Origin: Pseudomonas putida
Lineage (GTDB): Bacteria; Pseudomonadota; Gammaproteobacteria; Pseudomonadales; Pseudomonadaceae
Length of the DNA: 64,000 bases
Assembly: GCF_016406145.1 (NCBI RefSeq)
Contig: NZ_CP066306.1
Location: 1,860,001 to 1,924,000 of the forward strand
Direction of reading: 5' to 3'
The notes under the pieces are model-generated. The model was not told where the DNA came from and made no database searches. It saw only the letters and a list, made by a program, of their open reading frames with translations. Below, one piece after another: positions 1-64,000 of this stretch; positions within the stretch are counted from its first letter, which is position 1; each line of letters opens with the position of its first letter. The translations under genes were made by a program, and so were the position numbers.

Positions 1-701
1 AGCGCTTCACCGTGGTCGGCACCTTCCACGTTGGTGCTGGCGAGATCGACGGTTACCTGGGCCTGACCAACATTGCCGACCTTTCACGGCTGCACCGCTG
101 GAAGGCGGACCAGGTGCAGGGCCTGCGCCTGAAGTTCGACGACCTGTTCCAGGCGCCACGTGTGGCCTGGAGCATCGCCCAGCAGTTGGGTGACCAGGAG
201 TACTACAGCCGCGACTGGACCCGTACCCACGGCAACCTGTACCAGGCGATCCGCATGGAAAAAGCCATGATCGGCCTGCTGCTGTTGCTGATCGTTGCGG
301 TGGCGGCGTTCAACATCATTTCCACCCTGGTGATGGTGGTCAACGACAAGCGTGGTGACATCGCCATCCTCCGTACCCTTGGCGCCACGCCCGGGCAGAT
401 CATGGCCATCTTCATGGTTCAGGGTACGGTGATCGGAGTCATCGGCACCCTGATCGGTGCAGTGGTCGGTATCCTTGCTGCGCTCAACGTCAGTGCGGCG
501 ATCGCCGGCATCGAGAAACTGATCGGGCACAAGTTCCTCAACGCTGACGTGTATTTCATCGATTACCTGCCCTCGCAGATCCAGGCCCAGGATGTGTACA
601 TGGTCTGCGGTGCGGCGCTGGTCCTGAGTTTCTTCGCCACCCTGTACCCGGCCTGGCGTGCGGCCCGCACCCAGCCTGCAGAGGCGCTACGTTATGAGTG
701 A
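1..701 (+). CDS. lolC: Lipoprotein-releasing ABC transporter permease LolC (C-terminal part)
   Basis: The gene is open at the left edge of the window, so only its last ~233 codons are visible. The product is an inner-membrane subunit of the Lol complex, which extracts mature lipoproteins from the inner membrane and hands them to LolA. What is visible is the end of the periplasmic domain followed by three membrane segments of an FtsX domain, with the conserved stretch [15 protein letters not shown] between the first two. The protein is closely similar to the product at 1449-2690, so the two permeases are paralogues flanking the ATPase, the usual lolC-lolD-lolE order. The stop codon overlaps the lolD start. 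Which of the two permeases is called LolC is by position only. Confidence 0.9.
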
Positions 702-1392
702 GTCGCGCATGAGTGATAAAGCCGTTCTGAGTTGCCGCAACCTGGGCAAGTCCTACGACGAGGGGCCGGAGTCGGTGCAAGTGCTGGCCGGGCTCAACCT
801 CGAACTGCACGCAGGGGAGCGGGTGGCCATCGTCGGCAGTTCCGGTTCGGGCAAGAGCACCTTGCTCAACCTGCTGGGCGGCCTCGATCGGCCGACCCAA
901 GGCAGCGTCTGGCTGGCCGGCGAAGAGCTGTCGGCGCTTGGCGAGCGGGCCCGCGGCCTGCTGCGCAACCGCGAGCTGGGCTTTGTCTACCAGTTCCACC
1001 ACCTGCTGCCCGAGTTCACCGCCATGGAGAACGTGTGCATGCCGCTGCTGATCGGCCGCACCGCGATCCCCGAGGCACGTGAGCGCGCCGAGGCACTGCT
1101 CAAGCGTGTCGGCCTGGGCCACCGCCTGCACCACAAGCCGGCCGAGCTGTCCGGTGGTGAGCGTCAGCGGGTGGCCATTGCCCGGGCGCTGGTCAACCGG
1201 CCGGGCCTGGTGATGCTCGATGAGCCGACCGGCAACCTCGACCACCACACCGCCCAAGGCATCCAGGAATTGATGCAGGAGCTGTCCAGCGCCTCGCGCA
1301 CGGCATTCCTGGTGGTGACCCACGACCTCAACCTGGCGCGCCAGATGGATCGCGTGCTGAAACTCGACGACGGTCATCTGGTGGCAATCTGA
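694..1392 (+). CDS. lolD: Lipoprotein-releasing ABC transporter ATP-binding protein LolD
   Basis: This is the ATPase that drives lipoprotein release by the LolCDE complex on the cytoplasmic face of the inner membrane. It shows a complete ABC set: Walker [11 protein letters not shown]-loop [11 protein letters not shown], signature [15 protein letters not shown], Walker [12 protein letters not shown] and the switch His in VVTHD. The start at 694 ([11 protein letters not shown]) overlaps the end of lolC and has GAGG about 10 bases upstream. An in-frame ATG at 709 (MSDKAV) is an alternative. A still longer reading from 658 would lie inside lolC and was not used. Length (232 aa) is normal for the family. 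Confidence 0.95.
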
Positions 1393-1448
1393 GCCGCTTG
1401 CACGGGGTGGCCTGAGCCGCCCCGCAACTTTTTCAGTGGGTGTTTTAC

Positions 1449-2690
1449 ATGTTCAGACCCTTGCCCTTGTTCATCGGTGCGCGCTACACCCGTGCCAAGC
1501 GCCGCAACCATTTCATCTCGTTCATCTCGATGACTTCGATGATCGGCCTGTCCCTGGGTGTGCTGGCGATGATCGTGGTGCTGTCGGTGATGAATGGCTT
1601 CCAGCGCGAAATGAGCTCGCGCATCCTCGGCCTGGTGCCACACGCCAGCATCCTCGGCGTGCAGCCTTTGGGCGACTGGCGCAAGGCTGCCGACGCGGCA
1701 CTGCAGAACCCGGCAGTGATGGCCGCTGCGCCGATCACCGAGATGGAGGGCATGCTCTCCTACAAAGGTGCGATGCAGCCCATCCAGGTTAGCGGTATCG
1801 ACCCGGCCGAAGAGGGCAAGGTCTCGATCGTCGGCCAGCACATCGTGCAGGGGCGCCTGCAGGCCCTGCAGCCGGGTGAGTATGGCGTGGTGATCGGCGA
1901 GCTGACTGCGCGCCGATTCCGCCTCAATACCGGCGACAAACTGACCCTGATCGTGCCGGAAATCAGCAAGGAGCCGGGCGGCATCACCCCGCGCATGCAG
2001 CGCCTGACGGTGGTCGGCATCTTCAAGGTGGGTGCCGAGCTCGACGGTTCGCAGGCTTACATGCATGTGGCCGATGCCGGCGAGATGCAGCGCTGGTCGC
2101 CAGGCCAGGTGCAGGGCGTGCGCCTCAAACTGCACGACCTGTATGCCGCACCGCAGGTGTCCAAGGCCATCGCTGCCAGCTTGGGTGATGCCTACCGCGC
2201 GGATGACTGGTCGCACACCCAGGGCAGCCTGTTCAGTGCCATGAAGATGGAAAAGACCATGATCGGCCTGCTGCTGATGATGATCATCGCTGTGGCAGCG
2301 TTCAACATCATCGCCACCCTGGTGATGGTGGTGAACGACAAGGGGCCGGACATCGCCATCCTGCGTACCCTGGGCGCCACCCCGGCACAGATCATGGGCA
2401 CCTTCATGGTCCAGGGCAGCCTGATCGGTATCGTCGGCACATTGATCGGTGGCGTGCTTGGGGTGATTGCTGCGTTCAATGTCAGCCAGATCGTCGGCTG
2501 GCTGGAGCGCATGAGCGGGCAGCACATCTTTACCTCGGATGTGTATTTCATCAGCAGTTTGCCGTCGCAGCTGCAGTGGGGTGATGTGGCGATCATCTGC
2601 ACCGCCGGGCTGGTGATGAGCTTCCTGGCGACCATCTACCCGGCATACCGGGCTTCGCAGGTGCAGCCGGCGATCGGGCTGGCTGGTTGA
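1449..2690 (+). CDS. lolE: Lipoprotein-releasing ABC transporter permease LolE/LolC
   Basis: This is the second permease of the Lol complex (413 aa). It has an N-terminal membrane segment after the typical FIGARYTRAKRRNHFISFIS start, a large periplasmic MacB-like domain, and a C-terminal FtsX domain with three membrane segments. The segment around [16 protein letters not shown] and [15 protein letters not shown] is nearly identical to the same part of the partial protein at 1-701, showing an old duplication. The ATG at 1449 is preferred over the GTG at 1440 because it opens the usual family N-terminus. It lies 56 bases after lolD and is surely co-transcribed. An inverted repeat follows the gene. 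Confidence 0.93.
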   Translation: MFRPLPLFIGARYTRAKRRNHFISFISMTSMIGLSLGVLAMIVVLSVMNGFQREMSSRILGLVPHASILGVQPLGDWRKAADAALQNPAVMAAAPITEMEGMLSYKGAMQPIQVSGIDPAEEGKVSIVGQHIVQGRLQALQPGEYGVVIGELTARRFRLNTGDKLTLIVPEISKEPGGITPRMQRLTVVGIFKVGAELDGSQAYMHVADAGEMQRWSPGQVQGVRLKLHDLYAAPQVSKAIAASLGDAYRADDWSHTQGSLFSAMKMEKTMIGLLLMMIIAVAAFNIIATLVMVVNDKGPDIAILRTLGATPAQIMGTFMVQGSLIGIVGTLIGGVLGVIAAFNVSQIVGWLERMSGQHIFTSDVYFISSLPSQLQWGDVAIICTAGLVMSFLATIYPAYRASQVQPAIGLAG

Positions 2691-2718
2691 TTGCACTGGG
2701 GGCGCTTTGCGCCCCTTT

Positions 2719-2778
2719 CGCGACACAAGGCCGCTCCTACAGCGATCACGTCAGCTTTGTGAGCGGCCTTGTGTCGCG
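2719..2778. repeat. REP-like inverted repeat downstream of lolE
   Basis: An 18-base arm at 2719-2736 (CGCGACACAAGGCCGCTC) is repeated in perfect inversion at 2761-2778, with a 24-base loop. The arms share their core with the larger palindrome at 6392-6495. It lies between two convergent genes (lolE and the sensor kinase), so it probably ends transcription from both sides, as intergenic REP elements often do in P. putida. Confidence 0.85.
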
Positions 2779-2804
2779 AATGGGCTGCAAAACAGCCAGG
2801 GGAT

Positions 2805-4142
2805 CTAAAGCGGCTCGCTGAACTTGATTACAAACCGCGTCCAGCCGTCCTTGCACTGTGCCCGGATGCTCCCGCCATGGGCCTGGATGATCGACCGGGT
2901 GATTGCCAGGCCCAGCCCCGCATGTTCGCTACTGCCCTCGCGCCGCGCTGGGTCCACCCGATAAAACCGGTCAAACAGCCTAGGCAATGATGCAGCTTCG
3001 ATCGGTTTGCCGGTATTGGCCACGCAAACCTTACCCCCAGGCTCCAGCGTCACGCGTATTTGCCCGCCTGCCGGCGTAAACCGCAGTGCATTGTCGAGCA
3101 GGTTGGACAGTGCCCGGCGCAGCATATGCCGGTCGCCCTTCAACGTCGCCTCACCCTCACGCAGCAGCTGCACTTCGTTATCCTCGGCGAGGGGGGCGTA
3201 ATACTCCAGCAGCGCGTCCACCTCTTCATGCAACGCCAGCATCGCCTGGCCTGGTGCCAGCAGCCCATGGTCGGCCTTGGCCAAGAAAAGCATGTCGTTG
3301 ATCATCTGTGCCATCCACTGCAGCTCCTCAAGGTTGCCGTGCAGTGCTTCGCGATATTCCTCGAGGCTACGTGGGCGGGTGAGGGTGACCTGGGTGTGGG
3401 TCAGCAGGTTTGACAGCGGCGTGCGTAGCTCGTGGGCGATATCGGCCGAGAACGCTGACAGGCGCTGGAAGGCGTCATCCAGGCGCTGCAGCATGGCGTT
3501 CACGGTGCTGCCTAGTTCCGCCAGTTCTTCCGGCAGCTGCGCCACCGGCAGACGGGTGGTCAGCGAGCGCGCCGACACGCTGGCGGCCACCTGGCCCATC
3601 TGCCGTAAGGGCTTTAGCCCGCGGCGCGCGGCCCAGGCGCCGAGCAGTGCCGTGGCCAGCGCGGACAGGCCGACGGTGAGCCAGATGAGGCGTTGCATGC
3701 CCTGCAGGAAGTGCTGGTGATGGGTGATGTCGAGAAACAGCGTCAGTCGTGCGCTGTCGTTCAGCCGCACGGCCAGGCTGCGGTAATCGACACCGTCGGC
3801 ATGCACCGTTGCCAGCCCTGGGCCGGCCGGCGCGTCTGGCAGCGCGGAGCGGCTGGCGTACCAAGGGCTGCCATCGCTGCCATTGATGCGCAAGGCCAGG
3901 TCGGCCTGGTGGCTGAGCTCGTTGCGCAGTGCTGCCAACTGCGCTTGCAGGTCGGCAGGGCGTTGCAGGCCGGAAAGCCGGGTGCGTAAAAGCGACACGC
4001 GTGATTCGAGCAGTTGCTGGTCCAGCTCAACGAAATGTTGCTCGCTGGCGCGGTTGAACAGCAGGCCCGCCCCCAGCGAAACGGCAGCGGTACACGCGGC
4101 GAACAACAGGGCCAGACGGCTGCCAAGGGAAAGCCTGCGCAT
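2805..4142 (-). CDS. copS: Heavy-metal-type sensor histidine kinase (CopS-like)
   Basis: This is a 445-aa inner-membrane sensor kinase. It has membrane segment 1 at about residues 8-28, a periplasmic sensor of about 125 residues, a second membrane segment, a HAMP linker (GLKPLRQMGQVAASVSARSL), the H-box ADIAHELRTPLSNLL, an N-box NLLDNALRF and a G-box GLGLAITRSI. The layout is that of the CusS/CopS/IrlS group. The start at 4142 ([14 protein letters not shown]) overlaps the stop of the response regulator by one base (TGATG), implying translational coupling. The longer in-frame reading into the regulator gene has no family resemblance. A copper role is inferred from the divergent cupredoxin and the CopR-type box at 4890. 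The exact metal is not proven. Confidence 0.85.
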   Translation of the reverse strand: MRRLSLGSRLALLFAACTAAVSLGAGLLFNRASEQHFVELDQQLLESRVSLLRTRLSGLQRPADLQAQLAALRNELSHQADLALRINGSDGSPWYASRSALPDAPAGPGLATVHADGVDYRSLAVRLNDSARLTLFLDITHHQHFLQGMQRLIWLTVGLSALATALLGAWAARRGLKPLRQMGQVAASVSARSLTTRLPVAQLPEELAELGSTVNAMLQRLDDAFQRLSAFSADIAHELRTPLSNLLTHTQVTLTRPRSLEEYREALHGNLEELQWMAQMINDMLFLAKADHGLLAPGQAMLALHEEVDALLEYYAPLAEDNEVQLLREGEATLKGDRHMLRRALSNLLDNALRFTPAGGQIRVTLEPGGKVCVANTGKPIEAASLPRLFDRFYRVDPARREGSSEHAGLGLAITRSIIQAHGGSIRAQCKDGWTRFVIKFSEPL

Positions 4143-4822
4143 CAGTCGTGGCGCTCCTCGAGCACATAGCCCATGCCGCGCACGGTGTGAATCAGCTTGT
4201 TGCGGTGCGGGTCGTCGATTTTCAGGCGCAGGCGGCGGATTGCGACCTCGATGACGTTGGTGTCGCTGTCGAAATTCATGTCCCAAACTTGCGAGGCGAT
4301 CAACGATTTGGGCAATACTTCGCCTTGGCGGCGCAGCAGCAATTCAAGCAGGGCGAACTCCTTGGCGGTCAGGTCGATGCGTTGGCCTGCGCGCTCTGCC
4401 CGGCGGCGGAACAAGTCCAGGCGCAGGTCGGCCAAGGCCAGCTGCGTCTCTTGGCTGGGGCTGGCACCGCGGCGTAGCAGGCTGCGGACCCGGGCCAGCA
4501 GTTCGGAAAAGGCGAAAGGCTTGACCAGGTAATCGTCGGCACCTAGTTCCAGGCCGCGCACGCGGTCCTCCACCGCATCGCGAGCAGTGAGGAACAGCAC
4601 CGGCGTGTCCAGGCCGGCCTGGCGCACAGCCTGGAGGATCTGCCAACCGTCGCGACCAGGGAGCATCACATCGAGGATCAGCAGGTCGTGATCGCCGCTC
4701 AGCGCCAGGTGCTGGCCGGTTTCGCCGTCAGCGACCAGCTCAGTGGCGAAGCCGGCTTCGCTGAGGCCTTGGCTCAGGTACTGGCCGGTGCGGGCCTGGT
4801 CTTCGACAATCAGCAGTTTCAT
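4142..4822 (-). CDS. copR: Heavy-metal-type response regulator (CopR-like, OmpR family)
   Basis: This is a 226-aa transcription regulator. The receiver domain (residues 1-~115) has the acidic pocket, phospho-acceptor Asp in [13 protein letters not shown], Thr in FLTARDA and Lys in DYLVKPFAF. The C-terminal winged helix has the OmpR-type end [14 protein letters not shown] and [12 protein letters not shown]. It starts at 4822 ([13 protein letters not shown]). The much longer open frame upstream is the antisense of the cupredoxin gene. It forms an operon with the kinase at 2805-4142 and is divergent from the cupredoxin. The intergenic region holds a CTGACA-N5-GTAAT box (4890-4905), the motif I recall for CopR, so autoregulation and control of the cupredoxin are likely. 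Confidence 0.88.
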
Positions 4823-4889
4823 GCGGTGTCCGGAATCGGCGGTGTAGTGGTTGAAATGATACGTGACTATCTCTGTCGCCGCCCAAACT

Positions 4890-4905
4890 GACAAAGTTGT
4901 AATCT
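4890..4905 (+). promoter_or_regulatory. CopR-type binding box
   Basis: The sequence CTGACA-AAGTT-GTAAT lies between the divergent regulator (start 4822) and the cupredoxin gene (start 4976). It fits the CTGACA-N5-GTAAT consensus I recall for CopR of P. aeruginosa, and contains TGACAA-nn-TTGTAA, close to the CusR palindrome. A one-mismatch copy lies upstream of copA at 48497-48512. Confidence 0.65.
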
Positions 4906-4975
4906 TGCCGTCAGGTAGCTGCCAGTCAGCCCTTTCTAAAGTGGCCTCATATCCGCTGCAAGTACTGGAGTCATC

Positions 4976-5479
4976 ATGAAACGCCTGTTCATCGCCGCTG
5001 CGCTTGCCCTGGTCAGCCTGCCCACCCTGGCAGGCACTGGCAAAAGCTTTTCCTTCGGCGAGCCGGCCCCGGCGGCCAAGGCCACGCGCACGGTCGAGGT
5101 AGTGCTCAAGGACATCGCCTTCGAACCCAGGAGCCTGCAGGTCGAGGCGGGCGAGACCGTACGGTTTGTCCTGATCAACGAAGGCAAGCTGCCCCATGAA
5201 TTCAACCTGGGCGACAAGGCCATGCACGCCCAGCACCAGAAAGAAATGATTTCCATGCAAGGCAAGCTGTTCACCGCTGGCATGAACCACGAGGGTATGG
5301 ACCATGGCCAGATGGACCACGGTGCCCACGGCCATGATGCTGCTAATACAGTGCTGCTGCAGCCCGGCCAGCGCGCCGAGTTGACCTGGACCTTCCGCCA
5401 GTCGGCGCCCATCGAATTCGCCTGCAACGTACCTGGGCACTACCAGGCTGGCATGGTCGGGCCATTGACCATCGAGTGA
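4976..5479 (+). CDS. Periplasmic cupredoxin-domain copper-binding protein
   Basis: This 167-aa protein has a Sec signal peptide (about residues 1-20, ending LPTLAG). It is followed by a plastocyanin/azurin-like fold with copper-ligand positions in LPHEFNLG (His) and [13 protein letters not shown] (Cys, His, Met). A Met/His-rich insert ([18 protein letters not shown]) lies before the last strands and should bind additional copper. It is transcribed divergently from the CopR-like regulator across a 153-base gap with a CopR-type box. The likely role is copper binding or delivery in the periplasm under copper stress. A GGAGTCATC leader gives the start at 4976. Confidence 0.85.
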
Positions 5480-5547
5480 CTGGCGCTCCAAGGCGGGATG
5501 TAAAACCGGTAGACTAAGGGTATTTCCGAACCTTCAGGTCAGTTTCC

Positions 5548-6378
5548 ATGCATCCCGCCGCCGAACATTCCCCGCTGGGCAAATCCAGCGAATACATTGC
5601 CACCTACATGCCTTCGTTGCTATTCCCCATCCCGCGCACGGCCAAGTGGGCCGAACTGGGGGTAACCGCCCAGACCCTACCGTGGCACGGCGTGGATTAC
5701 TGGAACTGCTTCGAGCTGTCGTGGCTGCTGCCGTCCGGCAAGCCCGTGGTGGCGATAGGGGAGTTCGCCATCCCTGCCGATTCGCCGAACATCATCGAGT
5801 CGAAGTCGTTCAAGCTTTACTTGAACTCACTGAACCAGACGGTGTTCGCCACCATTGGCGAGTTGCAGGCATGCCTTGAGAAAGACCTGTCGGCTGCCGC
5901 TGGCAAGCCTGTGAGCGTGCAGGTGCGCACGCTGGCAGAAGTGGAGGCGCAAGGTGTGGTTGCGCTGCCGGGGCAGTGCATTGATGCATTGGATGTGACC
6001 ATCAGCAACTACGAGCAGCCGCAGCCAGAGTTGCTGCGCTGCAACCCCGAGCGTGTGGTGGAAGAAACCCTGCACAGTCACCTGCTCAAGTCGAACTGCC
6101 CGGTGACCGGCCAGCCGGACTGGGGGAGTGTTGTAGTTGAGTACAAGGGCAGGGCGCTGGACCATGCGAGTTTGCTGACCTACCTGATCAGCTTCCGCCA
6201 GCATGCGGACTTTCATGAGCAGTGCGTGGAGCGGATCTACCTGGATTTGAAGAACCTGCTGCAGCCGGAGCACCTGACCGTGTACGCGCGTTATGTGCGC
6301 CGGGGTGGGCTGGATATCAATCCGTACCGTAGTACTGGGGCGATCAGCCCTGAAAACGTGCGGCTGGTGCGTCAGTAA
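5548..6378 (+). CDS. queF: NADPH-dependent 7-cyano-7-deazaguanine reductase QueF
   Basis: QueF reduces preQ0 to preQ1 in the cytoplasm, a step of queuosine synthesis for tRNA wobble positions. The 276-aa length is that of the two-domain (type II) form. The QueF motif [11 protein letters not shown], the catalytic Cys in [14 protein letters not shown] and the Glu-His region [17 protein letters not shown] are all present. It is a monocistronic unit between the cupredoxin and a large palindrome that probably terminates it. Confidence 0.96.
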
Positions 6379-6391
6379 GGTTCGAGTGATT

Positions 6392-6495
6392 GGGGCCGCT
6401 TCGCGCCCCTTTCGCGACACAAGGCCGCTCCTACAGAAGTACTCGCGCTTCTGTAGGAGCGGCCTTGTGTCGCGAAAGGGGCGCGAAGCGGCCCC
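6392..6495. repeat. Perfect 48-bp inverted repeat (REP/BIME-like), likely bidirectional terminator
   Basis: Positions 6392-6439 and 6448-6495 are perfect reverse complements over 48 bases, separated by an 8-base loop (TACTCGCG). The element fills the gap between the convergent queF and DUF4404 genes. Its core (CGCGACACAAGGCCGCTC) is also found at 2719-2778. As RNA either strand would form a very stable hairpin. Confidence 0.92.
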
Positions 6496-6503
6496 AGCTA
6501 TTA

Positions 6504-6767
6504 CTAAATACCCATACTGTGCAGCGAGTTGGCAATGCTGCGCAGGGTGGCGGTAAGGTCGGGATGGTCGGCCTCGAAACGCTCTATGGCCAGGTTCACA
6601 CCATCGACCAGGTTGTTGTCTGGCGTCGCTTCCTCAAGCTTGAGTTGCGCCTCGATCTGTCTGGCTTCCTCATGCAGCGCGGCCAACTCCTCATCCGTAA
6701 GCGGTATGTTTCGATCCAGTTGCTCGCGCAAGCTGTTCAGGCGCTCTTGCAATTCGCGGGCAGGCAT
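6504..6767 (-). CDS. DUF4404 family small protein
   Basis: This is an 87-aa hydrophilic protein, mostly helical, with heptad-like spacing (LQERLNSLREQLD, LAALHEEARQIEAQL), suggesting a coiled coil. It ends in a helix near FEADHPDLTATLRSIANSL, which matches the Pseudomonas DUF4404 family. The start at 6767 (MPARELQERL) has GGAG about 10 bases upstream. The 28-residue upstream extension of the open frame does not look coding. No function is known. No signal peptide or metal site is visible. Confidence 0.75.
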   Translation of the reverse strand: MPARELQERLNSLREQLDRNIPLTDEELAALHEEARQIEAQLKLEEATPDNNLVDGVNLAIERFEADHPDLTATLRSIANSLHSMGI

Positions 6768-6890
6768 TGGCTGTTCTCCATCAATGGCTTGGCAAGGCAT
6801 GGACCTCAGCGAAGCGGCAAAGGTTCGCACCTGTCTTCTAGCGTAATCCACTCGCCGTTGCTTTGCATGATCCGTGTCAACGTTGCTGTG

Positions 6891-7454
6891 TCAGGGTTTT
6901 TCGCCCTTGCGGCGGCGCTGGGCGATGTCGGCCAGGCAGGTGTCCAGCGCTTCGAGGTGGTCGATCACCGAGTGCACGCCCAAGCGGAATAGTTCCAGCG
7001 TGGCCTTGCCCCGCGCCAGCTCCTGCTGCTGCGGGGTCATGGCTTGCCATTGCTGCGAGCCGAGGTCGCAGGATGGGCTGCAGGCGGCCAGGCCGATGGT
7101 CCACAGCCCGGCGTTGAGGCCTGATTGCAACAGCCGCGGCTCGCCGCTTACCAACACGCAGCCGTCCAGGCGTTGGCTGTCCAGCGCCATCAGTGCCTGC
7201 CAGCAGGCGTTGGGCGCGGGCAATCGCACGCCATTGGTCGCGTGCCCCGGCAACCAATCCGGCAGCACGCTGGCCAGGCGTTTGCCCTGAGGGCTGCTCA
7301 GGTCATCGAGCCAGATGCATGGCACCTGACGGCGGCGCAGGCCAGCCAGGGTGTCGAGGGCGCCGGGGGCGGGCAAGGGGCTACCATTGGCAGCCTGGAC
7401 CAGGCAACCACGCAGGCCGAACAGCACGGCGGTGAAGGCAGGTGCATCATGCAT
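6891..7454 (-). CDS. HAD-like hydrolase, catalytic Asp motif degenerate
   Basis: The 187-aa product has the layout of a HAD-superfamily phosphatase of the PhnX/phosphoglycolate phosphatase type: an N-terminal strand, a cap region and a C-terminal helix bundle. Motif I, normally DxDGT, reads FGLRGCLV, so both the nucleophile and the acid/base Asp are absent. A Ser near DLSSPQGK and a Lys/Asp-rich stretch could be motifs II and III. The start at 7454 (MHDAPAFTAV) is chosen because the upstream 24 codons have no homology and no ribosome site. It is most likely a non-catalytic or altered member. Function is unknown. Confidence 0.65.
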   Translation of the reverse strand: MHDAPAFTAVLFGLRGCLVQAANGSPLPAPGALDTLAGLRRRQVPCIWLDDLSSPQGKRLASVLPDWLPGHATNGVRLPAPNACWQALMALDSQRLDGCVLVSGEPRLLQSGLNAGLWTIGLAACSPSCDLGSQQWQAMTPQQQELARGKATLELFRLGVHSVIDHLEALDTCLADIAQRRRKGEKP

Positions 7455-7642
7455 GGCAACGTCCCTAAATACACCGCAGGCTATTGAGCGATTGTTACGT
7501 CTCTGTGACTCGTAATGGCTGCTCACAAATATTTAGGAAAAATGTGTAAAGGTGTTTATCAGCTCGCAAGCCTCTATACTGCCGCCTTACCTGCGGCGCA
7601 TGCGTTGCGCCTGCGGCCGAGAAATTCGATGGAGAAACATCT

Positions 7643-8350
7643 ATGCGTAGGATCGGTGCCGGTGTGATCGAGCGAGTCACCCAGGCCTGTGTCTGTGCCA
7701 GCTTGCTGCTGGCACCTGTGGCGGCTACCCAGGCGGCCACCGAGGATGATCCCTGGGAGGCGGTCAACCGGCCGATCTTCCGCTTCAACGATGTCCTCGA
7801 CACCTATGCCCTCAAGCCGTTGGCCCAGGGCTATCAGGCTGTCACCCCCCAGTTCCTCGAAGATGGCATACACAATATCTTCCGTAACCTGGGCGATGTC
7901 ACCAACCTGGCCAACAACGTGCTGCAGCTCAAGCCGCATGCGGCGGGCGTTGATACGGCGCGGCTGATCGTCAACACCACCTTCGGCCTTGGCGGCTTCT
8001 TCGATGTGGGCACCAAGATGGGCCTGCAGCGCAGTGACGAAGACTTCGGCCAGACGCTCGGTTACTGGGGCTTGCCCAGTGGCCCGTACGTAGTCATTCC
8101 GCTGCTGGGCCCGAGCACCGTGCGCGATGGCCTGGCGAAATACCCGGACGGCTACACCAAGCCGTACCGCTACATCGATCATGTGCCGACCCGCAACTCT
8201 ATCTTCGCTCTGGATGTGGTCGATACCCGGGCCAGCCTGTTGTCGGCAGAAAAGCTGATTCAGGGCGACAAGTACATCTTCATTCGCAACGCCTACCTGC
8301 AGAACCGCGAGTTCAAGGTCAAGGATGGTGAGGTCGAAGACGACTTTTGA
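7643..8350 (+). CDS. mlaA: MlaA/VacJ family phospholipid transport protein
   Basis: This is the outer-membrane component of the Mla pathway, which removes mislocalised phospholipids from the outer leaflet and passes them to MlaC. The 235-aa sequence shows the MlaA signature DPWEAVNRPIFRFND, the NNVLQLKP/NTTFGLGGFFDV region and the SGPYVVIPLLGPSTVRD motif. The N-terminus looks like an ordinary Sec signal (cleavage after ATQAA). No lipobox Cys is visible, although E. coli MlaA is a lipoprotein. A TATACT element at about 7575 may be its -10. A rho-independent terminator follows. Confidence 0.9.
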   Translation: MRRIGAGVIERVTQACVCASLLLAPVAATQAATEDDPWEAVNRPIFRFNDVLDTYALKPLAQGYQAVTPQFLEDGIHNIFRNLGDVTNLANNVLQLKPHAAGVDTARLIVNTTFGLGGFFDVGTKMGLQRSDEDFGQTLGYWGLPSGPYVVIPLLGPSTVRDGLAKYPDGYTKPYRYIDHVPTRNSIFALDVVDTRASLLSAEKLIQGDKYIFIRNAYLQNREFKVKDGEVEDDF

Positions 8351-8364
8351 TTCATGCGTGCATG

Positions 8365-8392
8365 AAAAAGGCGACCTTCGGGTCGCCTTTTT
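8365..8392 (+). terminator. Rho-independent terminator after mlaA
   Basis: A 12-bp perfect stem (AAAAAGGCGACC / GGTCGCCTTTTT) with a TTCG tetraloop lies 15 bases after the mlaA stop. The symmetric A/T flanks mean it can also serve the convergent PilZ gene. Confidence 0.92.
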
Positions 8393-8401
8393 CGTAACAG
8401 A

Positions 8402-8701
8402 TCAATGCATGGCCAAGATGCGCAGGCCAAATTTCTGCTGCCCGCCGGGTTGGTCGGCGATCCAGACCACTTCGGTGCTGGCATGCAGGCCTTTGAGGGC
8501 AGGGTGGTCGGAGTCGATCCGTACCTCCAGGGTGTCGCCTACCTCGAAGCGCTGCGGTGCGCGCACCTGCATGCCGCTACTGGACAGGTCCAGACATACC
8601 GCTGCGATCACTTGGCCGGCATGCAGCAGGCTGACTTCGGTGTCGATGCGCATGCGAATGAAGTCGCGTTTCTCACTGTGGTTGGAGGGCGTGTTTGGCA
8701 T
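8402..8701 (-). CDS. PilZ domain protein (c-di-GMP binding)
   Basis: This is a 99-aa single PilZ domain. The c-di-GMP motifs are present: an RxxxR-like start in EKRDFIRMRID and the D/NxSxxG motif in LDLSSSGMQV, followed by the beta-barrel ending WIADQPGGQQKFGLRI. Such stand-alone proteins act as c-di-GMP receptors in motility or biofilm control. It is convergent with mlaA, sharing the terminator at 8365-8392, and divergent from the response regulator at 8917. Confidence 0.85.
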   Translation of the reverse strand: MPNTPSNHSEKRDFIRMRIDTEVSLLHAGQVIAAVCLDLSSSGMQVRAPQRFEVGDTLEVRIDSDHPALKGLHASTEVVWIADQPGGQQKFGLRILAMH

Positions 8702-8916
8702 GCTGCATCCTTCTCATCGGGTTGCACAGGTCGCATTCTTATAACTCTCGGTGATTTAGCCTGTAAAGAGCACCAGACTCGACCCATGCATGCTTGAAAC
8801 GCCTGGCGGATGGGAGTACCGTCTGCGCCTTACACAGTACCTCTGCCGGTTGCCTGGGCCGTGTTCTTGGCCTACAACTCAAGTAGAGTGTTACCACAGA
8901 GTATTCCAGCAGTTGG

Positions 8917-10155
8917 ATGTCAGCCTTGCAGACGCCCCTGCACCAACCTAAATCGGCGCCGTTCGCCCACATGCAGAAAATCAGTGCAACGCTGCTGATC
9001 ATCGATGATGACGACGTGGTCCGTGCGAGCCTCGCCGCCTATCTGGAAGACAGTGGCTTCAGCGTCCTCCAGGCCGGTAATGGCCAGCAGGGGCTCCAGG
9101 TCTTTGAAGAACACCAGCCCGACCTCGTGATCTGCGATCTGCGCATGCCGCAGATGGGCGGCCTGGAATTGATCCGCCAGGTCAGTGAGCGCGCGCCGCA
9201 GTTGCCGGTGATCGTGGTATCGGGTGCCGGCGTGATGAGCGACGCAGTCGAGGCCTTGCGCCTGGGCGCCGCCGATTACCTGATCAAGCCGCTGGAAGAC
9301 CTAGCCGTGCTCGAACATTCGGTGCGCCGTGCGCTTGACCGTTCGCGCCTGGTGGTGGAAAACCAGCGTTACCGCGACAAGCTCGAGGCTGCGAACCGTG
9401 AACTGGAGGCCAGCCTGCACCTGTTGCAGGAGGACCAGACTGCCGGTCGCCAGGTGCAGATGAACATGCTGCCAGAGAGCCCCTGGGTTGCCGGGGAGTT
9501 TGCCTTCGAGCACCAGATCATCCCGTCGCTGTACCTGTCAGGCGACTTCGCCGACTATTTCCGCGTGGATGAGCGGCGCATCGCTTTCTACCTCGCCGAT
9601 GTCTCCGGGCATGGCGCGTCGTCGGCTTTCGTCACGGTGCTGCTGAAGTTCATGACCACCCGGCTGATGTTCGAATTCAAGCGCAACAGCAAACTGCGCG
9701 AATTCAAGCCTTCCGAAGTGCTCGGCCACATCAACCGTGGCCTGATCAACTGCAAGCTTGGCAAACACGTGACCATGGTCGGTGGTGTGATCGATGAAGA
9801 AACCGGCCTGCTGACCTACGCCGTGGGCGGCCACTTGCCGCTGCCGGTGCTGTATACCCCAGGCCAGGCCCGCTACCTGGAAGGCCGTGGTCTGCCGGTA
9901 GGCCTGTTCGATGAGGCAACCTACCAGGACCTGGTGATGGAACTGCCACCGCAGTTCAGCCTGACCCTGATGTCAGACGGTATCCTGGATCTTTTGCCAG
10001 GGGACACGCTCAAAGATAAAGAGGCCGCCTTGCCGGACATCGTCAAGGCAGCGGGTGGTAGCCTGGATGGGCTGCGCCAACGATTTGGATTGGCTACGCT
10101 TGGGGAGATGCCGGATGATATCGCCCTATTGGTGTTAAGCAGGAACCTTCAATGA
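8917..10155 (+). CDS. rssB: Response regulator with PP2C-type phosphatase output (RssB-like)
   Basis: This 412-aa protein has an N-terminal receiver (about residues 25-140, phospho-Asp in LVICDLRMPQMGG, Lys in DYLIKPLED), a short coiled coil (about 150-185) and a SpoIIE/PP2C Ser/Thr phosphatase domain with DVSGHGASSAF, GGHLPLPVLY, SDGILDLL and MPDDIALLVL. Such proteins dephosphorylate a partner STAS protein in sigma-factor partner switching. The gene overlaps the STAS gene by 4 bases (ATGA). ATG at 8971 (MQKISATLL) is an alternative start; neither has a strong ribosome site. The symbol follows the homologous Pseudomonas pair next to tal. Confidence 0.82.
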   Translation: MSALQTPLHQPKSAPFAHMQKISATLLIIDDDDVVRASLAAYLEDSGFSVLQAGNGQQGLQVFEEHQPDLVICDLRMPQMGGLELIRQVSERAPQLPVIVVSGAGVMSDAVEALRLGAADYLIKPLEDLAVLEHSVRRALDRSRLVVENQRYRDKLEAANRELEASLHLLQEDQTAGRQVQMNMLPESPWVAGEFAFEHQIIPSLYLSGDFADYFRVDERRIAFYLADVSGHGASSAFVTVLLKFMTTRLMFEFKRNSKLREFKPSEVLGHINRGLINCKLGKHVTMVGGVIDEETGLLTYAVGGHLPLPVLYTPGQARYLEGRGLPVGLFDEATYQDLVMELPPQFSLTLMSDGILDLLPGDTLKDKEAALPDIVKAAGGSLDGLRQRFGLATLGEMPDDIALLVLSRNLQ

Positions 10156-10634
10156 GTACCGGTAGAATCCAGTTCGCCGAGCAAAGCGGTACCTTCGTGC
10201 TGAAATTCGTCGGTGAAGTGCGCCTGACCTTGTGTTCGGCGCTGGATGCGACGATCGAGAAAATATTCACCGCGCTGAATTTCTCGGCCATCGTCATCGA
10301 CCTCACCGAGACCGAGAGCATAGACAGCACCACGCTGGGCCTGCTGGCCAAGCTGTCGATCCTGTCGCGGCAAAAGGTCGGCCTGCTGCCGACCGTGGTC
10401 ACCACCAACCCGGATATTTCGCGCCTGCTGCAGTCGATGGGCTTCGATCAGGTGTTCAACATCGTCGATCGCCCGGTGCCGTGCCCGGAATGCCTGACCG
10501 ACCTGCCATCCCAGGACCAGAACGAAGATGTGGTGCGCTCCAAGGTGCTGGAGGCGCACAAGATTCTGATGGGCCTGAATGACTCCAACCGTGAAGCCTT
10601 CCATGACCTGGTGAATGCGCTGGAGCGCTCCTGA
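10152..10634 (+). CDS. rssC: STAS-domain anti-sigma factor antagonist (RssC-like)
   Basis: The 160-aa protein has an N-terminal STAS domain (about residues 1-100) with the conserved phosphorylatable region TESIDSTTLGLLAKL. A C-terminal extension of ~55 residues with CPECL may be specific to this family. It is the expected substrate of the phosphatase encoded just upstream, with which it shares an ATGA overlap. Phosphorylation state would decide binding to an anti-sigma factor, likely FlgM-like or RpoS-related in pseudomonads. That partner is not in this window. Confidence 0.82.
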   Translation: MSTGRIQFAEQSGTFVLKFVGEVRLTLCSALDATIEKIFTALNFSAIVIDLTETESIDSTTLGLLAKLSILSRQKVGLLPTVVTTNPDISRLLQSMGFDQVFNIVDRPVPCPECLTDLPSQDQNEDVVRSKVLEAHKILMGLNDSNREAFHDLVNALERS

Positions 10635-10686
10635 TCCGCCGCCTGCCTGCGTCCTTGGCGGTTGAACTCGCAAAGGGCCAGATCAG

Positions 10687-12546
10687 CTAGTTCGGCCGGG
10701 CAAACTCCGTAGCTTCACCCCCCTTTGCATCCAGCTGAAACACCCGTGCCGGGCGCCCCTGTTCATCGAAAAATACCTGCCCCAGCCCCGCACCATTCCA
10801 TAGCCTTTCCCCGGCCTTGCTGTGGCTGGGTGTGCGCGGCACCACTTCCATCTCCCGCCGCCGGGTGAACCAGTTCAGCGGCGAGCGCGGCGAGTAGAGC
10901 CAGCGGTTGAGCCGGTCCAGCACGTCCAGCAAGCGGCGAGGGAACTCATTCTTGATCCCGCTGCTGGTGACCTGCCATAGGTGCGGGCTGCGCTGGCGAT
11001 GGCGAATCAGCACCTCGTACACGAACGAATAATGCACGTCCCCTGACAGGATCACGTAGTGCCCCGGCGTGCGCGAGTGGCGGAAGATATTCAGGATCAC
11101 CTGGGCGGCACCGCGGTGGGCCATCCAGTTCTCGGCATCTACCAGCAGCGGGTGGCCCAGCCAGCTGAACACTTTCTGCACCGTCTCGATCAGCTTGACA
11201 CCAAAGATCGGCGCCGGTGACACGATGATCGCCGAAGGGTGGTCCAGCAAGGCTTGCTGCAGTTCGCTCAACGCCTCCCAGTCGAGCAGGCCGGAGGGTT
11301 TGGCCAAGTCGCTTTCGCTGCGCCAGCGGCGTGTGCGGGTGTCCAGTACCAGAAGGGGCGGGTTGCTGGGCAGGCTGAACTGCCAGCCCTGAAAGCGCAG
11401 CAGCTCACCGATCAGGTGGTCCTGTTGCTGGCTGTCCAGTTGTGGGCTAGCTAGTGCCTGGCATTGCCCGACCATTGCCTTGCAGCCTTGCGGGTCGTTG
11501 CCCCAGGCCTGGCACAGCAGGTAGCCGAGGAGGGCATTGCCGATGATTCGTCGCGAGAATGGGTGGCCGTAGGCTGTTTCCTCCCACTGCGCCGAGAGGT
11601 TCCAGTCATCGGTGATGTCGTGGTCGTCGAAGATCATCAGGCAAGGCAAATGCGCCATTACCCGGGCCACCTGGCCCAGGTTGTCGGCGAACGTCTGCAC
11701 CAGCGGCAGTTCCTTGCGGTAGCGCGCCTGGTGCGGGTCGGCAAGGCCCGCAGGCATCTCGAGCTCTACCAGTTGCCAAGGTGTTGGTGACCAGACCAGC
11801 AGGTACATGGCCATGACCTCGGCGAACGTCACCAGATGGTTGTCGGCATTGCTTGAGGAGAAGATCGGTTTGCGCTTGCCGCCGAAGAATCGCTCGCGCA
11901 GGGTTTCGTTGCGTTCCTGGGCCGGCAGCAAGTCGGCGCGGTGGTAATAGCTGGCCGGGTGGTCATAGAGCGACCTGCTGTCGGCCACGACCGCGCCGTC
12001 CAGGTGTTCATCGAACAGGCCAAGGCGCTCGATCAGCGAATGAATGGCCCGTAGCATCGGCCCTGCTACATCATCGGCGTAGACTTGGTCGCCGGTCATC
12101 AGCAGCACGGCCGGGCGCTCTTCGGGGCGCGTACAGGCCTGCAGCAGCCGGTCGGCGCAAAGCAGGCCATCGGCAGCGGGGTGGTGCGGCTTGCGGCAAG
12201 AGCCGTGCAGTAGCTGGTCCAGGCGGTCGCGCAGCACCAGGCTCGGGCGCCGGCGCCCTGGGTAGAGCAGGTGCGGCGCCCAGCCAGCGATACCTTGGCC
12301 GTTGATCAGCAGGTCGTATTCGAGTTCGACGTTGCTGGGCAGCGGTTGGGCAAAGTGGATGTCCAGCAGATGAATGAAGGCGTGCTGGCCGATCGGTACG
12401 ACCTGGCAATCCACCTTGGCCGCGCCGTCCAGGGTGAACTCGGGCTGCAAGGGTTGGCTGCCGACCAGCCAGATGGCCAGGCGCTGAGGCTCCAGGCGGC
12501 GCAGTACAGGGCCGGCGAGAACAAGGGGCAAAGGGGAGGAAGTCAT
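10687..12546 (-). CDS. PhoD-like metallophosphatase
   Basis: This 619-aa protein is a PhoD-like metallophosphoesterase. The metal-ligand blocks are GSCRKPHH near residue 115, LLMTGDQVYADD near 150, MIFDDHDITDDWN near 305 and ILSGDVHYSF near 495. No signal peptide is seen (start MTSSPLPLVLAGPVL), so it is probably cytoplasmic, unlike secreted Tat-dependent PhoD enzymes. The N-terminal ~100 residues resemble a beta-sandwich. It is a single-gene unit upstream of tal in the same direction. Substrate is unknown; phosphodiester or phosphomonoester hydrolysis is the family activity. Confidence 0.8.
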   Translation of the reverse strand: MTSSPLPLVLAGPVLRRLEPQRLAIWLVGSQPLQPEFTLDGAAKVDCQVVPIGQHAFIHLLDIHFAQPLPSNVELEYDLLINGQGIAGWAPHLLYPGRRRPSLVLRDRLDQLLHGSCRKPHHPAADGLLCADRLLQACTRPEERPAVLLMTGDQVYADDVAGPMLRAIHSLIERLGLFDEHLDGAVVADSRSLYDHPASYYHRADLLPAQERNETLRERFFGGKRKPIFSSSNADNHLVTFAEVMAMYLLVWSPTPWQLVELEMPAGLADPHQARYRKELPLVQTFADNLGQVARVMAHLPCLMIFDDHDITDDWNLSAQWEETAYGHPFSRRIIGNALLGYLLCQAWGNDPQGCKAMVGQCQALASPQLDSQQQDHLIGELLRFQGWQFSLPSNPPLLVLDTRTRRWRSESDLAKPSGLLDWEALSELQQALLDHPSAIIVSPAPIFGVKLIETVQKVFSWLGHPLLVDAENWMAHRGAAQVILNIFRHSRTPGHYVILSGDVHYSFVYEVLIRHRQRSPHLWQVTSSGIKNEFPRRLLDVLDRLNRWLYSPRSPLNWFTRRREMEVVPRTPSHSKAGERLWNGAGLGQVFFDEQGRPARVFQLDAKGGEATEFARPN

Positions 12547-12637
12547 GGACAGCTCTGGTGGCTAATCGGCCCATTCGCGTCGAACCGTCGCGAAGGGGCC
12601 CTTGAATTCAAAACGCTTTTTGAACGGCTAAAGCAAA

Positions 12638-12670
12638 GCGGGCGGAAAATGCTGAACATTCACCGCCCGC
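12638..12670 (-). terminator. Terminator hairpin downstream of tal
   Basis: An 8-bp perfect stem (GCGGGCGG at 12638-12645, CCGCCCGC at 12663-12670) with a 17-base loop is followed, in the direction of tal transcription, by a T-rich stretch (TTTGCTTT). It starts 20 bases after the tal stop. Confidence 0.7.
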
Positions 12671-12689
12671 CTGGCAAACCGGATATGTA

Positions 12690-13616
12690 TCAGGCTTTGT
12701 CAGCCATCAGCTTTTCCAGCTTCTCCTGGTCACGGGCGAACTGGCGAATGCCCTCGGCCAGTTTCTCGGTGCCCATGGCGTCTTCGTTCATGGCCCAGCG
12801 GAACTGGCTTTCGCTGAGCACCTGCTTGGCCTCGCCGGCATCGCCCGGCTTTAGCACCTGCGGCAGCTCGCCCTGGTCATCGCTCAGTTGCTGCAGCAGC
12901 TCCGGGCTGATGGTCAGGCGATCGCAGCCAGCCAGTTGTTCGATCTGGCCAATGTTGCGGAAGCTGGCGCCCATGACCACGGTGTTGTAGCCGTTGGCCT
13001 TGTAGTAGTTGTAGATGCGTGTGACCGACTGTACGCCCGGGTCATTGGCACCCACGTACTCCTGGCCGGTGCTTTTCTTGTACCAATCGTAGATCCGGCC
13101 CACGAACGGCGAAATCAGGAACACACCGGCATCGGCGCAGGCCTGGGCCTGGGCGAAGGAGAACAGCAGGGTCAGGTTGGTCTGGATGCCTTCCTTCTCC
13201 AACTGCTCGGCGGCGCGGATGCCTTCCCAGGTGGAGGCCAGCTTGATCAGCACGCGGTCTTTGGGAATCCCGGCGGCCTGGTAAAGCTCGATCAGCTGGC
13301 GGGCCTTGCTCAGCAGTGCCGGTTCGTCGAACGACAGGCGCGCATCCACTTCGGTGGAGATGCGCCCAGGGATCACTTTCAGAATGCCAGCGCCCACCGC
13401 CACCGCGAACTTGTCGCACGCCAGGTCGACATTGCCCTTGGCATCGCTTTTTACCTGCTTGAGCAGGTCGGCATAACCCGGGATAGCGGCAGCCTTTAGC
13501 AGCAACGAGGGGTTGGTGGTGGCATCGACCGGCTTGAGGCGGGTGATGGCGTCCAGATCCCCGGTGTCGGCGACCACGGTGGTGAACTGCTTGAGTTGTT
13601 CCAGCTTGGAAGTCAT
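12690..13616 (-). CDS. tal: Transaldolase
   Basis: This cytoplasmic enzyme of the non-oxidative pentose phosphate pathway transfers a dihydroxyacetone unit from sedoheptulose-7-phosphate to glyceraldehyde-3-phosphate. The 308-aa length and motifs are those of the TalB class: [14 protein letters not shown] at the N-terminus, the Schiff-base Lys in [32 protein letters not shown] and [12 protein letters not shown]. The start at 13616 ([10 protein letters not shown]) is the family start. The 19 codons further upstream in frame are not conserved. The neighbourhood RssB/C-tal matches P. aeruginosa. Confidence 0.96.
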
Positions 13617-13848
13617 GGCGTGCTCTGTCCTGTGCGATGTCTCGACATTACCCGAGCCCCGACGGCCGCTCAAGGGGCCAGTGGGGCGGTGGCGAATTGT
13701 CTGGGGTGATGATTCGAGTCACCAGCCAGCACGAGGTTCCCCACCACCTTGCAACACTGCAGCAAACCCCGCACAAGCAGGGCGATACCTTCAAGAACAG
13801 CACCGTCCCTGTGAGCGGCTTGCCGGCGATAGGGCCCGCCCATTCACC

Positions 13849-14814
13849 TCACCGCCCCTGCAACAGCTCCGCGGCCTGGTCGAACACCACCAGTGGCTCC
13901 GGCGCCTTGTGAATGTCCGCCGAAAGCAACTGCCGGAACCGCCGCGCCCCCTTGAACCCCTGGCCCAGCCCCAGAATGTGCCGGGTGACGTGGTGCATTG
14001 CGCCCCCGCTTTCAATGTGCGCCACGATATAAGGCCGCAGCTTGGCCATCGCCTCGCTACGGCTGACCACCGGCGCATTACTGCCAAACAGCACCTGATC
14101 CACCTCAGCCAGCACATACGGATTGTGGTAAGCCTCGCGGCCCAGCATCACCCCATCGAAGGTCTCCAGGTGCGCCTTAGATTCCTCCAAGGTCTTGATC
14201 CCGCCATTGAGTACAATCTCAAGGTCCGGGAAATCTGCTTTCAACTGCGCAGCCACGTCGTACCGCAGCGGCGGGATCTCGCGGTTCTCTTTCGGCGACA
14301 GCCCTTCGAGAATCGCGATGCGCGCATGCACGGTGAAACTGCGGCACCCGGCGTCACGTACCTGCCCGACGAAGTCGCACAGCTCGGCATAGCTGTCACG
14401 GCCATTGATACCAATACGGTGCTTCACCGTCACCGGCGTCGACACCGCATCACGCATGGCCTTGACACAATCGGCCACCAGCGCCGGGTGGGCCATGAGG
14501 CAAGCGCCGATCATGTTGTTCTGCACCCGGTCGCTCGGGCAGCCGACGTTGAGGTTCACCTCGTCATAGCCCGCTTGTTCGGCCAGGCGCGCACAGGCCG
14601 CCAGGTCGGCCGGCACACTACCGCCCAGCTGCAGGGCAAGCGGATGCTCGGACACATCGTGGCGCAGGAAACGGTGCGCGTCGTTGTGCAGCAGGGCGCC
14701 AGTGGTGACCATTTCGGTGTAGAGCAGGGTGTGCCTGGAGAGCAGGCGCAGGAAGAACCGGCAGTGGCGGTCGGTCCAGTCCATCATCGGGGCTACACTA
14801 AATTTACGATTCAT
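13849..14814 (-). CDS. dusA: tRNA-dihydrouridine(20/20a) synthase DusA
   Basis: DusA is an FMN- and NADPH-dependent enzyme that reduces U20/U20a in the tRNA D-loop. The 321-aa product shows the FMN-binding start SVAPMMDWTDRHCRF, the catalytic Cys in NLNVGCPSDRVQ, TVKHRIGI, TVHAR and VLNGGIKT. The 5' end of dusA is a known integration target for phages and islands that use a dedicated integrase family. Here a truncated integrase start lies 155 bases upstream on the opposite strand, so the first codons and the promoter may come from the inserted element. Confidence 0.95.
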   Translation of the reverse strand: MNRKFSVAPMMDWTDRHCRFFLRLLSRHTLLYTEMVTTGALLHNDAHRFLRHDVSEHPLALQLGGSVPADLAACARLAEQAGYDEVNLNVGCPSDRVQNNMIGACLMAHPALVADCVKAMRDAVSTPVTVKHRIGINGRDSYAELCDFVGQVRDAGCRSFTVHARIAILEGLSPKENREIPPLRYDVAAQLKADFPDLEIVLNGGIKTLEESKAHLETFDGVMLGREAYHNPYVLAEVDQVLFGSNAPVVSRSEAMAKLRPYIVAHIESGGAMHHVTRHILGLGQGFKGARRFRQLLSADIHKAPEPLVVFDQAAELLQGR

Positions 14815-14969
14815 AAAGCCTTGTATTTAAAGGCCTCCAGCATGTGTTCGTGCTATCGAGCGTGTACATTTCCGGGCCAAAAAGAAGATTTTGGTATATC
14901 TGAGATACACGCCGTGTGCAAAAAAGTATGCGTCGGGTATGGGTTAATGAACATTGAGTGAACACAAGT

Positions 14970-15130
14970 ATGGCTTCGATCCAGCGGCTCCCCAGTGGAA
15001 AATGGCGCGCCCTCATCCGGAAAAAGGGCATCACCCCTATCAGCGCAACGTTCGAGACCGAAAAGCTTGCGAAGGAGAGGGAGCGTCAGCTTGAAGAGAT
15101 CAAGGCTACAGACAGGACGGCGGCCCCAAG
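14970..15130 (+). pseudogene. Truncated dusA-type tyrosine integrase (N-terminus only)
   Basis: The first ~50 codons, MASIQRLPSGKWRALIRKKG then ATFETEKLAKERERQLEE, match the AP2-like/SAM-like arm-binding start of phage integrases inserted at dusA. After about 15110 the resemblance stops, and the frame runs on to a stop at 15285-15287 with no core-binding or catalytic (R..H.R..Y) domain. An intact gene would be ~400 codons. A GTG at 14958 is an alternative start. Position, orientation and sequence identify the left end of an island that can no longer excise by itself. Confidence 0.72.
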
Positions 15131-15615
15131 GGTTCAGCTGTCGCTCATTATATCGATGACTAACTCGATTACATACAGCGCGGGGGCACCCTTCAGCGGA
15201 GCTTTCTGTTTATCTACAAGGCGGTGTAGAAGAGGGTTGGCAAATCGGCAGCGAGCGGCTTTGAAAAGCTCGGCAACTGGTATCTGAGGGTTTTGCCAAA
15301 TCAGGAAGCTTTTTTCAGCGTTTTCCTGGAGCACCAATGATTGGCGCGCTGATGTCCATGCCTAAGGCAAAAGCTGCCACGAGGCCACTCTCCGCACAGA
15401 GCCCCTTGGGTTGATAGTTGTGCGGTCTGGTGTCAACGGAACAAACATCTTTTGAGCTCAGTGGACACAGCCTGCCACGACGGGGCGTTTGGTGAAATTT
15501 GCTCGGGTTGGGCAGGGCGCTTGTTCAAGTGCTCTGGGCAGCCTGATGAAGCTTTTTCAGAAACAGGATGAGGAAAACCGCAACAGCCAGAAAGCTATCG
15601 CGGTTGTACTGCGTT
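15131..15615. other. Gene-poor stretch with decayed mobile-element sequence
   Basis: No credible gene is seen. On the minus strand directly after the esterase stop, a 30-codon frame (about 15527-15615, TQYNRDSFLAVAVFLILF...) resembles the C-terminal tail of IS5-type transposases. This is suggestive only. The remainder shows no recognisable coding sequence. Confidence 0.4.
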
Positions 15616-16542
15616 TCAGCGGTTAGCGTCGGCCAAGCCACCCTCAATGAAGCGAACGGAACTCTCCATAGCCTGCTGACCTTCTGGCAGCATGCTGGCG
15701 TAGAAATGCCAAGCGTGGAACATTGCTGGCCATACTTCCAGGTTGACGCGAACGCGGTTATCCGCGAGGTGAGTTGCAAGGCGCATTGCATCACTCAACA
15801 TCAGCTCGTTCTCGCCGATCTGCACCAAGATTGGTGGAAGACCGGTGACGTCCGCGAACACAGGTGAGGCCAGTGGATGATTGGCCAATGTGTCGCCTAG
15901 GAATGCTCTGGCGAGAATGTCCAGGACAGGCTTGGAGTTCAGAGGATCCAGACCCTCACGGTTGCTCATGGAAGCCCCGGTGTGTTCAAGGTTCGCCCAT
16001 GGCGAGATGGAGGAGCCAACCGCAGGCAATGGAAGCCCTTTCGATTTAGCCGCAACCATGACGCTGACAACCATTGCGCCGCCAGCCGACTCGCCAGAGA
16101 AAGCAATTTTGTTAGCCGGGATTTTCTGCTCAAGCAACCACTCGTAGGCGCGCAGTGTGTCGTCAATAGAGGCTGGGAACTTGTGCTCAGGGGCAAGGCG
16201 ATAGTCCGGCATGTACACGCGAGCACCGAGCATTTTCGCGTAGTTGCCGCCGATGCCGTGGTAGCCGTCTGGACGACCTACAATGTAGGCGCCGCCGTGG
16301 ATGTACATCACTACTGCGTCAGTCTTGATCTCGTCCGGGGTAACCAGTGTGCCGGGTACGCCACCCATGTCGACTGCTTCGAATTTAACGCCAGCTGGCG
16401 CTGGATTTTGCGCGAGCATTTTTGCGTAGGAGTCGCGGATGACGCTCATTTTTGTGGTGGTATCGATTCCCTTGAGAACGGGTACCAGATCGCTAAGGCT
16501 GTTGGCCCAGGTTTGGACGGCTGCTTGGACTTTCGTGTTCAT
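15616..16542 (-). CDS. HSL-family alpha/beta hydrolase (esterase)
   Basis: This 308-aa cytoplasmic esterase/lipase is of the hormone-sensitive-lipase family. The oxyanion-hole motif HGGAYIVG lies near residue 83, the nucleophile Ser in GESAGGAM near 155 and the catalytic His in WPAMFHAWHF near 280. A preceding Asp is in the region ENELMLSDAM. Family members hydrolyse short-chain or aryl esters. It is divergent from a LysR gene at 16664, with a palindrome in between, so it is the regulator's likely target. In this island it could hydrolyse an ester made by the flavin monooxygenase at 23335, whose promoter region carries the same motif. Confidence 0.88.
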   Translation of the reverse strand: MNTKVQAAVQTWANSLSDLVPVLKGIDTTTKMSVIRDSYAKMLAQNPAPAGVKFEAVDMGGVPGTLVTPDEIKTDAVVMYIHGGAYIVGRPDGYHGIGGNYAKMLGARVYMPDYRLAPEHKFPASIDDTLRAYEWLLEQKIPANKIAFSGESAGGAMVVSVMVAAKSKGLPLPAVGSSISPWANLEHTGASMSNREGLDPLNSKPVLDILARAFLGDTLANHPLASPVFADVTGLPPILVQIGENELMLSDAMRLATHLADNRVRVNLEVWPAMFHAWHFYASMLPEGQQAMESSVRFIEGGLADANR

Positions 16543-16596
16543 ATTGACCTCAATTGATCGTTGGGAGTGGATTAGCTAATTGAGATATTATGCTTA

Positions 16597-16619
16597 GTAT
16601 TGGGGAATAGGGTTCCCCA
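16597..16619. promoter_or_regulatory. Putative LysR operator upstream of the esterase
   Basis: TGGGGAA (16601-16607) and TTCCCCA (16613-16619) form a perfect 7-5-7 palindrome preceded by GTAT. The block GTATTGGGGAA followed at fixed distance by TCCCC recurs at 24417-24438 upstream of the flavin-monooxygenase gene. It lies in the 121-base divergent gap between the esterase and the LysR gene, a typical place for a LysR binding site. Confidence 0.6.
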
Positions 16620-16663
16620 TAACTGGTGCTAAGCCGCCCGAACGTTGAGATCACTGAGGCCGT

Positions 16664-17602
16664 ATGGAACTCCACAACCTGAACGATATCGCCGCGTTTG
16701 TAAGCTCGGTAAACGCTGGAAGCTTCACTGCGGCGGCAAAACAGCTTGGCCTTACGCGCTCTGCAGTGGGGAAGTCGATAGTCAGGCTCGAGGCTCGTTT
16801 ACAGGTACGTTTACTGAATCGCACTACGCGCAGTTTAAGCATGACGGATGACGGCCAGGTTCTGTATGAGCGCTGTGTGGGCGTTCTTCAGGATCTGGAC
16901 GACGTGGAGGATGCCCTTGCGTTTCGTCGTTCGACTCCCAGTGGGCGACTGCGGATGAGTTTGCCGGTTGCGCTTGGCAGACTTCATGTCCTTCAACACA
17001 TTGAGTACTGCCTTAAGGATTGGCCCTCCCTGAGCGTGGATATCACCTTTTCTGACAGGCTGGTCGATTTGATTGACGAGGGATTTGATTTGGCCATGCG
17101 CATCGGGCCACCGAAGGAAGATTCTCGGTTGTTAACGCGCACTGTGGCCTACCAACAAATGATTACCTGCGCTTCCCCCACATATTTGGCTGAGCATGCC
17201 GAGCCTAAAACGCCTGAGGATTTAACCGGGCACCAGTGCCTGCATTTCGTGAGCGGTGGGAGATTGCTTCCTTGGAATTTTCGCGTGAATGGTAGCGCTG
17301 TGTCCGTTACTCATGGTGGAAGGCTACAGATGGACAGTGCTGAGTCATTACACCAGTCAGCTGTAGCTGGCCTGGGCATCGCGACTCTTCCTTCCTACGT
17401 GGTGAACGACGATTTGAGGAGCGGCAAGCTTGTTCAATTGCTCGCTGGGTATGCAGAGGCCGCAGAGCCTATTCGGGTGATCTACCCTAGCAAGCGGCAC
17501 CTCTCTCCAAAAATTCGACTCTTCATCGATAAGCTCGTGGAGGCTTGGTCACCATGCCCACCATGGGAGCAGCATTCTGCGGAACGCATTCACTCTGTCT
17601 GA
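16664..17602 (+). CDS. LysR-family transcriptional regulator
   Basis: This 312-aa protein has an N-terminal winged helix (residues 1-~60, FVSSVNAGSFTAAAKQLGLTRSAVGKSI) and a LysR substrate-binding domain with the pattern FSDRLVDLIDEGFDLAMRIG. The C-terminal part ends YPSKRHLSPKIRLFIDKLVE, the CrgA-like subgroup ending. It is divergent from the esterase at 15616 and probably controls it through the palindrome at 16597-16619. A second copy of that motif at 24417 suggests wider control. The effector is unknown. Confidence 0.9.
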   Translation: MELHNLNDIAAFVSSVNAGSFTAAAKQLGLTRSAVGKSIVRLEARLQVRLLNRTTRSLSMTDDGQVLYERCVGVLQDLDDVEDALAFRRSTPSGRLRMSLPVALGRLHVLQHIEYCLKDWPSLSVDITFSDRLVDLIDEGFDLAMRIGPPKEDSRLLTRTVAYQQMITCASPTYLAEHAEPKTPEDLTGHQCLHFVSGGRLLPWNFRVNGSAVSVTHGGRLQMDSAESLHQSAVAGLGIATLPSYVVNDDLRSGKLVQLLAGYAEAAEPIRVIYPSKRHLSPKIRLFIDKLVEAWSPCPPWEQHSAERIHSV

Positions 17603-17851
17603 CCCGTGAGCGAAGCCCGCGCGGCTAGTCGATACCTAACATATGCATCGCATATTCATTTCACTTGAGCATCGACTTCCAGGCGTGAGCACTGCGCCCG
17701 TGTTCAGCTCATCTGCCGAAGGGGCCAGTACGTCAGGGGCTTAGTGCGCCGGTGTTTTTCGCATCCTCAATAGGATTGGCGCAGATGCTCATGAATGCGT
17801 TTCGTAGGAGCTACTGGCGCTCCTTGCTGGGGAAGTGACCGTGCAGACCGC
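17603..17851. other. Non-coding stretch upstream of the SDR-led operon
   Basis: I see no gene, repeat or clear terminator here. It separates the LysR gene from the promoter/operator region beginning at 17852. Confidence 0.5.
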
Positions 17852-17893
17852 TTGACAGCGGTCAAATATCAGACTAAAAATGAAGCGCTTCAT
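17852..17893 (+). promoter_or_regulatory. Promoter with overlapping LacI-type operator O1
   Basis: TTGACA (17852-17857) and TAAAAA (17875-17880) are separated by 17 bases, forming a good sigma-70 promoter. The 14-base palindrome ATGAAGCGCTTCAT (17880-17893) lies at the expected transcription start. It has the central CG and outer TGAA/TTCA arms of LacI-family operators. TTGAC-AGCG-GTCAA is also an inverted repeat over the -35 box. Confidence 0.65.
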
Positions 17894-17977
17894 AAATATC
17901 TCTTTCGAGAATAAATACAAAAATATAGTCGTGAAAAGATCGCATATTTTGTTGGCTGAAGTCCGCAGACTGCGAGA

Positions 17978-17991
17978 ATGAAACGATTCAT
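17978..17991. promoter_or_regulatory. LacI-type operator O2
   Basis: ATGAAACGATTCAT differs from O1 (17880-17893) at two central positions. The centres are 98 bases apart, suiting repression by looping. The obvious candidate repressor is the LacI-family protein encoded at 21363, at the end of the gene run that these sites precede. Confidence 0.6.
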
Positions 17992-18023
17992 ATTTGCCGT
18001 TTTCCTAGGCAAATCTGGAGATC

Positions 18024-18260
18024 ATGATGGTCACTGCATCATTAGCCTGCGCTCGGTCAAGCACGTGGGCAGCCCTCGCCACTCTCTTATCTAGAGTCAC
18101 CGACCGCTCCGGCGCGGGGGCACTGGCTTCGCCACGCAAATCTCCTAACACCACCCGCTTACATGAACCCGAAATTTTCGGTGAGCCAGTGCGGCATTGG
18201 ACGCGTGTGAGCATCACCGCGTCTTGTTTCTGTTTGTTCAGCGCGGGGAATTTGGCATGA
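18024..18260 (+). CDS. Possible 78-codon leader ORF coupled to the SDR gene
   Basis: The frame starts with ATG after GGAGATC, a good ribosome site, and ends in TGA that overlaps the SDR start as ATGA. The predicted product (MMVTASLACARSST... to ...FSAGNLA) resembles nothing I know and has ordinary but unremarkable composition. It could be a short translated leader that couples translation to the downstream gene rather than a functional protein. It may equally be chance. Confidence 0.3.
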   Translation: MMVTASLACARSSTWAALATLLSRVTDRSGAGALASPRKSPNTTRLHEPEIFGEPVRHWTRVSITASCFCLFSAGNLA

Positions 18261-19027
18261 CGAATCTTCGACACACAGGACGCACAGTTCTTATTACCGG
18301 GGCAGGAGGGGGCATCGGTGCCTCGATTGCCCGGCTGTACTGCGAGGAGGGCGCGCGGGTTGCCTTGGTAGACTTCGACGAACAGTCAGTTTCTGAGCTT
18401 TCCCAGCAACTCTGTACTGCCGGACATTTGGTGGCTTGGGCTAAAGCTGACGTCGCAAATTTTGATCAATGCAGTCGAGCCTGTGCTGAGTTTAGCGAGC
18501 AGCTCGGCCCTATCGACACCTTGATCAACAATGCAGGCGTGTCTCCCAAACATCAGGGGGCACCCGCACCGATTTGGGAGATGGATCCCCTGGAGTGGGA
18601 TCGGGTCGTCGGCATCAACCTCACTGGCTCGTTCAACTTGGTTAGAGCACTCGCACCGGGGATGGTCGAGCGTCGCTTTGGGAGAATCGTGAACATGTCT
18701 TCCGTTGCTGGCAGCGCATTTCTCCCTATCGTTGCGGCGCATTACAGCGCCACCAAAGCCGCAATTATCGGTTTTACCCGTCATCTGGCAGGTGAGCTCG
18801 GGCCTTATGGGATTACGGCAAACGCGCTGGCCCCGGGACGCATCGAAACGCCGCTTCTGAAAACCGTTTCTGCGCAAGCGAACCAGGCTGTTGTTGATGA
18901 GACTCCGTTGGGCCGTCTTGGAACGCCACTTGAGGTAGCTAAAGCAGCATGCTTTTTGACTTCAAACGACAGCGACTTCATCACGGGCCAAGTCGTGGAT
19001 GTGGCTGGTGGCTGGTTGATGCGCTGA
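18257..19027 (+). CDS. SDR-family NAD(P)-dependent oxidoreductase (FabG-like)
   Basis: This is a 256-aa classical short-chain dehydrogenase: cofactor motif TGAGGGIGASIA, NNAG in LINNAGVSP, Ser in NMSSVAGSA, YSATK catalytic Tyr/Lys, and the C-terminal GQVVDVAGGWLM. An Asp after strand 2 (ALVDFDEQ) points to NAD preference. The start at 18257 (MTNLRHTGRTVLITG) has GGGGAA upstream. A 20-codon extension is not conserved. It is first of the plus-strand set SDR, GldA-like, cyclase, LacI, downstream of the LacI-type operators. It probably oxidises a secondary alcohol intermediate. Confidence 0.88.
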   Translation: MTNLRHTGRTVLITGAGGGIGASIARLYCEEGARVALVDFDEQSVSELSQQLCTAGHLVAWAKADVANFDQCSRACAEFSEQLGPIDTLINNAGVSPKHQGAPAPIWEMDPLEWDRVVGINLTGSFNLVRALAPGMVERRFGRIVNMSSVAGSAFLPIVAAHYSATKAAIIGFTRHLAGELGPYGITANALAPGRIETPLLKTVSAQANQAVVDETPLGRLGTPLEVAKAACFLTSNDSDFITGQVVDVAGGWLMR

Positions 19028-19090
19028 TCCAGCCGGGCTCGTATTCAACGTAACGATTTATCTCACAGTTTTTCAGCAGCGGGTGATGGC

Positions 19091-20194
19091 ATGGTTCGAA
19101 CAATGGGTTTTCCTGGCCGATACGAGCAAGGGCCAGGCGCACTAAAGCAGCTTGGCAGAATCCTTTCCGATATGGGGCAATCGCGCCCTTTGGTCTTATG
19201 CGACGAGTTCGTCTCAAGGCATCTGTGGCCTGAGGTAGGGAGTGCATTGTCAGAGCATGGTTTCGAGGCGAACAGCATCGTTTTTCCAGGTGAATGCACT
19301 AAAGCGGCAATTGCGTCTCTCTGTGAGCGATCAGCAGATTACAGGCCAGACACCATCATCGCTTTGGGCGGGGGTAAGACAATTGACACGGCTAAAGGTA
19401 TGGCTGCTCAGCTTGATGTCCCTATTGTCGTATGCCCGACCATTGCTTCCAGCGACGCCCCAACCAGCCGTTTGATTGTGCTTTACGACGAAGCGCACAA
19501 GGTCGTTGGTGTCGAGTACCTGAACATGAACCCCTCTGCAGTAGTCGTGGACACCGAAGTGATTGTCTGTGCGCCTGCAAGGTTTTTCGCCGCAGGCATC
19601 GGCGACGCCATCAGTAAAAAGTTTGAGGCGCAACAATGTCAGTCTGCCGGAGGCAATAACTCATTTGGTACTCCAGCGTTGAACACTGCATTGCTGCTAA
19701 CAGAGGCAGTGTTTAAGACGCTTATGACCTACGGGTACAGCGCTTACCAAGCAGTAGGCCGGCACGAGGTTAATGATGATGTCGAGCGGGTTGTTGAAGG
19801 AACCGTCCTTATCAGTGGCGTTGGGTTCGAGAGTGGCGGCTTGTCGCTAGCTCATGCGCTTGTGCGAGGTCTTACGGCAATTCCTGCGATTACTTCCATG
19901 CTGCATGGTGAGCTTGTCGCATTCGGGACGCTGGTGCAGATGTCGGTCGAAGAGCGCCCAGACTCAGACATCCTAGAGGTCGCTCAGCTTCTGAATGATG
20001 TGAATCTTCCCGTCACCCTCGACGGCCTTGGCCAGACGTCTCCGTTTACCTCTGAGGAACTGGACATTGTTGTCCAGGCAACACTGGGTGCGGTTTACGC
20101 GAAAAATATGGCGCCAGCCCTTACCGCTGAACGACTCATCCGAGGACTCGCTCGTGCCGACGACCTGGGACAACGATTTGAACGTTTCAACTAA
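19091..20194 (+). CDS. Glycerol-dehydrogenase-like iron/zinc alcohol dehydrogenase
   Basis: This 367-aa protein is of the GldA branch of family III dehydrogenases: NAD-binding ALGGGKTIDTAKGMA near residue 95, PTIASSDAPTS, and metal ligands Asp in AGIGDAISKKFEA, His in LAHALVRGL and His in MLHGELVAFG. Family members oxidise glycerol or other vicinal diols with NAD. It follows the SDR by 63 bases and precedes the cyclase gene, so it likely acts on an intermediate of the same route. True glycerol use is not implied, as no kinase or transporter is near. Confidence 0.87.
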   Translation: MVRTMGFPGRYEQGPGALKQLGRILSDMGQSRPLVLCDEFVSRHLWPEVGSALSEHGFEANSIVFPGECTKAAIASLCERSADYRPDTIIALGGGKTIDTAKGMAAQLDVPIVVCPTIASSDAPTSRLIVLYDEAHKVVGVEYLNMNPSAVVVDTEVIVCAPARFFAAGIGDAISKKFEAQQCQSAGGNNSFGTPALNTALLLTEAVFKTLMTYGYSAYQAVGRHEVNDDVERVVEGTVLISGVGFESGGLSLAHALVRGLTAIPAITSMLHGELVAFGTLVQMSVEERPDSDILEVAQLLNDVNLPVTLDGLGQTSPFTSEELDIVVQATLGAVYAKNMAPALTAERLIRGLARADDLGQRFERFN

Positions 20195-20240
20195 CCGCTA
20201 ATGCGGTACAGCTAATCCAATAATAAAAGAGGCTCAGAAA

Positions 20241-21203
20241 ATGACAGACAAGACCGTTCCGCACATTCATGACTTGCTCAAAGACTCCCCTAAGAACTGG
20301 GGTAAGTGGGGGCCGGATGATGAGGTTGGCTCACTCAACTACCTCACAGGTGTCGAGGTGCTCCAAGGTGTCAAAGAGGTCACGCAAGGCAAGACATTTA
20401 CTTTGCAGGTGCGGATGGCTGATCCTGCAGGTGACCCGGTCTGGCCTGGGCGCTCTCAGTCAAAGCGCATGAATATCATGGATCGTGGCCACTACAACTG
20501 CGGCAAGGGCCCACACTTTCCAGGCTCGTACGAGTTCGCCGACGATGTAATGTTTTTCCACCTTCAGGGTTCAACTCAATACGACGCGCTCGGCCACGTT
20601 TGGTACGACGACCAGATCTGGAATGGGTACAGCGCTGATACCACTATCGGCTCCCTGGCCAAGGCGAGCGTTGCTCCATTGGGTGAAAAAGGCATCGTTG
20701 GCCGAGGCATTCTGATCGACATAGCGCGCCACCGTGGCAAAGACGTGCTGGATGCAGGCGAAACTTTCAACCATGAGGATCTGATGGCTGCGGCCCGCGC
20801 TCAAGGCGTCTCTATCAACAAGCGCGACATTCTCATCATCCGCACTGGATGGATCGGCTCGTTTTATAAACGCGACCCGGAAGAGTTCTACAAAGACTTT
20901 ATCGAGCCAGGCCTGACCTACAGCCCTGAGCTGGTAAAGTGGTTTCAGGAGATGGAAATTCCGAACATTGTCACCGACACCATCGCTAACGAAGTTACCG
21001 TCGATCCCGTGTCAGGGGTTGCGTTGCCGTTGCACAACGCACTCATGAGGAACTTGGGCATCACTCTCACTGAGATCGCTCAGCTTGACCCTCTCGCGGA
21101 GGACTGCGCTGAGGACGGTCAGTGGACGTTCCTGTACACCGCAGCCCCTCTAAAGGTCGTTGGCGGAACCGGCGCTCCTGTGAATCCGATCGTCATTAAA
21201 TGA
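20241..21203 (+). CDS. Cyclase-family metal-dependent hydrolase
   Basis: This 320-aa protein belongs to the cyclase/kynurenine formamidase-like family, in the longer branch. The metal motif appears as LQGSTQYDALGHVWYDD near residue 110, the variant without the first His of HxGTHxDxxxH. Further conserved blocks are GRGILIDIARHRG, DILIIRTGWIG and the late PLHNALMRNLGI. Members hydrolyse amides or lactones. It sits 46 bases after the GldA-like gene with an AGAGGC ribosome site. A lactonase or amidohydrolase step is plausible; substrate is unknown. Confidence 0.85.
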   Translation: MTDKTVPHIHDLLKDSPKNWGKWGPDDEVGSLNYLTGVEVLQGVKEVTQGKTFTLQVRMADPAGDPVWPGRSQSKRMNIMDRGHYNCGKGPHFPGSYEFADDVMFFHLQGSTQYDALGHVWYDDQIWNGYSADTTIGSLAKASVAPLGEKGIVGRGILIDIARHRGKDVLDAGETFNHEDLMAAARAQGVSINKRDILIIRTGWIGSFYKRDPEEFYKDFIEPGLTYSPELVKWFQEMEIPNIVTDTIANEVTVDPVSGVALPLHNALMRNLGITLTEIAQLDPLAEDCAEDGQWTFLYTAAPLKVVGGTGAPVNPIVIK

Positions 21204-21362
21204 GTGTCTTTGCCAGGGGGCAGCAGAAGCGCTGCTCTCAGGTTTTTCTCTCCAACTAACGGCTCCCGAACGGCAGGCGGTTGGCTTATCATCCTCTGTG
21301 AAAAATCGAGGACGTTCTTCTGATCGTCCTGCCGCACTACGATCGAGGATGCTGAATCTCCA

Positions 21363-22394
21363 ATGAAAAAAATCGAGAAACCGAAGCTCAAGGATGTGGC
21401 TGAATTGGCGGGCGTCTCGATGGGGAGTGCTTCAAGAGCCTTGGCTGTCCCGCACTTAGTGAAACCTGCAACGCTGGCCAAAGTACAAGCAGCTGTTCAA
21501 GAGCTTGGGTACGTGCGAGACGGGGCGGCGCGTGCTTTGGCATCCAGGCGCACGCACAGCATCGGAGCCGTTTTTCCTACTTTTAACAACCCTGCGTTCG
21601 CTGAAGCTGTCCAGGCCCTCCAGTTAAGGCTAACGGAGCTTGGGTATCACCTGATCATTTCTTCCCATGAATACGACCAGGCGCAAGAACTGGTAAACGT
21701 AAGGAACATGATTGAGCGGGGCGTCGAAGGACTACTGTTGGTGGGCACTGAACACAGTCCTGAAATTTATGAAGCACTAACTGCCGCCCAATGCCCATTC
21801 ATTCTCATGTGGTCGCTAGATGGTGCTCATGACCATCACTGCGTGGGGTTCAGCAATGAGGAGGGTGGTCGATTGATAGCCAGGCACTTGCTTAGCCTTG
21901 GTCATCAAAGTATTGCCATGATCAGTGGAGTTGTTTCTCACAACGAACGGGCTAAATACCGTCTGAAAGGAATCACCGCTCAGCTACTCGAGTCAGGGAT
22001 CGAGCTTTCAAGTGAACGGATTATTGAGCAGCCATTCACGATTGAGGGAGGGCGCGCCGGGCTGCGGATTGCTATGGAGCTTAACCCCAAGCCTACAGCC
22101 ATTGTCTGCAGCACTGACCTCACCTGTATCGGAGCGTTGGCGGAAGCGCGTTCCAATGGGATCGACGTCCCCAAAGAACTATCAGTCAGCGGGTTCGATG
22201 ATATCGAGTTCGCGGCTGCCTACGTGCCAGCCCTGACGACCGTCAGGGTGCCGACTTCGAAAATTGGTATCAGCAGCGCCAACAACATCGTTGCGCTGAT
22301 CGAGGGGCGCCCACTTGCACGCCGCGAGCGCATACAAATCGAACTCGTCGTTCGAGATAGTACGGCGCCACGGCCGTTTTCAGGAAGGGACTAA
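21363..22394 (+). CDS. LacI-family transcriptional regulator
   Basis: This 343-aa repressor has an N-terminal helix-turn-helix and hinge (KLKDVAELAGVSMGSASRAL, residues ~10-60) and a periplasmic-binding-protein-like effector domain ending SVSGFDDIEFAAAYVPALTTV. The hinge region reads RDGAARALASRRT. It lies 159 bases after the cyclase gene and overlaps the convergent NTF2 gene by 4 bases. The two ATGAARCGMTTCAT palindromes at 17880 and 17978 fit LacI-family operators and are its likely targets. Confidence 0.92.
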   Translation: MKKIEKPKLKDVAELAGVSMGSASRALAVPHLVKPATLAKVQAAVQELGYVRDGAARALASRRTHSIGAVFPTFNNPAFAEAVQALQLRLTELGYHLIISSHEYDQAQELVNVRNMIERGVEGLLLVGTEHSPEIYEALTAAQCPFILMWSLDGAHDHHCVGFSNEEGGRLIARHLLSLGHQSIAMISGVVSHNERAKYRLKGITAQLLESGIELSSERIIEQPFTIEGGRAGLRIAMELNPKPTAIVCSTDLTCIGALAEARSNGIDVPKELSVSGFDDIEFAAAYVPALTTVRVPTSKIGISSANNIVALIEGRPLARRERIQIELVVRDSTAPRPFSGRD

Positions 22395-23338
22395 ACTCTT
22401 GGTGCTTCATTGGCATTGAACCAGCCTGGGCGGTACTCGCTCCAGGTCAGTTGCCAGAATCCCTCATGCTTGCGACGAAGTCGCATCCGGTAATGCGCGC
22501 CATAGAGAGGCGTGCCATCTTGCGTGTGTGAGTTTCCAGGAATGACTCTGCCGACAATCATTTCCGCTACACCCTTTTCCTCGTCGGACTTGATCTCCAG
22601 CACGTCCGCGAAATGCTGCATCCACGGCCAGGGCCTGCGAAATTCTTTGAAGGAGCCGATGATCGCGTGGCGCCCTTCAATAAGGCCCATCGGTTGGAAA
22701 TCGCCAGCGGCGTCGTTGGTAAAGCAATGAGCAAGCAGCTGCATGTCAGCTTGATCCAGCGCCCATGAGTAACGAGCGTAGGTTTCAGCAATACATTCCG
22801 CACTGGTCACCGAAGCCGTTGAGTTAGGGAAAGCAAGCCATGGCGAATTCAGCTCGCTAACGATGGTCGGGGCTGGGTCGCCAATCCTCCATCCGTCGTC
22901 ACCTGGTGGAAGCTGCCAGTGAATTGCAAGCGAGTAGTCCCCGGTTATCCAATTCAAGGCAATCAGCACGCTGTCGAGGCGCCAGGTGCCTGCTGTCTTT
23001 TTCATAGAGCCTGTGACAGTCATTCCAAATGCGAGCGTGGCCGACTTTTTGGCTTTGCTGATATGGCCATATGCGTAGAAACTGAAATTGGCGTCGGTTT
23101 CTCCACCACCCACATAGTGATTGGTTGCCTTCACTGAAAAGCCATCAGCCTTGGCACGGTCTTGCTGGAAAGCTCTGACAATCTTGCGTCCACCCTCATG
23201 AGCGGACATGTGGCTTGTAACCAGCTGGCAATTGTCAGTGAACATATCCCCAGCAGATTCCCAATAACCGCTCTCCCAGGCTTCCAGAAAGGTGGCTATA
23301 ACGCCCTTAATGTCGGTGCGATCACTTGAGCCGGTCAC
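22391..23338 (-). CDS. Tandem NTF2-like (SnoaL) domain protein
   Basis: The 315-aa protein appears to hold two NTF2-like folds. The first (about residues 1-145) has FLEAWESGYWESAGDMFTDN and YAYGHISKAKKSATLAFGM. The second (about 180-310) has CIAETYARYSWALDQADMQL and GRHAIIGSFKEFRRPWP. The domain family includes SnoaL-like cyclases, isomerases, dehydratases and small subunits of aromatic oxygenases. It overlaps the flavin-monooxygenase gene by 4 bases (ATGA), so the two proteins probably work on the same compound. No catalytic residues can be assigned from sequence. Confidence 0.78.
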   Translation of the reverse strand: MTGSSDRTDIKGVIATFLEAWESGYWESAGDMFTDNCQLVTSHMSAHEGGRKIVRAFQQDRAKADGFSVKATNHYVGGGETDANFSFYAYGHISKAKKSATLAFGMTVTGSMKKTAGTWRLDSVLIALNWITGDYSLAIHWQLPPGDDGWRIGDPAPTIVSELNSPWLAFPNSTASVTSAECIAETYARYSWALDQADMQLLAHCFTNDAAGDFQPMGLIEGRHAIIGSFKEFRRPWPWMQHFADVLEIKSDEEKGVAEMIVGRVIPGNSHTQDGTPLYGAHYRMRLRRKHEGFWQLTWSEYRPGWFNANEAPRV

Positions 23339-24339
23339 TGGGTCACCTGCGAGACAGGTTGGCCTATGGGAAAGTGTGGCAGGACATACTCAGCCATCTC
23401 CTCCAGGACATCAGCGGCTGGTCGCTGCAGAGGTTTGATATTCAGTGCGACGTGTGAAACACCTTCATCCTGTTGCCGTTTCCAGAGATCCACGAGAGCA
23501 TTACGCCCGATCCTTATTCCGTTGTAGCCGCGTTCCAGCGGTGTGCTCGGATCCTTCGCCAGATCGAAAAACGTCGCGTAGCCGTATGGTTTTGCATTGC
23601 CGGTCTGACTGGCAGAACGGAACTCGCGGATGAGGCCGGGCAAACGATTGAAATCGCTCAGATGCCAAATCCAGGCATCGGCATTATTGGCTATCCACTC
23701 AAGCGACTGACGGGCCCGGCCCACGACAATCATTGGGAGTCGAGGGCCAACTGGCTTGGGTACCATGTCTAGCAAGCCTTCCAGCTGGCCGAAAAGTTTG
23801 GTTGAGACGCTTGGGAAGCTGTTTTCAGTGACTGTCTTAATCAGCTCGAAGCCTTCCCGGTACCGTTCTTCTCTCGCTTCGAAATCAATCCCGAATGCTG
23901 GATATTCAATCGGTCGATCTCCGCTGGAGAGCCCTAACAAGAATCGTCCACCGGTGAGCTGGTCAACCGACACAGATTGTTTAGCAACGATCAACGGCTC
24001 GCGCAGTGGAAGAACGATTCCTGTCGTTCCCAAAGCAATTTTTTGAGTTACGGCTGCCAAATATCCAAGGTAGACGAAGGGGTCGATCATCTGCCCGGTG
24101 TCACCAAAGCTTGGATCGTAGAAGGGCACGTCCCTCATCCATAAACTTGCAAAACCAGCCTCATCTGCGATTCGAGCAAGGCGCTGATGATCCTGCAAAG
24201 TAGGGAACGGCGAATTTGGGTAGCCTTCCAGAGGCATGATGTATCCGAAGGTTAGGCCTTCGGGCTGGAACACTCGCGAATAGGCCGGGTGAGCTGCAAG
24301 CTCAGGACTGAGCTCAAGGGAAGGGCTGAGAGAAGTCAT
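23335..24339 (-). CDS. Luciferase-like (LLM class) flavin-dependent monooxygenase
   Basis: This 334-aa TIM-barrel enzyme is of the bacterial luciferase family: EAGFASLWMRDVP near residue 65, VTQKIALGTTGIVLPLREPL near 95, SVDQLTGGRFLLGLSSGDR near 125, and LPMIVVGRARQSLEWIANNADAW near 200. Such enzymes use reduced FMN and O2 for oxygenation, Baeyer-Villiger oxidation or C-S cleavage. No flavin reductase is adjacent. It heads a two-gene unit with the NTF2-like gene. Its upstream region carries the same GTATTGGGGAA motif as the esterase, which fits oxidation of a ketone to an ester followed by hydrolysis. Confidence 0.87.
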   Translation of the reverse strand: MTSLSPSLELSPELAAHPAYSRVFQPEGLTFGYIMPLEGYPNSPFPTLQDHQRLARIADEAGFASLWMRDVPFYDPSFGDTGQMIDPFVYLGYLAAVTQKIALGTTGIVLPLREPLIVAKQSVSVDQLTGGRFLLGLSSGDRPIEYPAFGIDFEAREERYREGFELIKTVTENSFPSVSTKLFGQLEGLLDMVPKPVGPRLPMIVVGRARQSLEWIANNADAWIWHLSDFNRLPGLIREFRSASQTGNAKPYGYATFFDLAKDPSTPLERGYNGIRIGRNALVDLWKRQQDEGVSHVALNIKPLQRPAADVLEEMAEYVLPHFPIGQPVSQVTQ

Positions 24340-24416
24340 TGCTAAACCTCATTATTTTAAGCCGATTACTACTGTGTAAGCGGCTTTCAGATGAACAGGT
24401 CTGCATGGTAGTGAAG

Positions 24417-24438
24417 GTATTGGGGAAAATGTGTCCCC
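24417..24438. promoter_or_regulatory. Second copy of the GTATTGGGGAA...TCCCC motif
   Basis: GTATTGGGGAA (24417-24427) and TCCCC (24434-24438) have the same spacing and the same orientation to their target gene as the motif at 16597-16619. The site is 78-99 bases upstream of the monooxygenase start, in the 352-base divergent region shared with the cupin gene. The LysR protein encoded at 16664 is the likely binder. Confidence 0.5.
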
Positions 24439-24567
24439 TCTGACGGGGCGCGATCCACGGGTGGCCGGTATCCACTCAATGAAAAATCTGCTGGGTCAAT
24501 CGCTTGAACTCGTGCGCAGTAGGCGTCTTAGATAAGTCGCGGCCTTCAACGGGATGAGCCCTACGCG

Positions 24568-24610
24568 CTGTGACGAGTGGTCACAGATGGTGTGAATTTC
24601 TGAGTATTCT
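24568..24610 (+). promoter_or_regulatory. Operator and promoter of the cupin gene
   Basis: CTGTGAC-GAGTG-GTCACAG (24568-24586) is a perfect palindrome with 7-base arms. TCACAG (24581-24586) and TATTCT (24605-24610), 18 bases apart, can act as -35 and -10. The same block GGTCACAG-nn-GGTGTG and the same 18-base spacing recur at 26458-26489 before the MFS gene, so both promoters probably share an activator, likely the LysR protein at 25311. Confidence 0.6.
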
Positions 24611-24691
24611 CCTGTGCGAGAGCATCACCTACTCTCACTCAGCGATTGAAATCCTGGCTCGCTCGCCAGTCACACGTTGAGAGAAATTATA

Positions 24692-25228
24692 ATGAATACG
24701 CCCGTTAAACCTGATGAACTTGCCATTCCTTATGCTTTGCCGCAGGTGCCTTTCATGTCTCCAGACATGGTGCATCCAGGCGTTATGACCACTTGGCTCG
24801 AAGACGATAATCTCTGGGTGCCTGTCACCAAGTCAGTATCTTTCAAACCACTACTGCTGAGCGTTAGCGGTGGGTACTACATCAACTTGCTTCGAGTGCG
24901 GCAGAGCGGGGTTTTGTCACGTCACCGCCACTCAGGTGCAGTGCATGCGATCGTGTTGAAGGGGCGTTGGTACTACCTCGAACACGATTGGGTTGCTGAT
25001 GAAGGCTCCTTTGCGTTCGAGCCGCCAGGGGAGACTCACACCCTGTTCGTCCCTGAAGATGTCGAAGAAATGATTACTTGGTTCCACGTTCAGGGTGGCT
25101 ACACTTACGTCGACCCGCAGGGTGTCGCGGTTGGCTATGAAGACGTTTTCACCAAGCTGGAAGCTGCCCGCAGCCATTACAAAAATTTGGGCTTGCCGGA
25201 CGATTATATCGAGCAGTTCATTCGCTGA
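24692..25228 (+). CDS. Cupin dioxygenase, 2,4'-dihydroxyacetophenone dioxygenase-like
   Basis: This 178-aa single cupin has metal ligands visible in SRHRHSGAVHAIVLKGRWYYLEHDW (His, His and Glu) and PPGETHTLFVPED (His). The layout is that of the 2,4'-dihydroxyacetophenone dioxygenase group, non-heme iron enzymes that cleave the C-C bond beside a ketone to give a carboxylic acid and formate. The start at 24692 (MNTPVKPDELAIPYA) has GAGAG upstream. A 5-codon longer reading is less likely. It is a single-gene unit with its own promoter and terminator. Activity on an alpha-hydroxyketone is inferred from family only. Confidence 0.75.
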   Translation: MNTPVKPDELAIPYALPQVPFMSPDMVHPGVMTTWLEDDNLWVPVTKSVSFKPLLLSVSGGYYINLLRVRQSGVLSRHRHSGAVHAIVLKGRWYYLEHDWVADEGSFAFEPPGETHTLFVPEDVEEMITWFHVQGGYTYVDPQGVAVGYEDVFTKLEAARSHYKNLGLPDDYIEQFIR

Positions 25229-25239
25229 TTCTGGTTCAA

Positions 25240-25265
25240 AAAAAACGCGCTACGGCGCGTTTTTT
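25240..25265 (+). terminator. Rho-independent terminator after the cupin gene
   Basis: ACGCGC-TACG-GCGCGT stem flanked by a run of A on the left and six T on the right, 12 bases after the cupin stop. Confidence 0.92.
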
Positions 25266-25310
25266 GTGTAGATAAACAGGTAGATTCAGTCGCGTAAGGA
25301 GCGTACCGAA

Positions 25311-26237
25311 ATGGATCAATACTCTCAAATGCTAGCCTTCATCTGGTCAACAGAGTGCGGAAGTTTTTCTGCTGCCGCCAGGGCGCATGAGATGACTCCG
25401 TCGGCCATCAGTAAATTGATAGCGCGGCTGGAGGATCGGCTTCGGGTTCGACTTTTCCAGAGGGGTTCCCGAGTCCTCACCCTTACGGAGGAGGGGGCTG
25501 CTTATCTGCGCAGTGCGAAAGCTGTGGTTGAGGCGATGAGTGAAGCTGACTCTCTGGCAGAAGGGCTTCCTTCAAGGGTCAGTGGCACGCTTCGCATCCA
25601 CACGATGACCTCTTTTGCGAAGCAGCAGATCGTGCCTTGGTTGCCGGAATTCCTCGACACTTATCCGGGTCTTGATGTCGAGATTCAGTTAGGCGCTCAG
25701 TTCATTGACCAGTTCGAGCAGGGATTGGACATAGCCATCCATAGCGGGATTCTTCCGAGCTCTTCCAGAATTGCAAAGAAGATAGGCGAATGTGAATGGT
25801 TGCTGTGTGCTTCACCTGACTATTTGGAAAAGTATGGAACACCGCAGCAGCCACAAGACCTGATGAATCATCGATGCTTTAACTTCAGTTTTGCCAGCCC
25901 TTGGAACAAATGGGCCTTTATCCAGGACGGTCTGGGTGTGACGACCCCTGTGAAGCCCCGAGGATCGTTTACCCAAGGCGAACTGCTGAGGGACATGGCC
26001 AAATCAGGCGCGGGTATAGTCCGCCTTGCAGATTTCCACATTGGAAAAGACATTCAGGACGGATCGCTGGTGCTCCTGCTTGACGAGTACAAAGCGGAGA
26101 TCTTGGAGCCTATTTACCTGCTTTATTCAGACCGTAAGCATCTGAGTCCTCGCATCCGGGTGTTCATCGAGTTTTTTCAGGAAAAATGGATTGCTCACCC
26201 ATGGAAAATCGTGAGACGACTGCCCGGAGCGGTTTGA
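25311..26237 (+). CDS. LysR-family transcriptional regulator
   Basis: This 308-aa regulator has the helix-turn-helix FSAAARAHEMTPSAISKLIARLEDRL and a LysR effector domain of the CrgA-like group, ending YLLYSDRKHLSPRIRVFIEFF. It resembles the regulator at 16664, particularly at the end, but is clearly distinct. It lies between the cupin gene and the MFS/hydrolase operon, both preceded by the same promoter block, and is the natural candidate to control them. Confidence 0.9.
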   Translation: MDQYSQMLAFIWSTECGSFSAAARAHEMTPSAISKLIARLEDRLRVRLFQRGSRVLTLTEEGAAYLRSAKAVVEAMSEADSLAEGLPSRVSGTLRIHTMTSFAKQQIVPWLPEFLDTYPGLDVEIQLGAQFIDQFEQGLDIAIHSGILPSSSRIAKKIGECEWLLCASPDYLEKYGTPQQPQDLMNHRCFNFSFASPWNKWAFIQDGLGVTTPVKPRGSFTQGELLRDMAKSGAGIVRLADFHIGKDIQDGSLVLLLDEYKAEILEPIYLLYSDRKHLSPRIRVFIEFFQEKWIAHPWKIVRRLPGAV

Positions 26238-26384
26238 TAGCCACTACGGCTCGGCGCCTACTTTCACTCTACCTCCGCGCAAGCGTGCAACTGTGGCTCC
26301 TGCACAAGGGAGCCAATACTCCACCGCTCTGATAATTTTCCCTCTTGCTCTGTGCCCAACAGAGCTCTCAAAAATTTGAGACCT

Positions 26385-26489
26385 GTTCCCCAGTAATTAC
26401 TTAGCCAAATGCTTCGCTGGCACCTCTCCCATTTTGTGCCACTGACCTGTTCCTGGCGGTCACAGCAGGTGTGCTTTGCCAGCTATATT
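26385..26489 (+). promoter_or_regulatory. Promoter and operator region of the MFS/hydrolase operon
   Basis: The 391-base gap 26238-26628 holds no gene. It contains TTCCCCAGTA (from 26386), a half-match to the 16597/24417 motif in the same orientation to its gene. It also has TGACC-N10-GGTCA (26443-26462) and TCACAG-18-TATATT (26460-26489). The last block matches the cupin promoter at 24581-24610 in sequence and spacing. The mRNA leader would be about 135 bases. Confidence 0.5.
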
Positions 26490-26628
26490 CAGCCCTGAAA
26501 TTGAGCCATAACCTCTGTCCATGGTGAGCGGTACGACAAGTGCTGGATCATCTCGGATGTTGAGGCGTATGTGTGCGAAACACCGATCCTCAGCCGGAGA
26601 ATAAAAATAAATACCCGGAGATATCCCC

Positions 26629-28017
26629 ATGGGATTTGCTCAAGACAAAATCGAAGCATTACCTGCGGTCAATCGTGTGCCAAAAGGAGCAGGTGCAGCC
26701 TCATGGGGCGCGATGGCCCTTTTGTGGCTCGTGTATGCCATGGATGCCAACTCCCGCCAGATGTTCTTCATGGTATTGCCCTCGATCACCAGCGAGTTCA
26801 AGACAAGCGCTGAGCTGACTGGACTGCTTGCCGCTTTCATCACGATCGCGACCTCTTTGATAGCCGTGCCTTGCATGATTTGGGCTGATAAAGGCGGTCA
26901 GGGATGGATGCGAAAATACCGCCACCTGCCAATCGTGATTGCTTACACGCTATTCACCTTTCTGACCGGCCTCAATTTCTTGACCGGCTCCCTTGGAGTG
27001 CTGGTCGCGCTGCAAGTGATCTCTCACGCATTTGGGGGGGCTGGCGAAGCCATCGAAGTCACCTCCTTGTCTGAGTGGTGGTCGAAGGAGCGCCGTGGTT
27101 TCGCCCTAGGACTTCATCACACCGGATACCCTTGGGGCACATTGATCGGTGGCTTGGCGATCAGTGCTCTACTCCACGCTTACGGCCCGGAAAATTGGCG
27201 TTTGGCATTCCTGCTGTTCCCTGTGCCGATGATCATCATCTTTTCGGTCTACTGGTGGTTCAGTACGAAGAAGCGTTACGAATCCTTTGTTGAACACGCT
27301 CAAGCCGTGGGTGAGACCCCTCCATCAATGGAAGCTGTAAAGGGTGTGGTGGAGGTGCCCAAAGGCGCGTTCAAGTCTGCAATGAAAAATCCGAACATCT
27401 CAGCTATCGCTCTAATCTCGATGTTCGCAATCGTTGGCTACTTCGGCATCAGCTTCTGGTTACCCCAGTACCTGGCATTTGTTGCCCATTACAACTTCGC
27501 AGAGGCGGCTGCTTACTCGGTGCTCTTCACGATCACCGGTGGTATCGGCCAGATCGTTTGGGGATGGATCTCAGACCGTGCAGGCCGAAAACTTTGCCTA
27601 GTGCTTGTTTTCGCGTGGCTTGCGGTGGGCATGTACCTCTTCAAATACTCATCCGTCAGCCTGACTTGGCTTATCGCGATTCAGTTGTTTGCTGGGTTCG
27701 CAATGAACGCGCCCTACACGTTGGTCTATGCCATTGCGTTTGACTCTGCGAAGCAAGGCACGACTGGCCTGGCGGGCTCAATCGTCAACGTCGGTATTTA
27801 CGCCGGTGGTTTTGGGCCATTCGTGATCGGGATGTTCATCGGCGCAGGTGGTGGCTTTGAGCAGTCTGCGGGCTACAACTACGCGCTCTACTTTATTTCC
27901 GGCCTCATGGTACTGGCAGCCATCATTACCATTTTCTTCACCCGTGAAACTACCGGCTGGTTTCTTAAGTACGACAAAGCGCTGGTATCGAAGTCCTCTT
28001 GCAATATGGGTTTGTAA
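26629..28017 (+). CDS. MFS transporter
   Basis: This is a 462-aa inner-membrane permease with about 12 hydrophobic segments. It has a cytoplasmic N-terminus of ~25 residues, the inter-helix motif region around WADKGGQGW, and its C-half counterpart WGWISDRAGRKLCL (MFS motif A). A long central loop (about residues 220-255) separates the halves. Family resemblance is to organic-acid and aromatic-acid importers. It is followed after 63 bases by the SCP2-hydrolase fusion gene, making an import-plus-hydrolysis operon. A GAGATATCCCC leader gives the start. Confidence 0.87.
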   Translation: MGFAQDKIEALPAVNRVPKGAGAASWGAMALLWLVYAMDANSRQMFFMVLPSITSEFKTSAELTGLLAAFITIATSLIAVPCMIWADKGGQGWMRKYRHLPIVIAYTLFTFLTGLNFLTGSLGVLVALQVISHAFGGAGEAIEVTSLSEWWSKERRGFALGLHHTGYPWGTLIGGLAISALLHAYGPENWRLAFLLFPVPMIIIFSVYWWFSTKKRYESFVEHAQAVGETPPSMEAVKGVVEVPKGAFKSAMKNPNISAIALISMFAIVGYFGISFWLPQYLAFVAHYNFAEAAAYSVLFTITGGIGQIVWGWISDRAGRKLCLVLVFAWLAVGMYLFKYSSVSLTWLIAIQLFAGFAMNAPYTLVYAIAFDSAKQGTTGLAGSIVNVGIYAGGFGPFVIGMFIGAGGGFEQSAGYNYALYFISGLMVLAAIITIFFTRETTGWFLKYDKALVSKSSCNMGL

Positions 28018-28080
28018 CGAACCGATCGTACCTGCATTTACAAGAAAATCCCTTGGGGATAGCTAAGCTAGGAGAAAGTC

Positions 28081-29301
28081 ATGACCCTTATTAATGATGC
28101 CAAATGGTTGGGCCAGTTCGCCGACGAGTTAAACGGTGATGCTGATTGGACTGCCGCTGCTCGCTATTTTGATGGGCGCATTCAATTCAAGCACAGCACC
28201 GGTTTCTCAACGCTTGCGGTTCTCGCCGGTAAAGTCGTTGCGGTTTACCCGGAAGGAAGCCCGTTGGGCGCTGACATCATCGTGTCTGGTGCTGATGATG
28301 AGTGGCAGCGCGTTCTTGACGGAAAGATCGACTGGTTTGAAGCGTTGTCCCCTGGATTGGGAAAACTTGAGCTTGAGGGCAACGTGGTCGCTGCATGGCA
28401 GTACGTAGATGTGATGGCTCGCGCGTTCGACGCAATGAAGCGTGTAGGGAAAACCGATACAAACCCTCCGCTCTCCTATTCTCCCGGGCCGAAGCCGTCG
28501 GGCAAAGAGACGGTAGGACGGTACATCACCGTGGATGGGATTCGCGTTTACTACGAAGAAGCAGGGGAGGGACGTCCACTCGTTTGCTTCCACGCGGCAT
28601 CACAAGATTCTCTAATGTACAGGCACGTACTGGACGGTCTGTCAGATGAGTTCCGCGTCATTGCAATTGACGCTCCCGGGCACAGCAAATCAGAGCTACC
28701 CGAATCAGGCCCATTCCACAGCCTCACTCGCCATGCGGAGTTCAATGAGCACCTTATGGAGGCCTTGGGACTTGAGAAACCCGCCATCATGGGATGCTCG
28801 ATGGGCGGCAATCTGGTGCTGGAATTGGGGGCACGTCGACCCGATGCGTACAGTGCAATCATCTCAGCCGAAGGGGCAGATTTCACCCCAACGGTTTCGG
28901 AGTTCTTCCTCGATATGTTGCTCATGAATGGGCCAGAGATCATCGGTGCCTGGTCTCGTTCGATGACGGGCAATCGCACTCCACCAGATCGTGCGAAGGA
29001 GGTGGTGTGGCAGATTTCGCGCACCACGCCGCAGGTGATGAAAGGTGACCTGACAGGTTATGCGAACTTTGATCAGCGGCAACAGGTTGGAAAGATCAAA
29101 GCGCCTGTTCTACTTCTGCGCGGTGACGCGGATTGGTTGGTGTACCAAGAGAAGGTTGAGGAAACAGCATCTCGCATTCCCGGCAGTAAGATCGCCGTGC
29201 TTGCAGGTACTGGCCACTATCCAATGACTGAAAACCCGCTGGAGTTCTGTGACACGGTACGCGCGTTCCTTCGTGAAGCGGGTCACGGCCACGCCGACTG
29301 A
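28081..29301 (+). CDS. Fusion of an SCP2-like domain and an alpha/beta hydrolase
   Basis: This is a 406-aa protein. Residues 1-~120 (YFDGRIQFKHSTGF, DEWQRVLDGKIDWFEALSPG, GKLELEGNVVAAW) have the pattern of a sterol-carrier-protein-2 fold, a small lipid/hydrophobe-binding domain. Residues ~145-400 are an alpha/beta hydrolase with oxyanion region CFHAASQDS, nucleophile Ser in MGCSMGGNLVLE, Asp in LLRGDADWLV and His in AGTGHYPMTE. The likely action is C-C or ester bond hydrolysis, with the first domain presenting a hydrophobic substrate. It is co-transcribed with the MFS gene. Confidence 0.8.
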   Translation: MTLINDAKWLGQFADELNGDADWTAAARYFDGRIQFKHSTGFSTLAVLAGKVVAVYPEGSPLGADIIVSGADDEWQRVLDGKIDWFEALSPGLGKLELEGNVVAAWQYVDVMARAFDAMKRVGKTDTNPPLSYSPGPKPSGKETVGRYITVDGIRVYYEEAGEGRPLVCFHAASQDSLMYRHVLDGLSDEFRVIAIDAPGHSKSELPESGPFHSLTRHAEFNEHLMEALGLEKPAIMGCSMGGNLVLELGARRPDAYSAIISAEGADFTPTVSEFFLDMLLMNGPEIIGAWSRSMTGNRTPPDRAKEVVWQISRTTPQVMKGDLTGYANFDQRQQVGKIKAPVLLLRGDADWLVYQEKVEETASRIPGSKIAVLAGTGHYPMTENPLEFCDTVRAFLREAGHGHAD

Positions 29302-29316
29302 ACGATGTGATTGAGG

Positions 29317-29341
29317 AGCCCGCTCGGCAAGCGGGCTTTTC
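29317..29341 (+). terminator. Rho-independent terminator after the hydrolase gene
   Basis: AGCCCGCT-CGGCA-AGCGGGCT followed by TTTTCT, 15 bases past the stop. It closes the first catabolic cluster. The rest of the gap up to 29623 holds only the operator at 29506-29522. Confidence 0.92.
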
Positions 29342-29505
29342 TGCATTTATTGAACGCGAAGATTCGATCCCGAAAAGCCTATTCAATTCCCGCACAACAA
29401 ACCTGAAGCGCGTCGAGCCACTGGGGCTCATGCCGTCTGAAGGTGCTCTCTCGACCTTCAAATTGCCTGCATAGCCGATCGTCTGACAATCGGAAATATT
29501 TCCTT

Positions 29506-29522
29506 GTGATCTGTGATCACAG
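29506..29522. promoter_or_regulatory. Putative GntR operator of the hydroxy-acid operon
   Basis: GTGAT-C-TGTGATCACAG contains a perfect 12-base palindrome (CTGTGATCACAG, 29511-29522). The 17-base block recurs with one difference at 36385-36401 before the SDR gene, and partly at 35401. It lies 102 bases before the dehydrogenase start. The binder is inferred to be the GntR protein encoded at 34631. Confidence 0.6.
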
Positions 29523-29623
29523 TGGATAGCATCTGTCTCAGAGCGAGCATCTGTGCGTCAGCTTTGATCACCAACCGCTCAAACGATTACTCCTAAACAT
29601 AAATACAAAATTTGGAGAACATC

Positions 29624-30586
29624 ATGCGAACTACAGCTTCATCTGCGACCGAGCGTGGCCCCATTGCAATCGTTGGCGCGGGCTTGATTGGGCGAGCTTG
29701 GGCGATTGTTTTTGCTCGGGCAGGACATCCGGTGCGTTTGCACGACATGGATCTGCAGACAATGCAGAACAGCCATGCCTACATCGAAGCGAGACTTAAT
29801 GAGCTCGCAGAATTCGATCTTCTTAATGACGCCCCTCTCACCGTACTGGCACGCATTACTTGCGTTCCCGACTTGGCTGATGCGCTACGTGACGTGGTGC
29901 TTGTACAGGAAAACGTTCGGGAAACGGTAGAGGCGAAAATCGACATCTTCAGTCGAATGGACGCGTTGGCGCCCAAGGACGCGATTCTTGCCAGTTCAAC
30001 TTCATGGTTACCGGCCTCCGAGTTCACAAAAGATCTACCAGGTCGGGGGCGCTGCGTAGTTGCACACCCTACCAACCCGCCTTACTTAGTTCCTCTTGTA
30101 GAGCTATGCCCTGCGCCGTGGACAGAATCTGAGGTGATGGTTCGAGCGCATGAGATCTACACCGCAGCTGGGCAGAGCCCTGTCGTTCTATCCCGAGAGA
30201 TCCATGGCTTCTTGTTGAACCGAGTTCAAGCCGCAGTCCTCAACGAATGCTTCAAATTGCATGAGGAAGGCTTTGCTAGCTCGGAGGACATTGATCGGGT
30301 GCTCAAGGATGGACTCGCCCTCCGCTGGTCATTTATGGGCCCCTTCGAAACCATCGATCTCAACGCCCCTGCCGGCGTATCTGACTATGCCAAACGCTAC
30401 GGTCAGCAAAATCGCGAAACGATCAATTCCGAAAATGCTTTTGACTGGTCGGAATCAGCAGTCGCTCGAGTACATGACGAGCGCCGCCAAAAACTTGAAC
30501 TCGAAGGAATTGCCTTGCGATCCGCTTGGCGTGACCGCCGCCTTATGGCTCTCGCTGCGCACAAGCGTCAAGCACCAAATTCCTGA
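29624..30586 (+). CDS. 3-hydroxyacyl-CoA dehydrogenase family protein (L-carnitine/L-gulonate 3-dehydrogenase-like)
   Basis: This 320-aa NAD-dependent dehydrogenase has Rossmann motif IAIVGAGLIGRAWAIVFARAG, the VQENVRETVEAK helix, catalytic His in VVAHPTNPPYLVPLVELCP, and the C-terminal dimer domain. The short single-domain form with NPPYLVPLVE is that of L-carnitine dehydrogenase and lambda-crystallin/L-gulonate 3-dehydrogenase. Both oxidise the 3-OH of a free acid rather than a CoA ester. The start at 29624 (MRTTASSATERG) has TTTGGAG upstream; the TTG at 29612 is not needed. Partnership with BKACE next door fits oxidation to a 3-keto acid. Substrate is not determined. Confidence 0.85.
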   Translation: MRTTASSATERGPIAIVGAGLIGRAWAIVFARAGHPVRLHDMDLQTMQNSHAYIEARLNELAEFDLLNDAPLTVLARITCVPDLADALRDVVLVQENVRETVEAKIDIFSRMDALAPKDAILASSTSWLPASEFTKDLPGRGRCVVAHPTNPPYLVPLVELCPAPWTESEVMVRAHEIYTAAGQSPVVLSREIHGFLLNRVQAAVLNECFKLHEEGFASSEDIDRVLKDGLALRWSFMGPFETIDLNAPAGVSDYAKRYGQQNRETINSENAFDWSESAVARVHDERRQKLELEGIALRSAWRDRRLMALAAHKRQAPNS

Positions 30587-30636
30587 CGACATCACTCCAT
30601 CCTGAACACCAAAATAAAAGTAACCAGGAGATCACC

Positions 30637-31563
30637 ATGGCTCGTAAAGTCATCATCACTTGCGCGGTCACCGGCGCAATTCATACGCCTTCTATGTCCC
30701 GTTACCTGCCGGTAACACCAGGTCAAATTGCCGAAGCGGCGATTGGTGCTGCTGAGGCTGGTGCCTCAATTGTTCACCTACACGCTCGTAATCCAATTGA
30801 TGGCAGCCCCTCTCAGGATCCGGAACTATTTAAGCAGTTTCTACCCGCTATCAAAGAGGCTAGCGATGTGGTGATCAACCTGACTACAGGTGGCGCACCG
30901 ACAATGTCGCTTGAAGATCGACTTCGTCCAGCACATCAGTTCAAACCGGAAGTGGCCTCACTGAACATGGGCACGATGAACATGGGTCTTTACCCAATGC
31001 TCAATCGGTTTAAGGAGTTCAAACACGCTTGGGAGGAACCATACCTCGCCGGCAGCCATGACCGCATTTTCAAAAATACATTTACCGACATAGCCCACAT
31101 CCTCGAGTCATGCAGTGAGAATGGTACCCGTTTTGAAATCGAATGCTATGACATTGGGCATCTCTACACCGCTGCACATTTCATTGATCGTGGCCTCATC
31201 AAACCCCCGTTTTTGATCCAATCGGTTTTCGGCATTTTGGGCGGTATCGGCGGGCACCCTGAGGACGTCCTGCATATGCGGCGCACAGCTGATCGTCTTT
31301 TCGGAGATGACTATCAGTGGTCGGTTCTTCCAGCAGGAAAGCAGCAGATGAGCATTGGTGCTCAATCAGCCACGCTTGGAGGACACGTGCGTGTGGGTCT
31401 TGAAGACTCGCTTTGGGACGGGCCGGGCCAATTGGCAAAAAGCAACGCCGATCAAGTCTCGCGTATGCGCAAAATTCTCGAAGGGCTTTCACTTGAAGTG
31501 GCGACACCTGCTGACGCGAGGGAAATCCTGAAGCTCAAAGGTGGCGATAACGTCAATTTCTAA
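30637..31563 (+). CDS. BKACE family beta-keto acid cleavage enzyme (DUF849)
   Basis: This 308-aa zinc-dependent enzyme condenses a beta-keto acid with acetyl-CoA to give acetoacetate and a new CoA ester. The family blocks are present: IITCAVTGAIHTPSMSRYLPVTP, HLHARNPIDGSPSQD (metal His pair), VVINLTTGGAPTMSLEDRL, FEIECYDIGHL and GGHVRVGLEDSLWDGPGQLAKSN. The Glu of VRVGLED typically contacts the substrate amino group or its equivalent. In carnitine clusters a BKACE follows the dehydrogenase as here, but the usual CoA-transferase and thioesterase genes are absent. The adjoining dehydratase points to a different hydroxy acid. Confidence 0.9.
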   Translation: MARKVIITCAVTGAIHTPSMSRYLPVTPGQIAEAAIGAAEAGASIVHLHARNPIDGSPSQDPELFKQFLPAIKEASDVVINLTTGGAPTMSLEDRLRPAHQFKPEVASLNMGTMNMGLYPMLNRFKEFKHAWEEPYLAGSHDRIFKNTFTDIAHILESCSENGTRFEIECYDIGHLYTAAHFIDRGLIKPPFLIQSVFGILGGIGGHPEDVLHMRRTADRLFGDDYQWSVLPAGKQQMSIGAQSATLGGHVRVGLEDSLWDGPGQLAKSNADQVSRMRKILEGLSLEVATPADAREILKLKGGDNVNF

Positions 31564-31673
31564 ACGCGGGTACTCATCCCCGTAAAGCCTATCTAGAGGA
31601 TATTTTGATAACTAAAGGTCGCGGCACAACACTCGCGCCTTAGCAATTTATCCTCATGAGGAGAACATGAATC

Positions 31674-33044
31674 ATGTTAGCTACGACCCATACAAAAACA
31701 CAAAAGGGACAGTCGCTGAACGCTTTAATGTTTCGCAAATTGATGCCGATGTTAATTGTTGCTTACATTATAAGCTTTCTAGACAGAACTAACATTTCAC
31801 TTGCCAAAACACACATGGCAGTAGACTTGAGTATTTCCGCTGCCGCCTACGGTTTCGGTGCAGGGCTCTTCTTCCTTACTTATGCACTCATGGAGGTACC
31901 TAGTAACCTGATCATGCATCGGGTAGGTGCCCGACTCTGGATCACCAGGATCATGATCACCTGGGGGTTGTTGTCTGCCGGTATGGCCTTCATTACCGAT
32001 GAGACTACGTTTTACATTGCCCGCGCACTACTGGGCGCAGCTGAAGCCGGATTGTTCCCAGGTGTAATGCTCTATTTAACCTATTGGTTTGGTCGTGAGC
32101 AAAGGGCACGTGCCAGTGGCTATTTTCTAATCGGGGTCTGTCTCGCGAACATCATCAGCGGGCCGGTTGGCGGGCTGCTGTTAGAGATGGATGGAATCTG
32201 GGGTTGGCACGGCTGGCAGTGGCTGTTCTTCTTGGAGGGAATTCCAGCTGTTCTATTCTCCGTCGTGATTTGGCGAAAGCTTCCGGACGGCCCATCTACG
32301 GCAACTTGGCTATCAAAGGAACAAGCCACTGAAGTAGAGCAAGTTCTGAAAAAAGAACATGATGAAGAAATCGCCTCCGGCAATGTTGGTCATTCTTTTA
32401 AGGGTGTTCTTAAAATCCCTCAAATTTGGCTTGCTATCGCGGTGTACTTCCTCCACCAAGTTAGTGTTTATTCAGTAATTTTCTTCTTGCCCGGCATCAT
32501 CGGCACGTATGGAGGCTTGTCATCGCTACAGATAGGATTGTTAAACTCAATCCCATGGATAGCAGCAGCACTCGGCGCAGCGTTTCTTCCAAAGTATGCA
32601 ACTACTCCGAAAATCTCACGCAAAATAATGTTCGGTGGTCTGCTCCTGATGTCGGCTGGATTGACCCTCGCGGCCTATACCACTCCACTGATAGCACTAA
32701 TAGGATTTACCCTTACGGCATCGATGTTTTTCGTTGTTCAGCCTGTGATATTTCTCTTCGCCAGCTCAAGGCTGGCGGGAGTAGGTATGGCGGCGGGTCT
32801 GGCGTTAGTGAATACCTTTGGTATTACTGGTGGCTTCTTCGGCCCTTCACTTCTTGGCTTCGTTGAGCAAACTACTGGGAGTACGAAGAATGGACTCATC
32901 ATTGTAGCGGCTCTTTTAACGCTCGCCGCATTCCTGAGTTTGAAACTACGTCAGGCACAAGAAACGATTACTACAAAAACGCGGGACAACATTGTATTGT
33001 CCCAGGTTGCGCCGTGTATTACTGATAATGCGAGGACAAAATGA
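31674..33044 (+). CDS. MFS transporter, anion:cation symporter (ACS) family
   Basis: This is a 456-aa permease of about 12 membrane segments. The ACS-type start IISFLDRTNISLAKTHM, then MEVPSNLIMHRVGARLWI and RALLGAAEAGLFPGVMLYLTYWF, matches transporters for sugar acids, tartrate and phthalate-like acids. GAGGAG lies just before the start at 31674. Another ATG at 31667 is out of frame. The coding sequence is clearly more AT-rich than its neighbours. It overlaps the UxaA-family gene by 4 bases (ATGA), tying uptake to the dehydratase. Confidence 0.9.
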   Translation: MLATTHTKTQKGQSLNALMFRKLMPMLIVAYIISFLDRTNISLAKTHMAVDLSISAAAYGFGAGLFFLTYALMEVPSNLIMHRVGARLWITRIMITWGLLSAGMAFITDETTFYIARALLGAAEAGLFPGVMLYLTYWFGREQRARASGYFLIGVCLANIISGPVGGLLLEMDGIWGWHGWQWLFFLEGIPAVLFSVVIWRKLPDGPSTATWLSKEQATEVEQVLKKEHDEEIASGNVGHSFKGVLKIPQIWLAIAVYFLHQVSVYSVIFFLPGIIGTYGGLSSLQIGLLNSIPWIAAALGAAFLPKYATTPKISRKIMFGGLLLMSAGLTLAAYTTPLIALIGFTLTASMFFVVQPVIFLFASSRLAGVGMAAGLALVNTFGITGGFFGPSLLGFVEQTTGSTKNGLIIVAALLTLAAFLSLKLRQAQETITTKTRDNIVLSQVAPCITDNARTK

Positions 33045-34567
33045 AGAGTACATCCCTGGTACTTAAACTACATCCCGACGACAACGTTGCAATCGCACGT
33101 GCTTCGATACCTCAAGGAACCGTGGTTACGGAGTTCGGTAATATCGTGGTGTTCGCCGATGTCCCCGCAGCGCACAAGATTGCCCTTGCACACGTAAACC
33201 CAGGTGATCCTGTTCTGCGTTACGGCCAGATTATTGGCTTTGCTACTAAATCCATTGAGCCAGGCGATTACGTGCATACGCACAATCTGGAGATGGCGAC
33301 GTTCGAGCGAGACTACGCGTTCGGCGAGGATGCCAAAGTCGCGTCGCCTGCAGCCTCTCCTGTGACATTCCAAGGTTTCGTCCGCGCTGACGGGCGAGTA
33401 GCAACTCGAAACTACATTGGTGTAGTAAGCACGGTGAACTGCTCCTCCACTGTTACCAAAATGGTGGTTGAACACTTCTCGCGAAACGGTGTTCTGGATG
33501 CTTACCCAAACGTGGACGGTGTGGTGCCGATCACCCACAGCTTCGGTTGCTGCATAGAGCACAATGGCGAGGGGGTGAACCAACTGCGGCGCACGCTAGG
33601 CGGGTTCATCAAGCACGCCAACTTCGCTGGCGTGGTGGTCATCGGCCTTGGCTGTGAAGCCAACCAGATGGGCGCGCTGTTCATGGCCCAGGGCATCGAG
33701 ACCGGCAAGCTTATCGCTCCTGTGGTCATCCAAGACGTTGGCGGAACCCGCAAGGCAGCGGATGCCGCCATTGCCGCTGTGGAATCGATGCTGCCGGTTG
33801 CCAACGAGTGCCGACGCGAGCCGGTCTCGGCGCGGCACCTGACCGTTGCGCTCCAGTGCGGCGGTTCAGACGGATATTCGGGCATCACGGCCAACCCCGC
33901 CCTCGGTGTGGCTGTCGATATGCTCGTAGCGCAAGGTGGAACGGCCATCCTTAGCGAAACGCCGGAGATCTACGGTGCTGAACACCTGCTAACTCGTCGC
34001 GCTGCAACCCGTGAGGTCGGCCAGGGTATCGTAGACCTTATCAAATGGTGGGAAAGCTACGCAGACCGCGAAAAAGGCAGTATCGATAACAACCCCACGC
34101 CTGGTAACAAGGCCGGCGGTCTGACGACCATTCTTGAAAAGTCTCTAGGCGCAGTTGCCAAAAGTGGTTCGTCAGCACTCATGGGCGTTTATCGTTACGC
34201 CGAGCCCATTACAGTCCGAGGCTTGGTGTTCATGGATGCGCCTGGCTATGATCCTATGGGTGCCACTGGCCAAATCGCCAGCGGCGCAAATCTCGTTGCG
34301 TTCACCACCGGACGCGGCTCGTGCTTTGGCGCCAAACCTGCTCCTTCGATCAAGCTTGCGACGAATACCAAAATGTACACTCGCATGAAGGATGATATGG
34401 ACATCAACTGCGGGGATGTCATGGATGGTGATGCCACCCTTGAATCGAAGGGTAAAGAGATTTTCGACATGCTCATACGCGTGGCTTCTGGGGAAAAATC
34501 TAAAAGCGAGGCGTTGGGCGTCGGCAATGAAGAAACAGTGCCTTGGATGATCGGCGCTCAGATGTAA
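33041..34567 (+). CDS. UxaA-family altronate/hydroxy-acid dehydratase
   Basis: This 508-aa full-length form has an N-terminal SAF domain (about residues 10-90, IARASIPQGTVV, IEPGDYVHTHNL) and the large C-terminal UxaA domain with RNYIGVVSTVNCSSTV, THSFGCCIEHNGEG, VVIGLGCEANQMG, GGSDGYSGITANPALG and CFGAKPAPSIKLATNT. Members dehydrate alpha,beta-dihydroxy acids such as altronate or galactarate; the same family includes sulfolactate sulfo-lyase. It is translationally coupled to the ACS permease. With the dehydrogenase and BKACE it suggests a sugar-acid or related route. The region 33590-33860 is visibly more GC-rich than the rest of the gene. Confidence 0.88.
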   Translation: MKSTSLVLKLHPDDNVAIARASIPQGTVVTEFGNIVVFADVPAAHKIALAHVNPGDPVLRYGQIIGFATKSIEPGDYVHTHNLEMATFERDYAFGEDAKVASPAASPVTFQGFVRADGRVATRNYIGVVSTVNCSSTVTKMVVEHFSRNGVLDAYPNVDGVVPITHSFGCCIEHNGEGVNQLRRTLGGFIKHANFAGVVVIGLGCEANQMGALFMAQGIETGKLIAPVVIQDVGGTRKAADAAIAAVESMLPVANECRREPVSARHLTVALQCGGSDGYSGITANPALGVAVDMLVAQGGTAILSETPEIYGAEHLLTRRAATREVGQGIVDLIKWWESYADREKGSIDNNPTPGNKAGGLTTILEKSLGAVAKSGSSALMGVYRYAEPITVRGLVFMDAPGYDPMGATGQIASGANLVAFTTGRGSCFGAKPAPSIKLATNTKMYTRMKDDMDINCGDVMDGDATLESKGKEIFDMLIRVASGEKSKSEALGVGNEETVPWMIGAQM

Positions 34568-34580
34568 TAAGCGAGCAAAA

Positions 34581-34615
34581 AAAGAGGCGCCCTGATACCA
34601 GAGCGCCTCTTTTAA
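34581..34615 (+). terminator. Rho-independent terminator after the UxaA-family gene
   Basis: AAAGAGGCGC (34581-34590) and GCGCCTCTTT (34603-34612) form a 10-bp perfect stem with a 12-base loop and flanking A/T runs. It can work for this operon and for the convergent GntR gene. Confidence 0.92.
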
Positions 34616-34630
34616 AACATGTTGGTGGAA

Positions 34631-35350
34631 TTAATCAGCTTCTACAGGTTTGTGCGCATCGGCAACGATCAGCGCCCCTGTATTCAGGATAAACTCGGCA
34701 GCACTTTTGATGTCATCTTGCAGTGATTCACGGGCGGCAACGGAGTCCCCCTTCTTTAAAGCATCCACCATCGCTGCGTGATGGCTGGCTTGCACTCGCT
34801 GAACCACACGCTCAGTGCCAGATCGTAGGTCATAGTTGATGATAGGCCCTATTCTCAGCCACAGGGACTCAACTATCTGTAGCAGGATGGGCATGTCCGC
34901 CTGATTATAAATTGCGAAATGCAATTCTTTGTTTAGGGTGATCAGTCGTGACTCATCGGGAGCGCCTTTAGCAAACTCCGCGCAAAATGCCTCGTGTATC
35001 TTTTCTATCTCAGCCAGTGCCTGCGAATCAACAAGCTCCGCAGCCCGAGCCGCAGCTTGGCCCTCAAGATTCAACCGGATACTGGTGATTTCCCGGAACT
35101 GGCTGATAGTCAGCACAGGAACGCGAATATATCGATTTGCCGCCATCTCAAGCGCTTGCTCAGCGACCAACCTGTGAACCGCTTCTCGCACTGGCATGAC
35201 GCTAACACCTAGAGCGTCCGCTATAGATCTGAGCGAGAGCTTTTCCCCTGGCATAACGCGTCCGCTTATCAGCAGGTCACGCAGTTGGGTATAAACGTCC
35301 GCGCTGAGCGTCTGGCGGATCATGGGCGTTACGAGTGTGGATAGGTTCAT
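34631..35350 (-). CDS. GntR-family (FCD) transcriptional regulator
   Basis: This 239-aa regulator has an N-terminal winged helix (YTQLRDLLISGRVMPGEKLSLRSIADALGVS...VREAVHRL, residues ~18-80) and a helical FCD effector domain with metal-binding His residues around LHFAIYNQ and SHHAAMVDAL. FCD proteins commonly repress sugar-acid and carboxylate pathways and respond to the acid. It is convergent with the dehydratase operon. Palindromes at 29506 and 36385 precede the two nearby operons, and a weaker one at 35401 lies upstream of this gene. Confidence 0.9.
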   Translation of the reverse strand: MNLSTLVTPMIRQTLSADVYTQLRDLLISGRVMPGEKLSLRSIADALGVSVMPVREAVHRLVAEQALEMAANRYIRVPVLTISQFREITSIRLNLEGQAAARAAELVDSQALAEIEKIHEAFCAEFAKGAPDESRLITLNKELHFAIYNQADMPILLQIVESLWLRIGPIINYDLRSGTERVVQRVQASHHAAMVDALKKGDSVAARESLQDDIKSAAEFILNTGALIVADAHKPVEAD

Positions 35351-35400
35351 GATGAGAATTATAGGCAGGTTCGATCAGCCGGCATAGGAAAATGAGACCT

Positions 35401-35412
35401 CTGTGATCATGG
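35401..35412. promoter_or_regulatory. Weak copy of the GntR-type palindrome
   Basis: CTGTGATCATGG matches the first nine bases of the CTGTGATCACAG palindrome seen at 29511. It lies 51 bases upstream of the gntR start, so it may serve autoregulation. Confidence 0.35.
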
Positions 35413-35517
35413 ATGTGCTGCTATCGAATTGACAGAATTGGGGAGGACGAGCTCTCTAGCACACGCACAGCAAACGTCTCGCTACCAAGGTCGGTGGCGA
35501 GACGTAGGCCTGACTGA

Positions 35518-36306
35518 TCAAAGATACTCAACATTACCGTCGATGCTGATCGCTTGTCCTGTCACATTGTTACCAGCAGGAGAGCATAGAAATAAGGCCA
35601 TTGCGGCCACGTCTTCGGGTGGAGTCATCCGGCGCAATGAGATTTTCTTCAAAATTTGTTGGCGCATCTCCGGCTCGGTAATGCCTAACTGTTTGGCGCG
35701 GTCACTGATCACGCGATCCTGGCGAGGGCCCTCGACGATGCCGGGCAGCAGTGCGTTGACTCGAATGTCTTTTTCGCCCAACTCGGCTGCCAATGACTTC
35801 ATAAGACCTACGATGGCCCACTTGGTCGCTGCGTATGGAGTTCGCCAAGCGTAACCTAAGCGACCCGCGACGGATGAAATATGAATGATGTGTGCGTGTT
35901 CTGACTTTGTCAGGAGGGGGACAGCATTATGAGCGAAACGATACTGCGCATTGAGATTGATGTCTATTGTCTGTTCCCATTCGGCATCGCTAATTTTGTC
36001 GATTCCGCCGGTCGGCCCTGCTATGCCTGCATTGTTGATAAGGACATCAAGTCCATCCACCCACTCCTGTTGTATCTCGAAAACTCGCTTGATCTGGGCA
36101 GTGTCGGAGACGTCAGCTAATGTGGCCAAAGCCTCAGGGTGGCGCTCACGAAACTGTACGATCGCCTGCTCGCTTACATCACAGACATGGACTCTTGCCC
36201 CAATTTCGAGATATGCAGCCGCGATCGATTCTCCAATACCTGCTGCACCACCAGAAATCAAAACCCTCAACCCGCTATAGGGTGTCAGCCGCTTCATCAC
36301 GTTCAT
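35518..36306 (-). CDS. SDR-family oxidoreductase
   Basis: This classical short-chain dehydrogenase of about 262 aa has SGGAAGIGESIAAAYLEIG, VCDVSE (Asp, NAD preference), INNAGIAGPTGGI, the catalytic Ser in ISSVAGRLGYA, YAATKWAIVG, PGIVEGPRQDRVI and the late GQAISIDGNVEYL. The start at 36306 (MNVMKRLTPYSG) has AGGT about 10 bases upstream. ATG at 36318 or 36297 is possible. It is a single-gene unit with the GntR-type palindrome at 36385-36401 upstream, so it most likely belongs to the hydroxy-acid pathway, perhaps oxidising or reducing a neighbouring hydroxyl. Confidence 0.87.
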   Translation of the reverse strand: MNVMKRLTPYSGLRVLISGGAAGIGESIAAAYLEIGARVHVCDVSEQAIVQFRERHPEALATLADVSDTAQIKRVFEIQQEWVDGLDVLINNAGIAGPTGGIDKISDAEWEQTIDINLNAQYRFAHNAVPLLTKSEHAHIIHISSVAGRLGYAWRTPYAATKWAIVGLMKSLAAELGEKDIRVNALLPGIVEGPRQDRVISDRAKQLGITEPEMRQQILKKISLRRMTPPEDVAAMALFLCSPAGNNVTGQAISIDGNVEYL

Positions 36307-36384
36307 AGCTAAATGCACCTGTCTTATTTTTGTTTATGAATTCTTCCTCGGCTACGGCCTGCATAGCCAAGAAACGCTTTATAC

Positions 36385-36401
36385 GTGATATGTGATCACA
36401 G
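36385..36401. promoter_or_regulatory. Putative GntR operator of the SDR gene
   Basis: GTGAT-A-TGTGATCACAG is identical to the block at 29506-29522 except for the single base between the two parts. It lies about 80 bases upstream of the SDR start on the minus strand. Confidence 0.6.
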
Positions 36402-36671
36402 CTGGCTTGTCAAGATAGGAATGCCGCAGGTTTTCAGTTGATTACTGGCGTGGGTGCTTACTCCTGCTCCGGTTCAGCATTCCTACCTGCGTCCCGTAGT
36501 CCATTTCTGAATCGCCCTTTCCACGCCCTTGAGCCATTGCGATGGAAAACTGAGCTCCCTAGTCTCGCTGGGCCGCTGCAACAAATAGCGGGCGGGTCTG
36601 CAAGCCCGAACTGGCCTCAACTGCTGTTGTTTTTTCCAACGGTGGTTGCGTGCGGGTGGTCTTCGGGCCAT
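36402..36671. other. Right junction region of the island
   Basis: No intact gene. On the minus strand a frame ending at 36483 (QWLKGVERAIQKWTTGRR then stop) reads like the tail of some protein but is not recognised; it could be a mobile-element remnant. Core-genome sequence resumes at about 36672, where homology to the glutathionylspermidine-synthase family starts abruptly. Confidence 0.45.
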
Positions 36672-37240
36672 GCGGGTGTTCGCACACGGCATATCGACCT
36701 GGAAGACATCGGCCTGCACGACAACGGCCGGTTCGTCGACCTGCAGGGCCAGCCCATCCAGCGCCTGTTCAAGCTGCATGCCTGGGAGCATATCTTCCAT
36801 GAGGACTTCGGCCAGGCGATCACCGGCTGCGACACGCAGTTCGTCGAGCCGCCGTGGAAGGCACTGATCTCCAACAAAGGCATCCTGCCGTTGTTGTGGG
36901 AGTGGTTCGAGGCGCATCCGAACCTGCTGCCGGCCTTCGTCGACGACAACCCGCAGGCACCGGTGCCCAAAGGCTGGGTGCGCAAGCCGTACTTCTCCCG
37001 TGAGGGCGCCAACGTGGATATCCGCACCGAGGATGGCCGGCGGGTTTTGAAGACGGGCCCTATGGCGATGCGCCCTATATTCTGCAGACTTTTGCACCTT
37101 TGCCGAAGTTCGTTGACAGTTACACGCTGATTGGTTCATGGGTGATTGGCGACAAGGCCTCGGGGCTTGGCATTCGTGAAGATGATTCGCTGATCACCAA
37201 GGACAGTTCGCGCTTCTTGCCGCATGTGGTACTGGGCTGA
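36672..37240 (+). pseudogene. Glutathionylspermidine synthase family protein, 5'-truncated and frameshifted
   Basis: The frame from about 36672 (AGVRTRHIDLEDIGLHDNG, then IQRLFKLHAWEHIFHEDFG, PPWKALISNKGILPLLWEWF) matches the C-terminal half of the ATP-grasp YgiC/YjfC family (normally ~385 aa). At about 37050 (GTTTTGAAGAC) the match moves to another frame, which continues [38 protein letters not shown] and [11 protein letters not shown] to the stop at 37238. The shift equals one lost base. The N-terminal half is missing, cut at the island edge. The gene is dead. Confidence 0.82.
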
Positions 37241-37475
37241 CCGGCCCTCTGGTCGGTTTCAGGATGCGCCTGGTCGTTCGCGTGCATCCCTTCGGCGCCA
37301 CAAGTGCCATGCTTGTGGAATGCCCCTGAGCCCAGTGCGCGCAGACGCACGGCCACCGGCAAGGAGGCCACCGACAACCACGCAACCGTGACGTGGGCGG
37401 TGTGCCGCAGCAGAACACGCCGGTCACCTGCCCACTACAACAACAGGCGGGGGCCGTGATGCCGAGGTCCGCTGT

Positions 37476-37958
37476 ATGCCTGATCAATTGCCCCACCTGC
37501 CCGTGATCCAAAGTATCCTGAGTCGCCACCAGGACACCCCCGGCGCGCTCTTGCCGATCCTGCATGCCGTGCAGGAAAGCATCGGATTCATCCCCGATGC
37601 CGCCGTCGCTGACATTGCCCATGCCCTTAACCTCAGCCTGGCCGAGGTGCGCGGGGTAATCAGCTTCTACCACGATTTCCGTACCGCGCCCCCGGCCCGC
37701 CATACCCTGCGCTTGTGCCGCGCCGAGTCGTGCCAGAGCCGTGGCAGCGAGGCACTGGCCGCGCAGCTGCGTGAGCAGCTGGCGCTGGACGACCATGGCA
37801 CCAGCGCCGATGGCGCCATCAGCCTGCGCCCGGTGTACTGCCTGGGCGCCTGCGCCTGCTCGCCGGCCCTTGAACTCGATGGTCAGGTGCATGCGCGCCT
37901 GACCCCTGAGCGCCTGCGCTCGCTGGTCAACGGTTGCCTGGAGGACACAGCATGCTGA
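37476..37958 (+). CDS. fdsG: NAD-dependent formate dehydrogenase, gamma subunit (FdsG, NuoE-like)
   Basis: This 160-aa soluble subunit carries one [2Fe-2S] cluster, with ligands in RLCRAESCQSRG and VYCLGACACSPAL, the NuoE pattern C-x(4-5)-C ... C-x3-C. It passes electrons between the FMN subunit and the catalytic subunit of the cytosolic molybdenum enzyme that oxidises formate to CO2 with NAD+. It is first gene of the fdsGBA-D operon. Its stop overlaps the fdsB start. The 235 bases upstream hold no gene I can support. Confidence 0.92.
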   Translation: MPDQLPHLPVIQSILSRHQDTPGALLPILHAVQESIGFIPDAAVADIAHALNLSLAEVRGVISFYHDFRTAPPARHTLRLCRAESCQSRGSEALAAQLREQLALDDHGTSADGAISLRPVYCLGACACSPALELDGQVHARLTPERLRSLVNGCLEDTAC

Positions 37959-39511
37959 AGCTGTTCATCCCCTGCGACTCGGTGGCCCGTGCCGTGGGCG
38001 CAGATCAGGTTGTCGAGGCGTTGCAGCGCGAGGCCGAGCGCCGCCAGTTGGCGCTGGATATCCAGCGCACCAGCTCGCGTGGCCTGTATTGGCTCGAGCC
38101 ACTGGTGGAGTGCGAGCGCGCTGAAGGGCGGCAAGGCTTCGGCCCGGTCACCCCTGAGGATGTGCCTGCGCTGCTCGATGCATTGGCGGCAGAACCCGGC
38201 AGCCATCCATTGGCGCTCGGGCCCGTGGAAGCGCTCCCTTACCTCAAGACCCAGCAACGTCTGCTGTTCGCCCGCGCCGGTATCACCCGGCCATTGTCGC
38301 TGGATGACTACCGCGCCCACGGCGGCTTTGCCGGCCTTGAGCAAGCCGTTGCGCTGGGCGGCGCCGAAGTGGTCGCCGCCGTGCTCGATTCCGGCCTGCG
38401 CGGCCGGGGCGGCGCAGCGTTCCCGGCAGGTATCAAATGGCGCACCGTGCGTGACGCCGGGGCAGGGCAGAAGTATGTGGTGTGCAACGCCGACGAAGGC
38501 GACTCCGGTACCTTCGCCGACCGCATGCTGATGGAAGGCGACCCCTTCCTGCTGATCGAAGGCATGATCATAGCCGGCCTCGCGGTGGGTGCCGACAAGG
38601 GCTATATCTACGTGCGCTCGGAATACCCCGACGCCATCCGTGTGCTCAATGAGGCCTTCGTCATCGCCCGCGACGCCGGTTATCTCGGTTTCGACGTGGC
38701 CGGTAGCGGTCAGGCCTTCGACCTGGAAGTACGCGTGGGCGCGGGAGCGTATATCTGCGGGGAGGAAACCGCGCTGCTCGAATCCATCGAGGGCAAGCGC
38801 GGCATCGTCCGTGCCAAGCCGCCGCTACCGGCCCTGCAGGGCCTGTTCGGCCTGCCGACCCTGGTGCACAACGTGCTCACCCTGGCCTCGGTGCCCACCA
38901 TCCTGGCCAAGGGCGCGGCGTTCTACCGCGACTTCGGCATGGGCCGTTCGCTGGGCACCATGCCGTTCCAGCTGGCCGGCAACATCCGCCATGGCGGCCT
39001 GGTAGAGCGTGCCTTCGGCCTGACCCTGCGCGAGCTGGTGGAGGGCTACGGGGGCGGCACCGCCAGCGGCCGTCCGCTCAAGGCTGCCCAGGTCGGTGGC
39101 CCGCTGGGTGCCTGGGTGCCGCCCAGTCACTTCGACACCCCACTGGACTACGAAGCCTTCGCCGCCATGGGCGCGATGCTCGGCCACGGCGGTGTGGTGG
39201 TGGCTGACGACACCCTGAACATGGCCAGCATGGCGCGTTTTGCCCTGCAGTTCTGTGCCGAAGAGTCGTGCGGCAAATGCACGCCTTGCCGCATCGGTTC
39301 TATCCGCGGCATGGAGGTGGTCGACCGCCTGATCGCCAGCAGCGACCTAACCGAACGCCATGACCAGGCCCTGCTGCTGCGCGACCTGTGCGACACCATG
39401 CAATACGGCTCGCTATGCGCCATGGGCGGCATGACCGCCTACCCGGTGGCCAGCGCCCTGAAGTACTTCCCGGCCGATTTCGGGCTGACCACCACGGAGG
39501 CCGCGCAGTGA
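37952..39511 (+). CDS. fdsB: NAD-dependent formate dehydrogenase, beta subunit (FdsB, NuoF-like)
   Basis: This 519-aa diaphorase subunit has an N-terminal ~110-residue thioredoxin-like extension followed by the NuoF core: NADH/FMN-binding GLRGRGGAAFPAGIKW and YVVCNADEGDSGTFADR, GAGAYICGEETALLESIEG, and the [4Fe-4S] ligands ESCGKCTPCRIGS. It binds FMN, NAD and one cluster. The start at 37952 (MLKLFIPCD) overlaps fdsG by 7 bases. The end overlaps the next gene by 4 bases (GTGA). Both overlaps point to tight coupling. Confidence 0.95.
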   Translation: MLKLFIPCDSVARAVGADQVVEALQREAERRQLALDIQRTSSRGLYWLEPLVECERAEGRQGFGPVTPEDVPALLDALAAEPGSHPLALGPVEALPYLKTQQRLLFARAGITRPLSLDDYRAHGGFAGLEQAVALGGAEVVAAVLDSGLRGRGGAAFPAGIKWRTVRDAGAGQKYVVCNADEGDSGTFADRMLMEGDPFLLIEGMIIAGLAVGADKGYIYVRSEYPDAIRVLNEAFVIARDAGYLGFDVAGSGQAFDLEVRVGAGAYICGEETALLESIEGKRGIVRAKPPLPALQGLFGLPTLVHNVLTLASVPTILAKGAAFYRDFGMGRSLGTMPFQLAGNIRHGGLVERAFGLTLRELVEGYGGGTASGRPLKAAQVGGPLGAWVPPSHFDTPLDYEAFAAMGAMLGHGGVVVADDTLNMASMARFALQFCAEESCGKCTPCRIGSIRGMEVVDRLIASSDLTERHDQALLLRDLCDTMQYGSLCAMGGMTAYPVASALKYFPADFGLTTTEAAQ

Positions 39512-42387
39512 TCAATTACTTTGACCCCGAGACCGATCTGGGCACCCCTGAACGCCACGGTGATGTGCAGATCAGTCTGAATATCGACGGGCGCAGCGTT
39601 AGCGTGCCGGCGGGCACCTCAGTGATGCGCGCCGCCGCCATGCTCGGCACCACCATCCCCAAATTGTGCGCCACCGACAGCCTGGAGGCCTTCGGCTCCT
39701 GCCGCATGTGCATGGTCGAAATCGATGGCATGCGCGGATACCCGGCGTCCTGCACCACGCCTGTGAGCGAAGGCATGGTGGTGCGCACGCAGACGCCACG
39801 TCTGGCCGACCTGCGTCGCAATGTCATGGAGCTGTATATTTCCGACCACCCGCTCGACTGCCTGACCTGCTCGGCCAATGGCAACTGCGAACTGCAGACG
39901 GTCGCCGGCCAGGTCGGTCTGCGCGAGGTGCGCTACGGCTATGACGGCGCCAATCATCTGGCTGAGCAGAAGGACGTATCCAACCCGTACTTCGATTACG
40001 AGCCCAGCAAGTGCATCGTCTGCAGCCGCTGCGTGCGTGCCTGTGAGGACATCCAGGGCACGTTCGCCCTGACCATCACCGGGCGCGGCTTCGAGTCGCG
40101 GGTGGCGGCAGCCGGTGGTGACAACTTCCTCACCTCCGAATGCGTGTCGTGCGGCGCCTGCGTGCAGGCCTGCCCGACGGCCACCCTGACCGAAAAAAGC
40201 CTGGTGCAGATCGGACAGCCGGAACGAGCGGTGATCACTACCTGCGCCTACTGCGGCGTGGGCTGCTCGTTCCGTGCGGAAATGAAGGGCGACCAGTTGG
40301 TACGTATGGTCCCCGACAAGAACGGCGGCGCCAACCACGGCCATGCCTGCGTCAAGGGCCGCTTCGCCTGGGGCTATGCCACCCACCCTGACCGCATCAC
40401 TAAACCGATGATCCGCAAGCATCTGGATGACCCTTGGCAAGAAGTCAGCTGGGACGAGGCCGTCGCCTACGCGGCCAACGAGTTCCGGCGCATCCAGCTC
40501 AAGTACGGGCGCGACTCTATCGGTGGCATCACCTCCAGCCGTTGCACCAACGAAGAAGCCTACCTGGTGCAGAAGCTGGTGCGCACGGCGTTCGGCAACA
40601 ACAACGTGGATACCTGCGCTCGGGTTTGCCATTCGCCCACCGGCTATGGCCTCAAGCAGACCCTTGGCGAGTCGGCGGGTACCCAGAGTTTCGATTCGGT
40701 GATGCAGGCCGACGTGATCCTGGTGATCGGTGCCAACCCCACCGATGCCCACCCGGTATTCGGTTCGCAGCTCAAACGCCGCCTGCGCCAGGGCGCGCGG
40801 CTGATCGTCATCGACCCGCGGCGCATCGACCTGGTGGATTCGCCCCACGCCCGTGCCGAGCTGCACTTGCAACTGCGCCCGGGCACCAACGTGGCCATGC
40901 TCAACGCCTTGGCCCATGTGATCGTTAGCGAGGGGCTGCTGGCCCAGCGCTTCATCGACGAGCGCTGCGAGAGCGAGGCCTTCGCCCGCTGGCGCGACTT
41001 CGTCAGCCTCGCGCAAAACGCCCCTGAAGTGCAGGGCCCCGTGTGCGGCGTGCCCGCCGAGCAGATCCGCGCCGCCGCCCGGCTGTATGCCACAGGCGGC
41101 AACGCGGCGATCTACTACGGCCTGGGCGTGACTGAACACAGCCAGGGCAGCACGGCGGTTATGGGCATCGCCAACCTGGCAATGGCCACCGGCAATATTG
41201 GCCGCGAAGGGGTAGGGGTAAACCCCCTGCGTGGGCAGAACAACGTGCAGGGCTCGTGCGACATGGGTTCGTTCCCGCATGAGCTGCCAGGCTACCGGCA
41301 TATCTCCAACGAGGCCGTGCGTGCCGAGTTCGAGCAGGCCTGGGGCGTAACCCTGCAGCCCGACCCGGGCCTGCGCATCCCCAACATGTTCGAAGCGGCG
41401 CTGGACGGCAGCTTCAAGGCGCTTTACTGCCAGGGTGAGGACATCGCCCAGAGCGACCCCAACACCCAGCACGTCACTGCAGCGCTGCGGGCCATGGAAT
41501 GCGTGGTGGTGCAGGACATCTTCCTCAACGAGACGGCCAAGTTCGCCCATGTGTTCTTGCCGGGCAGCTCGTTCCTGGAAAAGGACGGCACCTTCACCAA
41601 CGCCGAGCGCCGCATTTCGCGGGTACGCAAGGTGATGCAGCCGCTGGCCGGCAAGGCTGACTGGGAGGCCACCGTGGCCTTGGCCAACGCCTTGGGCTAC
41701 CCGATGAGCTACCGCCACCCGTCCGAGATCATGGACGAAATCGCCCGCCTGACACCAACCTTTCACCGCGTCAGCTACGCCGAAATCGACCGCCATGGCA
41801 GCCTGCAGTGGCCGTGCAACGACGCAGCCCCCGACGGCACGCCGACCATGCACATCGATCAGTTCGTGCGGGGCAAAGGGCGCTTCATGCTCACCGGCTA
41901 TGTGCCCACCGACGAGAAGGTCAACAGCCGCTACCCACTGCTGCTGACCACCGGGCGCATTCTCAGCCAGTACAACGTCGGCGCCCAGACCCGGCGCACC
42001 GCCAACGTCGCCTGGCATGCTGCTGACTGCCTGGAGCTGCACCCCACCGACGCCGAAAGCCGCGGCATTCATGATGGCGACTGGGTCGGCATCGGCAGCC
42101 GTGCAGGGCAGACGGTACTGCGCGCCAAAATAAGTGAGCGCGTGGCGCCGGGGGTGGTGTACACCACCTTCCACTTCCCCGAGTCCGGCGCCAACGTGAT
42201 CACCACAGACAATTCCGACTGGGCCACCAACTGCCCGGAGTACAAGGTCACGGCGGTGGAGGTGGTCAAGGTGTTCCACCCGTCGCAGTGGCAAAAGCGC
42301 TACCAGGACTTCAGTGATGAACAGCGGCGCCTGCTCAAGGAACGTCGCACGGCCGACAAACCCGAACAGGCCGAGGTACGCCGATGA
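39508..42387 (+). CDS. fdsA: NAD-dependent formate dehydrogenase, alpha (catalytic) subunit
   Basis: This 959-aa molybdopterin enzyme starts with GTG at 39508 (MINYFDPETDLG), overlapping fdsB. Domains in order: [2Fe-2S] (Cys near residues 54-80, AFGSCRMCMVEIDG), His/Cys cluster HPLDCLTCSANGNC, two ferredoxin clusters CIVCSRCVRACE and CVSCGACVQACP, the Moco-proximal cluster CAYCGVGCSF, then the bis-MGD domain. The Mo ligand is Cys in DTCARVCHSPTG, so no selenocysteine. The later GQNNVQGSCDMG and the C-terminal dinucleotide-binding domain are intact. It makes NADH from formate in the cytoplasm. Confidence 0.96.
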   Translation: MINYFDPETDLGTPERHGDVQISLNIDGRSVSVPAGTSVMRAAAMLGTTIPKLCATDSLEAFGSCRMCMVEIDGMRGYPASCTTPVSEGMVVRTQTPRLADLRRNVMELYISDHPLDCLTCSANGNCELQTVAGQVGLREVRYGYDGANHLAEQKDVSNPYFDYEPSKCIVCSRCVRACEDIQGTFALTITGRGFESRVAAAGGDNFLTSECVSCGACVQACPTATLTEKSLVQIGQPERAVITTCAYCGVGCSFRAEMKGDQLVRMVPDKNGGANHGHACVKGRFAWGYATHPDRITKPMIRKHLDDPWQEVSWDEAVAYAANEFRRIQLKYGRDSIGGITSSRCTNEEAYLVQKLVRTAFGNNNVDTCARVCHSPTGYGLKQTLGESAGTQSFDSVMQADVILVIGANPTDAHPVFGSQLKRRLRQGARLIVIDPRRIDLVDSPHARAELHLQLRPGTNVAMLNALAHVIVSEGLLAQRFIDERCESEAFARWRDFVSLAQNAPEVQGPVCGVPAEQIRAAARLYATGGNAAIYYGLGVTEHSQGSTAVMGIANLAMATGNIGREGVGVNPLRGQNNVQGSCDMGSFPHELPGYRHISNEAVRAEFEQAWGVTLQPDPGLRIPNMFEAALDGSFKALYCQGEDIAQSDPNTQHVTAALRAMECVVVQDIFLNETAKFAHVFLPGSSFLEKDGTFTNAERRISRVRKVMQPLAGKADWEATVALANALGYPMSYRHPSEIMDEIARLTPTFHRVSYAEIDRHGSLQWPCNDAAPDGTPTMHIDQFVRGKGRFMLTGYVPTDEKVNSRYPLLLTTGRILSQYNVGAQTRRTANVAWHAADCLELHPTDAESRGIHDGDWVGIGSRAGQTVLRAKISERVAPGVVYTTFHFPESGANVITTDNSDWATNCPEYKVTAVEVVKVFHPSQWQKRYQDFSDEQRRLLKERRTADKPEQAEVRR

Positions 42388-42587
42388 GCATCGAAAACCT
42401 GGTCAAGATGGCCAACCAGATTGCCCATTACTTCGACAGCGAGCCTGATCATGCGTTGGCGGTGAAAGGAGTGCAGCAGCATTTGCAGAACTTCTGGACC
42501 CCGGCGATGCGCAGGCAGTTGGGGGAATGGGCCCAGGCCCATGCAGGGGAGGGCTTGGACCCCAAGGTGGTGGCGGCCTTGGCTTAG
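42384..42587 (+). CDS. fdsD: Formate dehydrogenase, delta subunit (FdsD)
   Basis: This 67-aa protein has the FdsD pattern: VKMANQIAHYFDSEPD at the start and FWTPAMRRQLGEW in the middle. It is needed for stability or maturation of the NAD-dependent enzyme. It overlaps the catalytic subunit gene by 4 bases (ATGA). The sulfurtransferase chaperone gene (fdsC/fdhD) often found in this operon is not here, so it must be elsewhere. Confidence 0.9.
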   Translation: MSIENLVKMANQIAHYFDSEPDHALAVKGVQQHLQNFWTPAMRRQLGEWAQAHAGEGLDPKVVAALA

Positions 42588-42780
42588 CGTTTGTCTGCGC
42601 TGCCCCCGTCGCCAGCAAGCGATGGCACTCCTGGACTGCCCTCGGATTGAGTGCAACTCCTGTGGGGCCGGCTTGCCGGCGATAGGGGCGGTGCCGACAA
42701 AATGAAATGTCCGTCATGAATGCCTGACCAAAGCCGGCGCAATGCTACGCTCGCGGAAACACTCGTCACGGATACCCACC

Positions 42781-44598
42781 ATGGACATGAACTGGCACCA
42801 GGCCCTGCAAGAGAGCCTGAGCTGGCTTGCAATCGCTTCGTTCATCACCCTGATCGGCTTCACTGCCGCCGCTGCGCTGGCTGTGCGCTACACGCGCTGG
42901 GGTAGCCAGTTCTGGCAGCTTGCCGGGCCCTATTTCTCCCTCAGGCGCAGTTGGCGACCGCTGCTGGTGTTTGCCGCACTGCTGGTGCTGACCCTGTTTT
43001 CGGTACGCATGAACGTGCTGTTCTCGTTCTGGTACAACGGCTTCTACAGTGCCCTGCAGGCCCTTGACCAAACCGCCTTCTGGTATTTGCTGGGTGTGTT
43101 CGCGGTATTAGCCACCCTTCATGTGCTACGTTCGCTGTTCACCTTCTACGTGACCCAGGCCTTCAGCATCCGCTGGCGGGTCTGGCTGACCGAGCGGCTG
43201 ACCAACGACTGGCTGCACGGTGACGCCTATTACCGCGGCCAGTTTCTTGCCGAGCCCGTAGACAACCCCGACCAGCGAATCGAACTGGACGTCAACGCCT
43301 TCGTCACCAATTCGGTAACCCTGGCGCTGGGCGCGGTCAGCGCGCTGGTGTCGCTGGTGGCGTTCACCGCCATCCTTTGGGGGCTGTCGGCGCCGTTAGC
43401 GGTCACAGGTGTGGAAATCCCCCGGGCCATGGTGTTTGCCGTGTATGTGTATGTGCTGATCGCTACCTGGATCGCCTTCCGTCTCGGGCAGCCGTTGATC
43501 CGTCTGAACTTCCTCAACGAAAAACTCACCGCCAACTTCCGTTATGCGCTGATGCGCCTGCGTGAAAACGCTGAGAACATCGCGTTCTACCAGGGCGCGC
43601 AAGTGGAGCGGGGGACCTTGCTGGGCCGCTTCGGGGCATTGATCGTCAATGTCTGGGCACTGGTGTTCCGCAACCTGAAGTTCAGCGGTTTCAACCTGGG
43701 CGTCAGCCAGGTTGCGGTGGTGTTCCCGTTCATCCTACAGGCGCCGCGCTTCTTCAGCGGCGCGATCAAGCTGGGCGATGTCATGCAGACGTCCCAAGCG
43801 TTTGGCCAGGTGCAGGATGCGCTGTCGTTCTTCCGCGAGTCCTACGACACCTTTGCCCAGTACCGCGCCACGCTCGACCGTCTGACCGGATTTCTTGATG
43901 CCAACCAGCAGGCCAGCACCTTGCCACGTGTCAGCACCGAGGAACAGGCGCAGGCCCTTGCTATCTCGGGCCTGCAAGTGATGCGCCCCGACGGCCAAGC
44001 GCTGATCGCCGACCTCGACTTGCAGCTGCAGGCCGGCCAGGCACTGCTGATCAAGGGCCCGTCGGGTAGTGGCAAGACCACCTTGTTGCGTGCCTTGGCA
44101 GGGCTGTGGCCTTACGCCGAGGGTGAGGTCAGGCGGCCCACCGGCACTGAGGCGCTGTTCCTCTCGCAGCGCCCGTACCTGCCCCTGGGTGACCTGCGAA
44201 CCGCCATCGCCTACCCGGCTGACAGCAAGCCGGAGGACGAGGCGCGCATGCAGCAGGCGCTGCGCCAGGTCAACCTGGCCCACCTGGCTGAGCGGCTGGC
44301 GGTCAGTTGCGACTGGTCGCATATTCTCTCGGTCGGTGAGCAGCAGCGGCTGGCGTTTGCCCGGGTGCTGTTCAACCGGCCGCAGGTGGTGTTCCTCGAC
44401 GAATCCACCTCGGCGATGGATGAAGGCCTGGAGCATGCGTTGTATTCGCTGCTGCGCAACGAAATGCCACAAACCTTGCTGGTGAGTGTTGGCCATCGCA
44501 GCACGTTGGCCGGGTTCCATACCCACCGGCTGGAAGTGGACGGGCAGGGTGGTTGGTCGCTGCTGGAGCAAAAGCCGGAGGTAGAGATGCAGGTCTAG
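42781..44598 (+). CDS. ABC transporter, fused permease and ATPase (SbmA/YddA-like)
   Basis: This is a 605-aa half-transporter. The N-terminal ABC_membrane_2 domain has about six membrane segments, with LNFLNEKLTANFRYALMRLRENAENIAFY, the EAA-like signature of the YddA/BacA group. The C-terminal ATPase has Walker A GPSGSGKTTLLRALAGLWPY, signature LSVGEQQRLAFARVLF and Walker B VVFLDESTSAMDE. Homodimer expected. Relatives import or export peptides, vitamin B12 or fatty acyl compounds; the substrate here is unknown. The start at 42781 (MDMNWHQAL) is preferred to the 13-codon longer reading. It stands alone. Confidence 0.87.
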   Translation: MDMNWHQALQESLSWLAIASFITLIGFTAAAALAVRYTRWGSQFWQLAGPYFSLRRSWRPLLVFAALLVLTLFSVRMNVLFSFWYNGFYSALQALDQTAFWYLLGVFAVLATLHVLRSLFTFYVTQAFSIRWRVWLTERLTNDWLHGDAYYRGQFLAEPVDNPDQRIELDVNAFVTNSVTLALGAVSALVSLVAFTAILWGLSAPLAVTGVEIPRAMVFAVYVYVLIATWIAFRLGQPLIRLNFLNEKLTANFRYALMRLRENAENIAFYQGAQVERGTLLGRFGALIVNVWALVFRNLKFSGFNLGVSQVAVVFPFILQAPRFFSGAIKLGDVMQTSQAFGQVQDALSFFRESYDTFAQYRATLDRLTGFLDANQQASTLPRVSTEEQAQALAISGLQVMRPDGQALIADLDLQLQAGQALLIKGPSGSGKTTLLRALAGLWPYAEGEVRRPTGTEALFLSQRPYLPLGDLRTAIAYPADSKPEDEARMQQALRQVNLAHLAERLAVSCDWSHILSVGEQQRLAFARVLFNRPQVVFLDESTSAMDEGLEHALYSLLRNEMPQTLLVSVGHRSTLAGFHTHRLEVDGQGGWSLLEQKPEVEMQV

Positions 44599-44614
44599 GA
44601 GGCCTGTACCCTGT

Positions 44615-45304
44615 TCAGGGCTGCATCACGATCAACTGCGCGCCTTCATTACGGACATTCCCCACGGCCTCGCCCACCGCAAACCATTCAAAGGCTTCCA
44701 CCGGTAGGCCCCGCTCCCGTGCCAGCCGCTCGGCCTGATCGGCAGGCACTTCCAGGTCGATCCATGCCCGTGCATCCACCGGCCCCAGTGCCAGTGGCCG
44801 GCGGTCATGGATATCGACCATCCCCGCATCGCTCGCTGCAGTAATGATCACAAACCCATCCCCTTCGTTCGGCTCCAACCCTGCACGTACCTGAGCCAGC
44901 GCGGCCATGAACATCGGTGCCTGGCTTTTCAGGCGGATGAAGTAGGGCTGCTTGCGCTTGGGGTCGTGCGGGTCGCTCACCCATTCGTACCAGCCGTCGG
45001 CCATGACCAGGGCCCGCCCTTGAGGCCAGAATGCCTTGAAGAACTTGCCCGTGGTCACGGTTTCCACCCGTGCGTTGATCGGCGCAGGCCTCGGGCCCTT
45101 GGCCCAGAACGGTACCCAACCCCAATGGCAGGGGTCGATGCGCAGGCCATCGGCGGCGTTGTGCAAAACCTGTACGCGGCTGCCAGGGGCCACGTTGTAA
45201 CGGCCAATGGGCACGTTGTTGTAACCGCTGATCACATCCTGCCCGGCGTTCAGCTCACGCAGGTAATCGGCCTGGCCTTGATACTGGGCGAAGCGTCCGC
45301 ACAT
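44615..45304 (-). CDS. SOS response-associated peptidase family protein (YedK/HMCES-like)
   Basis: This 229-aa protein begins MCGRFAQ, with the catalytic Cys2 that forms a thiazolidine crosslink to abasic sites in single-stranded DNA, protecting them. Other conserved elements are RYNVAPGS (Asn), INARVETV (Asn/Arg/Glu), ADGWYEW and the His in DIHDRRPLAL. It is convergent with the ABC transporter gene, ends 16 bases away, and forms a single-gene unit. No LexA box was searched for beyond eye inspection of the upstream 100 bases, where none is obvious. Confidence 0.92.
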   Translation of the reverse strand: MCGRFAQYQGQADYLRELNAGQDVISGYNNVPIGRYNVAPGSRVQVLHNAADGLRIDPCHWGWVPFWAKGPRPAPINARVETVTTGKFFKAFWPQGRALVMADGWYEWVSDPHDPKRKQPYFIRLKSQAPMFMAALAQVRAGLEPNEGDGFVIITAASDAGMVDIHDRRPLALGPVDARAWIDLEVPADQAERLARERGLPVEAFEWFAVGEAVGNVRNEGAQLIVMQP

Positions 45305-45619
45305 GGCATGTCCCCCACTCGTCGAAATGTCTTGCGCCCGATCGACCCTGCAACCGCCCCAGTGTTATCTGTTCATTCATACAAATGCCCGCCGTCGGCC
45401 GCTGATCACGAGGAGCATTCCATCTCGCTGGTTGCGTTGTTCAACCTGCGTGCGCTGCACAGGTACCTGGTCAGGATAGTCGGCGACAGCATGTAGGGTG
45501 CCGGCATCTTCAAATACCGACCAGCTCACCAGGCCGATGTAGGGCGCGCCCAGAACTGCCGCGTTACCTAAAGCCCCCGCCGACACCAGCGTTGGAATTG
45601 TTCTCTGTATGTCGAGTTC
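45305..45619. other. Gene-poor border of the metal-resistance module
   Basis: No gene is supported. A short minus-strand frame (45377-45586, MSAGALGNAAVLG...) and a plus-strand frame ending at 45496 overlap each other, and neither is recognised. This is the likely left junction of the copB/copA/dmeF module. Confidence 0.4.
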
Positions 45620-46486
45620 TCAAAACCACATGCGAATGCCGGCAACGAAGCGCGCTTCGTCCACGTCTGCGCCTTCATCACGGATGAAGTCGGCGGTTTT
45701 GCCGTAGGAACGACTCCAGGCAATGCCTATGTAGGGGGCAAACTGGCGGATAATTTCGTAGCGTAAGCGAAGTCCGACTTCCGTGTTGGCCAGACCAGTG
45801 CCGACCCCGCGTTGCGGATCGTTCTTGCCATAGAAGTTGGCCTCAGCGGTTGGCTGAAGGATCAAGCGATTGGTCAGCAGAATGTCGTACTCACCCTCCA
45901 GGCGGGCGGCAGTCTGACCGTTCTCACCTATGAAAGCCGTCGCTTGCGCCTCGAAGTCGTACAGCGCCATTCCCTGAATACCGAAGGCTGCCCAGGTCTG
46001 GGGCGATTCCGGTTCGAAGTCCTGCCGCAGACCGGCGACCACATCCCACCATGGGCTGATCGAGCGGCCGTACAGGAGTTGCAGTTGCGCATCTTCAGTT
46101 ACCCCGTTGGTGCGCTCGCCCTCCGCGCGAATCCAGAGCCGGTTAACGTCGCCGCCCATCCATCCTGATGCATCCCAGGCAAGCGTGCTGCCTTCATCGG
46201 CGTTTTGGTATTCCAGCTGGTCCAGCAAGAAAAAACCGTTGATCCCGCTGTCATCCATTTTGTGCCCGTCAAGCGGGGGGAAGGCAGCCTGGCGGTCGGC
46301 GTCGGTCAGCACTGGGATCGGCGTGCGGGCGGTCGAGGCGGGGGTGGCTTTGGACTGGCTGTGACCCATTGCCGAGTGATCCATCCCGGAATGATCCATT
46401 TCAGCGGCGATGCAGGGCGAAACGGCCAGCACGCCAAGAGAAAAGGTCAGTGCCAGCAACGATGGTCGTGCAAAGCTACCGGCCAT
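45620..46486 (-). CDS. copB: Copper resistance outer-membrane protein CopB
   Basis: This 288-aa protein has a Sec signal (to about residue 28, SPCIAA), a Met/His copper-binding segment ([15 protein letters not shown]) and then an outer-membrane beta-barrel of the CopB family: [52 protein letters not shown] and the C-terminal [11 protein letters not shown] ending in Phe. It works with CopA in periplasmic copper sequestration. Compared with P. syringae CopB, the Met-rich repeat is short. It overlaps the 38-codon ORF before it by 11 bases. Confidence 0.92.
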
Positions 46487-46592
46487 TTTTCCCTGCCTCA
46501 GCTATGTCGCTAAGCTGTGATTCCAGCATCATGCTGGGATTGATGCCTTCATGGTTCAGGGAAAAGGCGCTTCGTTTCATTGGTTTGCTCAT
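46476..46592 (-). CDS. Candidate 38-aa small protein between copA and copB
   Basis: The frame begins [20 protein letters not shown] and ends [11 protein letters not shown]. It has a strong ribosome site (GGGAGAG about 8 bases before the ATG at 46592), begins 14 bases after the copA stop, and overlaps the copB start by 11 bases. It is basic, has no membrane segment and is unlike anything I know. It may be a real peptide, or serve to couple copB translation to copA. Confidence 0.45.
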
Positions 46593-46606
46593 CTCGTCTC
46601 TCCCGT

Positions 46607-48349
46607 TCATTCGTCTACGCGCACTTCTCGGAACATGCCCGTTTCCATGTGGTACATGAGGTGGCAGTGATAGGCCCAACGCCCTAGCGCATCGGCGGTT
46701 ACGCGATAGCTTCGTTTCGAGCCGGGAGGCATATCGATCGTGTGCTTTCGGACCATGAAGTTGCCGTCCTCGTCCTCCAGGTCGCTCCACATGCCGTGCA
46801 GGTGGATGGGGTGAGTCATCATGGTGTCGTTGACCAAGGTGATGCGCAGGCGCTCGCCGTACTTGAGCCGCAGCGGCTGGGCGTCAGAGAACTTGATGCC
46901 GTCGAACGACCAGGCGAACTTTTCCATATGGCCGGTGAGGTGCAGTTCGATGGTCCGGCCCGGTTCACGGCCATCCGGATCGATGAAGGTGCTTCGCAAA
47001 TCCGAATAAGTGAGCACACGGCGGCCATTGTCACGAAGCCCGATTCCTGGGTCGTTCAGCTTGGGAGCCGGGGTCATGGTCTGCATGTCGACCAGCGGGT
47101 TGTTTGTTTCCGAGGCGGGATGGCTTTGCATGGCACTGCCAGTCGCCATACTGCCGTGATTCATGCCGGCCATGCTGCCATGGTCCATACCCGCCATATT
47201 GTTGTGCTCCATGCCGGCCATGTTGCCGTGGTCCATCCCCATGTCGCTCATGGAGATCAAAGGCCTTGGGTCTAAAGCAGGCACCGGGCCCTGCATGTCC
47301 TCGCGAACAGCGAGGGTCCCTCTGGAATAGCCAGTGCGATCCATGGATTGGGCAAAGATGGTGTAAGCCTGCTCGTTTTCAGGCTCGACAATGACGTCGT
47401 AGGTTTCGGCAACCGCGATGCGGAATTCATCGATCGACACAGGCTTGACGTACTGCCCGTCGGCTGCGACAACCGTCATCTTCAAGCCGGGTATACGCAC
47501 GTCGAAATAGGTCATGGCGGAGCCGTTGATAAAGCGCAGCCGGATTTTCTCGCCTGGCTTGAAGATTCCAGTCCAATTGCCATTGGGCGCCTTGCCGTTC
47601 ATGAGGTAGGTGTAGGTATACCCACTCACGTCAGCAAGATCGGTTGGGCTCATCTTCATCTCAGCCCACATCTTCCGATCGGCCACAGCGCCAGACCAGC
47701 CTTTCTCACTCACGTCATCGACGAAGTCGCCAACCGTCCGCTTGTGGAAGTTGTAGTAGTCCGACTGTTTCTTGAGCTTGGACAGGACCTGCGCCGGATT
47801 TGCGTCGGTCCAGTCGCTGAGCATGACGACGTAGTCACGGTCGTAGGTGAAAGGCTCTGGATCCTTCGCATCGATCACTAGCGCACCGTAAACACCGACC
47901 TGCTCCTGCAAGCCCGAGTGGCTGTGGTACCAGTAGGTGCCGTTCTGGTGGACCTTGAACCTGTATTCATACATGCCATCCGGAGCGATGCCATGGAAGC
48001 TCAGGCCCGGTACGCCGTCCATGTTTGCCGGCAGAATGATCCCGTGCCAGTGGATGGACGTGTCCTGTTTCAAGCGATTGCGCACACGCAGCGTGACTGT
48101 GTCGCCCTCTCGCCAGCGAAGAATCGGTCCCGGCAGCGAGCCGTTGATGGCCATTGCCGTACGCGCTGCGCCGGTAATGTTCACCGGGAGCTCCCCGATG
48201 TACAGGTCAAAATCGGTGCCGGTCAGTACGTTGGGTTGGCCAGGGCTGGTCACGGCCCAGGCCGGCGTGCGCCACATGCCCAGCCCACCCAGTAGTCCGG
48301 TAGCAGCGAGGCCCGTGACGAATGAGCGTCTCGTGGTTTTGCTTTGCAT
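46607..48349 (-). CDS. copA: Multicopper oxidase CopA
   Basis: This 580-aa periplasmic copper resistance oxidase is exported by Tat (TTRRSFVTGLAATGLLGG). The copper sites are complete: HWHGIILP and YWYHSHSGLQEQ in domain 1, HPIHLHGMW and the T1/T3 block WAYHCHLMYHMETGM at the end. A Met/His repeat (MDHGNMAGMEHNNMAGM and on) lies near residues 375-415 and binds extra Cu. The start at 48349 (MQSKTTRRS) is set by the Tat signal; the 19 codons upstream are not used. It is first gene of copA-orf38-copB, with a CopR-type box 150 bases upstream. Confidence 0.95.
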   Translation of the reverse strand: MQSKTTRRSFVTGLAATGLLGGLGMWRTPAWAVTSPGQPNVLTGTDFDLYIGELPVNITGAARTAMAINGSLPGPILRWREGDTVTLRVRNRLKQDTSIHWHGIILPANMDGVPGLSFHGIAPDGMYEYRFKVHQNGTYWYHSHSGLQEQVGVYGALVIDAKDPEPFTYDRDYVVMLSDWTDANPAQVLSKLKKQSDYYNFHKRTVGDFVDDVSEKGWSGAVADRKMWAEMKMSPTDLADVSGYTYTYLMNGKAPNGNWTGIFKPGEKIRLRFINGSAMTYFDVRIPGLKMTVVAADGQYVKPVSIDEFRIAVAETYDVIVEPENEQAYTIFAQSMDRTGYSRGTLAVREDMQGPVPALDPRPLISMSDMGMDHGNMAGMEHNNMAGMDHGSMAGMNHGSMATGSAMQSHPASETNNPLVDMQTMTPAPKLNDPGIGLRDNGRRVLTYSDLRSTFIDPDGREPGRTIELHLTGHMEKFAWSFDGIKFSDAQPLRLKYGERLRITLVNDTMMTHPIHLHGMWSDLEDEDGNFMVRKHTIDMPPGSKRSYRVTADALGRWAYHCHLMYHMETGMFREVRVDE

Positions 48350-48496
48350 GCCGTTGCGTCCAGTCAGGTTGATCACTGATATCCAGGCTGCGACTTGGGC
48401 AACCATCCCGTTTCAATTGAGCTCTCACTCCGCCTGATTGGCGCTGGTCTCAGGTTCAGGCTAGCTACCGGGCGCTGTCAGCAAGCTGAGCCCGAC

Positions 48497-48512
48497 ATTA
48501 CTTTTCCGTCAG
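48497..48512 (-). promoter_or_regulatory. CopR-type box upstream of copA
   Basis: Reads CTGACG-GAAAA-GTAAT on the minus strand, one base off the CTGACA-N5-GTAAT box at 4890. It lies 148 bases upstream of the copA start and 135 bases upstream of dmeF. Confidence 0.5.
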
Positions 48513-48646
48513 CTTCTGGTTGGTTGCCATTTTTGTTGCACACTGAAGGGCAACCAAGAGGGGATAGGCCTGACCGGCCTGGAGCGCGCACAAGACGTTG
48601 AAGAACCATTCGATGCCGATTCGGCGGTATTCAAAGTGAGCAGGCC

Positions 48647-49642
48647 ATGAGCACGACTGATTTCGAACATAGCCACAACTTCTTGGGCACCGCCCACGAT
48701 GACAATGCCAAACGAACATTGTGGGTAGTGATGCTCACCGTGGTGATGATGGTCGGTGAGATTGCCGCAGGCTATGTAACTGGGTCGATGGCGCTTTTGG
48801 CAGATGGTTTCCATATGGCAACCCATGCGGGCGCGCTGGGGATTGCCGCTGCGGCCTATGCTTACGCCCGCAAGCATTCGGCAAGTTCCGCCTACAGTTT
48901 CGGTACCGGTAAAGTGGGTGACCTCGGAGGGTTCGCTTCTGCGTTGATTCTTGGCCTTGTCTCGTTAGGCATCGGCATCGAGTCGGTTCTGCGGCTATTT
49001 CAGCCTACCCAAGTGCAGTTCGGGATGGCGACCATGATTGCGATCGTCGGTTTGCTGGTCAATATTATCAGCGCTCTTCTTCTGGCCGGCGGCGGTCATG
49101 ATCACAGCCATTCGCATGGGCATCACACCCATTCGCATGGAGATAACAACTTGCGGTCGGCTTACCTCCATGTGCTCGCCGATGCGGTCACGTCGGTCAT
49201 GGCGATCGTCGCGCTGCTGGCCGGTAGATACCTTGGCTGGGTATGGCTCGATCCAGTCATGGGGATCATTGGCGCTGTTGTGATTGCACGCTGGGCGTGG
49301 TTGCTGATGAAGGATACTGCGGCCGTATTGCTTGATAAGACCGATAACCCTGTCGCCGAAGAAATCAGGGAGTTGCTTGGCCAAGCCGGCGATTTGCAGA
49401 TCACCGACCTGCATGTTTGGAAAGTGGGGCCTCAAGCGCATGCTGCCATCGTCAGTGTGCATGGCCCAGAGCTGCTTTCTGCCGATGACGTTCGGGCTGC
49501 GTTGACGCCTGTACATGAAGTCACTCACCTCACGGTCGAATACCGGACAGTGGCCTGCGGCGTTTTCAAAGGCTCAGGCGCACCGCCAACGCTGCCAAGG
49601 TCACCAGCAACACCGGCACCGTCAACAACACCCCAACCTTGA
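48647..49642 (+). CDS. dmeF: CDF-family metal efflux transporter (DmeF-like), extended C-terminus
   Basis: This 331-aa inner-membrane cation diffusion facilitator has the DmeF-like start [17 protein letters not shown], then [21 protein letters not shown] (HD..D type metal site), a His-rich loop ([17 protein letters not shown]) near residue 155, and [14 protein letters not shown]. DmeF exports cobalt and nickel. The last ~27 residues ([15 protein letters not shown]... to TTPQP) are Pro-rich and overlap the 3' end of the convergent arsB by 77 bases. They look like read-through past a junction near 49556, where the family normally ends. Confidence 0.88.
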
Positions 49643-50849
49643 AGTAATACCCCCAGCCGATGGTCACGCCCTTGCGCGCCAGCACATGCAGCCACAACAG
49701 CGTGGCCAGGCTGCCGATCGGGGTGATCTTTGGCCCCAGGTCGCAGCCGATCACGTTGGCATAGATCATCGCCTCGCGCACCACCCCCTGCGCCTCGCTG
49801 GCATGAATCGACAGCGCCCCGATCAGCACGCTGGGCAGGTTGTTCATGACCGACGACAGCAGCGCCGCAATCAGCCCGGTACCCAGCGAGGCTGCCCACA
49901 GCCCGTGCCCGGCCAGCCAGCTCATCACGTTGCCGAGCGAGTCGGTGAGGCCGGCATTGCGCAAACCGTAGACCACCAGGTACATCCCCAACGAAAACAC
50001 CACGATCTGCCACGGTGCCTCGCGCAGCACGCGGCGGGTGGAGATCACATGGCCCCGGGCGGCGACGGCGAACAGTACCGCCGCGCAGGCTGTGGCCACG
50101 GCACTGACCGGGATACCCATGGGTTCGAGAACGAACAGGCTGGCCAGTAATGCCAGCAGCACCGCCCAGCCGACACGGAACGTTGCGCGGTCGCGCACGG
50201 CCATTGCCGGCACCTTGAGGTCCTCGGTGGCATAGCGCAGCGGAATGTCGCGGCGAAAATACAGCCACAGCACCAGCAGCGTTGCTGCCACTGCTACCAG
50301 GTTCACCGGCACCATCACCGAGGCATAGGCGTTGAACCCCAGGTCGAAGTAGTCCGCCGAGACGATGTTCACCAGGTTGGATACCACCAGTGACAGGCTG
50401 GCGGTGTCGGCAATGAAGCCTGCACCCATGACGAAGGCCAGGGTCGCTGCCGGGGAGAAGCGCAGCGCCAGCAGCATCGACATGACGATCGGGGTGAGGA
50501 TCAGCGCCGCGCCGTCATTGGCGAACAGCGCCGACACCGCCGCGCCCAGCAGCACCATGAAGGCGAACAGGCGGCGCCCGTCCCCTCGCGCCCAGCGCGC
50601 CACATGCAGCGCCGCCCATTCGAAAAAGCCCGCTTCGTCCAGCAGCAGGCTGATGACGATGAGGGCGATGAAGGTGGCGGTGGCGTTCCAGATGATGGCC
50701 CATACCGTGGGGATGTCATGCAGCGATACCACGCCGAACACCAGGGCCAGCACGGCGCCGAGTGTGGCGCTCCAGCCAACGCCGAGGCCTTTGGGCTGCC
50801 AGATGACCAGGGTCAGGGTGAAAAGGAAGATCAGAGCGGCTGGGAGCAT
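49566..50849 (-). CDS. arsB: ArsB-type arsenite efflux permease
   Basis: This 427-aa membrane protein has about 12 segments and the ArsB/NhaD pattern: [24 protein letters not shown] TM region (residues ~50-75), [17 protein letters not shown] and [31 protein letters not shown] and [19 protein letters not shown]. It exports arsenite or antimonite using the proton gradient. The start at 50849 ([10 protein letters not shown]) is the family start. No arsR, arsC or arsH is adjacent, so it is an isolated copy. Its 3' end is overlapped by dmeF. Confidence 0.9.
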
Positions 50850-50961
50850 GGAAACGCTGTCTCGTCTCATGAGGAGGGCAGAAGTGACTGTACACGGGCT
50901 GGCTACGCATCGGAAAAGTTCCGGTGCAAACATGTAAGTTTCGTAAATAAGATTTAAACCC

Positions 50962-50982
50962 ATTTGAGAATCACTATATTTA
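50962..50982. promoter_or_regulatory. Possible Fur box upstream of the TonB-dependent receptor
   Basis: TTTGAGAATCACTATATTT partly matches the Fur inverted repeat (TGAnAATnAnTAT core). It lies between arsB and the receptor gene, 107 bases before the receptor start. Iron control is expected for this gene class. The match is imperfect. Confidence 0.45.
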
Positions 50983-51089
50983 CCAACCCTGTTGGCCCCC
51001 GAACAGTGTTTGCGAGGCCGGTGGGCGCGGGCCTTCCGGCTTCCTGGCAGGGATGTGCCCTTCGCTTACCCATCGCAGGAGATGTGTCA

Positions 51090-53330
51090 ATGCAGTGCAG
51101 AACTTCACCCAACAGCCTGGCCCTGGCGTTCGTCGCGTTGGCGTCACCGGCCATGATGGCGACCGCCGCTGAAACAGTGGAGCGCAGCCCTGGTGAGGTG
51201 CTGGAAATGCCGGTGGCCGACGACGCACTGGTGATCCAGGACACCCTGGTCACTGCTGAACGCGAAGCGCGTCAGGCGTTGGGTTCGTCGATCATCACTG
51301 AGGAAGACATCAAGCGTCGCCCGCCGGCCAACGACCTGTCCGACATCATCCGTCGGGAGCCGGGGGTCAACCTGACCGGCAACAGCGCCAGTGGTGCGCG
51401 TGGCAACAACCGGCAGATCGACCTGCGCGGCATGGGCCCGGAGAACACCTTGATCCTCATCGACGGCAAACCGTCCAGCGCGCGCAACGCCGTGCGCTAC
51501 GGCTGGAACGGCGACCGCGACACCCGCGGCGAAACCAACTGGGTGCCGGCCGAGGCGGTCGAGCGCATCGAAATCCTGCGCGGCCCGGCGGCGGCGCGCT
51601 ACGGCTCGGGCGCCATGGGCGGGGTAGTGAACATCATCACCAAGCGGCCCACCGAGGCGTTCAAGGGCAGCCTCAACCTGTTCACGCAAATGCCGGAAGA
51701 CAGCGCCGAGGGTGTCAGCCGTCGTGCCAACTTCAACCTCAGCGGCGGGCTTACCGACAACCTCGGTTTCCGTTTGTACGGTGGCCTGGCCAAGACCGAC
51801 GCCGATGACCTGGACATCAACGCCGACCACGCCAACAGCACGCTGGTCGCCGGCCGTGAGGGCGTGCGCAACAAGGACATCAACGGCCTGCTGAGCTGGA
51901 GGCTCAACGACGAGCACCGCCTCGAAGCCAGCGCCGGTTATAGCCGCCAGGGCAACATCTATGCCGGCGACACCATGAACAGCAACGGCGGCAGCAATGT
52001 CGACCTGATCTCCAGCCTGTATGGCCACGAGACCAATGTCATGCAGCGCAACACCTATGACCTGACCCACCTTGGCGATTTCAGCTGGGGCACCAGCAAG
52101 ACTAGCCTGGCTTACGAATACGTACGCAACTGGCGTCTCAACGAAGGCCTGGCCGGTGGCCCGGAAGGAGCGATCAACGACAGCGGTGCAGCCATGTCGC
52201 GGCTGCGCAACACTCGCCTGAGCAGCGAGGTGAACCTGCCGTTTGCCATGGGCAGTGTTGAACATGTGCTGACCTTGGGCGGCGAGTACCTGTACGAATC
52301 GCTCAACGACCAGGGCTCGTTCCGCCCCCAGAGCTTCGACCCCAGTGGCGGTGGCAGTGACGTCATCAGTGGCTTCGACCGCAGCAACTCGAAGATGACC
52401 GCCAAGAGCTACGCGCTGTTCGTCGAGGACAATATTGTGCTGGGCGACACCACCGTCACCCCAGGCCTGCGCTTCGACCACCACGAAACCTTTGGCGACA
52501 ACTTCAGCCCCAGCCTCAACCTGTCGCACAAGCTGACCGACGCGCTGTCGATCAAGGGTGGTATCGCCCGGGCCTATAAGGTGCCGAACCTGTATCAGTC
52601 CAACCCCAACTACCTGCTCTACAGCCGTGGCAACGGCTGCAGTGTGCAGCAGAGCAACTCCGGGGGCTGCTACCTGCAGGGCAACGCCGACCTCAAGCCG
52701 GAAATCAGCGTCAACAAGGAAATCGGCCTGTTGTACGACCGCGGCACCTGGCGTACCAGCGCGACGTACTTTCGCAACGATTACAAGAACAAGATCATCG
52801 GTGACACCGATGTGCTTTACACCATCAACAGCGGCCGCCGCGTGACCCAGTGGGAGAACGCCGGCGAGGCACGTGTGGAAGGCATCGAGGGCAATCTGTT
52901 CGTCGAACTGACCCCGGTACTGGACTGGAACACCAACCTGACCTGGATGCTCGACAACGACAACCGCGAGACGGGCGAGCCGCTGTCGGTGATCCCCGAG
53001 TACACGGTCAACAGCACCCTGGACTGGCGCGCCACCGACAAGCTTTCGTTCCAGGTGGCCGGTACCTACTACGGCAAGCAGAAGTCGCCGACCTACAACT
53101 ACCGCACCGAGGAGAGCTACGACGCCGAGGCGCAGCAGGATGTCGAGGCATACGGGTTGGTGGATGTCAGCACCGGGTACAAGTTCAACGCCAACTATGA
53201 CGTGCGGGTGGGCGTGAACAACGTGTTCGACAAGCAGATCTATCGCGGTGGCAATGCCAGTAGCTCGGGTGCCAACACCTATAACCAGCCGGGACGTGCG
53301 GTGTTTGCTTCCTTGAATATCTCGTTCTGA
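51090..53330 (+). CDS. TonB-dependent ferric enterobactin receptor (FepA/PirA-like)
   Basis: This is a 746-aa outer-membrane siderophore receptor. It has a signal peptide to about residue 24 (MMATAA), a plug domain with RPPANDLSDIIRREPGVNL, QIDLRGMGPENTLILIDGKP and ERIEILRGPAAARYGSGAMGG, then a 22-strand barrel ending VFASLNISF. YSRGNGCSVQQ..GGCYLQGN and ADLKPEISVNKEIGL are characteristic of FepA/PfeA/PirA catecholate receptors. The start at 51090 follows AGGAG; the longer reading from 50964 is not used. It precedes the DUF3649/PepSY/DUF3325 genes, a common iron-uptake arrangement. Confidence 0.92.
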   Translation: MQCRTSPNSLALAFVALASPAMMATAAETVERSPGEVLEMPVADDALVIQDTLVTAEREARQALGSSIITEEDIKRRPPANDLSDIIRREPGVNLTGNSASGARGNNRQIDLRGMGPENTLILIDGKPSSARNAVRYGWNGDRDTRGETNWVPAEAVERIEILRGPAAARYGSGAMGGVVNIITKRPTEAFKGSLNLFTQMPEDSAEGVSRRANFNLSGGLTDNLGFRLYGGLAKTDADDLDINADHANSTLVAGREGVRNKDINGLLSWRLNDEHRLEASAGYSRQGNIYAGDTMNSNGGSNVDLISSLYGHETNVMQRNTYDLTHLGDFSWGTSKTSLAYEYVRNWRLNEGLAGGPEGAINDSGAAMSRLRNTRLSSEVNLPFAMGSVEHVLTLGGEYLYESLNDQGSFRPQSFDPSGGGSDVISGFDRSNSKMTAKSYALFVEDNIVLGDTTVTPGLRFDHHETFGDNFSPSLNLSHKLTDALSIKGGIARAYKVPNLYQSNPNYLLYSRGNGCSVQQSNSGGCYLQGNADLKPEISVNKEIGLLYDRGTWRTSATYFRNDYKNKIIGDTDVLYTINSGRRVTQWENAGEARVEGIEGNLFVELTPVLDWNTNLTWMLDNDNRETGEPLSVIPEYTVNSTLDWRATDKLSFQVAGTYYGKQKSPTYNYRTEESYDAEAQQDVEAYGLVDVSTGYKFNANYDVRVGVNNVFDKQIYRGGNASSSGANTYNQPGRAVFASLNISF

Positions 53331-53360
53331 TGCTTGGGCCGCTCTGCGGCCCATTCGCGG

Positions 53361-53429
53361 GGCAAGCCCGCTCCTGCAGATACCCCACTGGCGCAAGAGA
53401 AGTGGAGTACCTGAGGGAGCGGGCTTGCC
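53361..53429. repeat. REP-like inverted repeat after the receptor gene
   Basis: GGCAAGCCCGCTCC (53361-53374) and its reverse complement at 53416-53429 are 41 bases apart. They have the GGAGCGGG core of P. putida REP elements. It probably attenuates transcription between the receptor and the downstream inner-membrane genes. Confidence 0.8.
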
Positions 53430-53456
53430 TCGATGTGACTACCAGGAAATACCCCA

Positions 53457-53744
53457 ATGAACAATAAAATCGCCTGGCTGCTGATCCTCTCCCGCAGCAG
53501 CGCCGCGCTGTTGGGCGGCTACGCGCTTAGCTATGCGGCCACCGCCTGCCTGGCGCGGCTGCTGCCCCTGTCACCTGCCGATGCGGTCATCGTCGCGACC
53601 CTGCCAGCCTTCATTTTCTACACCGCAGCCATCCTCTGGGCCTTTGCCAGCCGTGATGCGGTGCGCGCCTGGCTACCGCTTGCCCTCGCTGTGCCCTTGG
53701 CATTGATCGGCTTCTGGCCCCAGGCGCTGGAGTGGCTGGCATGA
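53457..53744 (+). CDS. DUF3649 inner-membrane protein of an iron-uptake cluster
   Basis: This 95-aa protein has three hydrophobic segments (about residues 6-30, 42-62, 70-92), matching DUF3649, often annotated as iron uptake protein. It overlaps the PepSY gene by 4 bases (ATGA) and belongs to a three-gene set with PepSY and DUF3325 that commonly accompanies siderophore receptors. The function may be helping PepSY-type ferric-siderophore reduction at the inner membrane, but this is inference. Confidence 0.82.
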   Translation: MNNKIAWLLILSRSSAALLGGYALSYAATACLARLLPLSPADAVIVATLPAFIFYTAAILWAFASRDAVRAWLPLALAVPLALIGFWPQALEWLA

Positions 53745-55261
53745 AGAACACCTTCACTCAATCGATGGCCTGGCTGCACACCTGGGGCGGGCTGATCTTC
53801 GGCTGGCTGCTGTTTGCCATCTTCGTCACCGGTACCCTGGCGGTGTTCGACAAAGAGCTGAACCACTGGATGCAGCCGGAAATCCCGACCAGTGAAGTGA
53901 CCCAGGCCGATGCCGCGCGGCGCGCCATTGCCTACCTGCAAACCCATGAGCCGCAGGCCGGCAACTGGGGCGTCAGCCTGCCCACCGATCGTTCGCCCGG
54001 GCTGCGGGTGTCTACCGGTGAGCGGCGCCATGGCGGCGGCGTACAGCTTGACCCGCAGACGGGCGAGGCCATCGAGGTACGCGACAGTGTCGGCGGCAAT
54101 TTCTTTTTCCGCTTCCATTTCACCCTCGACCTGCCGCGCAACTGGGGCATTTTCGTGGTCGGTGCACTGGCGCTGGTGATGCTGGCGGCGCTTGTCACCG
54201 GCATTGTCATCCACAAGAAGATCTTCAAGGAGTTCTTCACTTTCCGGCCGAACAAGGGCCAGCGCTCCTGGCTGGACTTTCACAACGCCAGTGCAGTGCT
54301 GTTGCTGCCATTCCACCTGATGATCACCTACACCGGGCTGGTGATCTTCATGCTCATCTACATTCCTGCAGGTGTCGATGCGCTGTTCGCCGGGGACAAC
54401 CGGGCCTACTTCAAGGCCCAGGGCAACGCCCGCCTGGAGCAGCCAAGGGGCATGGCCAGGCAGCCCGCGGAGCTGGCCGATGTGGTACCGCTGCTAGCCC
54501 AGGCGCAGGCACGCTCGGGGCCCATAGCCGGTTTCAATATCCGCAATCCCAACACTGCCGGGGCACGGATCGAGGTCCGCCCTGAGCTGGGTAATCGCAT
54601 CGCCCTGTCCAAAGGGCAGGCCATGGTATTCGATGGTGTCAGCGGGCAGTTGCTCAGCGATGTGACCGAGTGGCGTGCGGCCCCCTTGACCCAGCGGGTC
54701 ATGGTCGGTCTGCATTTTGCCCAGTTTGGCGGGTACCCGATGCGTTGGTTGTACTTCGTTTGTGGCGTTATCAGCTGCGTGATGATCGCCAGTGGCCTGG
54801 TGCTGTTTTGCGTTAAGCGTGGGCGCAAGTACGCCAGCGCCAGCGCGCAGCTGTCGGCGCGGCGTTGGTACCGGGTAGCCGAGGTGTGCAATGTCGGTTT
54901 CGTTGCCGGTTTGCTGCTGGCCTGTGTCGGCTTGCTGTGGGCCAGCCGCCTGCTGCCGGTCGAGCTGGTACAGCGCGAAGCCTGGGAGGTTCGGGCGTTC
55001 TTTGGTGTATGGCTGCTGGCGCTGTTGTATGCCGGTATCAGGCCTGCGCATCGGGCGTGGGTGGAGCAGTTGGGGCTGACGGCACTGCTGTGCATGGGCC
55101 TTGGGCTGTTCGGTGGGCTGGAGGATGCCTTGCGCCTGGGCGTGGCGGCTTGCGCACTGGTGCTGGGGGTATTGCTTGGTGTGGTGGCGTGGCGTGTGCA
55201 GAACGCCGAGCCGGCGCCGCTTGCACGCAAGGCAGGGCGCAGCGTGGAGGCAGGCGCATGA
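53741..55261 (+). CDS. PepSY-associated TM helix protein (putative ferric-siderophore reductase)
   Basis: This 506-aa inner-membrane protein opens AWLHTWGGLIFGWLLFAIFVTGTLAVFDKEL, the PepSY_TM signature. It has a first periplasmic domain (about 35-140), RSWLDFHNASAVLLLPFHLMITYTG with membrane-embedded His residues, a second periplasmic domain, then GLHFAQFGGYPMRWLYFVCG and four more C-terminal membrane segments. Conserved His pairs suggest heme binding, and related proteins (FoxB, FpvG) reduce iron from siderophores. The start at 53741 is set by the overlap with DUF3649. Confidence 0.85.
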   Translation: MKNTFTQSMAWLHTWGGLIFGWLLFAIFVTGTLAVFDKELNHWMQPEIPTSEVTQADAARRAIAYLQTHEPQAGNWGVSLPTDRSPGLRVSTGERRHGGGVQLDPQTGEAIEVRDSVGGNFFFRFHFTLDLPRNWGIFVVGALALVMLAALVTGIVIHKKIFKEFFTFRPNKGQRSWLDFHNASAVLLLPFHLMITYTGLVIFMLIYIPAGVDALFAGDNRAYFKAQGNARLEQPRGMARQPAELADVVPLLAQAQARSGPIAGFNIRNPNTAGARIEVRPELGNRIALSKGQAMVFDGVSGQLLSDVTEWRAAPLTQRVMVGLHFAQFGGYPMRWLYFVCGVISCVMIASGLVLFCVKRGRKYASASAQLSARRWYRVAEVCNVGFVAGLLLACVGLLWASRLLPVELVQREAWEVRAFFGVWLLALLYAGIRPAHRAWVEQLGLTALLCMGLGLFGGLEDALRLGVAACALVLGVLLGVVAWRVQNAEPAPLARKAGRSVEAGA

Positions 55262-55590
55262 TGACGCTGATCGCGGGCGGCGCGCTGTTCGCCTATGCCG
55301 GTATGCTTGGCCTTTGCCAAGGCCTGGAGCGGCACTACAAGCAGGTATGGCAGCGGGCTTGCCCGCAGTCATTGCGCGTGGTGCTGCGTGGCGCTGGCTG
55401 GCTGGCACTGATGATCAGCCTGCTGCTTTGTGCCCAGGTCTGGGGCTGGGCCATGGCGCCGGTAGCCTGGTTGGCGATGATGTCGCTGGGGGCAATGCTG
55501 CTGGTCGTGCTGTTGCCGTATTGGCCGCGGCTGGCGGTCGGGCTGGCGGGGTTGGTGCCGGTGTGGGGGCTGCTGCAGCTGTTTGCCTGA
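55258..55590 (+). CDS. DUF3325 small inner-membrane protein
   Basis: This 110-aa protein has three to four membrane segments and the DUF3325 pattern (YAGMLGLCQGLERHYKQVW near the start). It overlaps the PepSY gene by 4 bases (ATGA) and is the third member of the DUF3649-PepSY-DUF3325 unit. No catalytic residues are visible. It is likely an accessory to iron-siderophore processing at the inner membrane. Confidence 0.82.
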   Translation: MMTLIAGGALFAYAGMLGLCQGLERHYKQVWQRACPQSLRVVLRGAGWLALMISLLLCAQVWGWAMAPVAWLAMMSLGAMLLVVLLPYWPRLAVGLAGLVPVWGLLQLFA

Positions 55591-55619
55591 GCAGGCCCAT
55601 CGCCGGCAAGCAGGCCTCT

Positions 55620-56240
55620 TTAGCCGGGTTTTTGGTTCAGCACGTCGCGTTGCTCAAGCCAGCGCTCGAAGCTCTGGAATGTTTCAATGGCCGCCTGCAC
55701 GGTGGCGGCCTGCGCTACAGGTGCGGTCGAAGCCTGGCCAAGGCGGTCGAGAAAGCTGCGCCAGTAGTTGCCGGTCCGCGCGCCATACACATCGAAAAAG
55801 CCTGTGCCGCTGGCCGGGTCGAGACCCAGGCGTTCAGACATCGCCTTTTTGAGTACCTGGCCGCCCAGGGTCGAGCCTTCCAGAACGTACATCACACCCA
55901 GCGCACTGGCCTCATCATCTATGCCTGGCAGCGCCTGGCACAGGGGCAGGGCATCGATGTCGGCGGCGCTCAGGTGCAAGGCTTGCAGGTCCAGAGTGAG
56001 AGCCGGTGTCTTGGCCCTCACGGGTTCCTGATAATCGCCCAGCCGGGCTTCGAGAGGGGCGTGGAACCCGTAATAGGCTTGCAGTAGCCGGCTGTAGGCA
56101 GCGGCATCGAAGTTCGCTGCAAAAAATGGCAGGCGTGCTTCGAGCGACTTATGGCAGTCGCGGGTGCCTTCGCGCAGGGCAAGCAGCAAAGTGCTGGGGG
56201 AGGAGGGACTGGCTGGCATTCGGGTCGGCTCTAGTGGCAT
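55620..56240 (-). CDS. Biliverdin-producing heme oxygenase
   Basis: This is a 206-aa helical heme oxygenase. The proximal His lies in GTRDCHKSLEARLPFF near residue 30 and the distal-helix Gly block in MYVLEGSTLGGQVLKK near 127; YGARTGNYWRSFLDRLG is also conserved. It opens heme to biliverdin, CO and iron. The group includes BphO, which makes the phytochrome chromophore, and PigA/HemO for heme iron. No phytochrome gene is next to it, while an iron-uptake set is. Start at 56240 (MPLEPTRM) or 56219 (MPASPSSP); neither has a strong ribosome site. Confidence 0.87.
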   Translation of the reverse strand: MPLEPTRMPASPSSPSTLLLALREGTRDCHKSLEARLPFFAANFDAAAYSRLLQAYYGFHAPLEARLGDYQEPVRAKTPALTLDLQALHLSAADIDALPLCQALPGIDDEASALGVMYVLEGSTLGGQVLKKAMSERLGLDPASGTGFFDVYGARTGNYWRSFLDRLGQASTAPVAQAATVQAAIETFQSFERWLEQRDVLNQKPG

Positions 56241-56360
56241 TTCGCCTAATTTGGACTGACCATCGTAACGTAGTGTTCCTCCTGGGCTGCGACATTGTTG
56301 CGGAAAAAATAATCTCGGCGTGCTAAACCAGTCGGCCGTCCCCCGCAAAGAAGCCGCCTG

Positions 56361-56900
56361 GTGAAAGCCGTACACCTGACCTTGATCTGTCATGCCCTGA
56401 CCACGGCCCAGAAGACCGGGCGCTTGCACCGCCCTGACGACGGCATCTTGCCGCTGCACGCCCAGCCGTTCGCCGTGGCGCCTGAAACGCGCATGCTGAC
56501 CGCGCCGGAGCGGCGTGCGAGGGCAACGGCGGCAGGGTTTTCGATGCCGGTGCAGGTCGAGCCAGCGTTGGCCGATTGCGACCTGGGGTGCTGGCACGGG
56601 CTGGCATTGAAGCAATTGCAGGCTGAGCAACCGCAGGCGCTGGCGTTGTGGCTGGACGACCCGCACAGTACGCCACATGGTGGTGAGTCGTTTGCCGAGC
56701 TGTGCCAGCGCATGGCGGGGTGGCTGGCGGCATTCGATAAACCGGGCGAGTGGGTGGCGGTGACGCATCCCATGGTCATTCGTGCGGTGCTGGTGCAGGT
56801 GCTTGGTTGCCCCCTGGCTGCTCATCGGCAGATTGATGTGCTGCCTTTGTCATGTGTGCAGTTGAGCTTTACCGGGCGATGGCGCTTGCGGCTCGGGTGA
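56361..56900 (+). CDS. Histidine phosphatase superfamily protein, RHG motif altered
   Basis: The 179-aa product has the branch 1 histidine phosphatase layout: LICHALTTAQKTGR at the start, ALADCDLGCWHGL, GGESFAELCQRMAGWL and a second catalytic His in VAVTHPMVIRAVL. The catalytic RHG is replaced by CHA, so the first Arg of the phosphate pocket is missing while the His remains. It may be weakly active or non-catalytic. The start is GTG at 56361. It is divergent from the heme oxygenase by 120 bases and convergent with the TSUP gene. Confidence 0.75.
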   Translation: MKAVHLTLICHALTTAQKTGRLHRPDDGILPLHAQPFAVAPETRMLTAPERRARATAAGFSMPVQVEPALADCDLGCWHGLALKQLQAEQPQALALWLDDPHSTPHGGESFAELCQRMAGWLAAFDKPGEWVAVTHPMVIRAVLVQVLGCPLAAHRQIDVLPLSCVQLSFTGRWRLRLG

Positions 56901-56957
56901 GGTATGGCTTGTGATGGCGTTAGGGCCGGCCAACCCGTCTCACGCCAAACCCTTCCC

Positions 56958-57743
56958 TCAAAACGCCAGCTTGTACCCGATCAGCAACAGCATCCCCGCC
57001 AGGCAGGGCCGCAGCACGCGGTCGGAGATCCGCCCGGTGAGGTGGCTGCCCAGATAGATGCCGGGCAACGAGCCGAGCAGCAGGTAACCCAGCAGCGACC
57101 AGTCCATGTTGCCCATGCCGGCGTGGCCCAGGCCTGCGACCAGGGTCAACGGCACCGCGTGGGCAATCTCGGTGCCCACCAGGCGCCGGGTGACCAGGAA
57201 CGGGTAGAGCAGGAACAGCGCCACGGTCCCCAAGGCACCGGCACCGATCGAAGTGAGGGTGACCATGACACCCAGCACCACGCCGGTGAGTACGGTAAGG
57301 ATGTTTAGGCTACGGTCGCTGAGTTGGTAATGGTCACCGGCATGGCGGTTGGCGAACGCTTGCAGCCGCGACTTGAACAGGATTGCCAGTGCAGTGAGGA
57401 TCAATACTACCGCCAGGCCCTGCTTGATGATGCCATTGAGCGCCGAGGTGTCGGTGTGCAGGGTGCTCAGGAACCACAGGGTCAGCGCTGCTGCCGGGAC
57501 GCTGCCCAGGCTGAGCAGGCCGGTGATTCTCCAGTCGATGTTCTTGTTGCGGCTGTGCACCCACACGCCACTGGCCTTGGTGATGGCGGCATAGAGCAGG
57601 TCGGTGCCCACAGCGGTGGCCGGGCTGATGCCAAACCAAAGCAGAATCGGCGTCATCAGCGAACCGCCACCGACGCCGGTCATGCCGACGATGAACCCCA
57701 CAACCAGCCCGGCTATGGTGAAACCGAAAGAACCTACATCCAT
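56958..57743 (-). CDS. TSUP (TauE/SafE) family anion permease
   Basis: This 261-aa inner-membrane protein has about eight segments. The two repeats are visible: GFIVGMTGVGGGSLMTPILL with AVGTDLLYAAITKASG, and GVMVTLTSIGAGALGTVALFLL with GTEIAHAVPLTLVAGLGH. The family exports sulfite, sulfoacetate or other organic sulfur anions. No sulfur gene is adjacent, so the substrate is unknown. It is a single-gene unit starting at ATG 57743. Confidence 0.88.
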   Translation of the reverse strand: MDVGSFGFTIAGLVVGFIVGMTGVGGGSLMTPILLWFGISPATAVGTDLLYAAITKASGVWVHSRNKNIDWRITGLLSLGSVPAAALTLWFLSTLHTDTSALNGIIKQGLAVVLILTALAILFKSRLQAFANRHAGDHYQLSDRSLNILTVLTGVVLGVMVTLTSIGAGALGTVALFLLYPFLVTRRLVGTEIAHAVPLTLVAGLGHAGMGNMDWSLLGYLLLGSLPGIYLGSHLTGRISDRVLRPCLAGMLLLIGYKLAF

Positions 57744-57904
57744 ACGCTACTCGACTGCCCAGCTTTGCCCGTGATCGGATGGGTGCCAGCATATAGGTAG
57801 TTTATATAGCCAAATAGACTTGTTCGTTATTAGGTTATAACTGTCTGGGGTTCAGCGCCGGCACGCTCGCTACCTGCAGAAGGCGAGCGTGCCGGTGCAT
57901 TACC

Positions 57905-59785
57905 TCAGATGCGGAAGCTGCCCACCAGTTGCTTCAAACGCCCAGCCTGCTGCGCCAGCGCATCGCAATGTTGCAGCGTCTGGTTGAGGTTCTCTACCCC
58001 TTGCTGGTTGAGCGCATTGATCTGGGTGATGTCCAGGTTCAGGCTCTCGACCACGGCGGTCTGCTCTTCGGTAGCGGTGGCCACCGACTGGTTCATGCCG
58101 TCGATCTCGCCGATGCGCTGGGTCACGCTGGCCAGGCGTACGCCGGCCTGGTTGGCGACCTGCACGGTCTGTTCGCTGGACACCTGGCTGGTGTTCATGG
58201 TGTGCACCGCCTCGCGTGAGCCGACCTGCAGGCTGGTGATCATGCGGTGGATCTCTTCCGCCGATTCCTGGGTGCGGTGCGCCAGGTTGCGAACCTCGTC
58301 GGCCACCACGGCAAACCCGCGCCCGGCTTCACCCGCACGGGCCGCTTCGATCGCGGCGTTGAGCGCCAGCAGGTTGGTCTGCTGGGAGATGCCCTTGATC
58401 ACGTCGAGGATCTTGCCGATTTCGTCGGTGCTGGCATTGAGCGTTTCGATCTGTTCGCAGGATTCGCTGATGCGCTGCGACAGGGCGGTCATGGCGTTGA
58501 TCGCTTCTTCCACCACTTCGCGCCCGCCATTGGCCTGCTCGCTGGCGCCGCTGGCGTGCTGCGAAGCGTCGGCAGCGTTGCGTGCGATTTCCTGAGTGGC
58601 GGCACCCAGTTGGTTGATGGCCGCAGCGACACTGTTGGTGCGCATGCTCTGCTCTTCGGAACCGATGATCGAGGCATTGGAGGCATTGACCACCTTTTCC
58701 GACAGGTCGTGCACCAGCCGCGTGGCCGACGACACTTCGCTGATCGAGGTGTGAATGCGTTCTACAAAGTGGTTGAACGAGGTGGCCAGTTCGCCGAACT
58801 CGTCCTTGCGCTGCACGTCCAGGCGGCGGGTCAGGTCGCCTTCACCTTCGGCGATGTCGCGCATGGCGCGGCCCATGGTGGTCAGCGGTCGCATCAGCAC
58901 CGGGATCAGCAAGCCTAGCAGCCCGGCGATGGCCGCCACGGCAATGACCATGGCGATGATCGCCGAGGTGCGGAACTGGCCCAATGCGGCATAGGCCTTG
59001 TCCTTGTCGATCGACAGGCCGATATACCACTGGGCAGACGGCAAGCCCGCCACCGGGGCAAAGGAGATCAACCGCTGCTGGCCATCGAGGGTGACATCCT
59101 GCATGTCAGCCGCCACGCGCAGGCCGGAGCCTGGGTAGATGTCCTTGAGGTTCTTCATCACCTGGTCTTTGTCGGGGCTGACGATCACCTGGCCGCTGCT
59201 GTCGGCGAGGAAGGCGTGGCCGATGCCGCCGAAGTCGACCGAATTGATGATCTGCACCAAGGTATCGAGGGTCAGGTCGCCACCGACCACTCCGAGCATT
59301 TCGCCGTCACGCTTTACCGGCGTGGCGATGGTCACCATCAGGCCACCGACGGCGCCTTGGTAAGGGGCGGTGAGCACGGTCTGCCCGGCGTTTGCGGCGG
59401 CGCCGTACCATGGGCGCTGGCGTGGGTCGTAACCGGCCGGCATCTGGGCATTGGGGCGCTGGGTGAACACACCATTGGCCTGGCCCAGGTAGGTGAACAG
59501 GAAATTTTGCGTGTAGGAAGGCTGCTCGATCAGCCCGGCCAGGGTATCGCCCGCCCCTTGTTCAGCAATGTCCTGGGCCAGGTTCTCAAGCACCAGGATG
59601 CGCCCGCTCATCCAGTTCTGCACGCTGCTGGCAGTCAGCGCACCGGACTGTTGCACCGATGACTCGATGTTCTGGGCGATGGTCTTGCGTTGCAGGTAAT
59701 CGTTGTAGAGCGTGAACAGGGCAAAAGCCAGTACCACCACCCCGCACGCGCTGAGGAGGATTTTGTGGCGAAATTTCAGGTTCAT
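57905..59785 (-). CDS. mcpA: Methyl-accepting chemotaxis protein, amino-acid-type dCache sensor (McpA-like)
   Basis: This 626-aa chemoreceptor has TM1 at about residues 9-29, a periplasmic dCache domain (about 30-275) with [23 protein letters not shown] and GGDLTLDTL, and TM2 near 280-300. HAMP and a signalling domain with the hairpin tip EIHRM..., [20 protein letters not shown] and [24 protein letters not shown] core follow. The RxRPWY...Y...D pattern is the amino-acid-binding motif of dCache_1AA sensors, so attraction to amino acids is likely. The start at 59785 ([13 protein letters not shown]) precedes TM1; the longer reading runs into the LysR gene. Confidence 0.87.
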
Positions 59786-59925
59786 GTTTCGAGACCTTGA
59801 GCCATGGAGGGGAGGGCACTGCGCGCTTGTGGCGCGATGGGCCTGTCCACTCTGATATCGGCAAATCTCATAAAAAATTGAAGCACTTACGTCATCAGGC
59901 TGAGGCGATTTCGACGGACGGTGCG

Positions 59926-60804
59926 CTAGCAGTTGGCTAGCTGTTCGATCAGCAGACGCGCCGCTTGGCGTAGCGGTTGCTGCCTGCGCCAGAAGGCATG
60001 AATCGGCAACTGAAGTTCGTTGCGGGTATTGCCAAAACGCAGACGTACCAGGCGCCCGGCAGCGATCAGTGGCGCCACTCTGGCCAAGGGCAAATCGCCC
60101 CAGCCAAGGCCTGCTTCGACCATTTGCACGGCGAAGTCGAAACTGTCGGTGGACCAGTGCGTGGCGCCGATCAGCGCGCGCGGGTCGGCCAGGGGCAGGT
60201 CGCGGCTGCGCACCAGGATCTGGCGCACGTTGATCAGGTCTTCCAGATAGCGGATGCGCCCGTCGCGCAGTGCCGGGTGCGCCGGTGACAGGGTGGCAAC
60301 CAGCGATTCTGTACCAATGTGCTGAAACCCCCGGCGGGCATCGACGTGCAGGCCGGCGAAGGCCAGGCACAGGTCGGCACGGCCGCTGTCGAGCAACTGC
60401 AATGCGTCTTCCTGCGGGGCGCTGAGCAGTTGGATGTCCAGCAGCGGGTAGCGCTCGCCCAGGCTGGCGATGGCGGCAAACAGCGGGCGCTGATCGATGT
60501 CCGGGACCACGGCGAGGGTCAGGCTGCTTTCCAGCCCTTGCGACAACTCCAGTGCGTGCACCTGCAATAGCCCCAGTTGCTCGGCGATCAGCCTGGCGTG
60601 TGGCTCTAGCGCCAAAGCCTGGGCGGTAGGGCGAACCTCGCGCGGGCCGCGTTCGAACAAGGCGTAGCCAAGTTCGGCTTCAAGGTTGCCGATGGCCATG
60701 CTGACGGCGGAAGGTACCCGGCCAAGGGTGCGTGCCGCAGCGGAAAACGAACCCCGGTCGAGCACGGCGAGGAACAGCTGGATGTTGTCACTGGAAAAGT
60801 TCAT
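59926..60804 (-). CDS. LysR-family transcriptional regulator
   Basis: This 292-aa protein has the helix-turn-helix [32 protein letters not shown] and a LysR effector domain ([38 protein letters not shown]). It is divergent from the PACE efflux gene at 60906 across a 101-base gap, an arrangement in which such regulators usually activate the efflux gene in response to its substrate. The interval would hold both promoters. No clear palindrome was singled out. Confidence 0.9.
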
Positions 60805-60905
60805 GTCGGCCTCCTGTCAGTGAATCTGAAAGCTACCGACTTTGTCTGTCAATAAATTTGAAGCATTCTCGCGCCCTTCGCTTGATTCCACATGAGGTAA
60901 ACCCG

Positions 60906-61334
60906 GTGCAGGGACTGAAACGCAAACTGGTCTACGTGACTTTCTACGAGCTGATTGGCTTGTGCATGTCGACGCTGGGGCTGGCTTATTTGTCCGATAC
61001 CCAGGCTTCGCATACTGGGCCGCTGGCGGTGATGATCACCACCATCGCCATGCTCTGGAACCTGATTTACAACAGCCTGTTCGAGTATTGGGAGAGCCGC
61101 CAGGCCAAGCGCGGCCGCAGCGTGGCGCGGCGGGTGGTGCATGCTGTCGGTTTCCAGCTGACCCTGGTTGTGTACCTGATCCCGCTGATTGCCTGGTGGC
61201 TGGGGATGAGCCTGGTCGAGGCGTTCCTGGTGGACCTTGCCTTTATCATCCTGGTGCCTTGCTACACCTTTGCCTACAACTGGGCGTTTGACCGGATATT
61301 CGGGTTGCCGGCATCGGCCATGGCCACCGCCTGA
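60906..61334 (+). CDS. PACE-family multidrug/biocide efflux transporter (AceI-like)
   Basis: This 142-aa inner-membrane protein has four membrane segments in two tandem bacterial transmembrane pair domains: KRKLVYVTFYELIGLCMSTL...MLWNLIYNSLFEYWE and ARRVVHAVGFQLTLVVYLIPL...YTFAYNWAFDRIF. The Glu in FYELIG (about residue 15), essential in AceI for chlorhexidine export, is present, as is the YNxxFD/E signature twice. The start is GTG at 60906 with GAGG 9 bases upstream. A much longer frame upstream is antisense to the LysR gene. Substrates are likely short-chain diamines or biocides. Confidence 0.9.
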   Translation: MQGLKRKLVYVTFYELIGLCMSTLGLAYLSDTQASHTGPLAVMITTIAMLWNLIYNSLFEYWESRQAKRGRSVARRVVHAVGFQLTLVVYLIPLIAWWLGMSLVEAFLVDLAFIILVPCYTFAYNWAFDRIFGLPASAMATA

Positions 61335-61348
61335 GGGTGTCGGTACCG

Positions 61349-62410
61349 CTATGGCGGCAGGCGAATCAACAAGGGTTCCTGCCGCGCAGGTTGTTCCGGT
61401 TGCACTGCCTGGTCCACTGGCCGCGGCGCACTGGCCAGCAAACTGTCCTCGACCTGCCCTGACAGGTAGTACACCCCCGCCATGGCGCCGCTCTGGCGGT
61501 TCTCCATCAATTCTTGCCATTCCTGATTGAGCGCCACGTTGAGGATCACCCGCAATTGCTCGACCATCTCCGGGTGATCGCGATCATGAGTGATCATGCC
61601 GTAGCCTGCCGCCGCCACCGAGATCATTGCCCCGGCCACCTTGCCTACCGCACTGGCCACTGCGCTGGCAATGCCGCGAGGGGCCAGGGTGGCGCCAAGC
61701 TTCTCGCTGGCGCGGGTGGCCACCGACGACAGGCCTACGTCGGTCTGCCCGGGGCCCTTGGCCGCTTGCCGGTGCAGGTGGTCGCGCAGGGCGAGCCAGG
61801 CGGGTTGCTGATCGAGCGGCTTGGCTTTAAGCAATTGATAGAGGCTGGCGTTGCGCGCCGGCGGCGGCCCCAGGGCAATGGCAGGGACCCGGTTCAGGCG
61901 CTGGCTGAGCTGATCGGGCGGGGCGTTGTAGCGCTGGATGATGGCCGGCAGTTGCTGGCCGAACAGTTGCAGGTACAACTCGCAGGCCCGGTCGCGGATG
62001 ACTTCGGGGTTGATCTGCTCGGCCACCGGCTCGATCACGCGGTTCTGGTACTGCTCCTGCAGGTACAGGGCCAGGCGTTTTTCCGCAGGCTCGCGGCCCT
62101 CACCGCTGTTGAGCTTGTACCAGGCGACCTTGAGGGTCAGCCATTGCTGGGTCCAGTAACCGGTGAACCAGGGAATGAAGTCGCTTTCGGTACGTTGCTG
62201 TACCTGTTCTTTCCATACCCGCATCGAGCGCCGCGCATAGTCGTTGGCTGAGCCTGCGGCGCCTACCGACGCATCGATCAGTTCCTGGTCGATGCGTTGC
62301 CAGGCAGCGGGGGTCAGCACGGCGGGCGGCGGCGGGGCAGGCGGGCGCTTGCCGGCGCAGCCGCCGAGGGCCAGCAGAAGGCAGAGCAGCACGAGGATGC
62401 GTGGGTTCAC
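61349..62410 (-). CDS. Lipoprotein of unknown function
   Basis: The 353-aa protein has a lipoprotein signal with lipobox LGGCAGK (Cys18), a Pro-rich linker (PPAPPPP) and a mostly helical body. A hydrophobic Gly/Ala segment near residues 245-275 (IASAVASAVGKVAGAMISVAAAGYGMI) could enter a membrane. The residue after Cys is Ala, so outer-membrane sorting is expected. The C-terminus ends in a flexible Gln/Pro tail. I do not recognise the family. It ends 14 bases after the PACE gene in convergent orientation and appears to be a single-gene unit. Confidence 0.75.
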   Translation of the reverse strand: MNPRILVLLCLLLALGGCAGKRPPAPPPPAVLTPAAWQRIDQELIDASVGAAGSANDYARRSMRVWKEQVQQRTESDFIPWFTGYWTQQWLTLKVAWYKLNSGEGREPAEKRLALYLQEQYQNRVIEPVAEQINPEVIRDRACELYLQLFGQQLPAIIQRYNAPPDQLSQRLNRVPAIALGPPPARNASLYQLLKAKPLDQQPAWLALRDHLHRQAAKGPGQTDVGLSSVATRASEKLGATLAPRGIASAVASAVGKVAGAMISVAAAGYGMITHDRDHPEMVEQLRVILNVALNQEWQELMENRQSGAMAGVYYLSGQVEDSLLASAPRPVDQAVQPEQPARQEPLLIRLPP

Positions 62411-62485
62411 ACGACCGCCTCCCGGGTTTCGAGGCTGGGTGGTTAACCGAGTATAGGGCCGGTGATCGGCTGCGCATGCGCCCTG

Positions 62486-63166
62486 TCAGGCGAGGTCGAG
62501 TTTTTCTTCCAGGCGGTCCAGGTGCTCGTCCATCAGAGCAAGCGCCGCTGCCGCGTCACCAGCCTCCACGGCATCGATGATCGCCGCGTGCTCTTGCCAG
62601 GCACAGTGGTCGCAGCAGGGTGATTCATAGCGGGCGATGATCAGTGAGGTCATCGGCACCAGGCCATTGAGAAAACGTGCCAGCGGTGCATTGGCGGCCA
62701 CCTGGGCAAGCTTGAGGTGGAACTCGCCGCCCAGGCGGATCGCCGCGCAACGTTCGCCACGCTCGTGGTGCTGTCGCTCGCGCTCCACCAGCGAACGCAA
62801 TTGGCGGATCTGCGCCGGCCGCGCGCGTTGCGCTGCCAGGCTGATCAGGGTGGTTTCGGCCAGGCGCCGGGCGCTGAGTACCTGGCGCGCCTGTTGTGGA
62901 TCAGGGGCGGCCAGGTGCGCGGTGTGGCTGGGGCGCTGGACCACCACTTGCTGGTCCGAGAGGCGCCCGAGTACCCGGCGGATCACCGTGCGGCTGACGC
63001 CGAAGGCGTTGCCCAGTGCCTGCTCGGGCAGCAGGCTGCCGGGCGGCAAGCGCTGCTCGAGAATGGCGTCGAACAGGCGAGGGTAGATCTGCTCGGCCGA
63101 CAAGCGGGTTTCGCCGGCGGCGAGCAGGGCAGGCAGGTGGGGGGCGGCGTGGGCGCAGGCGGTCAT
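62486..63166 (-). CDS. GntR-family (FCD) transcriptional regulator
   Basis: This 226-aa protein has a winged helix (LFDAILEQRLPPGSLLPEQALGNAFGVSRTVIRRVL, about residues 30-75) and an FCD domain with metal-ligand His residues (GGEFHLKLA, WQEHAAIIDAV). A Cys pair (PCCDHCAWQ) is unusual near the end. The start at 63166 (MTACAHAAPH) has AGGAGA upstream. It begins 16 bases after the other GntR gene, so the two are co-transcribed, which is uncommon for repressors of one pathway. Confidence 0.88.
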   Translation of the reverse strand: MTACAHAAPHLPALLAAGETRLSAEQIYPRLFDAILEQRLPPGSLLPEQALGNAFGVSRTVIRRVLGRLSDQQVVVQRPSHTAHLAAPDPQQARQVLSARRLAETTLISLAAQRARPAQIRQLRSLVERERQHHERGERCAAIRLGGEFHLKLAQVAANAPLARFLNGLVPMTSLIIARYESPCCDHCAWQEHAAIIDAVEAGDAAAALALMDEHLDRLEEKLDLA

Positions 63167-63182
63167 GGTCGATCTCCTGGGG

Positions 63183-63887
63183 TCATTGGCGCGGATGGTC
63201 ATCCGGGATGTTCAGTTCGATGCCCATACGCTGCCCTTCGGCAAGGATGTGCTGGCGCATCTGGGCGCTGGCCTGGGCACTGTTGCGGTCGCGAATGGCG
63301 CGTACCACGGCTTCGTTTTCCTTGAGCCGAGCAGCAAGGTGTTCGGGTGAGTTGCGCAGCATGTTGGCGCTTTGCTTGAGGGCATTGCCGGTCTGCTGTA
63401 CCACGCTCTGGAAAATCGGGTTGGTGGTCAGTGCGAACAGCGCCTCGTGGAAGGCGATGTAGGCCTTGGCCCCGGCATCGCTGTCATCGGCATCCAGCGC
63501 TTCGCGCATGTCCATCAGGGTCAGGCGTAGCTGGCCGATGTCCTGGCTGTTGGCCGATTGCGCCACCAGGCCGACGATGAACGGTTCGAGGGTGTAGCGC
63601 AGCTCCAGGACATCGGCCAGGCTCGCTGCAGTGCTGCTGTCGACGCCTGGTTCCAGCACGGCCGGTTCGGCATCCAGCACCAGCACGCCCTTGCCCGGCA
63701 TGGAGCGCACCAGGCCGAGGGTCTCCAGCACGGTCACGGCTTCGCGCAGGCTGGGGCGGCTGATGCCCAACTGTTCGGCCAGCTCGCGCTGGCCAGGCAG
63801 CATGTCGCCGGAGCGCCACTGGCCGCGGGCCAGGGCCTGGCGCAGTTTTTCCACCACTGAGTTGACGACGGTCGATGAGCTGATCAC
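63183..63887 (-). CDS. GntR-family (FadR/FCD) transcriptional regulator
   Basis: This 234-aa protein has the winged helix KLRQALARGQWRSGDMLPGQRELAEQLGISRPSLREAV (about 14-55) and an FCD effector domain (AYIAFHEALFALTTN, QMRQHILAEGQRM). The start is GTG at 63887 with AGGAG 8 bases upstream. It is followed by the second GntR gene and preceded by a gene that enters from the right edge on the same strand, so it may be the last part of a larger catabolic operon continuing beyond the window. Confidence 0.88.
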   Translation of the reverse strand: MISSSTVVNSVVEKLRQALARGQWRSGDMLPGQRELAEQLGISRPSLREAVTVLETLGLVRSMPGKGVLVLDAEPAVLEPGVDSSTAASLADVLELRYTLEPFIVGLVAQSANSQDIGQLRLTLMDMREALDADDSDAGAKAYIAFHEALFALTTNPIFQSVVQQTGNALKQSANMLRNSPEHLAARLKENEAVVRAIRDRNSAQASAQMRQHILAEGQRMGIELNIPDDHPRQ

Positions 63888-63931
63888 GGTTTTCTCCTGA
63901 AAGGGCCGGCGTCAGCGCCGGCCACGTGGGC

Positions 63932-64000
63932 TCAGAATTCCTGTTGATGGGCGTTGGGCTGCTTGCGAGGCGCATGGGCAAAGCCGGGTTTGCCATCGAG
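63932..64000 (-). CDS. C-terminal end of a gene entering from the right edge
   Basis: Only the last 22 codons are inside the window (LDGKPGFAHAPRKQPNAHQ..., then EF and a TGA stop). The fragment is hydrophilic and basic, like the tail of a transporter or a cytoplasmic enzyme, but too short to identify. A GGCCGGC...GCCGGCC hairpin (63904-63923) lies between it and the GntR gene. Confidence 0.5.
   Translation of the reverse strand, partial: LDGKPGFAHAPRKQPNAHQQEF

Follow-up and report, generated by a model that had tools for sequence, protein, structure and literature searches.

The locus analysed here raises the question of what a beta-keto acid cleavage enzyme (BKACE) and a UxaA-family dehydratase might do together. 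Both are encoded in a six-gene cassette (positions 29506-36401) of the window, i.e. the whole 64-kb stretch of Pseudomonas putida DNA that was analysed. We put the probability at roughly 0.55 that the cassette is a GntR-controlled regulon for 2-deoxyaldonates, the predicted substrate being 2-deoxy-D-ribonate and/or a stereoisomer or chain-length analogue.

Six genes in two convergent operons

The first-pass annotation listed a dehydrogenase (DH), BKACE, permease, UxaA, GntR and SDR; all six are present with open frames and expected domains, and the coordinates it gave enclose both putative operators. DH-BKACE-MFS-UxaA are on the plus strand and SDR-GntR on the minus strand:

29512..29521: palindrome TGTGATCACA, probable GntR operator, ~100 bp ahead of the start codon of DH
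29624..30586, plus strand: DH, 3-hydroxyacid dehydrogenase of the lambda-crystallin / L-gulonate 3-dehydrogenase type (3HCDH_N, 3HCDH; PRK06129; catalytic motifs)
30637..31563, plus strand: BKACE (DUF849), beta-keto acid cleavage enzyme (PF05853, NF053538)
31674..33044, plus strand: MFS permease, anion:cation symporter (sugar-acid) type (scores 268 bits against the D-galactonate-transporter model, whose cut-off is 395)
33041..34567, plus strand: UxaA/GarD-superfamily dehydratase (SAF, GD_AH_second, GD_AH_C)
34631..35350, minus strand: GntR/FCD regulator (domain match)
35402..35409: partial operator TGATCACA, upstream of GntR
35518..36306, minus strand: SDR dehydrogenase, like the deoxyribonate-dehydrogenase type (domains and homologues), followed by GntR on that strand
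36391..36400: palindrome TGTGATCACA, probable operator, ~85 bp ahead of the start codon of SDR

For DH and SDR the start is an ATG chosen inside a slightly longer listed frame. The MFS and UxaA frames overlap by 4 bp, and SDR and BKACE lie ~4 kb apart in the convergent operons. With a GC content of 52.5% against 62-63% in the flanks, the cassette is a low-GC island. The cassette genes include none for a lactonase, CoA-transferase, thioesterase or glycerate kinase, and domain and family profiles detect no enzyme for a 2-keto-3-deoxy acid there. The upstream module at 23335-29301 (luciferase-like, cupin, LysR, MFS, alpha/beta hydrolase) was left out of the pathway because it is without a full palindrome and is missing from loci L003 and L118. 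Part of this module recurs near DH in Caballeronia (L185).

A rare palindrome precedes both operons

TGTGATCACA occurs exactly twice in the window, upstream of each operon (shuffle mean 0.04; two occurrences reached in 0 of 100 shuffles). The 5.85-Mb genome has three copies in all; the extra one lies within a 566-codon amidohydrolase-like frame and was rejected as a further target. The 8-mer TGATCACA has 8 matches in the window compared to 2.13 expected, four of them being parts of the two full palindromes. Elsewhere, 10 of 11 other cassette loci have TGTGATCACA ahead of both operons, and it was also found in three Caballeronia clusters and at three sites of Ramlibacter locus L195; it is absent from L178, L185 and L165. 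The Ramlibacter GntR, 65% identical to that of the window, is beside the same operator. GntR is the probable pathway sensor, and this arrangement suggests that it binds TGTGATCACA as its operator. Since homologous gene sets of Caballeronia and Ramlibacter carry the palindrome too, UxaA and BKACE appear to be co-regulated in three genera (Pseudomonas, Caballeronia and Ramlibacter).

BKACE and UxaA co-occur in other genomes

BKACE (at least 99% identity) and UxaA (at least 96%) are found in exactly the same nine of 398 Pseudomonas genomes. These nine cassettes are nearly identical to one another and amount to a single event; the pairing is independently supported by Caballeronia terrestris and Ramlibacter sp. 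WS9. The cassette partners are 35-74% identical in Caballeronia and 48-87% in Ramlibacter. SDR, DH and BKACE occur together with UxaA in Ramlibacter, where UxaA is downstream of a TctC-like gene (by eye) and apart from the BKACE operon. The pairing is thus more than chance adjacency. The first-pass annotation had named a lack of co-occurrence elsewhere as evidence against its reading; the neighbourhood search did find the pair in other genomes.

Class-wide searches of 369 genomes each, at set thresholds, found DH in 2 and BKACE in 7. Among the best 120 of 7997 UxaA matches are Comamonadaceae homologues of 80-86% identity, those of Variovorax and Pseudorhodoferax included, with genomic context from one genome, Ramlibacter WS9 (1 of 14 genomes searched matched). 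The scan of genome contigs gave at least 80 loci; many neighbouring genes, such as those of L005-L008 and L178 and the porin and TctC-like gene of L195, were identified by eye. Neither this TctC-like gene nor the L195 sugar SBP had an NCBIfam match. In genome G275, DH is reduced to its C-terminal part while the other five genes are intact.

The cassette resembles deoxyribonate catabolism

In the oxidative deoxyribonate pathway of P. simiae (PS417_07245-07265; Price 2019, PMC6365646), an SDR oxidises deoxyribonate in vitro and a BKACE is required; the proposed cleavage product is glyceryl-CoA, and on deoxyribonate glycerate kinase is important. The cassette shares with this pathway SDR, BKACE and MFS and, in its predicted route, 3-oxidation followed by BKACE cleavage. 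It differs in having no SGL lactonase and one MFS, and in adding the lambda-crystallin-type DH and UxaA.

The window SDR (72-77%), BKACE (70-74%) and MFS (60-64%, loci L125-L129) resemble a common Pseudomonas cluster. Cassette copies apart, SDR homologues at 72-77% are found in 46 of 398 Pseudomonas genomes, each adjoining a 70-74% BKACE. Context was scanned over 20 kb for five of the 46, and all five have GntR-SDR-BKACE-MFS on one strand with TGTGATCACA upstream of GntR-SDR-BKACE. In two of them (L127 and L128) a second MFS and an SGL-type lactonase ORF complete the P. simiae operon order (PMC6365646); loci of this order share GntR and the same palindrome with the cassette. The other three (L125, L126 and L129) have neither the lactonase nor the second MFS. 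We call these loci deoxyribonate-type, a label that rests on two loci and the family and denotes homology to such loci rather than to the P. simiae proteins themselves. As none of the five holds UxaA, the enzyme is not needed in deoxyribonate-type loci. Two of the nine cassette genomes (G247 and G365) carry a deoxyribonate-type cluster as well, and this speaks against the two sets having the same substrate.

The deoxyribonate cluster of Paraburkholderia bryophila (PMC6365646) likewise groups BKACE, a transporter, an SDR deoxyribonate dehydrogenase and a second dehydrogenase, but it has an AraC regulator and no UxaA. In P. tropica L165, similar in make-up to the P. bryophila cluster, a second SDR-type match replaces the lambda-crystallin-type DH. 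According to PMC6365646, P. putida KT2440 has no genes for deoxyribonate oxidation.

BKACE and the two dehydrogenases

BKACE scores 361 bits to PF05853 (gathering score 24.8). Residues H47/H49, E169, R252 and E256 are present, and we take H47/H49 and E256 to be the zinc-site (metal-ligand) residues. E169 aligns with E171 of BKACE15, the tested catalytic base of that enzyme, and R252 with R254. Cleavage with acetyl-CoA is its predicted activity. The score to BKACE15 itself (PDB 8rio), which is reported to take 5-hydroxy-beta-ketohexanoate, is 459 bits. BKACE also passes NF053538, the NCBIfam 3,5-dioxohexanoate subgroup (536 bits, cut-off 430), but this model is broad, as another BKACE of the same genome (60% identity) passes it with 510 bits. 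In the tree, the cassette and Ramlibacter enzymes form their own clade (support 100/99), and the deoxyribonate-type Pseudomonas rows fall outside it, so specificity may differ from that of deoxyribonate-type BKACEs. No SDR is nearby for three of 49 Pseudomonas BKACE matches at 70-74%, nor for L179 and L180 (73-74%). Given the separate clade and these unaccompanied BKACEs, BKACE identity alone was rejected as proof of deoxyribonate specificity.

Linkage is tight when seen from the SDR: all 61 homologues (at least 56% identity, E <= 1e-80; 398 Pseudomonas genomes; at most six candidates scored per genome) have a BKACE no more than 6 kb away. When SDR and the L127 BKACE were used as protein queries, the matches had generic names only. 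SDR, DH and BKACE occur together without UxaA in genome G607, where they follow what were identified by eye as ABC-transporter genes, and in Caballeronia L163, which adds sugar-type ABC genes and an SGL lactonase.

DH, described in the first-pass annotation as carnitine-dehydrogenase-like, has that likeness only at the superfamily level. It scores 476 bits to PRK06129 (cut-off 347) and 133 bits to the L-carnitine dehydrogenase model PRK07066 (cut-off 414), carries the catalytic Ser/His/Glu/Asn motifs and has lambda-crystallin (3ado, 208 bits) as its best PDB match. Lambda-crystallin / L-gulonate 3-dehydrogenase is thus the nearest solved structure, while the window DH is bacterial and operonic with BKACE, and its substrate assignment is a prediction. 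The C3 hydroxyl of the lambda-crystallin substrate is L-configured, whereas that of 2-deoxy-D-ribonate is D-configured. The two dehydrogenases may serve opposite C3 configurations.

There is next to no chance that the cassette instead serves carnitine or a related 3-hydroxy-4-amino acid through dehydrocarnitine cleavage. It does share the dehydrogenase (3HCDH-type) and BKACE superfamilies with carnitine catabolic clusters. However, a carnitine-type cluster with L-carnitine dehydrogenase, BKACE and a thioesterase-like gene is found elsewhere in the genome (C1, ~5.418 Mb); its dehydrogenase scores 632 bits to the model that the window DH fails, and its BKACE is 35% identical to that of the window. 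The thioesterase-like gene there resembles the C-terminal part of a fused carnitine enzyme, and no betainyl-CoA thioesterase is found in the cassette. We therefore reject a carnitine pathway, in line with the first-pass annotation; its "half of a carnitine cluster" does not hold, as the carnitine-type cluster sits at 5.418 Mb.

UxaA forms a separate clade

Cysteines 134, 170/171, 205 and 273 of UxaA fit, by motif and spacing rather than by alignment to a characterised enzyme, the four iron cysteines that PMC6336799 describes as conserved. UxaA shares these motifs and the three-domain architecture with the aldonate dehydratases described in that paper (UxaA, GarD, D-idonate and D-arabinonate dehydratase), but differs in belonging to a BKACE regulon with no keto-deoxy-acid enzyme in the cassette and to a distinct, long-stemmed clade (support 100/100). 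At 390 bits to the galactarate dehydratase equivalog (cut-off 731), it is a superfamily member and not GarD. Thirteen signature positions, including T400A and S407G, separate the clade.

UxaA was also considered as the direct maker of the BKACE substrate, corresponding to the dehydration followed by BKACE cleavage that the first-pass annotation allowed for. We rejected this because the described dehydration products of the superfamily are 2-keto-3-deoxy (alpha-keto) acids, not beta-keto acids.

A proposed pathway and its alternatives

The route that we consider best, uptake followed by oxidation at C3 and BKACE cleavage into acetoacetate and an acyl-CoA, is among those that the first-pass annotation gave. 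The MFS permease would import a 2-deoxyaldonate, and SDR and/or DH would oxidise C3 to give a 2-deoxy-3-keto acid. BKACE would then react this with acetyl-CoA to yield acetoacetate and a hydroxyacyl-CoA (glyceryl-CoA from a C5 acid), from which cellular thioesterases or CoA-transferases could release glycerate. UxaA, in the same regulon, would act on a related 2,3-dihydroxy acid, its reaction being predicted. Speaking against the 2-deoxyaldonate reading are the separate BKACE clade and the NCBIfam subgroup name, taken from a different substrate, the enzymes that the cassette does not encode, the shortened DH of G275 and the palindrome-free loci L178, L185 and L165.

Two alternatives concern UxaA and are compatible with this 2-deoxyaldonate reading. 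One, plausible if somewhat less likely than not, is that a single regulator controls parallel branches: UxaA would dehydrate a C5/C6 aldonate to a 2-keto-3-deoxy acid for enzymes encoded elsewhere, and SDR/DH-BKACE would take the 2-deoxyaldonate that arises beside it. Price 2019 (PMC6365646) mentions such a source, proposing that 2-keto-3-deoxygluconate and peroxide give deoxyribonate. The position of the Ramlibacter UxaA outside the BKACE operon fits this, as do the neighbours of the wider UxaA class (55-64%, L009-L080), which by eye include FAH-family, aldehyde-dehydrogenase, IlvD/Edd, DapA-type and TRAP genes. A KdgT-type permease adjoins UxaA in L005, and L006 has IlvD/Edd and an XylX-like gene nearby (by eye). 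Against parallel branches, the window cassette is without an enzyme for the 2-keto-3-deoxy acid, no decarboxylating enzyme connects the two branches and the window UxaA is in its separate clade.

The same L005 permease and the xylonate-type genes near L006 speak against the other alternative, which we consider rather unlikely: that UxaA is a dedicated glycerate dehydratase ending the route, converting glycerate to pyruvate and by-passing glycerate kinase. The case for it is circumstantial. The clade-specific signature positions would favour it if they line the active site. Among the six clade members outside Pseudomonas cassettes, two (G085 and L007) adjoin glycolate/lactate-type permeases and one (L008) is near a dihydroxyacetone kinase, and no keto-deoxy-acid aldolase was seen beside any of the six (ORFs by eye; L007 spans only 3.5 kb). 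Sulfolactate sulfo-lyase is a C3 lyase that yields pyruvate. The superfamily takes in this enzyme, according to PMC6336799, and the proposed glyceryl-CoA and important glycerate kinase of deoxyribonate catabolism (PMC6365646) point the same way. On the other side, a 2020 paper (PMC6982167) states that no described enzyme dehydrates D-glycerate specifically with high activity. A complete kinase-free route is a longer shot still: SDR (D-C3) and DH (L-C3) would both feed 2-deoxy-3-ketoaldonates to BKACE, giving acetoacetate and glyceryl-CoA, then glycerate, and finally pyruvate by a UxaA clade dedicated to glycerate dehydration.

An accidental island neighbourhood with no joint function is highly improbable. 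The low GC, the seemingly unrelated modules and the near identity of the nine Pseudomonas copies could suggest one, but rare operators are common to both operons and the same partners recur in Ramlibacter and Caballeronia at the identities given above.

Significance

A literature search found no paper putting UxaA and BKACE together, in agreement with the first-pass annotation, which knew of no such pathway, and no such dehydratase in an oxidise-then-BKACE sugar-acid route. BKACE in a sugar-acid route is already known from deoxyribonate (PMC6365646), a precedent that annotation overlooked, along with the likeness of SDR, BKACE and MFS to a cluster of that kind; within the papers searched, the novelty is UxaA joined to such a route. 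Overall, its BKACE route and non-carnitine assignment stand, while the DH identity, carnitine half-cluster and dehydration before BKACE do not.

The common operators in three genera tie UxaA/GarD dehydratases to the BKACE family, and a candidate regulator-operator pair is at hand for finding the inducer. Should UxaA prove to be a glycerate dehydratase, it would provide an activity that others have sought by improving a promiscuous dehydratase (PMC6982167). More broadly, 2-deoxyaldonates beyond deoxyribonate are predicted to be carbon sources.

Gene content and setting of the cassette

The cassette comprises genes for a lambda-crystallin-type 3-hydroxyacid dehydrogenase (DH), a DUF849 beta-keto acid cleavage enzyme (BKACE), an MFS protein, a UxaA/GarD-superfamily dehydratase (UxaA), a GntR/FCD regulator (GntR) and an SDR. 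All six, with the domains named in the first-pass annotation, were found in the window.

15616-23338: remainder of the low-GC island; alpha/beta hydrolase, FabG-like SDR, glycerol-dehydrogenase-like enzyme, cyclase-family and SnoaL-like proteins, plus, assigned by eye, LysR-like and LacI-like genes
23335-29301: upstream module; Luciferase-like, Cupin_7, LysR, MFS and alpha/beta-hydrolase genes
29624-36306: cassette, assigned from domains; DH, BKACE, MFS and UxaA (+ strand), then GntR and SDR (- strand)

The MFS and UxaA genes share a 4-bp overlap, and the four + strand genes look like one operon. SDR lies upstream of GntR on the - strand, and the two operons are convergent. GC content is 52.5% in the cassette, compared to 62-63% in the window flanks. 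Among the matches listed, the closest named loci (UxaA 93-97% identical) are those of Pseudomonas sp. Irchel s3b2, P. fluorescens PS862 and Pseudomonas sp. 7P_10.2_Bac1, in keeping with a Pseudomonas host. The same upstream module precedes nine of 11 other cassette loci, and homologues of its alpha/beta-hydrolase, cupin and MFS genes (75-84%) lie ~7-10 kb from DH in the Caballeronia locus L185. Two cassette loci have a hexapeptide-repeat gene between GntR and SDR (L002 13043-13612, Pfam-confirmed; L123 15152-15721).

The source genome has three BKACE genes. The one at 5.418 Mb has two carnitine-type neighbours: a dehydrogenase that scores 632 bits with the L-carnitine dehydrogenase model, above its cut-off of 414, and a gene similar to the C-terminal portion of the fused carnitine enzyme. 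The first-pass annotation had noted a resemblance of the cassette to half of a carnitine cluster, with a carnitine-dehydrogenase-like enzyme. However, the cassette DH scores 133 bits against the same cut-off of 414, matching PRK06129 and lambda-crystallin instead, and the cassette BKACE shares 35% identity with the one at 5.418 Mb, where the carnitine-type genes stand. We therefore reject a carnitine pathway for the cassette. The third BKACE (5.001 Mb, 60%) is accompanied by an MFS gene and a different DH, and the group follows an AraC-like gene; this second DH-BKACE-MFS set (L114 7027-11560, ~5.00 Mb on contig C1) gave no UxaA or SDR matches.

Distribution across genomes

BKACE and UxaA occur together in nine Pseudomonas genomes and, as independent cases, in Caballeronia terrestris and Ramlibacter sp. 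WS9. Among 398 Pseudomonas genomes searched, BKACE at at least 99% and UxaA at at least 96% mark the same nine; these near-identical copies count as one event. UxaA at at least 70% occurs in ten, the tenth (G085) being without a BKACE of cassette type. In one cassette locus (L118, genome G275), only a C-terminal remnant of DH is left (9290-9874, in a frame open from 9290); loss of DH is thus possible. BKACE, MFS, UxaA, GntR and SDR are all present at this locus, and its upstream gene content is different.

In C. terrestris, contig C153 carries UxaA (74%), MFS (58%), GntR (35%) and SDR (62%) and terminates in an N-terminal BKACE part; contig C69 starts with a C-terminal BKACE part, followed by DH (55%). 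These unjoined contigs are probably two ends of one locus. The Ramlibacter locus (L195) has, on one strand, ABC-transporter genes (by eye), an SGL-like lactonase, SDR (48%), DH (73%) and BKACE (87%); GntR (65%) is divergent, and UxaA (84%) follows a TctC-like gene. Its lactonase is 54% identical to the SGL protein of Caballeronia L163, a locus without UxaA that contains GntR, SDR, BKACE, a metallo-beta-lactamase-fold gene, sugar-type ABC genes, DH and SGL. Genome G607, also without UxaA, has ABC genes (by eye), SDR, DH and BKACE.

The first-pass annotation knew of no described pathway joining UxaA and BKACE, and none was found among the matches listed from openly licensed PMC papers on BKACE/DUF849, on deoxyribonate with altronate dehydratase and cleavage enzymes, and on BKACE with UxaA. 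For BKACE with UxaA, among the 20 of 41 matches listed, the one paper with terms of both sides, PMC4922564, presents an enzyme-clustering method.

A shared palindrome

Script comparison of promoter regions detected the palindrome TGTGATCACA. The 64-kb window contains exactly two copies (29512 and 36391; 0.04 expected, two reached in 0 of 100 shuffles), and the full palindrome is missing from the module at 23335-29301. The whole 5.85-Mb genome has it at three places, the third inside a 566-codon frame. Of 11 further cassette loci examined, ten have TGTGATCACA before both operons (L001-L003, L116, L117, L119-L123); the exception, L118, keeps only the SDR-side copy. It also lies upstream of GntR-SDR-BKACE in all five scanned loci of deoxyribonate type (L125-L129). 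In Caballeronia, L163 and L164 have it upstream of GntR, and L186 has two copies, one before SDR and one between GntR and MFS-UxaA. Ramlibacter L195 has three; searches of L185, L178 and L165 found none. From this placement, we infer that TGTGATCACA is a putative operator of the FCD-GntR regulator. The cassette is a real gene set, and very probably co-regulated.

Comparison with deoxyribonate catabolism

Each of the 61 SDR homologues (at least 56%, E <= 1e-80) found in the 398 Pseudomonas genomes has a BKACE within 6 kb. An SDR/BKACE pair 70-77% identical to the window's occurs in 46 of these genomes, two of which (G247, G365) carry the cassette too. GntR, SDR, BKACE and MFS run in the same direction in five of five scanned loci with this pair. 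Two of them, L127 and L128, also contain a second MFS and an ORF of SGL type, Pfam-confirmed for L127; L125, L126 and L129 have neither. The gene order of L127 and L128 is that reported for the P. simiae deoxyribonate genes (PMC6365646). Price and colleagues report from P. simiae mutants that SDR and BKACE are required on deoxyribonate, and confirmed the SDR in vitro (PMC6365646).

In the BKACE tree, cassette and Ramlibacter proteins form their own clade (100/99), which counts against strict orthology with the deoxyribonate-type BKACE. The window SDR and MFS are nearest to the deoxyribonate type, but BKACE, DH and GntR are nearer to Ramlibacter, where UxaA has an 84% match, suggesting that the cassette is a mosaic.

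Proposed oxidation and cleavage, and the possible role of UxaA

BKACE takes free 3-keto acids, and enzymes of lambda-crystallin type work on hydroxy acids in their free form, so oxidation by DH or SDR feeding BKACE would be chemically direct. UxaA-family dehydrations yield 2-keto-3-deoxy acids, making a UxaA step between DH and BKACE unlikely. Of the route first proposed, dehydration and/or 3-oxidation followed by BKACE cleavage, the 3-oxidation is thus retained and the dehydration is not. Because the C3 hydroxyl oxidised by lambda-crystallin is L-configured and that of 2-deoxy-D-ribonate is D-configured, DH and SDR may have opposite stereospecificity, both feeding one 3-keto acid. Four lineages (Pseudomonas, Caballeronia, Ramlibacter and G607) combine SDR, DH and BKACE, a grouping compatible with either stereo-complementary or sequential dehydrogenase use. 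The window BKACE keeps the residue aligning with E171, the tested base of BKACE15 (PMC11961710). In Caballeronia L185, DH is followed (1282-7693) by a 2-hydroxyacid dehydrogenase, a 3-hydroxybutyrate-dehydrogenase-type SDR, a CoA-transferase, which could transfer CoA from glyceryl-CoA to acetoacetate, and an LldD-type dehydrogenase.

In a tree of 82 proteins, a long-stemmed clade with 100/100 support unites the window UxaA with nine others, and 13 positions set this clade apart from the other 72. Six members lie outside the Pseudomonas cassettes. One is a Caballeronia copy of the cassette regulon; the others adjoin glycolate/lactate-type permeases (G085, L007) or a KdgT-type permease (L005), or have dihydroxyacetone kinase (L008) or xylonate-type genes (L006, named by eye) nearby. 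Cupin_7-type homologues (56-58%) lie near 56%-class UxaA genes in two Cupriavidus records and one alphaproteobacterial MAG (L061, L063, L068); the cupin family includes diketone-cleaving dioxygenases.

The clade neighbours and the 13 positions would permit a C3 substrate. UxaA could then convert glycerate to pyruvate, which would round off the route downstream of glyceryl-CoA. According to a 2020 paper, no highly active enzyme specific for the dehydration of D-glycerate had been described (PMC6982167). We consider a parallel branch in which UxaA acts on a C5/C6 aldonate more likely than conversion of glycerate. We read the gene set as a novel version of the deoxyribonate-type BKACE route, accompanied by a UxaA dehydratase.
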